From positions 312,001-372,000 of the forward strand of contig NC_087078.1 of NCBI RefSeq assembly GCF_026151205.1: a DNA stretch of 60,000 nt. Reading direction: 5' to 3'. Every line of letters begins with the position of its first letter. Positions within the stretch are counted from its first letter, which is position 1. Under the pieces are notes generated by a model. It searched no databases. It saw nothing but the letters and a program-made list of their open reading frames with translations, and had not been told where the DNA came from. A program made the translations under genes and the position numbers. The DNA comes from Bolinopsis microptera (taxonomy: Eukaryota > Ctenophora > Tentaculata > Lobata > Bolinopsidae). Shown one piece after another: positions 1-60,000 of this stretch.

Positions 1-309
1 TTATGATTAATTATCAAACATTAACTTTACTAACGGCATATAAATTTACTTTGGATTTTTATTTCATTTATGTCCTCATAGCCGTTTAATTATGTATTTC
101 TAAGAAATTTGTTAGTTTTTATTCCACGTTTTTTCTTTAATTATTTGCCCTCTAGAGCCATGTAAAAAGTGTTTTAAAATTGGAATTTCATTTTTTAAAC
201 GATTTTTGAGAAGAAATTACTTTGCAACGTCAGAATACTATGCTTGCCTGATATGGTGACGTGTTTCAGGAGCGTATTGTGCTCCTTTATCAAAATAACC
301 GTGTTTCAG

Positions 310-473
310 GAGCGTATTGTGGTAACACAAGCAGAATGCCACATCTCTCCAAAGTTAACTTCGAGCGTGAGGTCCAGAGGAGATTCACAAACAAGCGGGA
401 GAACATGAGCAGAGCTGAGCGGTACGAGATTGAGAAGAGGATCAATAAACCACTCGACCTGAAATACCAGTAA
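310..473 (+). CDS. Terminal exon of an unrecognised plus-strand gene
   Basis: A pyrimidine-rich acceptor ending TTTCAG at 304-309 opens a frame that runs to TAA at 471-473, giving about 54 residues. The C-terminus is highly charged and probably helical (FEREVQRRFTNKRENMSRAE, ending KPLDLKYQ). The exon begins with two bases that complete a codon, so at least one exon must lie upstream, outside the window. I do not recognise the family. The acceptor region is duplicated: the same 21 bases occur at 265-285, 36 bases upstream, so two acceptors could compete. The composition is clearly less AT-rich than the flanks, which supports coding. It could be a chance ORF, but the acceptor, the composition and the lysine/arginine-rich tail make a real terminal exon more likely. 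Confidence 0.45.
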
Positions 474-475
474 AC

Positions 476-2075
476 AGCTTTGTGCGTGATGTCATGGCGC
501 ACTGTGACGGTGTCATGGCGCACTGTGACGGTGTTATGACGTCACTTTCAGCTCCAATGTCGTCACACTAATCTGCAGTGGTGTCAGATTATCCAAATGA
601 ATAATCTGCTTAACTTCTTAGCTGTTGCTACTTATAATTATAAATGTTGATGCAATAGTAAGAAGTTTTCAGGCATATATACTTTATACAGTGTTGTTTG
701 TTTGCTCCTTTGTAAATTTTGTCGTTAGTTCCTATCTTGAATTATCGGTCCGGGTTGGGACAGAATACAAACGATTTGATTTTGAGGATAAGATGGCAAA
801 ATACAGTCACGACGCAGTTATATGGGTGTTTATAATTGTGGCATGAAATATCAAATTAGTTAAATTTTAATTAAGCGCCGTGGTTATATTTTGTCAAAAA
901 TACAAAAGTCTACAATAACCATTAAGTTTCCAATTTAAATATGCTTGTTTAGAAATGCGAGGCTGGTGTTATGTTTCACACTGGACAAATTGAAAGTATT
1001 AAAACATATTCAAAATTTGCAATTGATTCGATTAATTTGTATATATTGATCTGGCTTAGTATAAGATGAAAAGCAGGAAATATTGTGTATTACTATTTAG
1101 AACTTTGTGTTTACTATTTACATAATATTTCTTGTTATTACAGTAAAAATCTAACTCCGGTTCAGTCTCACGCCGTACAACTAAGTGTAAACATGTGTAA
1201 CTAAGTGTAATCATATTAAGTTATTATGAGCACGAAAATCTGTATTGATCAGGTATTAATCAGGTATTAATCTGGTTCGACCTAATTTTTCGAACACTAT
1301 TTGTCCCGGAGTAAGATTTTCACAGTATGTTATACAGTTTGCTAATAGTAATATCGAAGAGCGAATATTTTTACATTGCAGTAGATTTCACCCTCAATTC
1401 TTTTTAGTCAGTTTTATTTCTTTGAGTTTTTGGCTGGTTTCACGTTAATCAGAACCATAAAATTCAATTTTTAAGCAACTGCTTGATTGTGTTGTGCATT
1501 TTATTCAAATTCTTAATATTCATTATTCAAGTGAAAAAATTTTAAGTTTATTCTTCTGGAATATCAATAAAACGTGCTTATATTTTAAATTTTTCAACTG
1601 AATATTCATCTTTACAGCAAAGATTATTCGACTATTAATTTATAAAAATCTATTTATGCAATCAACAGTTACTTTTGAAGTTGAAATTTGTAATCATTTC
1701 ACGTTCATATATTTGTTTCTGCTATTTGAAATGCATACGAAATAATCATCCTGCAATTGATAGTGGCTAATCTATCTCACATTGTCTAACTTGTCTTCTG
1801 AAATAGCTGTAAATAAAACCAATTCAAGCCTATTTTTCAGTTTTTGAGACACCTGATATTTCGCGTTGGATAACATATCTGACGAGTCTCTACTACTATT
1901 CTCTATCTGACTTGAGATGTCAAAAACACACCATTTGTCAAAACGTCAAGTTTTAACCGTCAAAGCACGTATTAAGACGTCACACCACATGCTATGACGT
2001 CACACCACATGCTATGACGTCACACCACATGCTATGACGTCACATAATGACGGAACATCACGTTATGTAGTTTCT
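476..2075. other. AT-rich intergenic stretch
   Basis: No convincing exon is visible. Just after the terminal exon a short tandem duplication (488-540) carries GTCATGGCGCACTGTGACG twice. A 73-codon ORF at 625-846 has no splice context or recognisable domain. Three 20-bp copies containing the CRE-like octamer TGACGTCA lie at about 1977-2043, immediately 3' of the minus-strand membrane-protein gene. The remainder is low-complexity AT-rich DNA. Confidence 0.6.
1977..2043. repeat. 20-bp tandem repeat with CRE-like palindromes
   Basis: Three to four direct copies of a unit reading TGACGTCACACCACATGCTA. Each contains the palindrome TGACGTCA, which is the consensus cAMP-response element. Location just 3' of a stop codon argues against a promoter role, so the match may be incidental. 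Confidence 0.85.
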
Positions 2076-3863
2076 TCAGCCTGTTCCTGATTCCTCTGCG
2101 AAATACTGATCGTAGAAGGGGAAGAATGTGAACATGACGGTGTATGTGGTCCAGAGTAGTGCAGGTAAAATAGAAACTCCTGAAAACACGCTGACTCTCG
2201 AGAAACACATTATACACATCACCAGTAGTAACCAGAGAGAACCTGAGAGAAAGAGGTTGTTAGCTGGGGGGGGGGGGGGGGGGGGTACAATATTTACTTG
2301 TTAGCTGGGGGGGGGGGGGGGTACGACATTTACTTGTGGCTGACTTAACCAGTGCCCCACTATAACTAACCTATGACTGCCATAGAAGGAAGGAACCAGT
2401 GCCCCACTATAACTAACCTATGACTGCCATACAAGGAAGGAACCAGTGCCCCACTATAACTAACCTATGACTGCCATAGAAGGAAGGAACCAGTGCCCCA
2501 CATTAACTAACCTATGACTGCCATAGAAGGAAGGAACCAGTGCCCCACAATGAGGAGAGGAGGGTAGCTGAGTGCTATAAGAATGGCGGTGCAGCCCAGT
2601 AAGATGTAAGGAACCCCTCTTTTGAACCCCATCTGGTACCAGGACATGAACACTCCCAGTCCTAGGGTCCCGTATATACCTGAGAAGGTGTGTGGTAATG
2701 TAATCAGTTCAAACACAAGGAAATATTCAGTTCAGTGAACCTTATCAAGCTCTCTTCACTTGCTTGGTATTTAACGGGCAGTCAATAATAAATGTAAAGA
2801 GAGAAATTATAAATTATATCTCGCTCACCACACCATACCCCTCCGAAGATGTAGAACTCTAGTTTGAGAGGAGAGTCCAACACCACCTCGAACCAGGTCC
2901 GGGAGGAGTGGAGGAGACATCCCGCCCAGACCCCTACCCCCATTAGAGTAGGCAGGAACATGAAGATAAAACTAGTCACTATCTTCACTATCACTCTGTC
3001 ATCTTCGTGTGCTGGGTGTCTCCTGGCAAGGGTAACCATGGTAACTAGTAGTGTACTACTTATCAAGGGTAACCATGGTAACTAGTAGTGTACTACTTAT
3101 CAAGGGTAACCATGGTAACTAATAGTAGTCAAGGGTGGGCGAATGTGAGGGGACTCAATTAATTACATTTCACTATCAATTAATAACTTATTTCACTATT
3201 CATTATGAGCAAATTATTTCAAAGAATTTCACTCTTCCACCGAATGTAGTTTCCCCTAAAATGAAATGTTTTTACTTGATAAGCAGTACACATGGCTATG
3301 TGAAAGTAGAAATGGTAAAATATCAAAACTTTACCATTGTAACGGATAAGACGTTCAGATAAGCGGTAATAATTATAAAATAACCCTGTGTAGTTATTAA
3401 CTACTGATACTGTTGTTGTAATGTGAGGGAAACCAAAGCTTAGTGCTTTAGTGATTAATGGTAAAAGGAGTTAATTAAGACTTGTAAATACTTGTGTTAG
3501 TCACGGAGATGCTGGTTGTTATTAGTAAACGCTACGTTAAAAATTATTTTTGGTCTGCGGAAATTAAATTGATGTACGTCGTGTTTGAAGGCGTTTGACG
3601 CATTTTACTACAATAAACGGATTAAGATACAATTATTTGTGTTTTCGTAAACATTTTCTCACTGATCTCAAGAATTAAACATCAGGCATGACAAAAATCT
3701 ATAAATTATTACAAATTCCAGAACTATTAACACCCGGTACTGCACACAACAACACATAACAACATCGTATGACTGTATTGAATATAAGCAATAGTGTACA
3801 CTAAACCAGCGCTTACCTGGGAATCACTTCCACTACTGGGAAGTTGAAATAAGGAGCAGTCAT
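2076..3863 (-). CDS. Four-exon gene for a small four-helix membrane protein (complete)
   Basis: Exons on the minus strand are 3863-3817 (start ATG at 3863), 3022-2829, 2679-2512 and 2179-2076 (stop TGA). All boundaries are GT-AG and the phases agree; the total is 513 nt, 170 aa. The protein starts MTAPYFNFPVVEVIP, has a polar stretch (RRHPAHEDD), then four hydrophobic helices at about residues 27-48, 78-97, 103-125 and 134-155. It ends FYDQYFAEESGTG. No signal peptide is seen, and the short N-terminus suggests a polytopic endomembrane or plasma-membrane protein. I do not recognise the family, although the size resembles small TMEM-type proteins. Exon 3 and its donor are partly duplicated several times in the following intron (2346-2520). 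A GTAACC-type array sits just upstream of the exon 2 acceptor. A second ATG exon at 5338-5307 ends in the same phase and could be an alternative start. Confidence 0.8.
2261..2321. repeat. Two poly-G tracts in a short duplication
   Basis: Runs of about 20 and 14 G lie 20 bases apart, each preceded by TTGTTAGCTG and followed by the motif GTAC(A/G). The second G-run is therefore a duplicate of the first. The tracts lie in the last intron of the membrane-protein gene. Lengths in an assembly may be unreliable. Confidence 0.85.
2346..2548. repeat. 47-bp tandem repeat made of an exon end and its splice donor
   Basis: Four to five copies of a unit that on the minus strand reads exon 3's last bases (encoding GHWFLPSMAVI), the donor and about 12 intron bases. 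The copy that joins the exon is at 2512-2548; the others lie downstream in the intron. Each therefore carries its own potential 5' splice site (ATAG|GTTAGT). Confidence 0.9.
3027..3121. repeat. 37-bp repeat of GTAACCATGGTAAC type next to an acceptor
   Basis: Two and a half copies of a unit containing the palindromic core GGTAACCATGGTAACTAG. The first copy touches the minus-strand acceptor of exon 2 of the four-helix membrane protein (TTGCCAG at 3029-3023). Confidence 0.9.
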
Positions 3864-5306
3864 TCGATCATAAACCAGGCTTCCAACTTAACGGACCAAT
3901 GAGGGCGAGTTCGCGACTACAAAAACAAAGGGCGGGTTTCAAACTAAAGGAAGCAGGGGCGGGTTTCCAAGTAAACAAAAATGCAGGTTCAAATTGCAGC
4001 TGTGCCGTGAGAAAAGTGCTGACAGCTAGCTATTAAACATGTCATTATCTGAGCACGCTTATCAGTGGCGTATAACTATGGTAACTAGTAGTGGCGTTAG
4101 TGACTATCAGTTCACAAACACAATCACACAATCAGACTCGCGAGATACTACCATATGTAGCATATATGTAGAATATAATATGTAGTGTTTACATAATATG
4201 CTGTTATATACTAAACAGAGGAAAACAAATCATCGGCCGGTCTTATTTTCTTGTTTATATTTAGCGGGAACTAATATAAACTATATATTTACGTGACCTG
4301 TGAGGGAAAAGTACGTTTTGCCACTACAATGCACGTGTGACCATGGGTTACTATAGTGACGCCACTCGACTCACTGGCTGGACTATATGAGGAGTTGAAC
4401 GTTTAGTAATTTTAGTAATTTTAGTAATAAACACGAAATAAAAAGTAAACTTACATTGTGATACACAAGCTACGAAATGGTTAACGAGATCAACTTTGCA
4501 CATTTATCATGAATATTGTAATGAAATCATTTACATTACCCTCCTGATTAATCTACAGGAGAGGGGGGGGGGGTCACATCGCTACTCAACTAGAGTTTTT
4601 GTTTATTAAGCTCCTTGAGTTAGGAATCATTACAGTAGCAATTCTGCAGAGTTTACTACTTCTACTACTGCTACTACTGCAGAGTTTAATATTAAAAAAG
4701 TTACACAGTTCTAAGTGTTTCAAATCTGATATCAGAAAATGAACAAAAACAAAGACATCTCAAAATACCAGGCATCGGACGATAACTAAAACAACTGTAC
4801 AGCAACTTACTAAATACTAAGAAACGAACTCATTTAAATTTTGAGGCCAGCTTTCTTTAAATACATTAACCATATCATTGCTGATTAATCTTTAAAGTGA
4901 GCACTTTGAGCCGCTAGACTTTACAAGATAACACAAAACTTAAAATACCTGACGGCCAGTAAAGAAAACTTAAACGAGTTATTTTATAGGATTATAAGGG
5001 CTGGCGAGTGACTACTTTATCCTTAATAATGTTCGCATTAATTTGATAACTTACTGTACTGCAGCATACGACTATTAAACTAGTCTACAAACAAAGAGTT
5101 ACTTCAAAAGTAAGTAAAATGCTAGCCGACTTTAGTTGCTCATTATAAGTGCATAATCTCTTCATAAAGACGATTCAAAATATCATATTACAATATAATC
5201 ATACAGTTCACACACAATGATTAATTGATAAGCAAGAAGAAATCTCAAATCTATTAATTTAATCAATAAATTAACTAATTAATAAACTAATTAATTAACT
5301 TCTTAC

Positions 5307-5338
5307 CTCAAATTCAAGTAAGATCCGGATCCGTACAT
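5307..5338 (-). CDS. Possible alternative first coding exon
   Basis: On the minus strand an ATG at 5338 opens MYGSGSYLNL and runs into a near-consensus donor TTGAG|GTAAGAAG. It leaves two bases (AG), exactly as exon 1 at 3863-3817 does. It would therefore splice in frame to the exon starting at 3022 and swap the first 15 residues of the four-helix protein. It could equally be a first exon of an unrelated gene or a chance ATG. Confidence 0.25.
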
Positions 5339-6253
5339 AGCTCATTCAAGTTCAATGTCACTCGCTAGTAGACACTACTATGTACATGTTAACAAAGCTT
5401 TGAGCTAGGTAAGGAAAATCAGGAAATAGTAGCACAATTACAAAGATACTAGATTGTAGAGTTAGGAATAAGTGAATACAGAGGAAAATGTGATATAATA
5501 TGATAACTGTAGTTTCCTATTGTTAGTAGAATGATAATACTAGTACTGATAATGGAGGAGTGGTAATGTATTCTGACACAAGAGGAATTGTTAATTATTA
5601 CAGCTCCTACAATGCACGTGTGACCATGGGTTACTATAGTGACGCGCACAATACGAAACTGTCAGGAAACATGGCTAAAGTGAGACGATTGTTCAATGTT
5701 CAATCGTCTAAATACACAAATAGTAGAGTAAAAGAGGATAGAACATCTACGATATTAAACTTCAAGTTCTTGAGAGGTACAGAATAGTGTGAGCATGATT
5801 AGTTATTATAAAGGAGCACGCAGAGGGATAGCTCAATTTTACACTGCAACATAATTATGTAGTAGTAACAGTGTACACCACTCAAATACAGAACCCTAAA
5901 AGTTGCAGTTACAACTTACAGAAGCGGCTTATTGGCTAGAACGTCAAGTTTCGAGGGGGCTTCTTCAAAGTCGAAAGGAGCATGATTAGTTATTATAAAG
6001 GAGCATGATTTGGTGCACTAAATGGTATTGTGTCAGTACTTTCAACAGCGTTAGTCCACGATATCAGACTGTAATTTAAATTAGGGTAACTCCGTGACGA
6101 ACTAAACTCCGTGACGCTGTTTACGTGTTTATTGACTAAACACCACTTTATGTTAAACAATATTATCCTTTCTGTTATAACAACAAGTAGTAACACTTTC
6201 TGTTTCGTTACATTTCCATCCATTGAAATATTAAAGCGAACCAGGCTACGTAA

Positions 6254-6303
6254 AGTGGCGTAACGTTGCCTGTTGGCGCCCCCCCCCCCCCCCCCCCCCC
6301 CCG
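6254..6303. mobile_element. Short hAT-like remnant with poly-C, flanked by 8-bp duplication
   Basis: The 50-bp segment starts AGTGGCGTAACGTTGCCTG and ends in about 24 C. It is flanked by CTACGTAA on both sides (6246-6253 and 6304-6311). Its start matches the element at 56045-56146, which has full inverted ends. An 8-bp target duplication is what hAT transposases make. Confidence 0.5.
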
Positions 6304-6389
6304 CTACGTAAAGTGTCACTGTTTCGATTCTCGTTGCGATGCTTTAAAAAACATTACCTTTTCTCTTTTTCTTTTAGCACGCGGCAATA

Positions 6390-6420
6390 TCTTACTATAT
6401 ATAAAGCAATATAATACTAG
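6390..6420 (+). mobile_element. Minute Helitron-like end pair
   Basis: Reads A|TCTTACTATATATAAAG, then 14 bases ending CTAG|T. The 17-base start is identical to those at 24853 and 28425. A 5' TC, a 3' CTAG and insertion between A and T are the Helitron signature. At only 31 bases it would be an extreme internal deletion. Confidence 0.35.
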
Positions 6421-6453
6421 TGCAGTGAGTTGTAGTAGTAAACATTAAACTAC

Positions 6454-6557
6454 CTGTTGAAGACCACTAGTTCCACATCAGAGGACCCCACACTCTTCAC
6501 AACTCCGCTTACATCAAACGATCTGGTGCTGTGGGAGCTTTTATCTAGCTTAAGGGT
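6454..6557 (-). CDS. Putative internal exon of an unknown minus-strand gene
   Basis: On the minus strand an acceptor TTCTCCGCAG precedes an open stretch of 104 bases encoding TLKLDKSSHSTRSFDVSGVV and ending DVELVVFN. A donor AACAG|GTAGTT follows. Composition is more GC-rich than the flanks, and the GTAACTATGG motif occurs twice in the presumed upstream intron, as it does beside real exons in this window. No partner exon could be joined with confidence, so this rests on splice motifs and sequence character only. Confidence 0.35.
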
Positions 6558-7218
6558 CTGCGGAGAACTAGTAGTATTACTCAGTTGTTTTACTATGGTA
6601 ACTAATTCTGTAACTATGGTAACTTACTCAGTTTCAGTCTTTATCTCTAAATAATGAGATGAAAAAGAAAACTTTCTGTGAAAATATAGCGAGGAGTATT
6701 ATAAAGTATACAATATGTCCTCACATTGTTCTCTCTTTCAAGAAAGTGATTCCTTGTTTTTAGCTTCTTGTTCAGTTCTATCATAACTTTCATCTCTTCT
6801 TTCTTTTTCTGTGGGTTAATATTTTATTAGGTCATCATGATAGTAACACTAGACAAATATATTCAATTCATAACTTAACTCAATTAAAAAACTTGAATAG
6901 TTTATTAGCCGTAATCCCTTTGAGGAATATCGACTGCAAAAAATAAAATTCATTTCATAATGTTGTTCAGTTTTCTCCGCTCTATCAGTCGAAACTAAGC
7001 TCCTTATAAATAAGGTACACGTTAGTATAATACATAGTACATGTACACGTTGTAATGTAGAAGAGAATACAAATTCCGGGCCTGCTCACTTGTAAGCAAA
7101 CCCTATAATAATATGGTTACCATAGTTACCAATAACCCTATAATAATCTAAATGAAGAAAACAGAGCTGTAAAACTCATTGCTGAGCAGGATAAGGTGTT
7201 CATCATTGTGACAATAAG

Positions 7219-10200
7219 CTAATAAGCACTGGTGTATTCAGTTTCCTTCTCAAACACTGTGAAACTAACCTCTAAATCCTGAGTCTGCTCCTCTAACACT
7301 GTGAAACTAACCTCTAAATCCTGAGTCTGCTCCTCTAACACTGTGAAACTAACCTCTAAATCCTGAGTCTGCTCCTCTAACACTGTGAAACTAACCTCTA
7401 AATCCTGAGTCTGTTCCTCTAACACTGTGAAACTAACCTCTAAATCCTGAGTCTGCTCCTCTAACACTGTGAAACTAACCTCTAAATCCTGAGTCTGCTC
7501 CTCTAACACTGTGAAACTAACCTCCAAATCCTGAGTCTGCTCCTCTAACACTGTGAAACTAACCTCTAAATCCTGAGTCTGCTCCTCTAACACTGTGAAA
7601 CTAACCTCTAAATCCTGAGTCTGCTCCTCTAACACTGTGAAACTAACCTCTAAATCCTGAGTCTGTTCCTCTAACACTGTGAAACTAACCTCTAAATCCT
7701 GAGTCTGCTCCTCTAACACTGTGAAACTAACCTCTAAATCCTGAGTCTGCTCCTCAAACACTGTGAAACTAACCTCTAAATCCTGAGTGTGCTCCTCTAA
7801 CACTGTGAAACTAACCTCTAAATCCTGAGTCTGCTCCTCTAACACTGTGAAACTAACCTCTAAATCCTGAGTCTGCTCCTCTAACACTGTGAAACTAACC
7901 TCTAAATCCTGAGTCTGCTCCTCTAACACTGTGAAACTAACCTCTAAATCCTGAGTCTGCTCCTCTAACACTGTGAAACTAACCTCTAAATCCTGAGTCT
8001 GCTCCTCTAACACTGTGAAACTAACCTCTAAATCCTGAGTCTGCTCCTCTAACACTGTGAAACTAACCTCTAAATCCTGAGTCTGCTCCTCAAACACTGT
8101 GAAACTAACCTCTAAATCCTGAGTCTGCTCCTCTAACACTGTGAAACTAACCTCTAAATCCTGAGTCTGCTCCTCTAAAACTGTGAAACTAACCTCTAAA
8201 TCCTGAGTCTGCTCCTCTAAAACTGTGAAACTAACCTCTAAATCCTGAGTCTGCTCCTCTAACACTGTGAAACTAACCTCTAAATCCTGAGTCTGCTCCT
8301 CTAACACTGTGAAACTAACCTCTAAATCCTGAGTCTGTTCCTCTAACACTGTGAAACTAACCTCTAAATCCTGAGTCTGCTCCTCTAACACTGTGAAACT
8401 AACCTCTAAATCCTGAATCTGTTCCTCTAACACTGTGAAACTAACCTCTAAATCCTGAGTCTGCTCCTCTAACACTGTGAAACTAACCTCTAAATCCTGA
8501 GTCTGTTCCTCTAACACTGTGAAACTAACCTCTAAATCCTGAGTCTGCTCCTCTAACACTGTGAAACTAACCTCTAAATCCTGAGTCTGCTCCTCTAACA
8601 CTGTGAAACTAACCTCTAAATCCTGAGTCTGCTCCTCAAACACTGTGAAACTAACCTCTAAATCCTGAGTCTGCTCCTCTAACACTGTGAAACTAACCTC
8701 TAAATCCTGAGTCTGCTCCTCTAACACTGTGAAACTAACCTCTAAATCCTGAGTCTGCTCCTCTAACACTGTGAAACTAACCTCTAAATCCTGAGTCTGC
8801 TCCTCTAACACTGTGAAACTAACCTCTAAATCCTGAGTCTGCTCCTCTAACACTGTGAAACTAACCTCTAAATCCTGAGTCTGCTCCTCTAACACTGTGA
8901 AACTAACCTCTAAATCCTGAGTCTGCTCCTCTAACCCTGTGAAACTAACCTCTAAATCCTGAGTCTGCTCCTCAAACACTGTGAAACTAACCTCTAAATC
9001 CTGAGTCTGCTCCTCTAACACTGTGAAACTAATCTCTAAATCCTGAGTCTGCTCCTCTAAAACTGTGAAACTAACCTCTAAATCCTGAGTCTGCTCCTCT
9101 AAAACTGTGAAACTAACCTCTAAATCCTGAGTCTGCTCCTCTAACACTGTGAAACTAACCTCTAAATCCTGAGTCTGCTCCTCTAACACTGTGAAACTAA
9201 CCTCTAAATCCTGAGTCTGTTCCTCTAACACTGTGAAACTAACCTCTAAATCCTGAGTCTGCTCCTCTAACACTGTGAAACTAACCTCTAAATCCTGAGT
9301 CTGTTCCTCTAACACTGTGAAACTAACCTCTAAATCCTGAGTCTGCTCCTCTAACACTGTGAAACTAACCTCTAAATCCTGAGTCTGCTCCTCTAACACT
9401 GTGAAACTAACCTCTAAATCCTGAGTCTGCTCCTCTAACACTGTGAAACTAACCTCTAAATCCTGAGTCTGCTCCTCTAACACTGTGAAACTAACCTCTA
9501 AATCCTGAGTCTGCTCCTCTAACACTGTGAAACTAACCTCTAAATCCTGAGTCTGCTCCTCTAACACTGTGAAACTAACCTCTAAATCCTGAGTCTGTTC
9601 CTCTAACACTGTGAAACTAACCTCTAAATCCTGAGTCTGCTCCTCTAACACTGTGAAACTAACCTCTAAATCCTGAGTCTGCTCCTCTAACACTGTGAAA
9701 CTAACCTCTAAATCCTGAGTCTGCTCCTCTAACACTGTGAAACTAACCTCTAAATCCTGAGTCTGTTCCTCTAACACTGTGAAACTAACCTCTAAATCCT
9801 GAGTCTGCTCCTCTAACACTGTGAAACTAACCTCTAAATCCTGAGTCTGCTCCTCTAACACTGTGAAACTAACCTCTAAATCCTGAGTCTGCTCCTCTAA
9901 CACTGTGAAACTAACCTCTAAATCCTGAGTCTGCTCCTCTAACACTGTGAAACTAACCTCTAAATCCTGAGTCTGCTCCTCTAACACTGTGAAACTAACC
10001 TCTAAATCCTGAGTCTGTTCCTCTAACACTGTGAAACTAACCTCTAAATCCTGAGTCTGCTCCTCTAACACTGTGAAACTAACCTCTAAATCCTGAGTCT
10101 GCTCCTCTAACACTGTGAAACTAACCTCTAAATCCTGAGTCTGCTCCTCTAACACTGTGAAACTAACCTCTAAATCCTGAGTCTGTTCCTCTAACACTGT

Positions 10201-11610
10201 GAAACTAACCTCTAAATCCTGAGTCTGTTCCTCTAACACTGTGAAACTAACCTCTAAATCCTGAGTCTGCTCCTCTAACACTGTGAAACTAACCTCTAAA
10301 TCCTGAGTCTGTTCCTCTAACACTGTGAAACTAACCTCTAAATCCTGAGTCTGCTCCTCTAACACTGTGAAACTAACCTCTAAATCCTGAATCTGTTCCT
10401 CTAACACTGTGAAACTAACCTCTAAATCCTGAGTCTGCTCCTCTAACACTGTGAAACTAACCTCTAAATCCTGAGTCTGCTCCTCTAACACTGTGAAACT
10501 AACCTCTAAATCCTGAGTCTGCTCCTCTAACACTGTGAAACTAACCTCTAAATCCTGAGTCTGTTCCTCTAACACTGTGAAACTAACCTCTAAATCCTGA
10601 GTCTGCTCCTCTAACACTGTGAAACTAACCTCTAAATCCTGAGTCTGCTCCTCTAACACTGTGAAACTAACCTCTAAATCCTGAGTCTGCTCCTCTAACA
10701 CTGTGAAACTAACCTCTAAATCCTGAGTCTGCTCCTCTAACACTGTGAAACTAACCTCTAAATCCTGAGTCTGCTCCTCTAACACTGTGAAACTAACCTC
10801 TAAATCCTGAGTCTGTTCCTCTAACACTGTGAAACTAACCTCTAAATCCTGAGTCTGCTCCTCTAACACTGTGAAACTAATTTCTAAATCCTGAGTCTGT
10901 TCCTCTAACACTGTGAAACTAACCTCTAAATCCTGAGTCTGCTCCTCTAACACTGTGAAACTAACCTCTAAATCCTGAGTCTGCTCCTCTAACACTGTGA
11001 AACTAACCTCTAAATCCTGAGTCTGCTCCTCTAACACTGTGAAACTAACCTCTAAATCCTGAGTCTGCTCCTCTAACACTGTGAAACTAACCTCTAAATC
11101 CTGAGTCTGTTCCTCTAACACTGTGAAACTAACCTCTAAATCCTGAGTCTGCTCCTCTAACACTGTGAAACTAATTTCTAAATCCTGAGTCTGTTCCTCT
11201 AACACTGTGAAACTAACCTCTAAATCCTGAGTCTGCTCCTCTAACACTGTGAAACTAACCTCTAAATCCTGAGTCTGCTCCTCTAACACTGTGAAACTAA
11301 CCTCTAAATCCTGAGTCTGCTCCTCTAACACTGTGAAACTAACCTCTAAATCCTGAATCTGCTCCTCTAACACTGTGAAACTAACCTCTAAATCCTGAGT
11401 CTGCTCCTCTAACACTGTGAAACTAACCTCTAAATCCTGAGTCTGTTCCTCTAACACTGCGAAACTAACCTCTAAATCCTGAGTCTGCTCCTCTAAGGAT
11501 GCCATCTCCCCGAGCAGTCGCTCTAAAGTAGGTAAAGTTCCTGTCTTGGAGAAAGTGAAGGTTTTCTTGCCCTCATCCTTACTGTTACTGTCCTGCCTCC
11601 CGATAGTCAT
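7219..11610 (-). CDS. 1463-aa protein of about 100 tandem 14-residue coiled-coil repeats
   Basis: A single uninterrupted ORF starts at ATG 11610 and stops at 7219. The unique N-terminus is about 37 residues (MTIGRQDSNSKDEGKKTFTF, then LPTLERLLGEMAS). The body is about 100 copies of LEEQTQDLEVSFTV (42 bp). The unique C-terminus is short (EKETEYTSAY). Two heptads per unit with Leu at the first position of each suggest a long amphipathic helix or coiled coil. Variation between copies includes many silent changes (CTC/TTC on the plus strand at one codon) and a few replacements (T to I, V to I, L to F). The array is a multiple of three, so copy number can change without frameshift. It may instead be a non-coding minisatellite that happens to be open. 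The ordered N-terminus and complete absence of stops favour translation. Function is unknown. Confidence 0.6.
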   Translation of the reverse strand: MTIGRQDSNSKDEGKKTFTFSKTGTLPTLERLLGEMASLEEQTQDLEVSFAVLEEQTQDLEVSFTVLEEQTQDLEVSFTVLEEQIQDLEVSFTVLEEQTQDLEVSFTVLEEQTQDLEVSFTVLEEQTQDLEVSFTVLEEQTQDLEISFTVLEEQTQDLEVSFTVLEEQTQDLEVSFTVLEEQTQDLEVSFTVLEEQTQDLEVSFTVLEEQTQDLEVSFTVLEEQTQDLEVSFTVLEEQTQDLEISFTVLEEQTQDLEVSFTVLEEQTQDLEVSFTVLEEQTQDLEVSFTVLEEQTQDLEVSFTVLEEQTQDLEVSFTVLEEQTQDLEVSFTVLEEQTQDLEVSFTVLEEQTQDLEVSFTVLEEQTQDLEVSFTVLEEQTQDLEVSFTVLEEQTQDLEVSFTVLEEQIQDLEVSFTVLEEQTQDLEVSFTVLEEQTQDLEVSFTVLEEQTQDLEVSFTVLEEQTQDLEVSFTVLEEQTQDLEVSFTVLEEQTQDLEVSFTVLEEQTQDLEVSFTVLEEQTQDLEVSFTVLEEQTQDLEVSFTVLEEQTQDLEVSFTVLEEQTQDLEVSFTVLEEQTQDLEVSFTVLEEQTQDLEVSFTVLEEQTQDLEVSFTVLEEQTQDLEVSFTVLEEQTQDLEVSFTVLEEQTQDLEVSFTVLEEQTQDLEVSFTVLEEQTQDLEVSFTVLEEQTQDLEVSFTVLEEQTQDLEVSFTVLEEQTQDLEVSFTVLEEQTQDLEVSFTVLEEQTQDLEVSFTVLEEQTQDLEVSFTVLEEQTQDLEVSFTVLEEQTQDLEVSFTVLEEQTQDLEVSFTVLEEQTQDLEVSFTVLEEQTQDLEVSFTVLEEQTQDLEVSFTVLEEQTQDLEISFTVLEEQTQDLEVSFTVFEEQTQDLEVSFTGLEEQTQDLEVSFTVLEEQTQDLEVSFTVLEEQTQDLEVSFTVLEEQTQDLEVSFTVLEEQTQDLEVSFTVLEEQTQDLEVSFTVLEEQTQDLEVSFTVFEEQTQDLEVSFTVLEEQTQDLEVSFTVLEEQTQDLEVSFTVLEEQTQDLEVSFTVLEEQTQDLEVSFTVLEEQIQDLEVSFTVLEEQTQDLEVSFTVLEEQTQDLEVSFTVLEEQTQDLEVSFTVLEEQTQDLEVSFTVLEEQTQDLEVSFTVLEEQTQDLEVSFTVLEEQTQDLEVSFTVFEEQTQDLEVSFTVLEEQTQDLEVSFTVLEEQTQDLEVSFTVLEEQTQDLEVSFTVLEEQTQDLEVSFTVLEEQTQDLEVSFTVLEEQTQDLEVSFTVLEEHTQDLEVSFTVFEEQTQDLEVSFTVLEEQTQDLEVSFTVLEEQTQDLEVSFTVLEEQTQDLEVSFTVLEEQTQDLEVSFTVLEEQTQDLEVSFTVLEEQTQDLEVSFTVLEEQTQDLEVSFTVLEEQTQDLEVSFTVLEEQTQDLEVSFTVLEEQTQDLEVSFTVLEEQTQDLEVSFTVFEKETEYTSAY

Positions 11611-12656
11611 TATCCCTCTGTTAGCGAGGTTATTAATACTTCCTCACTTGTTGTAGTAGTGAGTAAGTGAGTAGTAGCTATAGGTTACTTCACTATAGGT
11701 TATTCCACTTAATACTTCCGCACTTGTTGTAATCTGGTGGATTCGTGTAGTGTTATTGAGTCTCATGATTTTATAGTTCTTTTATTCAAATTTCTGATTT
11801 TTTCTGAATAGAATTCTCAAATTATTTGTTATATAGTAGTGTTGAAAGTATTAAACTTCCTCACTTGTTGTAGTAATGAGTAGTGACTTAAGTAGTCTCA
11901 CTTGTTGTAGTAGTGAGTGGTGACTTAGTGAGTAGTTGTACCTTCTTCAGTTGAAGTGATCTCCAGATAGCATCTGTGGGAACACTACATGATCGTTTTT
12001 AATACACCCTAGGTGGTATTTAATATATCAGTCAGACTTATTTTAATTAATCACTTAATCATTCCATTGCCTATTAAAGTATTAAAAAGTGACGGTAGCG
12101 GAAATAAACTGCCAGGTTTTTAGCATTATTAATTACTGATGATCAGCCTTGTCTAATGTTTACAAGTTTTACATTGTTTGCCCCCCCCCCCCCCCTTGTA
12201 GTTTCCTGACCGCTTCCTGATTTGCTGGAGAAATGCTTGTTAGTGGGAAGTTGATGTTTTCATTTTTAGTTTCTCTTAATTGGCTGACATGTAACTAGTA
12301 GTAGTAGTATAAGTAGACAGTAATTAACCACATACTGAGCTTTTTCATTTGAAAGAACGATTAAAGTTAATGAAAAGTACGGTCATCCTAGCAAAACATC
12401 ATACTACTGAGCAAGGCGTGCTCAGTAGTAGTCTATTAGCGGTTAAATAGAGCGGTTAAACAGGCTCTTCTCAAGGGATGGTTTAAATTGCACTAGTGGA
12501 ACAATTATCTCAGGAAGCGTATTAGGTCACCAGGTTAGGTAATACATGCAGTATAGGTAGTAATAGGTTAATATGCAGATAGTTATTCATTACTGTATTT
12601 TCAGAGTCTAGTTTAATCTTGTTTTCTTGTTGTTCACTAGTCGAAGCACTTGTTAA
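11611..12656. other. Intergenic region between divergent genes
   Basis: Separates the divergently oriented coiled-coil-repeat ORF and the SRCR/ShKT gene, so it should hold both promoters. It contains several imperfect copies of an ACTTGTTGTAGTAGTGAGT-like segment (11640-11950), a C-run at 12181-12195, and a hairpin around 12400-12435 with arms reading TACTACTGAGCA and GCTCAGTAGTAG. No clear TATA box could be assigned. Confidence 0.5.
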
Positions 12657-15600
12657 ATGTTGGGATTTATAGTGAGAGGCAGTGTTTTGTACTGTTTCCT
12701 TCTCTTTCTCTCCTCTACTCTTAGTAACGAAATAAGACTGACAGAAGGGAGCACTGAGAGAGAAGGCTACTTGGAGATAAAGGTTAAAAACCAGTGGTTG
12801 AATGTCTGTGCTGGCAACAGAGCGCTTATTCAGGCTGCTTGTAAGTGGGGAGGATATGCAACTGGAGGGGAAGTTAGAAAAAAGAGCACCCTGCAAGAAA
12901 ATAAAAGCTCCTGGTCCTTCAATGTCACGTGTCCGGATGATGCGCGCGATTTCAGCACGTGCACAGTTGGGAGATGTGTTGAGAGAAGACGACTGTATTT
13001 GGAGTGTTCTGGATATCCCCACTGTAGAATGGAGGACGGGACACTGATTCCTGGGAACAATTCCGTCTTTGTAGGCAATGATAAGGTAAAAACTAAGTAT
13101 GAGATATTATAGAGACTACAACTAGATATAATAGAGACTACAACTAAATATAAAAGAGACTACAACTAGATATAATAGAGACTACAACTAGATATAATAG
13201 AGACTACAACTAGATATAATAGAGACTACAACTAGATATAATAGAGACTACAACAAGATATAATAGAGACTACAACTAGATATAATAGAGACTACAACTA
13301 GATATAATAGAGACTACAACTAGATATAATAGAGACTACAACTAGATATAATAGAGACTACAACTAGATATATTAGAGACTACAACTAGATATAATAGAG
13401 ACTAAAACTAGATATAATAGAGACTACAACTAGATATAATAGAGACTACAACTAGACATAATAGAGACTACAACTAGATATATTAGAGACTACAACTAGA
13501 TATAATAGAGACTACAACTAGATATAATGGAGACTACAACTAGATATAATGGAGACTACAACTAGATATAATGGAGACTACAACAAGATATAATAGAGAC
13601 TACAACTAGATATATTAGAGACTACAACTAGATATAATAGAGACTAAAACTAGATATAATAGAGACTACAACTAGATATAATAGAGACTACAACTAGACA
13701 TAATAGAGACTACAACTAGATATAATAGCGACTACAACTAGATATAATAGAGACCACAACTAGATATAATAGAGACTACAACTAGATATAATAGAGACTA
13801 CAACTAGATATAATAGAGACCACAACTAGATATAATAGAGACTACAACTAGATATAATAGAGACTACAACTAGATATAATAGAGACTACAACTAGATATA
13901 ATAGAGACTACAACTAGATATAATAGAGACTACAACTAGATATAATAGAGACTACAACTAGACATAATAGAGACTATAACTAGATATAATAGAGACTATA
14001 ACTAGATATAATGGAGACTACAACTAGATATAATAGAGACTACAACTAGATATAATAGAGACTACAACTAGATATAATAGAGACTACAACTAGATATAAT
14101 AGAGACTACAACTAGATATAATAGAGACTACAACTAGATATAATAGATACTAAAACTAGATATAATAGAGACTACAACTAGATATAATAGAGACTAAAAC
14201 TAGATATAATAGAGACTAAAACTAGATATAATAGAGACTACAACTAGATATAATGGAGACTGCAACTAGATATAATAGAGACTACAACTAGATATAATAG
14301 AAACTACAACTAGATATAATATAGACTACAACTAGATATAATAGAGACTACAACTAGGTATAATAGAGACTACAACTAGATATAATAGAGACTGCAACTA
14401 GATATAATATAGACTACAACTAGACTACCCGTAACGATCAAGGTATCAGAGATATGGCTGATATTTATATTTTATTCGTAATGCTGTCATGCAGGGACAA
14501 AAGGAAATCGCGGCTTGTGCGGAATCGCGATTTTTCCCATTATTTGCGACAAATTTTATTTATAGTCTTATGTATAGTTTTTTTTAAATCGCTGTATCGC
14601 GATTTTTTGGTAAAATAATTGCGATTTTCATTTGTCCCTGCTGTCATGTAATTTTAAAATGAAAAAAGTATGTAATTTTGTTTTATTACATCGAATTAAA
14701 TTGTTAATTTCATTTGGCGAATCTGTGTTATAAATTGAAAACAAGCACCTTTTTTGAAAGGTATGCAGATGCGACAAAGACAACGTGGTTGTGTGCGACT
14801 GCAGGAACATATCAATGAAGTGTAAAGACGGTACTGATGCCCAGATCGACAATCAGTGCAGGCCTAAATGTAGTGTTGACATGAGCTGCACCGATAAGCA
14901 GGTTAGCGAGGAACACGTGTAACATTCTATTTTCTAATAGATGCGAACTAAAATATAGCTTTGATATTGATTCAGTTTCCGTGAAAATGCATCACTACTA
15001 TGGTAATGATATAGCTTAGTATATAGTGTAGAGGCTGTTATTAAAAGGATTCGAACTCCTTTGACGTTTGATATGCGTACGTTATTCAGTTTACCAAGTA
15101 AAAACTACTCAAGTACTGAGTGTCAACATACCAGGTGTACTCGCTGTGTAGCTACTATAAGAAAAACGGACAGTGTTCTAACAGGACAGTACAGGAGTTC
15201 TGCAGGAACACGTGTCAAATGTGCGCCTCTTCCCCGACCCCCAGCGCCTCTTCCTCCGAGTGTGAGGACCAATACGACCCTCAGATCTGTGGATCCTGGA
15301 GGGATCTGGGGGGCTGCAACAGAGACAATGTACTGGAAGTGTGCCAGAAGACTTGTGGGGCGTGCAATGGGGAGGAGGAGGAGGAGGAGAAGAAGGAGGA
15401 GGAAATAGAAAATGGATATGTGGCTAAGAAGGAATCTGCTAAGGGTGGGATAGAAGATAAGAAAGAAAGAGAAGATAAAGAAGAAACATGTGAAGATGAG
15501 TACGATTGGGCAAGCTGCCAGCTATGGAAAGATAAAGGCTACTGTTCACTAAACGAGTCAATAAGGAACTGGTGCAGGAAGACTTGTGAGGTGTGTCAGG

Positions 15601-16373
15601 AGAAGTGTAGGGACACTTTGGGGGCGAAAACTTGTGCAGCAGCTCACAGGTACAACACACACAACTCACACAACACACACACACACACACACACTGTATG
15701 TTGATTAATCTGCTTTCTTTTATTTTGCACCTATAACCCGGTACCACGGACATTTACCGCTAATACTCGAATATAACTCACATTCGTTTTCTCAGCCCAA
15801 TTCGCTAATTCTCTATCGTACACTCACAGTCTCCTCTTCAGGTTCGAGAGTTGCAGCAGAAACATGAAGATACTGACTGGGTGTGCGGAAACCTGTGGTC
15901 TCTGTGAACCCATCACAGATGAGAACTGTGTAGACTTGTACAGGACAGAGAGTTGTCAGGAGTGGAGCTGGAGGTGCAGTTCTGATGAGGAGCTGCTCAA
16001 GTTACCTAGCAACCAGTTACCTAGCAACCAGTTACCTTCTGATGGGGAGCTGCTCAAGTACTGTGCTAAAACATGCGGGGTGTGCTCTCCTGCAGTTAAC
16101 ACCACTCTACCTGACTCCGCGGAGAAGACACTATGTATTGACAACTCGGCCAAGAGCTTGTGTAGTTACTACAAGTCTGCTGGGTACTGCAGTAAGACAG
16201 AGTATGTAACCGCAATGAGTACCCAGTGTAAGAGAACATGTGGGTTGTGTGGAGCTGAGTGCAGGGATCAGGAGAAGGATAGAGTCTGTAGGATATGGAA
16301 ACAGAGAGGACACTGTCAGACTAACAAATACCTGAGGGAGAAAGTGTGTCCCCTTAGTTGTGGGACTTGTTAA
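12657..16373 (+). CDS. Secreted SRCR-like protein with seven ShKT domains (complete, four exons)
   Basis: Exons 12657-13085, 14761-14901, 15135-15649 and 15842-16373 join in phase to 538 aa. Residues 1-23 form a signal peptide (hydrophobic VLYCFLLFLSSTLS). Next comes an SRCR-like domain (about 30-130: GYLEIKVKNQWLNVC, CKWGGYATGG, FNVTCPDD). A short Cys-rich linker follows. Seven ShKT six-cysteine modules begin at the end of exon 2 and run to the last residue. Each has the family pattern C-x-C-xx-W/Y-xx-x-G-x-C ending TCxxC, and between the second and third lies an acidic/lysine-rich linker. This is typical of extracellular matrix, mucus or immune-type animal proteins; the modules are found in many non-toxic proteins. 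Domain 5 carries a 57-base in-frame insertion. The first intron holds a 22-bp minisatellite and a hAT MITE. Confidence 0.85.
13105..14428. repeat. 22-bp minisatellite in intron 1 of the ShKT gene
   Basis: About 60 copies of a unit reading GAGACTACAACTAGATATAA plus TA, with scattered substitutions (ATATTA, ACATAA, AAAACT). It begins about 20 bases after the exon 1 donor, where TATGAGATATTATAGAGAC already resembles the unit. This suggests growth from sequence next to the donor. Confidence 0.95.
14492..14640. mobile_element. 149-bp hAT-type MITE
   Basis: Inverted ends CAGGGACAAAAGGAAATCGC and, at the right end, the complement of CAGGGACAAATGAAAATCGC. It is flanked by a perfect 8-bp target duplication CTGTCATG (14484-14491 and 14641-14648). 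The interior is a palindrome-like AT-rich sequence with several ATCGCGAT motifs. A second copy of exactly the same length is at 54472-54620. It has no coding capacity, so it must be moved by a hAT transposase elsewhere. Confidence 0.88.
15981..16058 (+). repeat. In-frame coding duplication around a GTTACCTAGCAACC array
   Basis: Two 21-base copies (15981-16001 and 16038-16058, one mismatch) encode SDEELLK and SDGELLK. Between them lies a 36-base array of TTACCTAGCAACCAG that encodes LPSNQLPSNQLP. The whole insertion is 57 bases, so the frame is kept. It lies inside ShKT domain 5, between its third and fourth cysteines. Confidence 0.9.
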
Positions 16374-17029
16374 ATCTTATGTTAGAGACTACAGTACCCA
16401 GTGTTACTAGGGTAACTAGCAGTGTTACCATGGTAACGAGATCTTATGTTAGAGACTACAGTACCCGCGGTGCTTATAGTTATTATAACTGATAATACTC
16501 TCTCACTCTATCAGGCTGCGCAAACCCCCTCATTACGTTCGGGTGTTATCATGCGCAGCCCTCAGAGCGCGAGAGTATTATTGTGTTATAGTAGAACCGA
16601 AAGATTTTATCAAACTCATTGTTGTCAGGTAAAACTTTCTCGCTACTAATGTATTTACAATGCATTTACAATGTCAGTAGTATATAATGCATGTCGTATG
16701 ACAGACACAACTAACTTCAATATGTAATTTATTATAATTAACACAACTTATTTCTGTTCGAAAATTATTTGTAACTATTTGTATTATGATATCATCTCTA
16801 TGAAGCTTCCTTTTTTGACGAAAACAAAGAGTATTTACTGCGTATTGACTTTAGGATTTTTATTCCGATCTGATCACAGTGCTGGCATCAGAAGTCGTTT
16901 ATTTTCTTAAAAAAGAAATTGAAGAACAACAAGATCACGTCTACAAGTATAACTCACAATATACCTAATGATAATATTATGAGCAATATGCTGTTATAAT
17001 ACGTTATCAAATACCATGTGATCATACGG
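16374..17029. other. 3' flank of the ShKT gene
   Basis: A short duplication of the region after the stop (ATCTTATGTTAGAGACTACA at about 16374 and 16440) surrounds GGTAACTAGCAGTGTTACC. No exon is seen in the following AT-rich DNA. Confidence 0.5.
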
Positions 17030-18690
17030 ATACAAGACACAAGTTGCATACGGATACCCCTGTGCAAGACACAAGTTGCATACGGATACCCCTGTACAAG
17101 ACACACGTTGCATACGGATACCCCTGTACAAGACACAAGTTACATACGGATACCCCTGTACAAGACACAAGTTACATACGGATACCCCTGTGCAAGACAC
17201 AAGTTGCATACGGATACCCCTGTACAAGACACAAGTTGCATACGGATACCCCTGTACAAGACACAAGTTACATACGGATACCCCTGTGCTAGTACATACG
17301 GATACCCCTGTGCAAGACACAAGTTGCATACGGATACCCCTGTACAAGACACAAGTTGCATACGGATACCCCTGTGCAAGACACAAGTTACATACGGATA
17401 CCCCTGTACAAGACACAAGTTACATACGGATACCCCTGTGCAAGACACAAGTTGCATACGGATACCCCTGTGCAAGACACAAGTTGCATACGGATACCCC
17501 TGTACAAGACACAAGTTGCATACGGATACCCCTGTGCAAGACACAAGTTGCATACGGATACCCCTGTACAAGACACAAGTTGCATACGGATACCCCTGTG
17601 CAAGACACAAGTTGCAGACGGATACCCCTGTACAATACACAAGTTGCATACGGATACCCCTGTGCAAGACACAAGTTGCAGACGGATACCCCTGTACAAT
17701 ACACAAGTTGCATACGGATACCCCTGTGCAAGACACAAGTTGCATACGGATACCCCTGTACAATACACAAGTTACATACGGATACCCCTGTGCAAGACAC
17801 AAGTTGCATACGGATACCCCTGTGCAAGACACAAGTTGCATACGGATACCCCTGTGCAAGACACAAGTTGCATACGGATACCCCTGTGCAAGACACAAGT
17901 TGCATACGGATACCCCTGTGCAAGACACAAGTTGCATACGGATACCCCTGTACAAGACACAAGTTACATACGGATACCCCTGTGCAAGACACAAGTTGCA
18001 TACGGATACCCCTGTGCAAGACACAAGTTGCATACGGATACCCCTGTACAAGACACAAGTTGCATACGGATACCCCTGTGCAAGACACAAGTTGCATACG
18101 GATACCCCTGTACAAGACACAAGTTGCATACGGATACCCCTGTGCAAGACACAAGTTGCAGACGGATACCCCTGTACAATACACAAGTTGCATACGGATA
18201 CCCCTGTACAAGACACAAGTTACATACGGATACCCCTGTGCAAGACACAAGTTGCATACGGATACCCCTGTACAATACACAAGTTACATACGGATACCCC
18301 TGTACAAGACACAAGTTGCATACGGATACCCCTGTGCAAGACACAAGTTGCATACGGATACCCCTGTACAAGACACAAGTTGCATACGGATACCCCTGTA
18401 CAAGACACAAGTTACATACGGATACCCCTGTGCAAGACACAAGTTACATACGGATACCCCTGTGCAAGACACAAGTTACATACGGATACCCCTGTGCAAG
18501 ACACAAGTTACATACGGATACCCCTGTACAAGACACAAGTTGCATACGGATACCCCTGTACAAGACACAAGTTGCATACGGATACCCCTGTACAAGACAC
18601 AAGTTACATACGGATACCCCTGTACAAGACACAAGTTACATACGGATACCCCTGTACAAGACACAAGTTGCATACGGATACCCCTGTGTC
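17030..18690. repeat. 32-bp minisatellite, about 52 copies
   Basis: Unit contains CATACGGATACCCCTGTGCA followed by AGACACAAGTTG, with two-state positions (TGCAAG/TACAAG, TTGC/TTAC, one AATACAC variant). Because 32 is not a multiple of three and the unit lacks stops in most frames, long ORFs appear in several frames on both strands. These are by-products, not genes. Confidence 0.97.
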
Positions 18691-18765
18691 CTAGTAGTGT
18701 AACTATGGTAACTAGTAGTGTAACTATGGTAACTAGTAGTGTAACTATGGTAACTAGTAGTGTAC
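18691..18765. repeat. Three copies of a 21-bp GTAACTATGGTAAC unit
   Basis: TAGTAGTGTAACTATGGTAAC repeats directly at the end of the 32-bp array. The unit following it, ACAAGACACAAGTTACA, is the 32-bp array again, so the GTAAC array is inserted within or at its edge. A nearly identical two-copy array occurs at 20127-20175. Confidence 0.9.
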
Positions 18766-18799
18766 AAGACACAAGTTACAAGTTACAAGTGCAGCGCGA

Positions 18800-19554
18800 G
18801 TAAACAAGCCCAACACGAATCAAACACTGAATAAAGGAAATGCAGATGTACTTACACTTCTCCAGCCAAGATCTAGATTTCTAGATTTACTCTGGATCTA
18901 ATTCATATTATTTTAAGTGAATTATAAGGATGTTTAATTTCTGTCTATGTCACAAGAACTACTGCCAAGCTAGGAACATCAGCAATCCCTCTTCTTTTAC
19001 CTGTCTCATAAACTGGTTTAGTTATATCTTTAAATAGTTTCTCAGATATTTAGGAGGGGAGGTTTATTAATGATGATAAAGAGACACTGAAGATGGTGAA
19101 TATTAATGAGATCTCTCAGATCGCTCTGACAACGTCACGATGACAAGTTCGACCAATCACAGTGCTCTATTTCGCGGCACCCTACGTCACCCTACGTCAC
19201 GAGTCAGAAGTCTCCCCTCACTACGTCACGAGTCAGAGATCTCCTCTCACTCCTTCTTTCTAAACTGTACCGGACACTGTCAAGTACGTAAGTAGTTTTC
19301 CTCAGCGTGAAGTGGGACCCCTCCTTCTTCCTCAGCGTCATAAATAGAAACCTCCTTCTTTGCTGTCTGATCTAAATATAACATGCCAATGTCACTAGTG
19401 ATATAGAGTATAACATGCCAATATAACGTTCCTAGTGTCACAAGTGATATCGTTAATGGGTGGATTTGTTTGTATTTCTAAATAGTGGCCTTAATAAAGC
19501 CTTTATGGTCACTTCTGTAAGTGTAATAAAGCGACCCAGCCATTCAGCCATTTA
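18800..19554. other. Intergenic, with short GC-containing duplications
   Basis: Contains direct duplications of CACTACGTCACGAGTCAGA (about 19186 and 19219) and of ATAACATGCCAAT (19378, 19411). No exon is seen. A 155-codon ORF from 19460 is merely the open frame of the following 36-bp repeat. Confidence 0.5.
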
Positions 19555-19882
19555 CTGTATCCTTCGCAGTATCGTTTACTACTACTACTACTGTATCCTT
19601 CGCAGTATCGTTTACTACTACTACTACTGTATCCTTCGCAGTATCGTTTACTACTACTACTACTGTATCCTTCGCAGTATCGTTTACTACTACTACTACT
19701 GTATCCTTCGCAGTATCGTTTACTACTACTACTACTGTATCCTTCGCAGTATCGTTTACTACTACTACTACTGTATCCTTCGCAGTATCGTTTACTACTA
19801 CTACTACTGTATCCTTCGCAGTATCGTTTACTACTACTACTACTGTATCCTTCGCAGTATCGTTTACTACTACTACTACTCT
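19555..19882. repeat. 36-bp minisatellite, nine copies
   Basis: Unit TGTATCCTTCGCAGTATCGT followed by TTACTACTACTACTAC. Copies are virtually identical, implying recent expansion. Being a multiple of three it stays open (YCILRSIVYYYY), but nothing indicates a gene. Confidence 0.95.
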
Positions 19883-20193
19883 ATTGAAGAGCCGACTAGT
19901 TTTCTAAAATCAGTTTCAGCCTTTTAATGATCGTTTAGTTTTTGATAGTGAAATTAAAATTAAACGAATTTAAGTCAGTTATTACAAAAGGCAATACTGG
20001 CGAAATTAGGCTTAATACTTTAATAGACAGTATCGTGAGGAAACAATTTAATTCAATCGGTTGCTCACTTTCGGTATTAGTGAATTGTTTGAAGATCTGA
20101 GTACAAATTGTAACAATTGAGAGAAGTAGTAGTGTAACTATGGTAACTAGTAGTGTAACTATGGTAACTAGTAGCGTGTTACTCGGCAGATAA

Positions 20194-23100
20194 ATGAGCG
20201 CTATGAGATTGCTGAGCTTGACTGTTGTGTTGTTCGCCCTCCACGCCTGTTGCTGGTCCAGACGCAGGAGATCACCTGCTGATGATACTACAGCTAAACG
20301 CGCCAAAAAAGCTAAACGATCTGGTGATTATCTATAATGCTAGAACTATAGTTACCATGACAACTACACTAGTTACCATGACAACTATAGTGATACACTT
20401 ATGCTATTATTGTTTAAAGATATTTTTTAAAAGCATGTCTAGTGGGTTTGACTAAGGTTGGAAGGTTAGAACCTCCTCTTTATAACCCTACTCTCCTCTA
20501 ACAGCACCAAGTGAGCTGCACCGTGAGCTGCACAGTGCGACAGTGCGGGAACATTGTCTCTACACCAGGAAGCGGGAGATGTGCGGGATACAGCTCTCTT
20601 GTGCCTGCTGCACTGCTCCTACTTTCGGGTAATTCTCATACTTAACTACAGCTCTCTTGTGCCTGCTGCACTGCCTCTACTTTCGGGTAATTCTCATACT
20701 TAACTACAGCTCTCTTGTGCCTGCTGCACTGCCCCTACTTTCGGGTAATTCTCATACTTAACTACAGCTCTCTTGTGCCTGCTGTACTGCCCCTACTTTC
20801 GGGTAATTCTCATACTTAACTACAGCTCTCTTGTGCCTGCTCCTACTTTCGGGTAATTCTCATACTTAACTACAGCTCTCTTGTGCCTGCTGCACTGCCC
20901 CTACTTTCGGGTAATTCTCATACTTAACTACAGCTCTCTTGTGCTTGCTGCACTGCCCCTACTTTCGGGTAATTCTCATACTTAACTACAGCTCTCTTGT
21001 GCCTGCTGCACTGCCCCTACTTTCGGGTAATTCTCATACTTAACTACAGCTCTCTTGTGCCTGCCTCTACTTTCGGGTAATTCTCATACTTAACTACAGC
21101 TCTCTTGTGCCTGCTGTACTGCCCCTACTTTCGGGTAATTCTCATACTTAACTACAGCTCTCTTGTGCCTGCACTGCCCTACTTTCGGGTAATTCTCATA
21201 CTTAACTACAGCTCTCTTGTGCCTGCTGCACTGCCCCTACTTTCGGGTAATTCTCATACTTAACTACAGCTCTCTTGTGCCTGCTGCACTGCCCCTACTT
21301 TCGGGTAATTCTCATACTTAACTACAGCTCTCTTGTGCCTGCTGCACTGCCCCTACTTTCGGGTAATTCTCATACTTAACTACAGCTCTCTTGTGCCTGC
21401 TGCACTGCCCCTACTTTCGGGTAATTCTCATACTTAACTACAGCTCTCTTGTGCCTGCTGCACTGCCCCTACTTTCGGGTAATTCTCATACTTAACTACA
21501 GCTCTCTTGTGCCTGCTGCACTGCCCCTACTTTCGGGTAATTCTCATACTTAACTACAGCTCTCTTGTGCCTGCTGCACTGCCCCTACTTTCGGGTAATT
21601 CTCATACTTAACTACAGCTCTCTTGTGCCTGCTGCACTGCCCCTACTTTCGGGTAATTCTCATACTTAACTACAGCTCTCTTGTGCCTGCTGCACTGCCC
21701 CTACTTTCGGGTAATTCTCATACTTAACTACAGCTCTCTTGTGCCTGCTGCACTGCCCCTACTTTCGGGTAATTCTCATACTTAACTACAGCTCTCTTGT
21801 GCCTGCTGCACTGCCCCTACTTTCGGGTAATTCTCATACTTAACTACAGCTCTCTTGTGCCTGCTGCACTGCCCCTACTTTCGGGTAATTCTCATACTTA
21901 ACTACAGCTCTCTTGTGCCTGCTGCACTGCCCCTACTTTCGGGTAATTCTCATACTTAACTACAGCTCTCTTGTGCCTGCTGCACTGCTCCTACTTTCGG
22001 GTAATTCTCATACTTAACTACAGCTCTCTTGTGCCTGCTGCACTGCCCCTACTTTCGGGTAATTCTCATACTTAACTACAGCTCTCTTGTGCCTGCTGCA
22101 CTGCCCCTACTTTCGGGTAATTCTCATACTTAACTACAGCTCTCTTGTGCCTGCTGCACTGCCCCTACTTTCGGGTAATTCTCATACTTAACTACAGCTC
22201 TCTTGTGCCTGCTGCACTGCCCCTACTTTCGGGTAATTCTCATACTTAACTACAGCTCTCTTGTGCCTGCTGCACTGCCCCTACTTTCGGGTAATTCTCA
22301 TACTTAACTACAGCTCTCTTGTGCCTGCTGCACTGCCCCTACTTTCGGGTAATTCTCATACTTAACTACAGCTCTCTTGTGCCTGCTGCACTGCCCCTAC
22401 TTTCGGGTAATTCTCATACTTAACTACAGCTCTCTTGTGCCTGCTGCACTGCCCCTACTTTCGGGTAATTCTCATACTTAACTACAGCTCTCTTGTGCCT
22501 GCTGCACTGCCCCTACTTTCGGGTAATTCTCATACTTAACTACAGCTCTCTTGTGCCTGCTGCACTGCCCCTACTTTCGGGTAATTCTCATACTTAACTA
22601 CAGCTCTCTTGTGCCTGCTGCACTGCCCCTACTTTCGGGTAATTCTCATACTTAACTACAGCTCTCTTGTGCCTGCTGCACTGCCCCTACTTTCGGGTAA
22701 TTCTCATACTTAACTACAGCTCTCTTGTGCCTGCTGCACTGCCCCTACTTTCGGGTAATTCTCATACTTAACTACAGCTCTCTTGTGCCTGCTGCACTGC
22801 CCCTACTTTCGGGTAATTCTCATACTTAACTACAGCTCTCTTGTGCCTGCTGCACTGCCCCTACTTTCGGGTAATTCTCATACTTAACTACAGCTCTCTT
22901 GTGCCTGCTGCACTGCCCCTACTTTCGGGTAATTCTCATACTTAACTACAGCTCTCTTGTGCCTGCTGCACTGCCCCTACTTTCGGGTAATTCTCATACT
23001 TAACTACAGCTCTCTTGTGCCTGCTGCACTGCCCCTACTTTCGGGTAATTCTCATACTTAACTACAGCTCTCTTGTGCCTGCTGCACTGCCCCTACTTTC

Positions 23101-26100
23101 GGGTAATTCTCATACTTAACTACAGCTCTCTTGTGCCTGCTGCACTGCCCCTACTTTCGGGTAATTCTCATACTTAACTACAGCTCTCTTGTGCCTGCTG
23201 CACTGCCCCTACTTTCGGGTAATTCTCATACTTAACTACAGCTCTCTTGTGCCTGCTGCACTGCCCTACTTTCGGGTAATTCTCATACTTAACTACAGCT
23301 CTCTTGTGCCTGCTGCACTGCCCCTACTTTCGGGTAATTCTCATACTTAACTACAGCTCTCTTGTGCCTGCTGCACTGCCCCTACTTTCGGGTAATTCTC
23401 ATACTTAACTACAGCTCTCTTGTGCCTGCTGCACTGCCCCTACTTTCGGGTAATTCTCATACTTAACTACAGCTCTCTTGTGCCTGCTGCACTGCCCCTA
23501 CTTTCGGGTAATTCTCATATTTAACTACAGCTCTCTTGTGCCTGCTGCACTGCCCCTACTTTCGGGTAATTCTCATACTTAACTACAGCTCTCTTGTGCC
23601 TGCTGCACTGCCCCTACTTTCGGGTAATTCTCATACTTAACTACAGCTCTCTTGTGCCTGCTGCACTGCCCCTACTTTCGGGTAATTCTCATACTTAACT
23701 ACAGCTCTCTTGTGCCTGCTGCACTGCCCCTACTTTCGGGTAATTCTCATACTTAACTACAGCTCTCTTGTGCCTGCTGCACTGCCCCTACTTTCGGGTA
23801 ATTCTCATATTTAACTACAGCTCTCTTGTGCCTGCTGCACTGCTCCTACTTTCGGGTAATTCTCATACTTAACTACAGCTCTCTTGTGCCTGCTGCACTG
23901 CCCCTACTTTCGGGTAATTCTCATACTTTTTAAATGCTGCAGGGGTTTATTTCTAATATTTCTAGGTTTTTGAATTCTGTTACTAGAAACTTTGCCTATA
24001 AGTAACGTAAACTAAGCCAAGGTGTTATTTGTTACAATTATCTCCGGGAATTATATCCCCGAAAAGTCGTGAACACTGAGCACTGATACAAGCTAACCAT
24101 GATTTCAGTAATTACTAGTAACCTACTCTAGTAACCTAGTAACCTAGTAACCTAGTAACCTAGTAACCTAGTAACCCAGTAACCCAGTAACTTAGTAACC
24201 TAGTAACCTGGTAACCTGGTAACCCAGTAATCCAGTAACTTAGTAACCTAGTAACCTAGTAACCTAGTAACCAGAACACATATGATTTCAGAGGCTGCTA
24301 CGACGGACACTTGATCGGTTACACAGACCAGAACACAAATGATTTCAAACAAGACTCTCAAAAGGAATACCTTAACGTCTTGGGTTAGTCAATTGTACAG
24401 GGGGAGGGAGGGGGGTTTGGACTTGTAGTTTATTCATAATTAGAACTTGTTGAGCATCCCTTCAAGCCTGATGAGCTTAGCTGATCATCTCAAATAGAGT
24501 CCAAGCGTGATTTTTCATCATCTTCCAGCTGATGAATAATTTAAATTTAAATTCCAACATTTTCAAATACTTCTTTAAAACTGCTTGATGGTCTATGAGA
24601 CAGCATTTATCTGAATTGGGAATTCTTCGAAAATGTCTCAGCAATTACTTGGAAACTTAAGAAGCAATATTTTAAGACGTCCGAAAAGCATCATCAATCC
24701 TTTATCTTACTTTGTGCGACCTTGTTGCTTGACAATCAGTCCAATAACCCACTTAAAAAAGTTAAAATGCTAATGAGCCACTACGCTGAGTTAAATACGG
24801 TTAAGTAGTTAGTTATACCTAAATACGCTGAGTCTGGGTTAAGTCAAACACATCTTACTATATATAAAGTTCCTGCTAGTTATACCTAAATAATACTACT
24901 AGTATAATACCCAGGTATTTTTAGTGTATATTATTATTACTCTGCAGTGGACGAGGTGGAGCACGAGCTATCTGACGAGGTAATAGGCTCACAAGACGAG
25001 GACGGTAACCATGGTTACAAAGAATGCAGTCTGTACCGGACTTACTTCTTAGGAGCCTACATCTGCCTTCCCTGGAACTTCCTTGCTATCACAGACATCA
25101 TTGACGTTACGAGTTAGTCATTCTATAAGTATAATTGTAGGCTAGGTTAGCTTTACCTCCTACTAGAGCTAGATGGGGAGGTAAAGTTGGAGGCTGATAA
25201 TTTACAAACACTCAAAAATCTTAGTTCCCACTTCCCACCTAGTAATAGTAGTGAAGTCACGTAAATTTGAGAACCAGACCTTAAAGCTATAAGGACAGTT
25301 AGCTGCGTGTACATGCTTGAATCAAGTGATAAACTGTTTAGTTGTGCAGACTATTAACTGCAATAATTAGCCGTCAACAGTGTCTAACAATTACATGTCA
25401 ATGTTTTTAACCCCTACATTGTACAACTAGTTATTTTTGCATTTTTTAATTTTAAATTTACAAAAATTTACAAAAGTTGTATTTCAGCTGACGGGGAGTG
25501 CTCAGTAGTGTTGCCCAACAAGTGTTACTATGACAACTACACTAGTTACCATGACAACAAGTGTAGTTGTCATGGTAACTAGTGTAGTTGTCATGGTACT
25601 TAGTAGTGTAACCATGATAACCAATGTATTTCAGCTGACGGGGAGTGCTCAGTAGTGTTGCCCAACAAGTGTGACAGTGAATTGGATCCTTATATGGAGT
25701 ATTGGGCTTCCTTCATCATAGGTAAATAGTTTGCGGTCCTCAGGTTAAGGTAAATTGTCTGGGATCCCCAGGTAAAGGTAAATTTGGGAAACAAAACGTT
25801 TATTGTCGGGGTTTATTATTATTATGGTTAATCTCCATTCCCATTCAAAATACGGCATTTTGGTTACTGACCATTGAAGTGTTTCTTCAACCTTCCGATC
25901 TATAAAAAAAACTTTAAAAACTAACAAACTAAACCTAGGTTCAATTATGCATTTGGAGTGAAAAAGATCTTTACAATTTAACACTTGTGTCAGATCAAAA
26001 CTGAAGTTTAAACAAGAATTTCGCCGCGGTTAAACCACGCACGATCAATTTTCCCTACGATGTACTTGTACCATTAATTCTTTTGAGTGAAAAGTGTGAC

Positions 26101-27087
26101 TGGAAAAAAATGCAACATATTTACATACTATGTTTTTAACAAATTAGTGAGAATCGTGCATGGTAAAAATTGACGATTTATTTGACCAATGTAGCGCCGC
26201 GCATCAACAATAAATGAATCCAGAAAATTGCGGAAAATAACTTTGCGAAGGAGGAATTTCACTGTAATTTATTAACACATGGCTAGCGTCGCGCGCAGCA
26301 TAACAGACGCTTCCTATACGCATAATTATTATAGGGGAGTGGTCTATATTGCGAAGGAGCAGACTTTTGTCATCACCGTAGGACCGTCAGGCCACCTCAT
26401 ATATCCAAATTCCAAACCCGATTACTTATTCCCTATGATCTTTTTGCCTTCGGCAAGAGTAGGGGAAAAAATCAATTATTCAACCAAAATTAGAAAACAT
26501 ACCAAAAATAAAGAATGATTTTAAAATGAGCATCAATTATGATCGACAATACGACCAACCTCTTTGAAGATGACTTCAATGACTCCCGTGACTTCTACCA
26601 TGTTTATTTCTTCGTATACTAATAGTAATACTCTAGTTCTTCTTCTTCATTCTCTGCTGTTAGATCTAGACTCAAGTTATTCCAGGCTTTTTAGTTATCA
26701 ACACTACTCAGCCTCAATTTTTGCAAAATTAATTTAACTGAAGCTGCAAAAGGTATATTCCAAGTCTAGTAAGGATTCTGCCTTGTTCGCACACGATAGT
26801 TGTCATGGTAACTAGTGTACTTGTCATGGTAACTAGTGTAGTTGTCATGGTAACTAGTTCACGATAGCTCCTGAATATCTCGACACTTGATATTTCATTA
26901 TTTTAGGGATTCATTATCTTCTTAAGTGTTCTGTAATAGTTTGAATGAAATGTATTGGAAGTAATATTCTGATTTTGTTATCTCCGCAGATTCAGAGAGC
27001 GCAGAAGAAGCAGAGAGATTGTTGCATCTTGCAGGGCACCAGTGTTCTTTTGAGGAGGCCAGATCTGAGATACAGTGCGTCTTGTGA
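20194..27087 (+). CDS. Secreted Cys-rich protein, about six exons, family unknown
   Basis: Exon 1 (20194-20323) encodes a signal peptide (MSAMRLLSLTVVLFALHACC) and a basic segment (WSRRRRSPADD, AKRAKKAKRS). Further exons are 20505-20628 (HCLYTRKREMCGIQLSCACC), about 24292 onward (GGCYDGHLIG), 24948-25112 (DEVEHELSDE, CSLYRTYFLGAYICLPWN), 25635-25721 (DGECSVVLPNKCDSELDP) and 26990-27087 (ending FEEARSEIQCVL, stop TGA). Phases agree except at the third exon. That exon joins in frame only if it ends at the donor ATCG|GTTACA near 24317 rather than at 24382. The paired cysteines suggest a disulfide-bonded extracellular protein, perhaps processed at the basic stretch. Three of its introns contain arrays flanked by copies of exon sequence. 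I do not recognise the family. Confidence 0.65.
20629..23928. repeat. 58-bp array carrying about 57 copies of an exon end and splice donor
   Basis: The unit is the last 40 bases of exon 2 (from TACAGCTCTCTTGTGCC to TACTTTCGG) plus the first 18 intron bases (GTAATTCTCATACTTAAC). The exon's own junction at 20628/20629 is the first member. A few early copies have short internal deletions; later copies are almost uniform. Each unit contains a donor (CGG|GTAATT) and an acceptor-like ACTACAG. Confidence 0.97.
24105..24272. repeat. GTAACCTAGTAACC array
   Basis: About 16 units of GTAACCTA/GTAACCCA spaced 9-10 bases apart. Just after it, CCAGAACACATATGATTTCA (24271-24290) forms the acceptor of the next exon and is an imperfect copy of sequence at 24328-24347 beyond it. 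Confidence 0.93.
24853..24879 (+). mobile_element. 27-base Helitron-like end-to-end footprint
   Basis: A|TCTTACTATATATAAAG joined directly to TTCCTGCTAG|T. The first part is identical to the left end at 28425 and the second to the right end at 32617-32626, so it looks like both termini of one family with nothing between them. Confidence 0.45.
25480..25672 (+). repeat. Duplicated acceptor plus exon start around a GTTACCATGACAAC array
   Basis: A segment starting GTATTTCAGCTGACGGGG and ending CCAACAAGTGT occurs at 25480-25525 and again at 25626-25672. The first copy reads into an array of ACTAGTTACCATGACAACTA-type units that also contains its inverted form (GTTGTCATGGTAAC). Only the second copy continues into the rest of exon 5. 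Confidence 0.93.
26795..26860. repeat. Three 26-bp copies of a GTTGTCATGGTAACTAGT unit
   Basis: Direct copies in the last intron of the secreted Cys-rich gene. Short matches ACGATAG lie on both sides (about 26791 and 26863), suggesting a small target duplication. Confidence 0.85.
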
Positions 27088-28160
27088 ACTGTTACCATGA
27101 CAACTTACTAAGACAACTGATTATGGAAAATTACCAAGACAACTGATTATGGAAACTTGACAAGAAAATTAACGCGAGTTCAACAGTACTGAACACGTGT
27201 TATATTGCCATGGTTGCCAACAAGCTCCTGCCCAACTACCTTATCGGCCCTTTTATGGACTGCCCTTATTTGGGCAATCCCAGCTATTCATAAATTTGGG
27301 CTGCTCACTATTATGGCTGCAGCTCACTCATCAACTTACAAATATTTTTGAAAACATACAATTTACAAAATATTCCTTTTGAAAAGCTTGCTCTTTTATG
27401 TGCACAATTAGGACCGTTTACACTTGGCACGCTCACAATTTGGTCTAGCTGAATTAGGGCAATATAACTACCAATCACATTGCTCGAAAGTGAACATAAA
27501 CTAACTTCAAGCTCTAGTAAAAGCATTGTTTTATGACGCTTAAAAGCCAAGAGAATAAATGAGCAAAACGAGAAGTGTGCGTTTTTGGGAGTTATAAATG
27601 ATTTCCCCTATCTGGGGGTGTTCAGCAAGCTCATTCCTTCTGAAAATGTGGAACACTTATTTTTAACATGTGTGTCTCAATCATGCATCATGGAGATGAA
27701 GTTGCCTCAAAAATGTCTTCTCCGCGGTTTTAACTTGAACTTTTGCTTGCCAACTTAAATATGTTATCTATGTTTAATTTACTTTAACTTATCAAGCTGT
27801 TCAGTTATATTTTTGTTTGTGTAAGTTTATTTGATCAGATAGATTACGAAGAAGTGTTAAATGCGAGTACGTTTTACAGCTATTATTGAATCTGAAATAA
27901 AATACAATACGTTTGTCTTATCTTATCTAAGACTTGTCTTCAAGTCTTTAGTGAGTTTTGAACAATAATATAGACAGTAACTATAGCAATGTGCGACATT
28001 TTGAATTGTGTACCTTTTTGTTTAGTTGCTGTTGTGCTATAATTATTGTAGTACGTATATCTCTATATCACTATTATAGTTATCATTTTACTTAGTTTGT
28101 GGTACGATGGCATATTGTCAACTCAGTTGATAAAAACAAGCACACCAAGAGAAAGGTCCA
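27088..28160. other. 3' flank with a possible LINE fragment
   Basis: No host exon is seen. Near 27640 the plus strand can be read as SENVEHLFLTC, which resembles the Cys/His tail of LINE reverse-transcriptase ORFs, but stops interrupt the surroundings. Support is weak. Confidence 0.3.
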
Positions 28161-28184
28161 GTGTAGTGGAATAGTGGCGTAACA

Positions 28185-28412
28185 AACGCCCCGCAGGGGG
28201 GGGGGGGGGGGCAATGGTAACGTTACGCCACCAGGGGGGGGGGGGGGGGGCAATGGTAACGTTACGCCCCGCAGGAGGGGGGCAATGGTAACGTTACGCC
28301 ACCAGGGGGGGGGGGGCAATGGTAACGTTACGCCCCACAGGAGGGGGCAATGGTAACGTTACGCCACCAGGGGGGGGGGGGGGGGGGGCAATGGTAACGT
28401 TACGCCACCAGG
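28185..28412. repeat. Poly-G / GGTAACGTTACGCC tandem array
   Basis: Five or so units of a G-run (6-18 G) followed by CAATGGTAACGTTACGCC and CCACCAG or CCGCAGG. GGTAACGTTACC is palindromic. The ends resemble the hAT-like element at 56045 (GTGGCGTAACG). Confidence 0.9.
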
Positions 28413-28736
28413 TTCAATGTTCCATCTTACTATATATAAAGCGAGACGATATATATATATATTTGAGACATTCAGTGAAACAGTAAAACACGAAATTCAC
28501 ATTAAGCTATCGATTGTGTAATCTTTACATGTCTCATTCTGAAAGCAAGTTTATTAAAATAACTGTTCTATGAAGTAAATTAAAAACATGACAAAAATAG
28601 ATCAATACTGAGATGGGAAATTTGTGAGTAAGTCTCATTCAATCATAAGATATAAACAAAAGATGCAGAGGTGAAAGTAAACATCAAAATGCAAGTGTCT
28701 GTGGAAAGATTAATATTAAAGCATATCATATAAAGG

Positions 28737-29666
28737 TCAATTTTTTATTTCATTAAGAGCACTACGTTTATTAAGTCCTCCAAAATCACTGAGGGTCATA
28801 AGCTGGTTTTGCCAAAATGATTCTCTTTCTTTAGCAACCCTACTTCTATCTTCTAAGGTTAAACATTTTATAAAATCTAGCTTTTCAAAAATAATAACCT
28901 CTATCTGATCGGATAACTCATTGTCAAACGTTTTTAAGGGCTCTTTGGTAAGATTATGGAACTGGTTATCGTTAAAATGACAAGAAATTTCACAACTCCT
29001 AACCGCTTTCCTAATATGTGATTTGTGGTTCTGCCATCTGGTCTTAAAATTGTTAACTGTGCTTCCTACTGAAGCACGTCTGCAGACTTTATCCCTTACT
29101 AGATAGCACACCCCTACTGTGTTGCAGTCTAGTTGTCCAATGATGTTAACAGTGTACCCCGAGTGGTAGCTCTGAGCTGTTTTTGATTCACAAATATACA
29201 TTCTACAGGCTTTACATCTGGAGTTACAATGATAACATCCCCCCTCTTCTATACTAGTAGGCAGAGCCACATTTTCAGTGTTAGAGTTTAAAGCTATAAC
29301 ATTACTATCTTCATGATACTTACGATCTTCTGAAAGTTTACTCGGAACTAAAGTTTCTTTGATAGTTTTATTACCACGATATGAAACAAATACTTTACTA
29401 GGCTGGATCACAGACTTTAAAAGGGGGTCTAGGCCAAGGATAAATTTATTCTTGTTAACTATTTTACCAATTGGAGGTAAGTTAGGGTCAAAATCACAAA
29501 CTAAAGGAAAACATCTTTCACTCTTCTTACTATTAGAGCTTGTAAGGTTTTTTGAAATCAGATCATCCCGTTTAAGTAACTCAACTTTCTCAAAGGATTT
29601 ATGGATAAGATCTTTATTGTAATTCCTATCTTCTAGATATTCACTAAATTCAATTTTACATTTCAA

Positions 29667-29710
<44 letters not shown>

Positions 29711-29723
29711 TTATCCGTGCCAT
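28737..29723 (-). CDS. Penelope-type GIY-YIG ORF, reverse transcriptase part absent
   Basis: 328 codons on the minus strand. The N-terminal KYIYIYIYIYIYMY is a translated (AT)n microsatellite, so the true start is lost. A Cys-rich region follows (CYHCNSRCKACRMY), then a GIY-YIG-like core (NTVGVCYLVRDKVCRRASVG, FKTRWQNHKSHI), and a C-terminal part with the expected glutamate (AKERESFWQNQL) and GGLNKRSALNEI. Penelope-like retroelements carry such a domain downstream of the reverse transcriptase, and here no transcriptase is seen upstream. The usual YVG is SVG, so nuclease activity is doubtful. It is probably a truncated and decaying copy. Confidence 0.7.
29675..29706. repeat. (AT)n microsatellite at the 5' border of the GIY-YIG ORF
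   Basis: About 16 TA units exactly where the retroelement-type coding sequence stops. A shorter run lies at 28450-28462 near the other end. Confidence 0.95.
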
Positions 29724-29938
29724 TTTACTGACACCACGGCATCAACTTTAACACGACTTTCCGCAAAAACCGTAAAAGATATACAACTGAAACTTTTTTG
29801 ACTGGGTCAAATGCTTGAATGGCCTTCAAATCAGCATGAAAAAATAAAAATTGGCCAAGAAATAGGAGTTTTAGAGCCCAAAATTTGGACCCCCAAGTGG
29901 TGTCAAAAACGCGAATTAAATAGGTAATGATTATTTAA

Positions 29939-32574
29939 GGGCAATTCCACCGTGACGGACACCACGATTTTGCTGTTTTTTAAAGTTCAAACGAATGTTG
30001 TACTCGAGATGTTGTTTATTTATCAGCTCCAACTGTTTATTAGTCCACATTTGACCTTTCTACAGGTTGTGTGAAAATTTCAGACCCCTACCATTATTAC
30101 TTTCTGAGATAGCACCCCTGTGACGGACGTGACGTAAATATGACACTTTTTTTGGGTGTCTACTCAGATGGTACCCAAATTTATCTCAAAAAGTTATCTA
30201 TTGTATCTAATTTGGAATTACAATGATAGAAGAAGGTTTAGGGATTTCTGAGATGCCATTTTCTTAGAGATTGCTCAATTTTTGTTTGCGTGGCACCATT
30301 TTCAAATTGTGACAGACGTGACTGTGACGGACACACGTTTTTTTTTCAATTTTTCCAAATCTTCCACTTGACACTTTTATCTTGTTCAGTGACATCTACT
30401 CTGTATTCATGCCAATTTTTAGGCCTCAAATACCCCCAAGAGGTCTGCAACAGCCAAAATCGTCCATTTTGGGCATACGCTAGGGTATCAGTCTAGGGGC
30501 ATCAATTATTTCTCTACTTGAACAAATTTATAACTCTGGTAAAACATTCATCACTGTTCAACGCATCATACTGTTGAGACCATCTCCTAAAAGTTTCATT
30601 ACTTTAGTGTTTAAAATGTGGAAGATATTGAATTTTTACTTCAAAAATATGCGAAAATAGGGTTAAGTCCAAATGATTGAGAACATCAGTAATAAGGTCC
30701 TTAACACAGCAAGATCACTGTCACGCAAAGTTCAGGCTCCTGATGACCAGACATCATTACATCTTCCAATCAGGGTCATATCTACTTATGGTAGTGATGA
30801 TGATCTGGTGTCTGTGACTAAGAAGTATGAAGAACACCTCTCAAGAACGAGGAGTTTCAGTGAAAGTGACACTGCTGAAACATCCCAAGAGACCTCCACA
30901 ACATCCGCCACGCCTAGGAAGACAATTTTCAGTTACACAAAGAAAACAGGGCCAAGCCTAAAATCTCGCCTCGTCAAATTGAAAGAACTTGCTTTAGGAG
31001 CTCAACATGGCCCAACCAGCAAATGCAATGTGCCAAGATGCAAATGTTGTGAACTTGTCAAAGGCACCCGTGAATTCAAAGTGAACGGCAAGAAGGTTAA
31101 AGCTTCCCCTGGAAACTGCCAGAGCTACAACATCATTTATCTATTCCAATGTAGTGTCTGTGGAAAGGCTTACGTCGGTCGCACAACTCGATCTCTACGG
31201 GTTAGGACTGGAGAACATAGGGTCAAATATTATAAACTTTTAAATGGTGATAAGGTAGATGAAACAAGTGATGAATATAGTTTGGGTTTACATTTGTTGG
31301 ATCATGGTTTTAGACAAAGGGAAGATTTTAACAAAATTTTTAATGTGTCAATTATTGATAATTCTAGTCCTAAAACTTTGGATGTCCGTGAACATAAATA
31401 TATTCAACTACTCAAGACTTTAAAACCTTTGGGAATTAACACTATAAATCCTTTTGGCCTTCCTTTACTCCTAACATCTTAATTTTAACTTTATTACCGT
31501 TTTAAGAGTGTTCAGATTTTTAAAGGAATTTTGGGTTTTACTAACTTTTTACAATTTCTAGGGCTTATGTCACTGAAGATGACGCCTTGCAACATGTTTG
31601 ACGATAGCCTGTAGATTGATAGTTTGATCTCAGTATTTACAACAATTCATCTAGTTTGATTGATTCAAAGGGAAACAAATTCCTCTGTAAGTCCATTTTT
31701 TGTGCCTTTTACCTCTGAAAAAGTTGTAAGCAAATAAAATGGCAAAAAATCAGTAAATTAAATTATTGAATTGCATATGATGTTATTTGATAGTCTAGTC
31801 AACATAGTCAACACAATCCAACCTTATTTGACTTCTATTTGTCTTGGTTTTAGTCAAAATAATGGAAATATGGATAAAAATGGCTAAAAGTGAGCCGTAT
31901 GCCCATATATGGGCATATACAAAATTATACATAACTCGGTCATTTTCTGTCCAATTTTTGATTTGACGACATAGTTTTGTTGAGGACGGCCTCAGCTTTA
32001 AGAAAAATGCCTTTAAAGTCTGTTTAAAGATTTTTTGGAGCATTTTCAAAAAAATGTGACGGACGCGACAAGTTGGGACCCCCCTTACAAAATTTTTTTC
32101 TTAAAAGATACAAGCCTGATAATTTCTACGGTACTCCCTTACCTTCAGAAGAGATAGGTTACAGTGGTTTTTTGAATATAAATAGCACTATGTGGCTCTG
32201 AAAAAACTTTTTTGCTTAATTTTGTGACGGACGTGACACCATCTTTGTGGAAATTTTTTAGAAAAAGTATTTGAGTCACGGTTTTGAAACTTTGCATAGC
32301 TCTCATTCTTATGCATATGCCTAAGTGTATGGAATTTCATAGAGAAATATTGCTGCATACCCAAACTATGGCCCTTTGAAAATTTGAACGATTTTTTTCA
32401 TTTCCGAGTAGTGTTCCTTTGAATGAGAAAAATCAAAAGTTAACGCAATATGAAACAAAAAACTTTTGTTGACTTGTAAGGTTAAGAGTCTAATGAACAT
32501 ATTTTAACCAAAATTAGGTGCCTATCTTAACATTTTTCATTTTCACCAAGTGGAACCTTACCGTGGAATTGCCC
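29939..32574 (+). mobile_element. 2.6-kb TTAA-flanked inverted-repeat element encoding a GIY-YIG protein
   Basis: Ends are GGGCAATTCCACCGTGA on the left and the complement of GGGCAATTCCACGGTAA on the right, with TTAA immediately outside both (29935-29938, 32575-32578). Subterminal motifs GTGACGGAC(G/A) recur at 29953, 30119, 30318, 32056 and 32223. The only substantial ORF is the 269-codon GIY-YIG gene. TTAA duplication is known for piggyBac and Kolobok transposons, but no DDE transposase is seen, and these ends are not ones I can assign to either. The element sits inside the loop of an inverted repeat belonging to the surrounding Helitron-like sequence. Confidence 0.75.
30673..31482 (+). CDS. 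GIY-YIG endonuclease of the TTAA element (269 aa, intact)
   Basis: Starts at ATG 30673 and stops at 31480-31482. Residues 1-110 are polar, Ser/Thr-rich and basic. A Cys cluster follows (SKCNVPRCKCCELVKGTREF), then the GIY-YIG fold: NIIYLFQC...CGKAYVG, the arginine in SLRVRTGEHR, and the catalytic-type glutamate in DVREHKYIQLLKTLKPLGIN. This layout (Cys cluster, IIY, YVG, R, E) matches the GIY-YIG domain at the C-terminus of Penelope-like elements, but here it forms its own ORF with no reverse transcriptase. All key residues are present, unlike the neighbour at 28737. It may be the element's own nuclease or a captured passenger. Confidence 0.85.
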   Translation: MIENISNKVLNTARSLSRKVQAPDDQTSLHLPIRVISTYGSDDDLVSVTKKYEEHLSRTRSFSESDTAETSQETSTTSATPRKTIFSYTKKTGPSLKSRLVKLKELALGAQHGPTSKCNVPRCKCCELVKGTREFKVNGKKVKASPGNCQSYNIIYLFQCSVCGKAYVGRTTRSLRVRTGEHRVKYYKLLNGDKVDETSDEYSLGLHLLDHGFRQREDFNKIFNVSIIDNSSPKTLDVREHKYIQLLKTLKPLGINTINPFGLPLLLTS

Positions 32575-33779
32575 TTAAGTCTCTTGAGTCTTGACACCAC
32601 TTTAGGGTTAGACGGGTTCCTGCTAGTTTACATAAAGAGCTAAAGGTTTTACTTAATGCAGATTATAGGATTATAGATGCTTTGAAATCGAATTAAAACA
32701 ATATTTAAAAAAATATTGTCTTATTAACCTTAGCATTGAAATTAAAGCAAAGCACATGTACTCAATTAGGGTAATGTATCATTATTAATAGAGTTTTCGT
32801 TTTTTCCCGACGATCTGAACAATATATAGCTATGGTTACAAATTTTAATTTGTATCATTGAATCTTGAGATTTAAATCTTGAATCGGCCCTGCAGGTAGG
32901 TAATCAAGGTGCTGTATACAGATTACATGACGTGTTCGTGTCAAGCTCAGTAAATTACCTCATTACAGCAGAAAGACATTATGTAGATGAGTTGTCTCCC
33001 ACACAGTTACCTTGGTTACTACCTTGGTTAGTGGTTACTACCTTGCTCCTGGTTGCCTTGGTAATACTACCTTCATATTATAAGGGCTGCAATTAAACAG
33101 GCAGTATAATGTGTCTCATGGATCTGCGTTATAAGTGGGTAAGTGGTCATCATGACAACACTAGTGGTCACTATTATAATGTGGGGAGGTAGTGACACCA
33201 GTTATACTGTGTGCCTCTAATCTTGAGTCGTGTCACCATGACAACATTGAAGACCTCACAACCACATAAACAGTGGCTGTTCTTTAAAATAGCAGGGTTA
33301 GTATTCACCACCGCCTATTTTACATCACCGTAATTATCATGCGAGGGATTAGAGAAGGGAGGAGAAGGATTGAGTGCCTTGCACCTTGCATAATGGTTTC
33401 CATGGTTACTGGCATGTATAAGCCACATTAGACTACGACCCAGAGGGTAATTAGAACACGTTTGCAGCAACCCTCTAGTGTTGTCATGGTGAAACTACTC
33501 TAGTGTTGTCATGGTGACACTACTCTAGTGGCCTCCACTCTTGCAGGTGGTTTGGTTGGTTTGTAGTGTTTAGTTCTGTATTGAAAATTGTTAACACTTT
33601 GTTAGCAGTGTATATTGTTTATTGTTGTAGGTGGAACTGTCGCGGAAGCTACGTCTGCTTGCAACTCTACTAGGCCTTTAATACTTTAATAGGTTCCTGG
33701 TCGCAGCTGCTAGTAACTACTTAACTATTGAGCTATTGGGTGCAGTGATCCTCTCTCTCATACCCTGGGTTCTACTGCA

Positions 33780-34050
33780 GATTAGGCAGGGTGCAGGCCG
33801 CAGGCCGCAGGGGTGCTAGAAGGGTTGCTAGGCATGGTGCAGGGGTGCTAGGAGGGTTGCTAGGCAGGGTGCAGGGGTGCTAGGAGGGTTGCTAGGCAGG
33901 GTGCAGGGGTGCTAGGAGGGTTGCTAGGAGGGTTGCTAGGCAGGGTACAGGGGTGCTAGGAGGGTTGCTAGGTGCAGGGTTGCTAGGAGGGTTGCTAGGA
34001 GGGTTGCTAGGCAGGGTTGCTAGGCAGGGTTGCTAGGCAGGGTTGCTAGG
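33780..34050. repeat. GGTTGCTAGG(C/A)AGGGTGC repeats
   Basis: Irregular tandem units built from GGTTGCTAGGCAGGGT and GCAGGGGTGCTAGGAG in varying order, giving a G-rich plus strand. Confidence 0.93.
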
Positions 34051-34189
34051 ATATAGGACACACCACGACAGGATTAGCTTCTTCTTTACTGATCAGTACT
34101 TTGTTTCTTGTCTTACTCGCTCTTCTCGTCACATTAACGTGTGTTTTCAGTACTGCTCCTTGATTGTACGGTATTTCCTGATTATTAGT

Positions 34190-34437
34190 CAAACAGAGCT
34201 TGTTTCCATGGTTACTGTAGTTGCTCCATCACAGAGCTTGTTTCCATGGTTACTGTAGTTTCTCCATCACAGAGCTTGTTTCCATGGTTACTGTAGTTTC
34301 TCCATCACAGAGCTTGTTTCCATGGTTACTGTAGTTGCTCCATCACAGAGCTTGTTTCCATGGTTACTGTAGTTTCTCCATCACAGAGCTTGTTTCCATG
34401 GTTACTGTAGTTTCTCCATCACAGAGCTTGTTTCACA
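34190..34437. repeat. 38-bp minisatellite with CCATGGTTACTGTAG
   Basis: Six to seven copies of a unit TTTCCATGGTTACTGTAGTT followed by TCTCCATCACAGAGCTTG. One base varies (TTTC/TTGC). Confidence 0.95.
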
Positions 34438-34599
34438 GCTCCATGTTGCGGTGTAGTTGGTCCATGTTGCACTGTAACAGAGTATAAGCTCATCACGTGA
34501 CACTATAACTCCTTATATGGGCATCACGTGACAACAGTGTAGTGAAGTAGTGTTATCCCTTCATATAAACTTGTTAGCGAGTGTCTCACTTTAGGTTAA

Positions 34600-34975
34600 C
34601 AGGCAATGGTAACCCTGGTTACGCCACCGTTAGCATGCAATGGTAACCCTGGTTACGCCACTGTTAGCATGCAATGGTAACCCTGGTTACGCCACTGTTA
34701 GCATGCAATAGTAACCCTGGTTACGCTACTGTTAGCATGCGATGGTAACCCTGGTTACGCCACTGTTAGCATGCAATGGTAACCCTGGTTACGCCACTGT
34801 TAGCATGCAATAGTAACCCTGGTTACGCCACTGTTAGCATGCAATAGTAACCCTGGTTACGCCACTGTTAGCATGCGATGGTAACCCTGGTTACGCCACT
34901 GTTAGCATGCAATGGTAACCCTGGTTACGCTACTGTTAGCATGCGATGGTAACCCTGGTTACGCCCACTGTTAGC
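34600..34975. repeat. 34-bp minisatellite with GGTAACCCTGGTTAC
   Basis: About 11 copies of GCAATGGTAACCCTGGTTAC followed by GCCACTGTTAGCAT. GGTAACCCTGGTTACC is a near-palindrome, so each copy can form a hairpin. Variants GCGATGG, GCAATAG and GCTACTG alternate between neighbours. Confidence 0.95.
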
Positions 34976-37508
34976 AGGGTGTTTGCAGTAGTAGTGGTAT
35001 TAGTTGTGTAGGTTAGGTAGGTTATGCCACAGCTGTAGTAGGGTACTAGTTACTACAGTGTCACCTCTATATAAGTCTATAGATACTGTTTCATTGTTTT
35101 AGTGTGTAATTAGGATCATTTGATGATGATGTAAGCTCACCTGGAGTCTGGAATACACTTGGTGACCTACCACTGCTTGGTAGATTCGCAGTTTTAATTT
35201 TAGCGTTGTTAGAACTTTCCTTGTGTTCTATTTCCCGCACTTCTAGACAGCATATTGTTTTATAAGTTAATAAGTGATATCCAGTAAAACAGATGCTGTA
35301 CATACAAATATGTACAATTGTCAGCATTGTTGTAGATATACTTATTATGTTGACACATTTTTCAGCTGCGATATCACCATGACAACCTGTATCCTTAATT
35401 ACCTACACTTTCAACACCTCCGCACTGATAGGGTTGTCATGCAGTTGTCATGGTGACTCCCTGAAGTTACCCTGAAATTAGATTTCCCAGTTTAAACGTG
35501 TCTAATGAGGTTTAACTCTTTAGAGTGTTTGGGGAACTCACATCACGTGTGTTAGGTTGCTTGTTTGCTTGTTTGCATGTATGTTTTCTCTTAGTGGTAG
35601 TAGAGACGTATAGAGTGTAAACTTTACAGCTCTGGACTTGTTACCACTGTTATACTGTTGTAGTGGCGGTTTGTTATTTACTTGTTGTTCTGCAGACAAT
35701 ATTCTCAACTTGGCACCTCTCCAAGTCTACACTTATTCATGCTGTACGTTAATACAATTTCTAACTAGTTGCTAAGGAACGCACGTGTTCAAGCGTGCCC
35801 AGAAAAGTGCACAGTTGCACATGTTTTACAGGGTTCTACTGTTACTCTGTTGCTCTGTTAGTAGTGATACTCTGATAATATATACTACTGGTAATATATA
35901 CTACTACTATATACACTGGTAATATAATTACCAGTGTAACTGAGGGCTGCAAACTTAATACCCATCAGATAACCAGATTATCGTATTATTGGAAGCGAAC
36001 TGGAATTTGATAAAAACACGCCCACTGCATTGCTAAAATACCAACTGTTGTCTGTTCTTTCGTTGTTGCTTGCAGTCACAGTACTAAGTTCTCACATAGC
36101 AACACATGAACACAATGTCACTAAGTAATAGTAAATTTATTCTCATATGATTCCTCAGAACTAGTTATACAACTATCCGACTATCCTACTGTTCAACACC
36201 CACACACTGACACTCGGGTACGGGTGTGTTAGTCACCCACACGAGCCTCATGAGCCGCCCCTAGCCTACTGTTATGCTGAATAATATTTGTCACTTAGTT
36301 TAGCTGAACTTGTAGTGCATTGTAGCAGGATATCTCTAATTTCACGTTAGGTACTTCTAAGGTTTTAATCCTTTAATTGCTCTATTCGTCATACCTTAAT
36401 CAAATTCCATTTAATTAGCTTTACTTGTTTATTTGACGGACCAGCTATTCTGTAGAGCTGTGTCGATGCAACGTTAAGCTACTGTCTCGTGTCGTTGTTA
36501 ATTGTTGATCAAGCTATTTACTCTAGTAGCAGAGTGTAGTCGAGCTATTCTAAAGCTCAACACGTTTTTTCAATTTAATGTTACTTGTTAGTATTAAAGT
36601 GTAAACAGTGCATGTTTTAGTTTAACATGTAAAGCTAAGTCATTTTGTCCAACCAAGCGTTAAATAGAGAGTCCATGAGGGCTCCCCCTATATCCAGAGC
36701 AAAAGAGTTCTCTCCCTATATCCAGAGCAAAGGAGTTCGTATTTAAACCCTACTGAGTATTGAAGCACGTTAGTTTGATGAAGGAGTTGTTTATTTCTCA
36801 TCGTGTTTCTGATCCGACGTTTTAGCGAATACTCAATTTAACCTACCGACTCTTACAGACAGCACTTATTTGAGCAGTTAGCCATCTTGGTTAGTTAGTT
36901 GCTCATAATCTGGGCTGCTTACTGTGTCCGAAACGTTTTTGATAGAAAATTAAATTTCCATATTTCTGATTGCGTTTTCATTTATAGCCACGTTAATATG
37001 ATACTTCCCTGTAAGTATTTCTTTGTGTGTTGTTCTGAATTCTGACTGTTATTTACGTGGTAGCCAAGACAATCATGAGAACCAATATTATACTGCCTTA
37101 TATGGGTATCACGTGGTTCTTAATTTCCTTATATGGTAGTGTTGTCAAGGTTACATACTAAGATTTATATTCGATGATTGTTAAAAAATTGTCAAAATAA
37201 ACTTTAGAGTGGCTCTTAATTGAACAATTAACTATTTTCTGCTCATAATCTGGGGTCACATTTCATTTGATGCTCTAGTAACTTAGTAATGCCACCTTGC
37301 TACCTAATAGCGGTCTAATTTTTCGGATTTTCATTACTTCAATTGATATTTGAGTTACATCTATGACGTTTTGATGACAAAATGCCAATAACCCTCTCTC
37401 GGATGACGCTGCCTTAACTAGATAAAATTCAGGTAAATGTGACGATTACCGTGATGTCATGATGCTGTGTTACCATAGTAACCGTGATGTATAACAGTAG
37501 TGTGTCAG

Positions 37509-39985
37509 ATGCGTGATGTTGTAGTGTTAGACACAGGAACACACTCTACAAAAGCCGGTTTCAGCGGTGAGAGTGTTCCCCGCCTTATCACGCCTACTGT
37601 AGTAGGACATGATTACACAGGAGACTCGGTAAGGTATGTGGGGAGCGAAGCGTTGAAGAGAAGGAGCAAGGTAAAGATAGTACAACCAGTCAGAAGAGGC
37701 AGAATACACAACTGGGACGACATTGAGCAGGTAAATCGGACTACATAGTGCATGGTCCGCATATGTATTTATACATAATATAATAACATAAAGTACCCTC
37801 CCTCACTGTAGACTATAACATAAAGTACCCTCCCTCACTGTAGACTATAACGTAAAGTACCCTCCCTCACTGTAGACTATAACACAAAGTACCCTCCCTC
37901 ACTGTAGACTATAACACAAAGTACCCTCCCTCACTGTAGACTATAACACAAAGTACCCTCCCTCACTGTAGACTATAACATAAAGTACCCTCCTTCAGTG
38001 TAGACTATAACATAAAGTACCAGCTCCCTCACTGTAGACTATAACACAAAGTACCCTCCCATACTGTAGACTATAACATAAAGTACCCTCCTTCAGTGTA
38101 GACTATAACATAAAGTACCCTCCCTCACTGTAGACTATAACATAAAGTACCTTCCCCTCACTGTAGACTATAACCTAAAGTACCCTCCCTCACTGTAGAC
38201 TATAACATAAAGTACCCTCACTCACTGTAGACTATAACATAAAGTACCCTCCTTCAGTGTAGACTATAACATAAAGTACCCTCCCTCACTGTAGAGTATA
38301 ACATAAAGTACCCTCCTATCAGTGCAGACTATAACATAAAGTACGCTCCCTCACTGTAGACTATAACATAAAGTACCCTCCCTCACTGTAGACTATAACA
38401 TAAAGTACCCTCCCTCACTGTAGACTATAACATAAAGTACCTTCCCCTCACTGTAGACTATAACATAATGTACCCTCCCTCACTGTAGACTATAACATAA
38501 AGTACCCTCACTCACTGTAGACTATAACATAAAGTACCCTCCTTCAGTGTAGACTATAACATAAAGTACCCTCCCTCACTGTAGAGTATAACATAAAGTA
38601 CCCTCCTATCAGTGCAGACTATAACATAAAGTACGCTCCCTCACTGTAGACTATAACATAAAGTACCAGCTCCCTCACTGTAGACTATAACATAAAGTAC
38701 CCTCCTTCAGTGTAGACTATAGCATAAAGTACCCTCCTATCAGGTGTGGCAACATACACTAGAGGTGGAGTTAAGTGTAGATCCTGAGCTACACCCAGTC
38801 CTCCTTACTGAGTCTACTCAGGAACCGGTTAGGCACAGGGAGAGGAAGACTGAGATCTTCTTCGAGACCCTGAGAGTTCCTCAGTTCTCCCTAGCAACCC
38901 AGTCTGTCCTGGCATTGCATGCGGAGGGGTGCACGTCGGGTGTTGTGGTGGATATTGGAGCTGGACATGCTGCCGTGGTTCCTGTGCTGGAGGGTGAGTG
39001 TCTATTACTAATAGTATTACTTCTACTGTTACTAATACCCTAGCTAGTTAGCTGGAGTATCAGGCTATCTCTTTCTCATTGTCAAACCAAAAATAGAGAC
39101 CTCCATGTCTAACGAAGTATCATATTTTCAGGTAAGCTGATTCCGTACGCTCTCGAGCCGATGTCAAGAAGTGGAGAGGATCTGACTAAACGACTTTTAG
39201 TCTCTCTGAAACAGTATGGATTTAGAAACGATCTCCACACCCACTGGGATATTGCTAATCACATTAAAGTTAGTTTAGTTATGAAAATGTAACCTCAGTT
39301 TAATCACGAGGGTTTCCTTAGTTATACGGTCGAGCCTGTGAAACGGAAATAAATTTCTTTGTCTCGTACATACTTTATTTTCGGTCGAACAGGGCGTCTA
39401 AATCAGGAAGTTTTAGGAAGAGTGATTTAAAATTCAAGCCCAGTTATCACTCCATTATCTCAGGAGACGATGAGTTGTTTAGATCCGCCCTGCTCCGGAC
39501 ACTACACCCTGCCTGACCTGTCAGAGATCACCCTGTCCCCCTCCCAACGGTCCCTCCCCGGCACCCTGCTGGAGGGTCCTGGTTACCATGGTAACACCCT
39601 GATGGAGGGTCCTGACTCAGTGCAATCCTCCTTCTCATCCGCTATATCCCGGCTTGACCAGGATATGAGCGCCATGTTGTGCCGCCATGTGGTGCTAGCG
39701 GGCGGAACTACAGACTGTCCCGGCTTCAGAGCGCACTTGTTACGGAGTCTGGAGGCGGCCGGCGCCATGGTAACAATGACTCAGGGGGCAGGGAGCAGAG
39801 CAAGTAGTGGGAGGTACAAATCCTGGGTTGGAGGGTCCGTGCTCGCCTCCCTCTCTACCTTCTCTAGAATGAGTGTGTTGAGAAGTGAGTATGAGGAGGC
39901 TGGGTCCGGCCTCATCAATAGACGGTGTAGAATGGAGGATGGGTCGGACGATATATACGGACTATATGGGTTCAGTGGTTCTTAG
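37509..39985 (+). CDS. Divergent actin-related protein (complete, four exons)
   Basis: Exons 37509-37730, 38744-38993, 39132-39268 and 39464-39985 join in phase to 376 aa, close to actin's usual 375. Recognisable actin blocks in order: MRDVVVLDTGTHSTKAGFSG (first phosphate loop), RRGRIHNWDDIEQVWQHTLE, HPVLLTES, FFETLRVPQ, VVVDIGAGHAAVVPVLEG (second phosphate loop, DxGxG kept), IPYALEPMSRSGEDLTKRLL, HIKETMSCL, VVLAGGTTDCPGF (adenosine motif) and YKSWVGGSVLASLSTFSRM. It ends with a non-actin tail, RMEDGSDDIYGLYGFSGS. Divergence is too great for conventional actin. It may be an orphan ARP, but I cannot assign a numbered Arp class. ATP binding looks possible. Intron 1 holds a 32-bp minisatellite that abuts the exon 2 acceptor. 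Confidence 0.9.
37774..38743. repeat. 32-bp minisatellite filling intron 1 of the actin-related gene
   Basis: About 30 units of GTAGACTATAACATAAAGTA followed by CCCTCCCTCACT, including a higher-order duplication (38110-38390 resembles 38400-38680). Two internal units contain CCTATCAGTG, like the real acceptor CCTATCAG|GTG at 38743, so the acceptor belongs to the array. Confidence 0.96.
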
Positions 39986-40614
39986 GGTTCAGATAACTAA
40001 ATTTATGTTGCGTGAAGTGTATATTTACTCCTGATGTTATAATGTTATGATGGTATTTATTTGATCACTAATTTAAGAGAAATGTCCGGCTCTATCTCGA
40101 TCATTAGCGGCTGTATCCCGCGACTTTTAGTCTATACTATATCAAAACATCAACCCAGCCCGCCTCCGATCAGTCACATCCCCAGTGCACATGTAGCTAG
40201 CACTCACTCACTACACGCTCCAGATAGTCGCCCTGTCGCAGTGAGTGCTGAGTGCACTGGGGATTGTAATAACAAATAGCAGGGAACCGCTGGAAACGCC
40301 AGACTGCGGGTAAAGAGCCGTACTTGTCACCCAGCTCCTTTAAGAGGGGGGTTCACAGAGGGCTCCTGTTGCAAATCATTAGAGCTTAAGTACTCCGGCG
40401 ACGAACTGATTCCTACCTGCCCGGTATGAGTCATTGTTCTCCAACTGCTATTCAATTTCAAATCAATGTGGCCATCTTGAGAGCCCTGATCTGATTAAGA
40501 TAAATTCTGTAACGTAGTCTTCATACCCATAAAGCATACCAGCCAATACGTTACTCCTTCATAAACGTTAGCGTCAGTCTCTCACTTCGCACATTTCTTA
40601 TTATCCGCTCAAAC
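39986..40614. other. Intergenic between two plus-strand genes
   Basis: 3' flank of the actin-related gene and promoter region of the VWC-like gene, 630 bases. A 72-codon ORF (40061-40279) contains a Pro/His-rich frame without family features. CAGTGCAC/GTGCACTG at 40182 and 40251 form inverted arms around a GC-richer block. Confidence 0.4.
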
Positions 40615-41831
40615 ATGTTTTTGTCAAGTTTCCTTCAGTTTCTAGTGTTTGTCACCCTCCAGTGGGCCTCTCTCTCTAAACCCACCACCAGATCCATTAC
40701 CGGGACCTTCAGTACGAGCCGGAGTCCTCCTGCAGCTACACGCTCCTCAACGGAGGCGACGAGAGGAAACGAGGGAACCAACGGCGGCTACACCACCACC
40801 ACCCCAGTAGGGGATAAGAAGATAAAAACCAACAAGATGGAAGATACGACCTCTACCTCCTGGGTCACCGGACCCTCTACTTCAGAGAACGGGGTGGTTC
40901 CCGGGGTAACCAGCTCACCTAACTACAACCAACAAGTCAACAGACCTTACTGCATCATCAACGGACAGTTCTATTACGCAGGTTAGTGTTACCATAGTTA
41001 CACCACTAGAGCAGGTTAGTGTTCATTGTTGATTTGGTTTATTAAAATGTTTCAGTAAGAAAAGGGTAATAATTGTTTAGAATTATTAAGTAATTTGTTT
41101 GCACTGCTAAGGTCGTGTAAGTATAAAGTTTAACGGCGTTATGAATAAATAATAAATACATTTTTACAATTATCCACTTTCATTAGGTCCACAGAAGATC
41201 TACTTTGGTTGTTTCTTCGTGTGCGAGTGTTTGGGATACGGAGAGTTCGCTTGCTCGCCTCTCTGCAAGCCGGTAAGAACATTTTCAGGGTATTTCACTT
41301 TTAATACGTTAGTGAACGTTCGACGGATTTATATCATAAACTTTTTCCGGCTTTATCTGTTTAACATTTTAAACCTGTGAAGATTTAGGTTTTTAGTTAT
41401 AAGTCTGGGAGTGCTATGAGTATCAAATGATGGTTACTATGGTTACTGTAGTACCCCGAATGCTCATGCGGATTGCAGAGGTTGATTTTATAATATCTGC
41501 TGAGACGATCAATTGCATGATTTTAAAGTTATTCCAATTACTCGCGACTTTGCACGATTAAACAATAAGTACCAACTGTAAGAATTATAACAGAATCTAT
41601 CAGAAAAGTGTGATCAAAAGTGATTTAAGTAATTTTATGATTCCTCTCTCGAATTCCGAGTTCATTAGAATTGATTGATTGTCCTCAATAACAGCCCCCA
41701 ACCTCAATTCTGGTGTTCCTTTTACCTAACATTCCCCTAAGCGCTCATTTCAGGAGAATAAGCCGTGTCCCAGTAACAGGTGGATGAAGGAAAGGAGGGG
41801 GTGTTGCGACGAGTACATCTGCCTGGGATGA
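40615..41831 (+). CDS. Secreted protein with Ser/Thr-rich stem and VWC-like domain (complete)
   Basis: Exons 40615-40981, 41187-41272 and 41754-41831 join in phase to 176 aa. Residues 1-22 form a signal peptide (MFLSSFLQFLVFVTLQWASL). Residues 23-110 are Ser/Thr/Pro-rich (TRSITGTFSTSRSPPAAT, TTTTPVGDKK), as in an O-glycosylated stem. The C-terminal 65 residues hold ten cysteines in a von Willebrand type C-like order: YCIINGQFYYAG, then FGCFFVCECLGYGEFAC, CKP, CP and a CC pair (RRGCCDEYICLG). The protein stops two residues after the last Cys. Such single-VWC proteins are extracellular, and the partner cannot be told. Each intron splits the VWC module. A CRE-containing tandem repeat lies immediately after the stop. 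Confidence 0.8.
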
Positions 41832-41837
41832 GAGGGT

Positions 41838-41932
41838 TTCCTGTTACGGTGACGTCACTCATGATAACACTTCCTGTTACAGTGACGTCACTCATGAGAG
41901 CACTTCCTGTTACGGTGATGTCACTGATTAGC
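41838..41932. repeat. Three 30-bp copies with TGACGTCACTCATGA
   Basis: TTCCTGTTACGGTGACGTCA followed by CTCATGA(T/G)AACAC repeats directly just after the stop codon of the VWC-like gene. The third copy has TGATGTCA. Confidence 0.93.
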
Positions 41933-42659
41933 TGCAAAAACCCTGCAGAGAAAGAGCAGACAAATATGTTCATGGGATGAGCGCAAACAATGACTTGGTG
42001 TCGTTTAAATCAGTTGTAACTGTTGGATGGCTGATAATCCCCAGTTCAAACAAGGACTTCAGGCACTGAGGGGCTAAGTGTGAGACACTAATTCAACACT
42101 GACTCCGAGTTGTTTAATTTAATAAGTTTATTTTTGTAGTAATTTAATGATTCATAGGTTTTTCATATGATCAAATGTTTTGTTTTTATACGAATAGTGG
42201 TGCGGTTGATGAGCTAGCAAATTTGTTTCTGCATCAGATGATTTAATAACGATGAAAAGTGACATAGTCTTACTTGTTGATATCTCCTCACGTCCTAAAA
42301 TGGCGTCTCTCTCGTCTCTTATATTGGACAACTATAACTCTAATTATTCAACAATAACTCCATTCGCAAGCGACCCTGAATTTAAAGTTATTTCGTATTC
42401 CAACAATCTTTAGACAAAGGTGTCCTGAATTAATAAAGTTCAAAAATAGCACATAATTTTATATTTCCAAAATGGAACGAGCGAGAGATTTAAGACTAAG
42501 AGCTGCTTGAGAATTCGACAAGCTAATTTTATACAAACTTTTGCAGGCAGTTTTTGCTTGACTGCTATAACAAGCTGAATTGTACTTGTTCTCGCTGACA
42601 TACAGCGTTCTCGCACTGCTGACACTCTAACTCTACTGCTCTTACGTGGTGCTCTTACA

Positions 42660-42757
42660 GAGTGTAATGCTCGGCCTCGCCTCATTTGTACACTCGGCCT
42701 CGCCTCATTTGTACACTCGGCCTCGCCTCATTTGTACACTCGGCCTCGCCTCATTTC
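42660..42757. repeat. 23-bp repeat, four copies
   Basis: CTCGGCCTCGCCTCATTTGT plus ACA repeats four times. It is one of the few GC-rich segments here. Confidence 0.93.
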
Positions 42758-42908
42758 TTTATGTCAAGCTCGTGTATCGCGTAACGTTTTACTTTTCGTT
42801 GCGTTCAAACTGTTTATCTTTTTGTTTCGTTATTACCTGAAACTTTGAAAATCAAACAGTTCCAGAGTTAACAATTATCTTTTTTATTTTGTGTTCCTCT
42901 TTTTGAGC

Positions 42909-43073
42909 ACTATACTCATTGGTGCTGTAAAATCTAGCAAGCCTACCTCATTGGTGCTGTAAAATCTAGCAAGCCTACCTCATTGGTGCTGTAAAATCTA
43001 GCAAGCCTACCTCATTGGTGCTGTAAAATCTAGCAAGCCTACCTCATTGGTGCTGTAAAATCTAGCAAGCATT
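42909..43073. repeat. 32-bp repeat, five identical copies
   Basis: Unit CTCATTGGTGCTGTAAAATC followed by TAGCAAGCCTAC. Copies are identical, hence recent. Confidence 0.95.
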
Positions 43074-43697
43074 TAAGAGCTAATAAATGGGCATAGTACT
43101 AATACTGCGAGAGAATTGCGTCTGTTTGTCCTCAGAATATCTAGTTACTAGGCAACTAGTTACTAGGCAACTGGTTACTAGGCAACTGGTTACTAGGTAT
43201 CAGATCTAGCACAGTTTTACTTTTGCCTTTGTTTTGAAATTAACTAGTAAGATTATAAATATGGACTTTGGTTTGTGCGGCCGATAATACTAATATAACG
43301 AAACCTTTACTTGGGACCTTTACTTTGGACTGTCGCTAAATAACTTCTGCCGATCACAACCTTGTATTCTTCCAGTCTAATCGTGAGATTTATTCCTTCA
43401 TTCATTCCTTCATCAAGATGAAACGTTATTGGTCAACGGTAAAAACTAAAAACGTCCTTTGCTTACCAGATGAGCAGATGGCATTCGAAGACGTATCACC
43501 AGCTTATCACCAATATAAACAGACAATTAACTAATATCTGCGTCATTGTGTTGCCTAGTAACCAGTTGCCTAGTAACCATTGTGCCACCCTGATATCTTA
43601 ATTCCTTCACAGTTCATAGTTTATACCTCGACCAGATGTAAATAAGAGAAGGGAAGAGAAGAAGTGCAACTTTAAATATAAGAGAAGAGAGTTAGCA

Positions 43698-46600
43698 ATG
43701 TCAAAGCCAGGAACCCCAGCACCGCCTACATCGCCAGGTACGATAATATTCCACTACTTACTTTTAGTTACCATGGTTACAGTTACTATTACTAGTAATA
43801 CTACTACTACTACATAAATAGCCAAACAATACTACTTACTATTACTATTACTACTATCTAGCTAAACAGTAATAATATTCCACTACTTACTATTAGTATT
43901 ACTACTACTACATATCTAGCTAAACAATGATTCATATTACAAATGAGTTGTGTCTGCACATGCTGCTTCTGTTGTAGCTGAGGAATTATTTCATAGCACT
44001 AGATATAAAGGGTAAAACTGAAATAAGGACAACGGACAACGGACATGACACTTATGATAGCATTTGTCATGGTAACGGACATGATACTTATGATAGCAGT
44101 TGTGTCCAGGCATCAGATTGGTTGATCCGTTGCCACTTGAGGGAGTGGTTGTTCCGTAATGCCATGCAATCTCTGAAGGCGAGCCTCCCCTATGCCATGG
44201 GGAGAGGTACGTATCGAGAATGACTTGGAGGTAAAATTTGTAAAGTCAAAAACGTCTTTTCTCTACGTTGCATGCTACCCTGATTATTATGAGCCGAAAA
44301 TGTTTCTCCGTACCCACCCTAGCTATGATCTTCGAATGGCCAAAAAAGTGCCGACGTAATAGAAAAACGTAAAATTTGGCCCTTAGATTTTAAATAAATG
44401 AGTGATTTGTTGCGGAGAACTGAGAAAATCGCGATTTCTCATTTCGCACATGCCGCGATTAATGTTTTACCACTCGAGACAGTGGTTGCTTGGTTACGAC
44501 TATAAAATGCAACTAACACACTAGTCTCCACAGTCCCGGTACAAGTAGCTCCAGTATCAGCTCCAGCTCCAGCTCCAGCTCCAGTAGCAGCAGTCCCAGT
44601 CCCTCCCGGGACTGGAGTACCGGCAGTAGAGACAGTAGAGCAGAACCACGTCCTGGATGGGAATGTTAATGGAGCTGTAGATGGAGCCCCTATCTCACTA
44701 CAACCCATGGATTCAACTGCAGCTGGGACTCCCGGACCAGGTACAGTTGCCTAGTAACCAGGTACTTAGTAACCAGTTGCCTAGTAACCAGTTGCCTTGT
44801 AACTAGTTGTCTAGTAACCAGTTGCCTAGTAACCAGGTGTCTAGTAACCAGTTGCCTAGTAACCAGTTGCCTAGTAACCAGTTGCCTAGTTACCAGTTGC
44901 CTAGTAACCAGTTGTATGTAATGCTCAAAACATAGCCTCAATCAGACTCATTAGTCAATAGAGGTTAATCTTTACTTTACTTATTGTAAAATTATAGCTC
45001 ACTCTCAGAGTTCACAACGTTGCCAAGTTCGACCCCAGTACCGGAGCCAGCTCCGGAGCCTGAAGAGGAAATTCCCAAACCAACCTGGTCTCACAGCCTT
45101 TTTGGCTGCTTCGATATGGACATGAAACTGCGTAAGTTGTATTGTCAATAGCAAGCTAGCGTATTTAAATATGCAGTAAATATTGCCTCTTAATAGGTAG
45201 TGCGCCATCGACAGTGAGCCGCGCGTGCCGACTGTAGGATGGTTTTTTAGCGCTAATTTCGGCCAGCACAATTTTCTTCAAACAAATAGATATTGAGTAT
45301 CCTTCCCGATCTCCAATTGCAACAAAAATTGGTAAGCTTACTCATAGACTTACAAGAAAAGTGTCCGAAAAATTTAAAGCATATCCAACCATTAGACATT
45401 ATGTTACAGCTAAAAGCAGCGTATTTTGCCCCATTTTGATCACTATATCAACTCCGATATCCACCAAATTTTTGGGACAGTTGTGAAAGCCCTATTGGAA
45501 GGTCGTCGCAAATTTCCAGAATGATCTCATTTAAGGAACTGAAGATAAATCCGAATAATACGACAAAAATGGTCAAATTTGGACGAATTTGGTCAAATTA
45601 CGCGACTTTTACAGCTACTTTTGCTCCAAAAGCCGCGCACCATCAAATATGGCACCTAGGCGAAACTCACTGATCTTTCCAAAAAGGTATGACAAATTTG
45701 GTATTGTGAAAATTCTCACAGTCTCTAGAAAACAGTGGTACAAAAATTTTTAAAATCCGAGCAAGTTTATCCTACTCTTAAGTAAATGGATAGCAATTGC
45801 AATAGCAATTAAATAAATAGCAAGCTAACGCATTTATTAAACATGCAGTAAATAATAATATATGGACAAACCATAGCGATGATTTTGACGTTGATGGACC
45901 AACATGGCCTACTTGGTGCTCAGACACAACAGGCTGGATAGCTTGTGAAGATGAGTGTTAAGAGAGTTTAACATGTGCTAGTGTAGTGGTGGAATAACAG
46001 TGTTACACTACTACAGTGGTGGTGTAATAATGCTTATTTGTGGCGTGTGATACTTGTTACCGGCTCACAGCACGCAGATCAAACAAAGTACTGGTCGCAG
46101 TACATTGGATGATACCTCTCTGTTGTTTACTACATCACTATTAGTACTAGCCGCAACGCACTTTAATTCTGATACATACATGCGAAAAATGTGCGCCAAG
46201 AATACGATAGTTGAGACGAAATGTGAAGAAAATACGCAAATTGGAAAGCTTCCAAGATTTCAAGATTTTAGGCAGTTTATTTTCGCTACTTGGGTCCGGG
46301 ACTCTACGGCGTAAGACTCTACGGCGTAAGACTCTAATCCTAACCCTAACCCGCCGTAGAGTCTTACGCCGTATAGTAGAGTCCGGACCCCCACGGTGAC
46401 CACTAACTGATAACCTCTCCTTTAGTTGGGTTGACTAGTTGCTTAGTAAACAGCTAGTAGGCACGGTGACCACTAACTAATAAGTATAACCTCTTCTTTA
46501 CCTTAGTTGGGTTGACAATGTGCTGTCCCTGCATAACATTCGGAGCGAACGCGGAGCTTCTAGGAGAGGACTGGATGTTGTACTGTTTGTTCTGCATCTT

Positions 46601-46890
46601 ACCGGGACCTATGTGCTACTTCGGACCTTTCATCAGAAACAAGATCCGCAAAACTTTCGAAATAGAGGTTCGTTCAGATCAATTACTTCTCGACTTCTTT
46701 ATATTCATTAGATATTTAACTTTTGTCAATAAAGATTCACATTACCATGACAACCGTGTAACCCTAGGGGACAGATAACGAGGACGTACTGTCTTACTTG
46801 CTGTGTCCGTGCCTGGCAATTGTCCAAGAAACTCAACAGTTGAAATCAGCGGGCATGAAGCCTGGAGGGGAAGCTATGAACAGAGGATAG
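43698..46890 (+). CDS. PLAC8-family Cys-rich protein with Pro/Ala-rich N-terminus (complete)
   Basis: Exons 43698-43737, 44534-44740, 45009-45131, 46507-46667 and 46768-46890 join in phase to 217 aa. The first 110 residues are low-complexity Pro/Ala/Val/Thr (MSKPGTPAPPTSP, VAPVSAPAPAPAPVAAVPVP). The PLAC8 domain follows: WSHSLFGCFDMDMKL, MCCPCITFGANAELLGEDW, a hydrophobic Cys-rich stretch (LYCLFCILPGPMCYFGPF), RNKIRKTFEIE, then SYLLCPCLAIVQETQQLKS. The CCxPC and CPCxxxxQ motifs are diagnostic. Family members (cornifelin, plant FCR/PCR proteins) are small membrane-associated proteins linked with growth or metal handling; the role here is unknown. The final acceptor was set at 46767 because it alone restores the CPC frame. 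Intron 2 begins with a donor-derived 15-bp array, and intron 3 (45132-46506) contains a long inverted repeat. Confidence 0.88.
44741..44907. repeat. 15-bp GTTGCCTAGTAACCA array starting on a splice donor
   Basis: About 11 units. The first unit overlaps the exon 2 end and donor (GGACCAG|GTACAGTTGCC), and later units keep AACCAG|GTACTTAG or AACCAG|GTGTCTAG. Several are therefore potential donors. Confidence 0.93.
46292..46393. repeat. 100-bp imperfect palindrome with telomere-like centre
   Basis: Left arm GGGTCCGGGACTCTACGGCG; right arm reads CGCCGTATAGTAGAGTCCGGACCC, the same sequence inverted with a few extra bases. Two copies of ACTCTACGGCGTAAG occur in the left arm. The centre reads CCTAACCCTAACCC. 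It lies in intron 3 of the PLAC8 gene and could be a small MITE, although no target duplication is clear. Confidence 0.75.
46394..46516 (+). repeat. Duplicated acceptor and exon start of PLAC8 exon 4
   Basis: ACGGTGACCACTAACT...CTTTAGTTGGGTTGAC at 46394-46435 recurs at 46462-46516. Between the copies is TAGTTGCTTAGTAAACAGCT, a degenerate GTAAC-type unit. Only the second copy continues into the exon. Confidence 0.85.
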
Positions 46891-48177
46891 ACTCTTTTAG
46901 TGATCTGAGAGCAGGTTACTAGGTTACTAGCTGGTTAATAAGTTACTAGCAGGTTGCTTGGTAACTAGCTGGTAACTAAGTGATTTTGCTTAAGATATGT
47001 TTTGAAAAGATATAGTTTTGTCAGAGGTTTGATGATTTCGCTTCAGGCAATGATCTGCTAACATCGTTTGACAGTGAATGCGTTTCTGTCACACTCTTTA
47101 TAATTCAGCTTCTTATCCAGGGGTGTAACCATGGTTACACTACCTGTTCTTATCGTTACACTATATGCTGATTATTCTTCTTATTCTCTTATTCTCTTAC
47201 AAGTGGATTCATGATGATACGACAACTTAGTTTTATTTCTTGATGTGGCGTTTCTGAATTATTCGCTCCCCAAATGGGTTCTTTTCAAATTTTGAACCAT
47301 CACAAGAAATTATACAACAAAAATAAACATAAAATAATAGTTATCGAAATTGAACAAAACATTGAACTAAAATCGCATGCACATAAATTGAACCCATAGC
47401 ATATTAAGAGTAAGATTTCAGCGTTACCATGGTTACACAACATTTACATTAAAATTGGAACAGACTATACTAGTCTGAGAAACAAATTTCCTTTGATTGT
47501 CCAGTGTCCAACCCTTTTCGACATCTAAAACCTTATTATTTTATCTCAACACTAGAGAAAATTGATTCGATTATATAATAAGTGCTGATCCGGGAACTGA
47601 TAAACAAATCCCCCTGATTATATGATAAGTGCTGATCCGGGAAGTGATAAGCAAATCCCCCTCCAAAATAGGATTACATTTTAAGCCTATTCGATTATAT
47701 GATAAGTGCTGATCCGGGAAGTGATAAGCAAATCCCCCTCCAAAATAGGATTACATTTTAAGCCTATTCGATTATATGATAAGTGCTGATCCGGGAAGTG
47801 ATAAGCAAATCCCCCTCCAAAATAGGATTACATTTTAAGCCTATTCGATTATATGATAAGTGCTGATCCGGGAAGTGATAAGCAAATCCCCCTCCAAAAT
47901 AGGATTACATTTTAAGCCTATTCGATTATATGATAAGTGCTGATCCGGGAAGTGATAAGCAAATCCCCCTCCAAAATAGGATTACATTTTAAGCCTATTC
48001 GATTATATGATAAGTGCTGATCCGGGAACTGATAAACAAATCCCCCTCCAAAATAGGATTACATTTTAAGCATGATCTCAGATTTTCAAATAGCAGTTAT
48101 TTCCTACTCGATTAAACTGGAAGTAGTTCACTGTTCTTCAATTTTCTATTTAAATTCACCTATTAATCGTAGTAAAT
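46891..48177. other. Intergenic between convergent genes
   Basis: 3' ends of the PLAC8 gene (plus) and the GPCR gene (minus) face each other. It contains GTTACTAGCTGGTAAC repeats (46910-46982), isolated GTAACCATGGTTAC motifs (47127, 47423) and the 78-bp array listed next. No coding exon is seen. Confidence 0.55.
47555..48075. repeat. 78-bp minisatellite, six to seven copies
   Basis: Unit runs TTCGATTATATGATAAGTGC, then TGATCCGGGAAGTGATAAGC, then AAATCCCCCTCCAAAATAGG and ATTACATTTTAAGCCTA. The outermost copies share AACTGATAAACA in place of AAGTGATAAGCA, whereas inner copies are identical. This indicates expansion from the middle. Confidence 0.95.
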
Positions 48178-51100
48178 TTATAAAGGAGCACTTTTATAGT
48201 CCCTAGATTCGAAGTTAGTGTTGGAAACCCTGCTTTGTTCACTCCTGAGGGATTTAGCTTTACGTTTCCGCAGCTCGGGGTTCTTTATACACATAATGAT
48301 TTTAGGGAGGAATATCGTAGTGTTTACCATGAGAGAAAGTATTGCCACTATAACAGAAAGCGAGAACACCTGAAGGTTAGAGTGCTGTTAAGGACTTCTC
48401 AAGACACAATACTACTACTGCTACCTAGTAATGATGAATCATTAACTCTTTAACTGTTACCCAAACTGTTCTACATCAAACTGCTACAGAGCTATAAGTA
48501 TGGTGGTTACTAGACGGTAACTAGACGTAAAGCTGGTTACTAGGCAACTAGCTGGTAACTAGATTACTAAGTAGCTGGTTACTAAGTTACTAACTAGCTG
48601 GTAACTAGATTACTAACTATCTGGTTACTAAGTTACTAACTAGCTGGTTACTAATTTACTAACTAGCTGGTTGCTAAGTTACTCACCTGTTTCTCCCCGG
48701 GTATAAGTATCATAGCAGGAACGTAGCACAACACTAATGCTAGTGTTATCAGAGAACACATGAATATGTGTAGAGACTCCTGGATTGAGACATCGTTACT
48801 ATGGTAACTATGGTAACTATGGTAACTATGGTAACTATGGTAAGTATGGTAGCTATGGTAACTATGGTAACTATGGTAACTATGGTAACTATGGTAACTA
48901 TGGTAACTATGGTAAGTATGGTAACCATGGAGTGAGACATCGTTACTATGGTAACTATGGAGTGAGACATCGTTATCAGATTATGTCCAGATAAATTTGT
49001 TTTACTGAATAAGAATTAGTTAGATTAAATGGCATCAAATCAACTGGTTCACATTTCCACATTATTAAATCAAATGAATCTTCTTACCTTGTAATTTTCG
49101 GGCAGTTTTCTAGTTTTGAAGCCCATAACAGTAGCAATAAGAAGTATGGTGAGCACGTAGCCTATAAGAAAGTACACTAGGGTGAAGTGTGCAGGAGCAC
49201 AGGATGACGTTACTTTGTAGATGTTGTCATAGTAACCCTCCTCTGTTACACGCTTTGTGAACCTGGCAACAGGTAAATTATAAACCCCTCCGGGATAGAA
49301 TAAGATTCTGATAATCCCGGCTCCCGCTAAATAGATTCTGATAATCCCGGCTCCCGCTGTTAGTTTTTTCCCGCTGAATAAATAACCCCGGCACAGCTTT
49401 TATAATCCCGCCCCGCTAATTTGGCTCAACAAGATTTGTTTTGTTTTGATATTCCATGAGAATTTAAACCGCGTACTGTCACGTGTTTTGATGACGTGTA
49501 TCACGTGACTAACTACTACGACGCGCATTGGTAAAAAATGTCACGTGACCTATGGCTTAACGTAAGAACTATAAATACACTCGATCTACGTATCGGTCTA
49601 ATTGCAGGCGCTGGCAAAACTCCAGCACACTACATTACTTAAACTCTTACATTAATTGGACCAGTTCCAAAACTTGTCTCGACGGTTACATTTGATTTTG
49701 TCCGGTTCGGTTAATTTTGTCGAGTTTGATATAAGCCATGTATTATAGTCGTCTACTTTGATGAACTTCATGACACGATATTATTATTAGCTTTTATCGC
49801 TTGCCAGGCTTAACTCGACGCCCCTTATCGATATTCATATTCATTCAACGTTCTGACTGAGGAATAATGTTTAGATATAACGCCAATTTCAAAAGTCATA
49901 GTACCTTAGTTGTATTTATTTGGAAGTCCCCAATTCCATTTCATATTTTCCATAATGATCTCATATAGCTAGAATTAAGAGTAAAATGTCAAATTTGTTG
50001 GTCCTAGCACTAACCCGGAGGGGTTTATAACACATAACACCGGCACGCTTAAGTTATATTAAAATAACCCCTCGTGCTAAAGCACGTCGGGGTTATTTTC
50101 ATAATAATCCCTCGTGCTCCGCACTCGAAATTATTATAAATTTTTCCCGCGCGTCGCGGGAAAAATTGAAATATAATCCCTGCGCATGCCGGGGTTATGT
50201 GTGTTATAACGCTTTAACAGGTTATATAACAAACAGGTGATAACGAATAAAAAAGCTAATTATTGTTAGTTAAAATCAATGGCAATACCTTTTGATCCCT
50301 GTAAGCCTTACAAAATCAAAATATCAGGGAATAATAAGAAAATTTGGCAATTCTTATCCTGGTCCAGTGCAAGCCGGCCGCAGACTGACCCCGCTGTGCG
50401 CCACTGGGCCGGCCGCAGACTGACCCCGCTGTGCGCCATTGGGCCGGCGTACACTAAAGAGATATGCAACGTGTACCAAGTGACCGCTTTTCTTATAGAA
50501 ATCAAGAATGTATATTATATATATTTATTGTTAAATAATCTGAAGGTATACCTGTAGTTGGGTTCCAACAAGCCGTAGACAAGAGAGAATAAGACAGGTA
50601 ACATTACTGCAACCATGTGTACGTACACATAGTTCTTGGTCACATACCTGCACGTTACTATGGTAACTACACTGTTACTATGGTAACTACACTGTTACTA
50701 TGGTAACTACACTGTTACTATGGTAACTATGTTACTGCCTGCACGACACAGAATCACAACTTGTTGATTCAGGGCATGAATTATTGGGGTTTTAATTATT
50801 TATCTAACTATCTTACTAATAATAAAAACCAATTATCCTCATCACTATTTTCGCTACAGAAAGTGAATAACTCACTGAACAAGTGTCTTGTTAGAGACGG
50901 AGAAGTTGAAGACTACAAGTATTCGGAGTGTTCGTACGAAGAGAGGAGGGACTATCAGTACAATGAAGAGGTGGGAGAGCACCTGAACAGAGACGCAGAC
51001 TTCAGCTCCTGGAGGGGTTATTTAGTTTAGTCGTTACTATGGTAACTATGGTAACTATGGTAACTATGGTAACTATGGTAACTATGGTAACTATGGTAAC

Positions 51101-54100
51101 TATGGTAACTATGGTAACTATGGTAACTATGGAGTGAGACATCGTTACTATGGTAACTATGGTAACTATGGTAACTATGGTAACTATGGTAACTATGGTA
51201 ACTATGGTAACTATGGTAACTATGGAGTGAGACATCGTTACTATGGTAACTATGGTAACTATGGTAACTATAGTAACTATGGTAACTATGGTAACTATGG
51301 TAACTATGGTAACTATGGTAACTATGGTAACTATGGTAACTATGGTAACTATGGTAATTATGGTAACTATGGTAACTATGGTAACTATGGTAACTATGGT
51401 AACTATGGTAACTATGGGAGAGCACCTGAACAGAGACGAAGATTTCAGCTCCTAGAGGGGTTACTTAGTTTAGTTTGTTTTTGTGTTATTGTTTTGTAGA
51501 CAAACGAGCGAATACAGACTTCTGAGACGAACACTGTAACTTAATAAATTAATACTGGAATTGTACGAGATATTAATAATAATTTATTTAATTTGTAAAG
51601 TTCGTAGATTCCTCTACAGGGTCATCGAATATTTCGACCGCCCTTATTTTACAGTACACTACATTGTAGATGTTCTGAAGGAGTATCCTAAGATTCTTGA
51701 TCTTTTTGGCACAGGCACCCCTCCTCATTTAACCCTCAATCAAGTTTCCTATCATTCGGCTGAGTCGACCGAGGAGATCGAATAGATCTGATGAATCCTT
51801 AGCTACTCCCTAGACTGAGTGACACTGGGATTCGAACCCTGAACCTTCTGTACAGAAGGCGGAAGCTCTAACCACTAGGCCACCCAGCCGTTAGGATATA
51901 AATAGTTACCTGGTTTTGAAGCTAAGAGAGCAGCGTCCACTAGTCCACACAACATGCCAGGAAACATGAACGTAGCGAGATCTCTTCCCGAGGCAACTAC
52001 TACTATACTGTTCCACAAACACAAGTAAAGCGCTGAAAATACCCGCTGTTAATGTAAAGCATAGAATAGTTACACAATAGGTATACCACCCAACAGCGAA
52101 AGTGAAAGCGAAAGTACCGAACTAGTGAAAGCGAAAGTACCGAAAGTGAAAGTACCGAAAGTTACGATGACAATGATGAGGGAGATGAGCACGACAGCGA
52201 GCACAATACTTCCGTAGCGGTGGTTTATCAGATGTAGACTTGTAGTGTCACTTGAGCAACTAGTCTTGTCACTGTTCGACCAGCTACCTTCCCCACACTG
52301 CTCACACTTTGAAGCGTTACCAGTGTCAGAGTAACTATTACCTGTGGTTACTATGGTTACTATGGTTACTATGGGTACCTGGTTAGCAGGGTCAGAGTAA
52401 CTATTACCTATGGTTACTATGGTTACTATGGTTACCTTGAACCCTGCACCTTGAACCCTGCACCTACCATGACATTTGACGCAATCCCAACAGTTCTTCG
52501 CTAGTTGCAGAGGATCTTTAAACATATAGTGTCCCGGAGCACAGGATAAACTACACGATATCCTTTTATCCAAATGTTTAGATAGGAACCTGCAGGTACA
52601 ACAGTTACCATGACAACACCCTGATAAGATAACATAGTTACCATAACAACTATTATAAGAGATAACACAGTTGGATTTGGAGGGGAACTCGTTCCCAGCT
52701 TAGTTCTTGAGACCAACGTTGTGAATTGAAAACCAAAAACCTTATAGAATAACTTACAGTTGCCATGGTAACTGATTGATATACTTACAGTTGAAGGTAT
52801 TCTGAACTTTTAACGTTAGAACTATCTTCTCTCCACTCCACTGCTTCGTTTCTGTTGAAGATCAGACCCACATTAAGATAAGGAACTGATCTGGTCTGGT
52901 TCTATGGTAACTATGATAACTATGGTAACTATGGTAACTATGGTAACTATGGTAACTATGGTAACTATGGTAACTATTGTAACTATGGTAACTATGGTAA
53001 CTATGGTAACTATGGTAACTATGATTACCTGTTGAAGATCAGACCCACATTTAGATAAGGAACTGATCTGGTCTGGTTCTGACCAAACTGTAGCCCGGAC
53101 TGGAACAGACTTGACTTCTGTTTAAATAGTCTCACAAGTGAGTCACTAAGGTTACTTTGGAACGGTGCCAAACCATCAGCACGTGCTGCGTGTTCCCTCA
53201 GTAGGTCTGGATCTGAACTCTCCAGCGCCAGAAGTAGCGCTCTCAAAGCGTACATTATCCTGTGATTGTAAGAGGAATAAGGTCTGCCTGCATCCGCGTA
53301 TAACAACACTGTTACTATGGTTACTATGGTTACTACGGTTACTATGGTTACTACGGTTACTACGGTTACCTGTGATTGTAAGAGGAATAAGGTCTGCCTG
53401 CAGCCGCGTATAGCAACAACAAGTCTCTGAAGCAAGTGTTGTTGTGACAGTCACCCTGCCCCTCCACCTTCTCCAGCAGGAGAGGGTTAACCACCTCCTC
53501 CCCCTCCCACAAAGTAGCAGTGTTCTGGAAGTACTCCTGCAGCTCAACCTCAATATTATACGTCTGACAGGTCTTGATAACGTTAACACCCCTCTCACTC
53601 CACGTCTCATTGATACTCAGCACGCAGCCTGAACTACTGGTAATTAGCAGTGTGTTTGTAACTACACTGTTACTATGGTTACTACACTGTTACTATGGTT
53701 ACTACACTGCTACTATGGTTACTATGTTACCTAGTTTACCTGAACTACTGGTTATTAGCAGTGTGTTTGTAACTACACTGTTACTATGGTTACTACACTG
53801 TTACTATGGTTACTACACTGTTACTATGGTTACTATGTTACCTAGTTTACCTGAACTACTGGTAATTAGCAGTGTGTTTGTAACTACACTGTTACTATGG
53901 TTACTACACTGTTACTATGGTTACTACACTGTTACTATGGTTACTACACTGTTACTATGGTTACTACACTGTTACTATGGTTACTATGTTACCTAGTTTA
54001 CCTGAACTACTGGTAATTAGCAGTGTGTTTGTAACTACACTGTTACTATGGTTACTACATTGTTACTATGGTTACTACACTGTTACTATGGTTACTACAC

Positions 54101-55992
54101 TGTTACTATGTTACCTAGTTTACCTGAACTACTGGTTATAAGCAGTGTGTTTGTAACTACACTGTTACTATGGTTACTACACTGTTACTATGGTTACTAC
54201 ACTGTTAATATGGTTACTACACTGTTACTATGGTTACTATGTTACCTAGTTTACCTGAACTACTGGTAATTAGCAGTGTGTTTGCTGGCTCTTCTACTAA
54301 CTCAGATAGCAACCAGTTTATAGTGCCCTCTATCCTCCTGTAGGACGCTAGAGTCACTATCACTAGTGTTCTGTTGTAAAGCTTAGCTTCCTTCAAGTCC
54401 TCTAATACACCTGATAGAGAGACACTTAGTTAGTCGTTACTATGGTAACTATAAGAGACACTACCTTGTTACAGGGACAAAAGAAAATCGCGATTATTTT
54501 GCCCAAAAATCGCGATACCGCGATTTTTAACAGACTATACATAAAACTATACATAAAATTTGTCGCAAATAATGGGAAAAATCGCGATTCCGCACATGCA
54601 GCGATTTCCTTTTGACCCTGCCTTGTTATAATTATCTCCGGGTTATCAAGTTCAGAGCTGGGTTAGGCTGATAATACTTTAAATGATAATAATGATACAA
54701 GATCATCATCATCATTATCTACTGGCTTACTCCGCAAGCAACTAACCTGATAAAGTAGACTGATCAGTTATCTTGTCGGTAAGCAAAGTGCTACGTTTAA
54801 TATCTATCCCGTGGTTCTTCAGAGACTTTAACAGAATTGGGAGTTGGGGGCGAGCGTAGTCCGTATCATCATATACCACTGATACGATATCAGAGCCAAT
54901 ATTCTTCAGCACTCTGCAACAGATATTAGTCGTAACTATGGTTACTATGGTTACTATGGTTACTATCACCACTGATACTATATCAGAGCCAATATTCTTC
55001 AGCACTCTGCAACACTTATTAGTCGTTACTATGGTTACTATGGTTACAATGGTTACTATCACCACTGATACTATATCAGCGCCAATATTCTTCAGCACTC
55101 TGCAACACATATTATACTAATATAAAAGTCATTTTCTTATAAGGCAAATATTCAACAGTTACCATGAAAATAATTAATTTCGAAAACTAGCTTGGACTCC
55201 ATTATCCATATGAATACCCTTTCCTAATTTCAGTTGTACACTGTGTACTGTAAACATGTAAACATGTGTACTGTGTACCTGGGCAGGGTCGTGGTGGCTT
55301 GTCCGGTAGCAGTTGCAGTCATCGGTAGAACGTACTTCCAAGCCAAAGACTCCAACATGTAGTCACTCAGAATAGAGGACCCGTATACAAACGTGGGAAT
55401 TCTGAGATAATGGTAACTATGGTAACTATGGTAACTATGGTAACTATGGTAACTATGGTAACTATGGTTACCTCCAACATGTAGTCACTCAGAATAGAAT
55501 ACAAACGTGGGAATTCTGAGATAATGGTAACTATGGTAACTATGGTAACTATGGTAACTATGGTAACTATGGTTACCTCCAACATGTAGTCACTCAGAAT
55601 AGAGGACCCGTATACAAACGTGGGGATTCTGAGATGGAGCATGTTATTCTTGTGATGTAGTCAACTGTAACATAAACTACTAACTGTAAGTTCATCCTTC
55701 TAAACTATTATACTTAACGAGTAGAAGTATTTGGGCATTAGTGTTGACTTACTATTAAAGCTTCTCACCTGAAGGCTGATGACAGGGATTAGTGTTGGTA
55801 ACTATGGTAACTATAATGGTAACTATGGTTACCTGAAGGCAGATAACAGGGATGACATAGACATGACGTAGTAAGACGTTCTGGGTCCGACGAATGCTAT
55901 GATGTTGGGGTGTTGCTGTAAGACATATAACATGTCAATCAAACAGTGCTCCTTATCCGTCAGAAACATCACATAGCCTACATCCAGCTCAC
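48178..55992 (-). CDS. Family C GPCR (metabotropic glutamate/calcium-receptor-like), N-terminal exons missing
   Basis: Fifteen minus-strand exons join in phase (758 codons including the stop): 55992-55833, 55401-55279, 54913-54747, 54410-54255, 53628-53370, 53259-53029, 52851-52789, 52589-52468, 52341-52156, 52032-51910, 51008-50876, 50647-50552, 49262-49088, 48779-48687, 48369-48178. The first six exons form most of a Venus-flytrap ligand domain (IIAFVGPRTSYYVMSMSSLL, FRIPTFVYGSSILSD, SLAWKYVLPM, IVSVVYDDTDYARPQLP). Next comes the nine-cysteine domain (CSLSCAPGHY, CWDCVKC, CEQCGEGSWSNSDKTSC), then seven helices with family C landmarks: VVVASGRDL, FVRTLRI (cf. KTxRI), QYVTKNYVYV, GFKTRKLPENYK (cf. 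FKTRxLPExF), and a short polar tail. It should be a plasma-membrane receptor for a small ligand such as an amino acid or cation. Nearly every intron contains a GTAAC-type array flanked by exon duplications. Confidence 0.93.
48793..48990. repeat. GGTAACTATG array before GPCR exon 48779
   Basis: About 14 ten-base units, then GTAACCATGGAGTGAGACATCG and a second GTGAGACATCG copy. TTGAGACATCG at 48784-48794 and GTGAGACATCG at 48930 and 48961 are repeats of exon-adjacent sequence. Confidence 0.95.
49300..49362. repeat. Short tandem duplication AGATTCTGATAATCCCGGCT
   Basis: Two copies about 30 bases apart, each followed by CCCGCT, within a GPCR intron. Confidence 0.85.
50022..50212. repeat. Composite hairpin element in a GPCR intron
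   Basis: An outer inverted pair (TATAACACATAACACCGGC left, GCCGGGGTTATGTGTGTTAT right) encloses three further stem-loops: ATAACCCCTCGTGCT with AGCACGTCGGGGTTAT, ATAATCCCTCGTGC with GCACTCGAAATTAT, and AATTTTTCCCGCG with CGCGGGAAAAATT. This would form a multi-arm cruciform. It may be a MITE; no clear target duplication was found. Confidence 0.8.
50371..50447. repeat. GC-rich 38-bp duplication
   Basis: GCCGGCCGCAGACTGACCCC then GCTGTGCGCCACTGG occurs twice in tandem, in an otherwise AT-rich intron. Confidence 0.9.
50651..50745. repeat. GTTACTATGGTAACTACACT array at a GPCR acceptor
   Basis: Four to five units. The sequence CCTGCACG occurs on both sides (50647-50654 and 50736-50743), so the minus-strand acceptor CGTGCAG is duplicated around the array. 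Confidence 0.93.
50961..51472. repeat. 400-bp GGTAACTATG array between two copies of an intron-exon junction
   Basis: GGGAGAGCACCTGAACAGAG...TTAGTTTAGT lies at 50963-51029 and again, slightly changed, at 51417-51474. Between them are about 38 ten-base units interrupted by GAGTGAGACATCG at 51132 and 51226. On the minus strand the duplicated part is the acceptor (CCCTCCAG) and the first 39 bases of the exon that ends at 50876. Confidence 0.95.
51817..51885 (-). tRNA. tRNA-derived sequence (tRNA-like relic or SINE head)
   Basis: On the minus strand it starts GGGTGGC and ends GTCACTC, which pair over seven positions with G-U pairs. It contains a good A box (TGGCCTAGTGG) and a perfect B box (GGTTCGAATCC). 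The anticodon arm is aberrant (CTTCTGTACAGAAG closes on itself with a four-base loop) and the T stem has a mismatch, so a working tRNA is doubtful. It lies in a GPCR intron on the same strand. Confidence 0.4.
52327..52440. repeat. GGTTACTATG array with duplicated exon start
   Basis: CAGAGTAACTATTACC occurs at 52326-52341 and again at 52392-52407, each followed by a (TGGTTACTA) array. The first is the beginning of the GPCR exon ending at 52156; the second is a copy inside the intron. Confidence 0.92.
52855..53078. repeat. GGTAACTATG array between two 50-bp copies of an exon end
   Basis: TGTTGAAGATCAGACCCACA...GGTCTGGTTCT lies at 52853-52902 and 53030-53080 with two mismatches. The intervening 125 bases are about 12 ten-base units. 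On the minus strand the copies encode QTRSVPYLNVGLIFN. Confidence 0.96.
53261..53412. repeat. GGTTACTATG array between two 48-bp copies of an exon end
   Basis: TGTGATTGTAAGAGGAATAA...GCCTGCA(T/G)CCGCGTATA lies at 53261-53302 and 53371-53412. Between are seven units of GGTTACTA(T/C)G. Confidence 0.96.
53629..54290. repeat. Five compound repeats: exon end plus GTTACTATGGTTACTACACT array
   Basis: CCTGAACTACTGGTAATTAG then CAGTGTGTTTG occurs six times (53629, 53749, 53850, 54001, 54123 and the true exon copy at 54254). After each of the first five comes TAACTACACTGTTACTATGG-type sequence of variable unit number, ending ATGTTACCTAGTTTA. Confidence 0.96.
54472..54620. mobile_element. Second copy of the 149-bp hAT-type MITE
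   Basis: CAGGGACAAAAGAAAATCGC at one end and GACCCTG at the other, flanked by the perfect 8-bp duplication CCTTGTTA (54464-54471 and 54621-54628). It is inverted relative to the copy at 14492 and has the same length. It lies in a GPCR intron. Confidence 0.88.
54898..55112. repeat. Three copies of an exon start separated by GGTTACTATG arrays
   Basis: GCCAATATTCTTCAGCACTC then TGCAACA occurs at 54895, 54989 and 55081, each preceded by ACCACTGATAC(G/T)ATATCAG. Three to four array units separate them. On the minus strand each copy starts with an acceptor and encodes RVLKNIG(S/A)DIVSVV; only the copy at 54913 continues. Confidence 0.95.
55351..55627. repeat. Three copies of an exon start separated by GGTAACTATG arrays
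   Basis: CTCCAACATGTAGTCACTCA...GTGGGAATTCTGAGAT occurs at about 55349, 55472 and 55577. The middle copy lacks GGACCCGT. Arrays of five to six units separate them. Each copy contains an acceptor (ATCTCAG|A), and the upper two also have a donor-like GGAG|GTAACC. Confidence 0.95.
55767..55857. repeat. Duplicated exon end and donor around a short GTAACTATGG array
   Basis: CACCTGAAGGCTGATGACAG (55768) and TACCTGAAGGCAGATAACAG (55830) are diverged copies of the same minus-strand exon end with donors GTGAGAAG and GTAACCAT. Four array units lie between. Confidence 0.88.
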
Positions 55993-56044
55993 CTGATGAA
56001 TCATGGGTTAATAAACACGAGTTATTAAACCCCGGAGATATGAA

Positions 56045-56146
56045 CAGTGGCGTAACGTTGCCTGTTGGGCCCCCCAGTGGCGTAACGTTGCCTGTTGGCG
56101 CCCCCCCCCACACCCCCGCACAGCGGGGCCCTTCGTTACGCCACTG
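56045..56146. mobile_element. 102-bp hAT-like inverted-repeat element
   Basis: Starts CAGTGGCGTAACGTTGCC and ends CGTTACGCCACTG. It is flanked by GATATGAA (56037-56044) and GATATGGA (56147-56154), a 7/8 match to an 8-bp target duplication. The first 37 bases are tandemly duplicated inside, before a C-run. Related remnants are at 6254 and 28185. Confidence 0.75.
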
Positions 56147-56154
56147 GATATGGA

Positions 56155-56500
56155 GATATTCTTGTCAATATGTTCATTTGTTTTACTTTCTAGAAAATGG
56201 ATAGGATAAGTTTCAAATAAAACCGTTAAGATTGTTCCGAACTGTCGCAGAAAAGCTTGTTTTATCATTTTGTTTAGCTAAAAATAATACTCACCGTCCA
56301 ATAGGGGCTTTGCAAACTGTTGGATTGTTCGCTGGAAAGTCAAGATGTTCTGCATCTGATGTGGGCTTATCTTGCTGGGGTAATTATCTACAAACCCCAG
56401 CATCAGCTTACCTGCACAGTTACATTAGAGTGGTACATGAATTACACTAATTACACTAAGTACACAGTATTGTTTTGGTGGCAAGAGATTATTTATAATC
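56155..56500. other. Region between GPCR exons and the LINE
   Basis: Should be intron or 5' region of the GPCR gene. A possible minus-strand donor GTGCAG|GTAAGCTG at 56408-56415 hints at an upstream exon, but no frame could be chosen. ATTACACTAATTACACTAAG is a short tandem duplication near 56440. Confidence 0.4.
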
Positions 56501-56805
56501 TCAGGGAATAGTGATCGTGAAGGCGGTGAAGCCAATAACCTCTCCTATTCCAATGACCATAGTGCGTGATGAAGAATCACATCCTTTTCGAGGTGCTACT
56601 ATTAAGCATTGTAATCTGTCCTGGGTGACTCCAGTATAAACAGATGACGTGCAACAAAAGACTATGGATCTAGACAGGCAAAGGTCGATAAAAAACCGGG
56701 TGCGAGATGCTGGCAACTTCTCCTCTCTAAAAGTTTGCTACTGAAACATTACACACAAATCAAGGACGTTGTGCTTCTACCTCTGCGAGGTCGGGTGAGA
56801 CCAGG

Positions 56806-59800
56806 ATGACGGCAACTGGGCAAAGCCTCAGGGACCCCAGTGGCCTGATGAGAAGAGTGGTTGCTCGTCATAACAACAGAGTAATTAGTCAACAGATCGC
56901 TCATGTTGACACTGATTTCAGCAAGTCCAATCCTATCAACTACAGCAAACACTCAATGTACTTTGGAACCTGGAATGTTTTATCTTTAGTCAGCTAATCT
57001 TCACAGCTTTATCAACTCAGTCAGAACATTGATCACTACAGTCTTGATATTTTGGGTATTACTGAAACTCATATGCCAGGATCTGGAAGTACACTTTTGG
57101 ACAATGGTAGTCTACTTATTCATTCTGGTAGGGGAGATGGTATCAAAAGGCAAGGGGTTGGCCTATGTCTTTCCAAAAAGGTCAGGAACTCACTGATCTC
57201 TTATGTACCTACATCAGAGCGGGTCTTAACAGCTAGGTTACACGGCAAACACCTCAACATATCTGTTGTTGTAACCTACGCTCCGACTGACGGTGCTGAT
57301 GACGGAGAGAAAGATCGTTTTTACAACGTTTTATCAGACACGTTTGGTGAACTGCCCCGACATGATCTGAAACTGCTACTGGGTGACTTCAATGGAAAAG
57401 TTACTTCAAACAGATATGGATTCGAGGGAGTTATTGGTGGAGAATCTCTCCATAGTTCATCAAGCGACAATGGGACCAGGCTCATGGATTTCTGTGCAGC
57501 CAATCAACTTGTTATTGGTGGAACTCTGTTCCAGCATAGAGACATCCACAAGGGTACATGGCGGTCTCCCAACGGGTTAACTGTGAATCAAATAGATCAT
57601 ATTTGTATTAGTGGACGATTCCAACACTCGCTACTCGATGTTAAGGTATGTCGTGGGGCGGACATTGGTTCAGACCACTATCTTGTTCGTGGACGGCTGC
57701 AAATCAAACTGCAGTCGTTAGCTAAGATCACTGCTAAAAGGCACGATGTGCCTGCTATCGAACATTTGCGAAACTCGTCTAAGGTTCAAGAGTACAACGT
57801 GGCTCTTCAGAACCGTTTTGATTGTCTGGCTAATGAGGTCAACCTTGAGGACATGTGGGATAATTTCAAGCAGACAGTCACTGATGTCTCGATGGAAGTG
57901 CTTGGAAAGCGTCCCCGGAAGGTTAAAGAACAACACCTTTCGCAAACCTCTAAGAACTTGATAGAGCAACGGGGAATGTTCAAACGGAGGGATCCCACTT
58001 CAAACGTCAATAGATCAGCCTACTCTAAACTTAATAAATTAGTTAAAAAAAGTTGTAAAATTGACGACAACAACTGTGCTACTAAAATAGCGACTGATCT
58101 AGAGGAGGCTTCTAAGAAAGGCCAGCAAAGGGAAGTTTGGGATAAGATTAAGAAGATTTCTGGGAAAAAGAAGAAGAAAGTGGGTATGTCAGTTAGGGAT
58201 AAGGATGGTCATTTTATTACAGACCCGGACAGTCAGAAGGAAAGGTGGAAGGAGCACTTTACTGAGCTCTTAAATCCTCCACTATCGGATGCCAATCTTG
58301 ATGACCTCGATGGTGTGCCCTCACAACCGAGTTTTGACTACCTTTCTTGTTCTGATGGACCTCCTTCTAGAGATGAGATTAGTTATGCTCTAAAGAAACT
58401 GAAGAACTGCAAAAGTGCAGGGGTTGATGAGATAATTAATGAACAACTTAAGTATGGTGGAAGTGCTCTTGTTGGCCAACTAGAGCTACTGTTTAAAAAG
58501 GTATGGGAGGAAGAGGTGATCCCTGAGGATTGGCTTAAAGGTGTTATAGTGGTTATCGGAAAGAAGGGAGACACCTCATACTGCTGCAATAATAGGGGTA
58601 TAACTCTTAGGGCAACGTCTTCTAAGGTTCTTCAAATGGTTCTTCTTAAGAGGCTGGATGTTGGAATGGAGTGTCTTCTTAGGGAAAATCAGTGTGGGTT
58701 CAGACGGAACCGCTCATGTATTGATCAGATTTATTCCATCCGCACCATTATTCACAACTGCATTGAGTTTAACATTCCACTTTATGTTAATTTCATTGAT
58801 TTTAAGGCAGCGTTTGATTCCATCAGAAGAGAGTTTATTTGGTCAAGCATGAGACACTATGGACTTCCTGAGAAATATGTTAGAATCTTTCAGGCATTCT
58901 TCAACGGAACCATGAGTGCTGTCAGGGTTAATGGTGAAATGTCTGATTGGTTCTCTGTTAATTCGGGCACTGGACAGGGTGATATCCAGGGCCCTCCTGT
59001 ATTTAATTTCTGTCTGAACTTTGGAATCTTTTTGGCCGAGGTTCAGAAGGCAATCAGTCATGGTGCTGTACTGCAAAAGGAACTAAAGGGTGCAGATGAA
59101 AAAGTTATCATGGATAGTGACTACGCTGATGATCTGGCAGTGATGGACAATACTGAAGAAGGGCTGCAAGAGTCCACTGATCTTATAGCTTATTACACCT
59201 CTTATGCTGGGTTGAAGATCAACGCTAAAAAGACACAATGCATGGCGATCAGCAAGTGTGCGTCCCAGCGACCTTACACCGAAAGAGACAGTATAAAGCT
59301 AACAGTGGAGGGAGAACCTGTTGAACAGGTCAGCAACTTTGTTTATCTTGGTGCCAACATCAGTGGGGATGGTACCATTGACCGAGATCTTGACATCAGG
59401 ATCCAGCGTGCTAATGGTGCGTTCCATCAGCTTTGGAAGATATGGAACAGTCGAACTATAAGAACGCCCACCAAGATCTGTATCTACAAGGCTGCTGTTA
59501 TTACTATTCTGTTATATGGAGCTGAAGTGTGGAACACAACAAAGAAGCAGATGAAACGGTTTGAGGTCTTCCATCTGACCTCCCTGAGAAGAATCTTGAA
59601 GATAAAGTGGTTCTTCCATGTCTCCAATGAAGAAGTTCTCAGGCGTGCTGGAATTAAGTCTATCGAAACTTTCATCGGTGCGGCTAGACTAAGGTGGTAC
59701 GGACATGTTGTCAGAATGCCAGAGACGCGGTTCCCCAATTTCTTACTGGATTGGAAACCAAACTATGGAAATAGACTGAGAGGACGACCCCGCAAAGGCT

Positions 59801-59955
59801 GGATGGCCTGTGTACTCGAGGATGCGGCTGAATTTACAGGTGTCGATAACATCAGCAGAGATGCAGTAAAACAGTTGGCTCTAAAGCGAGTGGAATGGAG
59901 GAACATGTTACACCGTAGAAGAGATGTGTGTGATGCAGGCCACTCCAACGACTAG
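56806..59955 (+). pseudogene. LINE endonuclease-reverse transcriptase with one in-frame stop
   Basis: The frame is open from ATG 56806 to TAG 59955 except for TAA at 56995-56997. Downstream of the stop 967 codons are open from ATG 57052. Apurinic-type endonuclease motifs are FGTWNVLSL (before the stop), ITETHMPGSG, LLLGDFNGK and SDHYLV. Reverse-transcriptase motifs follow: CCNNRGITLR, QCGFRRNRSCIDQI, NFIDFKAAFDSI (first catalytic Asp), GTGQGDIQGPPVFNF, SDYADDLAVMD (catalytic pair) and GLKINAKKTQCM. The C-terminus has ARLRWYGHVVRMPETRF and GNRLRGRPRKGW, common in RTE-like elements. The stop separates the conserved Asn of the endonuclease start from the rest. The clade is inferred from motif style only; a Jockey- or Proto-type element is a less likely alternative. 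Confidence 0.85.
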
Positions 59956-59969
59956 GAGGAGACCTCTTC

Positions 59970-59998
59970 ATGTATGTATGTATGTATGTATGTATGTA
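59970..59998. repeat. (TGTA)n tail of the LINE
   Basis: Seven TGTA units begin about 15 bases after the ORF's stop codon and run to the window end. Confidence 0.95.
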
Positions 59999-60000
59999 AC

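Follow-up and report, generated by a model that had tools for sequence, protein, structure and literature searches.

Exon copies around GTAAC-type arrays in the introns of a family C GPCR gene and at other loci of the ctenophore Bolinopsis microptera

Tandem arrays of short units containing GTAAC or GTTAC and flanked by direct copies of exon sequence are found in the genome of the ctenophore Bolinopsis microptera. These exon-flanked arrays are real, exceed what is expected by chance and are genome-wide in kind, but they do not occur at every array. In the window, i.e., the whole analyzed stretch of 60,000 nucleotides (C7:312001-372000 of the 264.65-Mb assembly, comprising 232 contigs), they occupy introns of a family C GPCR gene located on the minus strand, three of which consist almost completely of array and exon copy.

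The gene was identified by splicing its exons into a protein that matched a single database entry (P0001), the NCBI "G-protein coupled receptor family C group 6 member A-like [Bolinopsis microptera]" of 830 aa. Exons 2-17, at window positions 56411-48181, correspond to residues 34-830 of P0001 with 797 of 797 residues identical, and exon 1 is located beyond the window end at C7:372112-372225. Pfam assigned ANF_receptor and NCD3G to the receptor protein, the latter with 36.0 bits and thus below its cut-off of 38.9. The window therefore contains 15 introns between exons 2 and 17 (i2-i16), one more than the initial annotation had counted. All of them are of the GT-AG type, which is not independent evidence, since exons 2-11 were placed by hand and the remaining ones by a search restricted to GT or GC at the donor and AG at the acceptor; the splice agreement refers to an annotated protein. 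An assignment of 50873-51016 as a 3'UTR of the opposite strand was ruled out, as P0001 shows this region to be an exon of the receptor gene. In the surroundings of the gene, a LINE-type element with a 985-aa open frame carrying endonuclease and reverse transcriptase domains (56998-59955, plus strand) sits between exons 1 and 2 on the opposite strand, and a 77-bp unit in about six near-identical copies (47616-48071) follows immediately downstream.

GTAAC-type arrays make up at least 20% of the length of 11 of the 15 introns (i3, i4, i6-i10, i12, i13, i15, and i16), so that the earlier statement that almost every intron is affected proved correct in terms of arrays. It did not in terms of exon copies, since clear exon-edge copies (alignment score of at least 17) were detected in seven introns (i3, i4, i6, i7, i8, i10, and i12); an extra score-17 match in i13 is doubtful. 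Neither array nor exon-edge copy was found in i2, i5, i11, and i14, with array fractions of 0.00-0.07. The copies measure approximately 21-60 nt, compared with the 8-50 bases originally reported. The main repeat unit comprises 9 bp, accompanied by further GTAAC- or GTTAC-containing 8-, 15-, 20-, 21-, and 23-mers. The 10-base unit described before could not be retained: its tandem form (GGTAACTATGGGTAACTATG) yielded nine exact matches in 264.65 Mb, none of them inside the window.

The most complete cases are i6, i7, and i8 (all receptor features are on the minus strand; a slash marks the splice junction), with array and exon copy accounting for 96, 100, and 100% of their sequence. In intron i6 (626 bp, 53629-54254), five arrays of a 20-mer unit are combined with five copies of the terminal 30 nt of exon 6, not counting the exon end proper; the intron opens with CAG/GTAAAC and closes on the TTCAG of the last copy. 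Intron i7 (110 bp, 53260-53369) is composed of an array and a 49-nt copy of the exon 7 end (CACAG/GTAACC ... CACAG), and i8 (177 bp, 52852-53028) of an array and a 52-nt copy of the exon 8 end (AACAG/GTAATC ... AACAG). In all three, the preceding exon has its terminal 30, 49, and 52 nt, respectively, repeated as the final intron bases, stopping exactly at the 3' splice site and resulting in the layout ...X-AG/GTAA-array-X-AG/exon, with five units of this kind in i6. Array sequence supplies the donors GTAAAC, GTAACC, and GTAATC, and joining the array-edge GTAA to the AG at the copy end yields the NCBI protein sequence. Both elements proposed at the outset, donors from the array edge and acceptors from the copied exon, are thus present in the sequence. 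The rejoined exon sites read AG/GC, AG/GA, and AG/AA without any GT, and reading past the array donors without splicing leads immediately to a stop codon in i3, i7, and i8.

In other introns, the copies span an exon-intron boundary. At the donor side of i3 (55769-55832), an array starting with GTAACC directly after the exon 3 end is followed by a second exon-end copy of about 21 nt, behind which a GTGAGA looks like an older donor. At its acceptor side (55402-55635), two (GTTACCATA)n arrays, both opening with GTAACC after TTGGAG, are placed among three copies (52-63 nt) of the exon 4 acceptor plus exon start, the third being the annotated exon. Intron i4 (54914-55114) contains two arrays and two extra copies (~58-61 nt) of the exon 5 acceptor with the first 42 nt of this exon, and i10 (126 bp, 52342-52467) is 62% array and repeats the initial 26 nt of exon 11 once. 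A 380-bp array lies between two copies (~57-60 nt) of the exon 13 acceptor and exon start at the acceptor side of i12 (51009-51472). The acceptor side of i13 (50648-50735) carries a 20-mer array of the i6 type, and that of i15 (48780-48980) an array with repeated copies of the exon 16 acceptor flank. Intron i16 (48507-48686) has a 23-mer GTAAC array immediately after the donor without exon copy. A tRNA-like SINE sequence was recognized by eye inside i12 (51813-51890, minus strand), where ARAGORN found no tRNA.

The sequence of i12 also records a transfer between arrays. Its array includes two copies of a word stemming from the exon 16 acceptor at i15, the native form of which is located at 48781. 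Genome-wide, the variant word GAGTGAGACATCGTTACTATGG has three exact matches, of which a single one lies in i15 and the other two in i12; its base change is shared with the intronic i15 copy. Consequently, array DNA together with a captured flank moved by ~2.2 kb, most simply by copying from i15, the likely source, to i12, where the exon 13 duplication encloses the copied array. Sharing of units decreases with distance: among 28 array loci of the window, the mean 9-mer overlap was 0.223 at less than 5 kb versus 0.070 at 15 kb or more (P 5e-4), and among 17 loci of a genomic sample (see below) it was 0.268 within versus 0.014 between places (P 5e-4). Since a 20-mer common to i6 and i13 is found elsewhere at four other loci only and a 23-mer of the i16 type also appears on C1 and C13, the spread is not only local.

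To apply the refutation test of the initial annotation, the introns were compared with two paralogues rather than orthologues, L068 on C5 and L069 on C1, which share ~30-43% aa identity in the compared stretches and are free of GTWAC clusters over 6.0 and 7.5 kb. The comparison covered 10 introns, i2-i6 falling in the ligand-binding part, which is too diverged. Four of them (i11, i14, i15, and i16) occur at the same position and phase in the paralogues, judged at the acceptor for i14 and at the donor for i16; four (i9, i10, i12, and i13) are missing from both, with the stretch around i9 aligning weakly but forming one unbroken exon; and two are displaced, the nearest paralogue intron being 12 nt upstream in the same phase for i7 and 5 nt downstream in a different phase for i8. 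The paralogues have other introns near residues 478 and 633. Clear exon copies are present in four of the six unshared introns (i7, i8, i10, and i12) and in none of the four shared ones (Fisher P 0.07), and i15 and i16 hold arrays nonetheless. This pattern favors gain or movement of introns in this gene, gain here being not separable from loss in the paralogues. Given these short distances, i7 and i8 may represent shifted old introns; as the exon sequence of the window gene is unbroken where the paralogues have their introns, such a shift requires a precise loss in addition. Paralogues with a single exon, which are more distant (22-27% identity), turned out to be useless for polarizing introns.

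A second, error-rich copy of the gene was found on the unplaced contig C144 (L067), with 80% nucleotide identity over 6.3 kb, many gaps, many small indels, and one identical 42-aa exon. It is probably an unpolished allele left in the assembly. Its i7 reads X-array-X-array-X compared with X-array-X on C7; considering the error rate of this contig, the extra unit is only a hint of length polymorphism.

Whether flanking duplications exceed chance was evaluated on GTWAC clusters (three or more GTWAC) by flank-to-flank alignment against a null of mismatched pairs, both in the window and in an unbiased sample of 200 kb, consisting of 20 places of 10 kb on C1-C5. A score of at least 12 was reached by 19 of 38 clusters in the window (null 3/327) and by 14 of 25 in the sample (null 0/362), with cluster counts being not all independent because clusters include higher-order units of one locus. 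The sample provided 25 testable clusters for GTWAC versus two for the reversed motif; GTAAC itself occurred 582 times versus 389 times for its reverse, and GGTAACC 35 versus eight times. Tandem arrays called by TRF with a period of up to 25 were tested in two sets. GTWAC arrays scored at least 12 in 7/12 (null 6/350) and 10/18 (null 0/309) cases, other arrays in 5/87 (null 3/386) and 1/23 (null 1/357), giving 17/30 versus 6/110 in total and a nominal pooled Fisher P of 2e-9, with some arrays sharing a locus. An array-adjacent test with a wider motif set assigned scores of at least 10 to 41 of 129 clusters, some of them satellite units in L019, versus 22 of 1398 in the null. A test of single palindromes was dropped, as large satellites spoiled its random-position null (48/600 at score 10).

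Extension toward the whole genome was based on one array-edge pattern with 59 matches (zero in the reversed control), by which 34 clusters outside the window were retrieved, 30 of them testable (not L033, L034, L043, and L056). Seven of the 30 reached a score of 15 (null 0/1162) and nine a score of 12 (null 11/1162); the other 23 show no duplication at score 15, hence many arrays are without a detectable one. From the 16 array loci per 200 kb, located in eight of the 20 places, a rough total of 2 x 10^4 array loci would be expected genome-wide, with duplications limited to part of them. By eye, the succession exon end-array-exon end was recognized at L040 (score 11 in the flank test), L052, and L061 and likely at L033 and L034, and arrays serving as donor without a long copy at L029 and L035, with exon status at these pattern-chosen loci judged by frame and splice-like ends alone. 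At a locus of the random sample (L013:9550-9660), an 8-mer array is likewise enclosed by two copies of a likely exon end of 27-29 bp (...GACAG). Three pairs of places share the same array and the same flanks, with unit numbers differing in L033/L034 and L051/L060 and with L054/L055 looking alike. Immediately before the array edge, AG was found at 9 of 23 independent edges versus ~2 expected (P 6.5e-5), these edges being hand-picked from 52 matches after dropping array-internal variants and collapsing duplicate loci. Any edge having A in position -1 or G in position -3 falls outside the pattern. Removal of five doubtful edges (L036, L039, L043, L050, and one in L059) left AG at 9 of 18. The mirrored search returned 709 matches, mostly array-internal among the matches listed, and was unusable as a control for AG edges.

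Smaller inserts in the window show what appears to be the elementary structure. A palindromic GTAAC array between two copies of an acceptor-like sequence plus exon start (TGTATTTCAG/CTGACGG...) was found at 25478-25672 (plus strand), likely belonging to another gene; the copy comprises 48 bp as counted by eye, of which 32 bp were scored in the test. At 16374-16466 (plus strand), a 26-bp perfect duplication surrounds an insert with GTTAC/GTAAC; it immediately follows the stop codon of an ORF with an ShK domain, a position other than a splice site. A single GTTACCATGGTAA palindrome, i.e., an insert of 13 bp, is placed between 20-bp copies with one mismatch at 39562-39614 (plus strand), adding up to 33 bp in frame within an actin-family ORF. 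In addition, a 21-bp insert lies between perfect 14-bp copies at 7099-7147 (plus strand), and copies of 12-13 bp occur at a likely donor at 40978. Among 93 X-insert-X structures with an exact X of at least 12, the insert contained GTWAC in 19 cases (8% expected by chance) and other sequence in 74. Many of the latter sit in tandem satellites, thereby inflating this background count, and several look like plain duplications with filler. The 74 inserts lacking GTWAC indicate that duplication proceeds independently of the array, which is rather a favored filler.

The window hosts further repeats, namely a 42-bp unit in ~101 copies within a 1474-aa open frame (LEEQTQDLEVSFTV repeats; 7219-11643, minus strand) and large minisatellites at 13102-14424, 17031-18687, 20589-23928, and 37783-38737 with units of 22, 32, 58, and 32 bp, the one at 17031 being open in several frames. 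Two cysteine-rich open frames without Pfam match (28740-29741, minus strand; 30667-31482, plus strand) presumably resemble GIY-YIG parts of Penelope-like elements.

To account for these structures, we lean toward a process in which break repair duplicates ~10-60 bp, the gap is filled with array DNA, and silent or spliceable outcomes survive. In this process, a staggered break or paired nick would be filled in and joined, thereby duplicating the ~10-60 bp, and the gap between both copies would be filled from a GTAAC array, in many cases one close by. One such copying event, from i15 to i12, can be read from the sequence; the break as the duplicating step, the general use of arrays as templates, and the selection for splicing are what we infer. 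Arrays and array-plus-copy units would then expand in tandem, an expansion visible in the structure and placed here as a presumed later step. Whenever an AG inside an exon or at its border terminates the copied stretch, the first GTAA of the array (GTAACC, GTAAAC, or GTAATC) could act as donor and the last copy's AG as acceptor, so that the insert and extra copies would be spliced out with the protein unchanged, as sequence and annotation suggest. Selection would retain mostly silent outcomes, such as removable introns (i6-i8), donor copies (i3), acceptor copies (i3, i4, i10, and i12), and inserts in frame or in UTRs. The individual steps have counterparts in vertebrates, for which small tandem duplications at breaks by fill-in (PMC8355091) as well as the capture of nearby DNA including intron splice sites (PMC2671141) are described. 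The captured insertions were genomic DNA of at least 50 bp in that study; here, array DNA is combined with a target duplication.

The initial annotation had proposed a recurrent insertion and duplication process around a GTAAC-type palindromic unit that makes, moves, or enlarges introns. Exon copies, duplications beyond chance, and the word shared by i15 and i12 support it. Its term "introner", if taken to mean mobile elements having fixed ends, finds no support: length of duplication, length of array, and unit all vary, like duplications have unrelated fillers, and no array-linked coding element was seen in the loci read. A telomerase-type origin of the filler was considered, with no telomere-like array seen by eye in four 300-bp contig ends. 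The CTEP1/2 loop-anchor motif of Mnemiopsis is GC-rich (PMC12221973) and does not match.

Turnover of minisatellites at old splice sites, by which slippage and unequal exchange let introns slide without creating new ones, is a serious but unlikely alternative. Such duplications are known from the "mirages" of amphioxus (globin, Adh, troponin C, and PGBD5), portrayed as minisatellite-like and crossing 5' or 3' exon-intron boundaries (PMC3087553), of variable length, apparently harmless to splicing, and suggested to give rise to new introns (PMC3087553, PMC3902484). The tandem boundary-spanning duplicates in i3, i4, i10, and i12, likely also at 25478-25672, resemble them; the five extra copies in i6, the additional i7 unit on the error-rich contig C144, and the proximity of i7 and i8 to paralogue introns, for i7 even in phase, fit as well. 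In contrast, boundary copies in Bolinopsis are separated by a GTAAC array with its own donor, a spacer absent from the accessible portions of the mirage accounts, array and exon copy make up 96-100% of three introns, and this class of unit recurs across the genome of a ctenophore. Furthermore, sliding of i7 and i8, which contain nothing but array and exon copy, would again call for precise loss at the sites of the paralogue introns, which are unbroken in the window gene, and duplications exist away from splice sites (after the stop codon at 16374 and in frame within an exon at 39562). Pure sliding accounts well for the boundary copies, less readily for introns consisting of array and exon copy alone.

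A small palindromic GTTAC...GTAAC mobile element that generates a target-site duplication and offers its edge as donor is less likely, and we rate it as quite improbable. It would suit the minimal inserts of one or two palindromes between 12-26 bp duplications, the recurrence of the unit across the genome, and the AG before 9 of 23 edges. Introners as described by Gozashti et al. 2022 (PMC9860276; their Fig. 2C class) also share with our loci that the insert contributes the 5' splice site and the duplicated target the 3' splice site with unchanged mRNA, as predicted for our gene, and that insert sequence is common to many sites, here at least 20% of 11 of 15 introns and numerous other loci. 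However, duplications of ~10 to ~60 bp contrast with 3-9 bp in characterized introner families, inserts range from 13 to ~380 bp with several unit types, neighboring sequence was captured, and like structures have unrelated fillers. The introner survey of 3,325 genomes removed low-complexity families according to the same source, so that an array class such as this one would probably have escaped it and could be overlooked elsewhere. An assembly artifact or decayed gene is barely credible: the error-rich gene copy on C144 would suggest it, but a complete 830-aa annotated protein in one frame with 16 exons, same-kind arrays assembled on C144, and similar structures at other loci oppose it.

For the structures described here, the nearest known systems are the amphioxus mirages together with repair-born introns, e.g., of Daphnia. 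Daphnia introns attributed to staggered-break repair show an exon-end copy at the far end of the intron with filler in between, as in our gene, with intron/adjacent-exon repeats of 4-12 bp compared with 30-52 bp in i6-i8 (PMC4202315); the Bolinopsis filler is one recurring class with a ready donor. In tandem genomic duplication of AGGT (PMC3443670), an exon copy also provides the 3' splice site; here, the donor of i6-i8 comes from the filler and the rejoined sites lack GT. Short copies alone mean little, because one study reports such direct repeats close to the borders of each of the 213 introns it examined (PMC11782384). Within the open literature, covering few subscription papers and preprints, no title or abstract dealt with such arrays or minisatellite intron gain in ctenophores. 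In a discarded tandem-repeat scaffold of Mnemiopsis leidyi, the unit TACATGGAGTTACAATGT also holds GTTAC (PMC11797021).

According to the established view (e.g., PMC3443670), the origin of most new introns is unreadable from their sequence. In i6-i8, nearly the whole content can be traced to array and exon copy, and every splice site is accounted for. The proposed route also offers a testable explanation of intron sliding, as for i7 at 12 nt from the paralogue position. Tentatively, as a proposal we hold to be less than probable, ctenophore genomes may carry self-spreading "spliceable minisatellites", i.e., GTAAC arrays that would serve recurrently as templates for repair; every such use would duplicate the target and provide it with a ready donor, so that introns would be created and moved genome-wide without a transposase. 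With chromosome-level genomes also existing for Mnemiopsis and Hormiphora (PMC11797021), repair-born introns would become directly testable in a ctenophore lineage.
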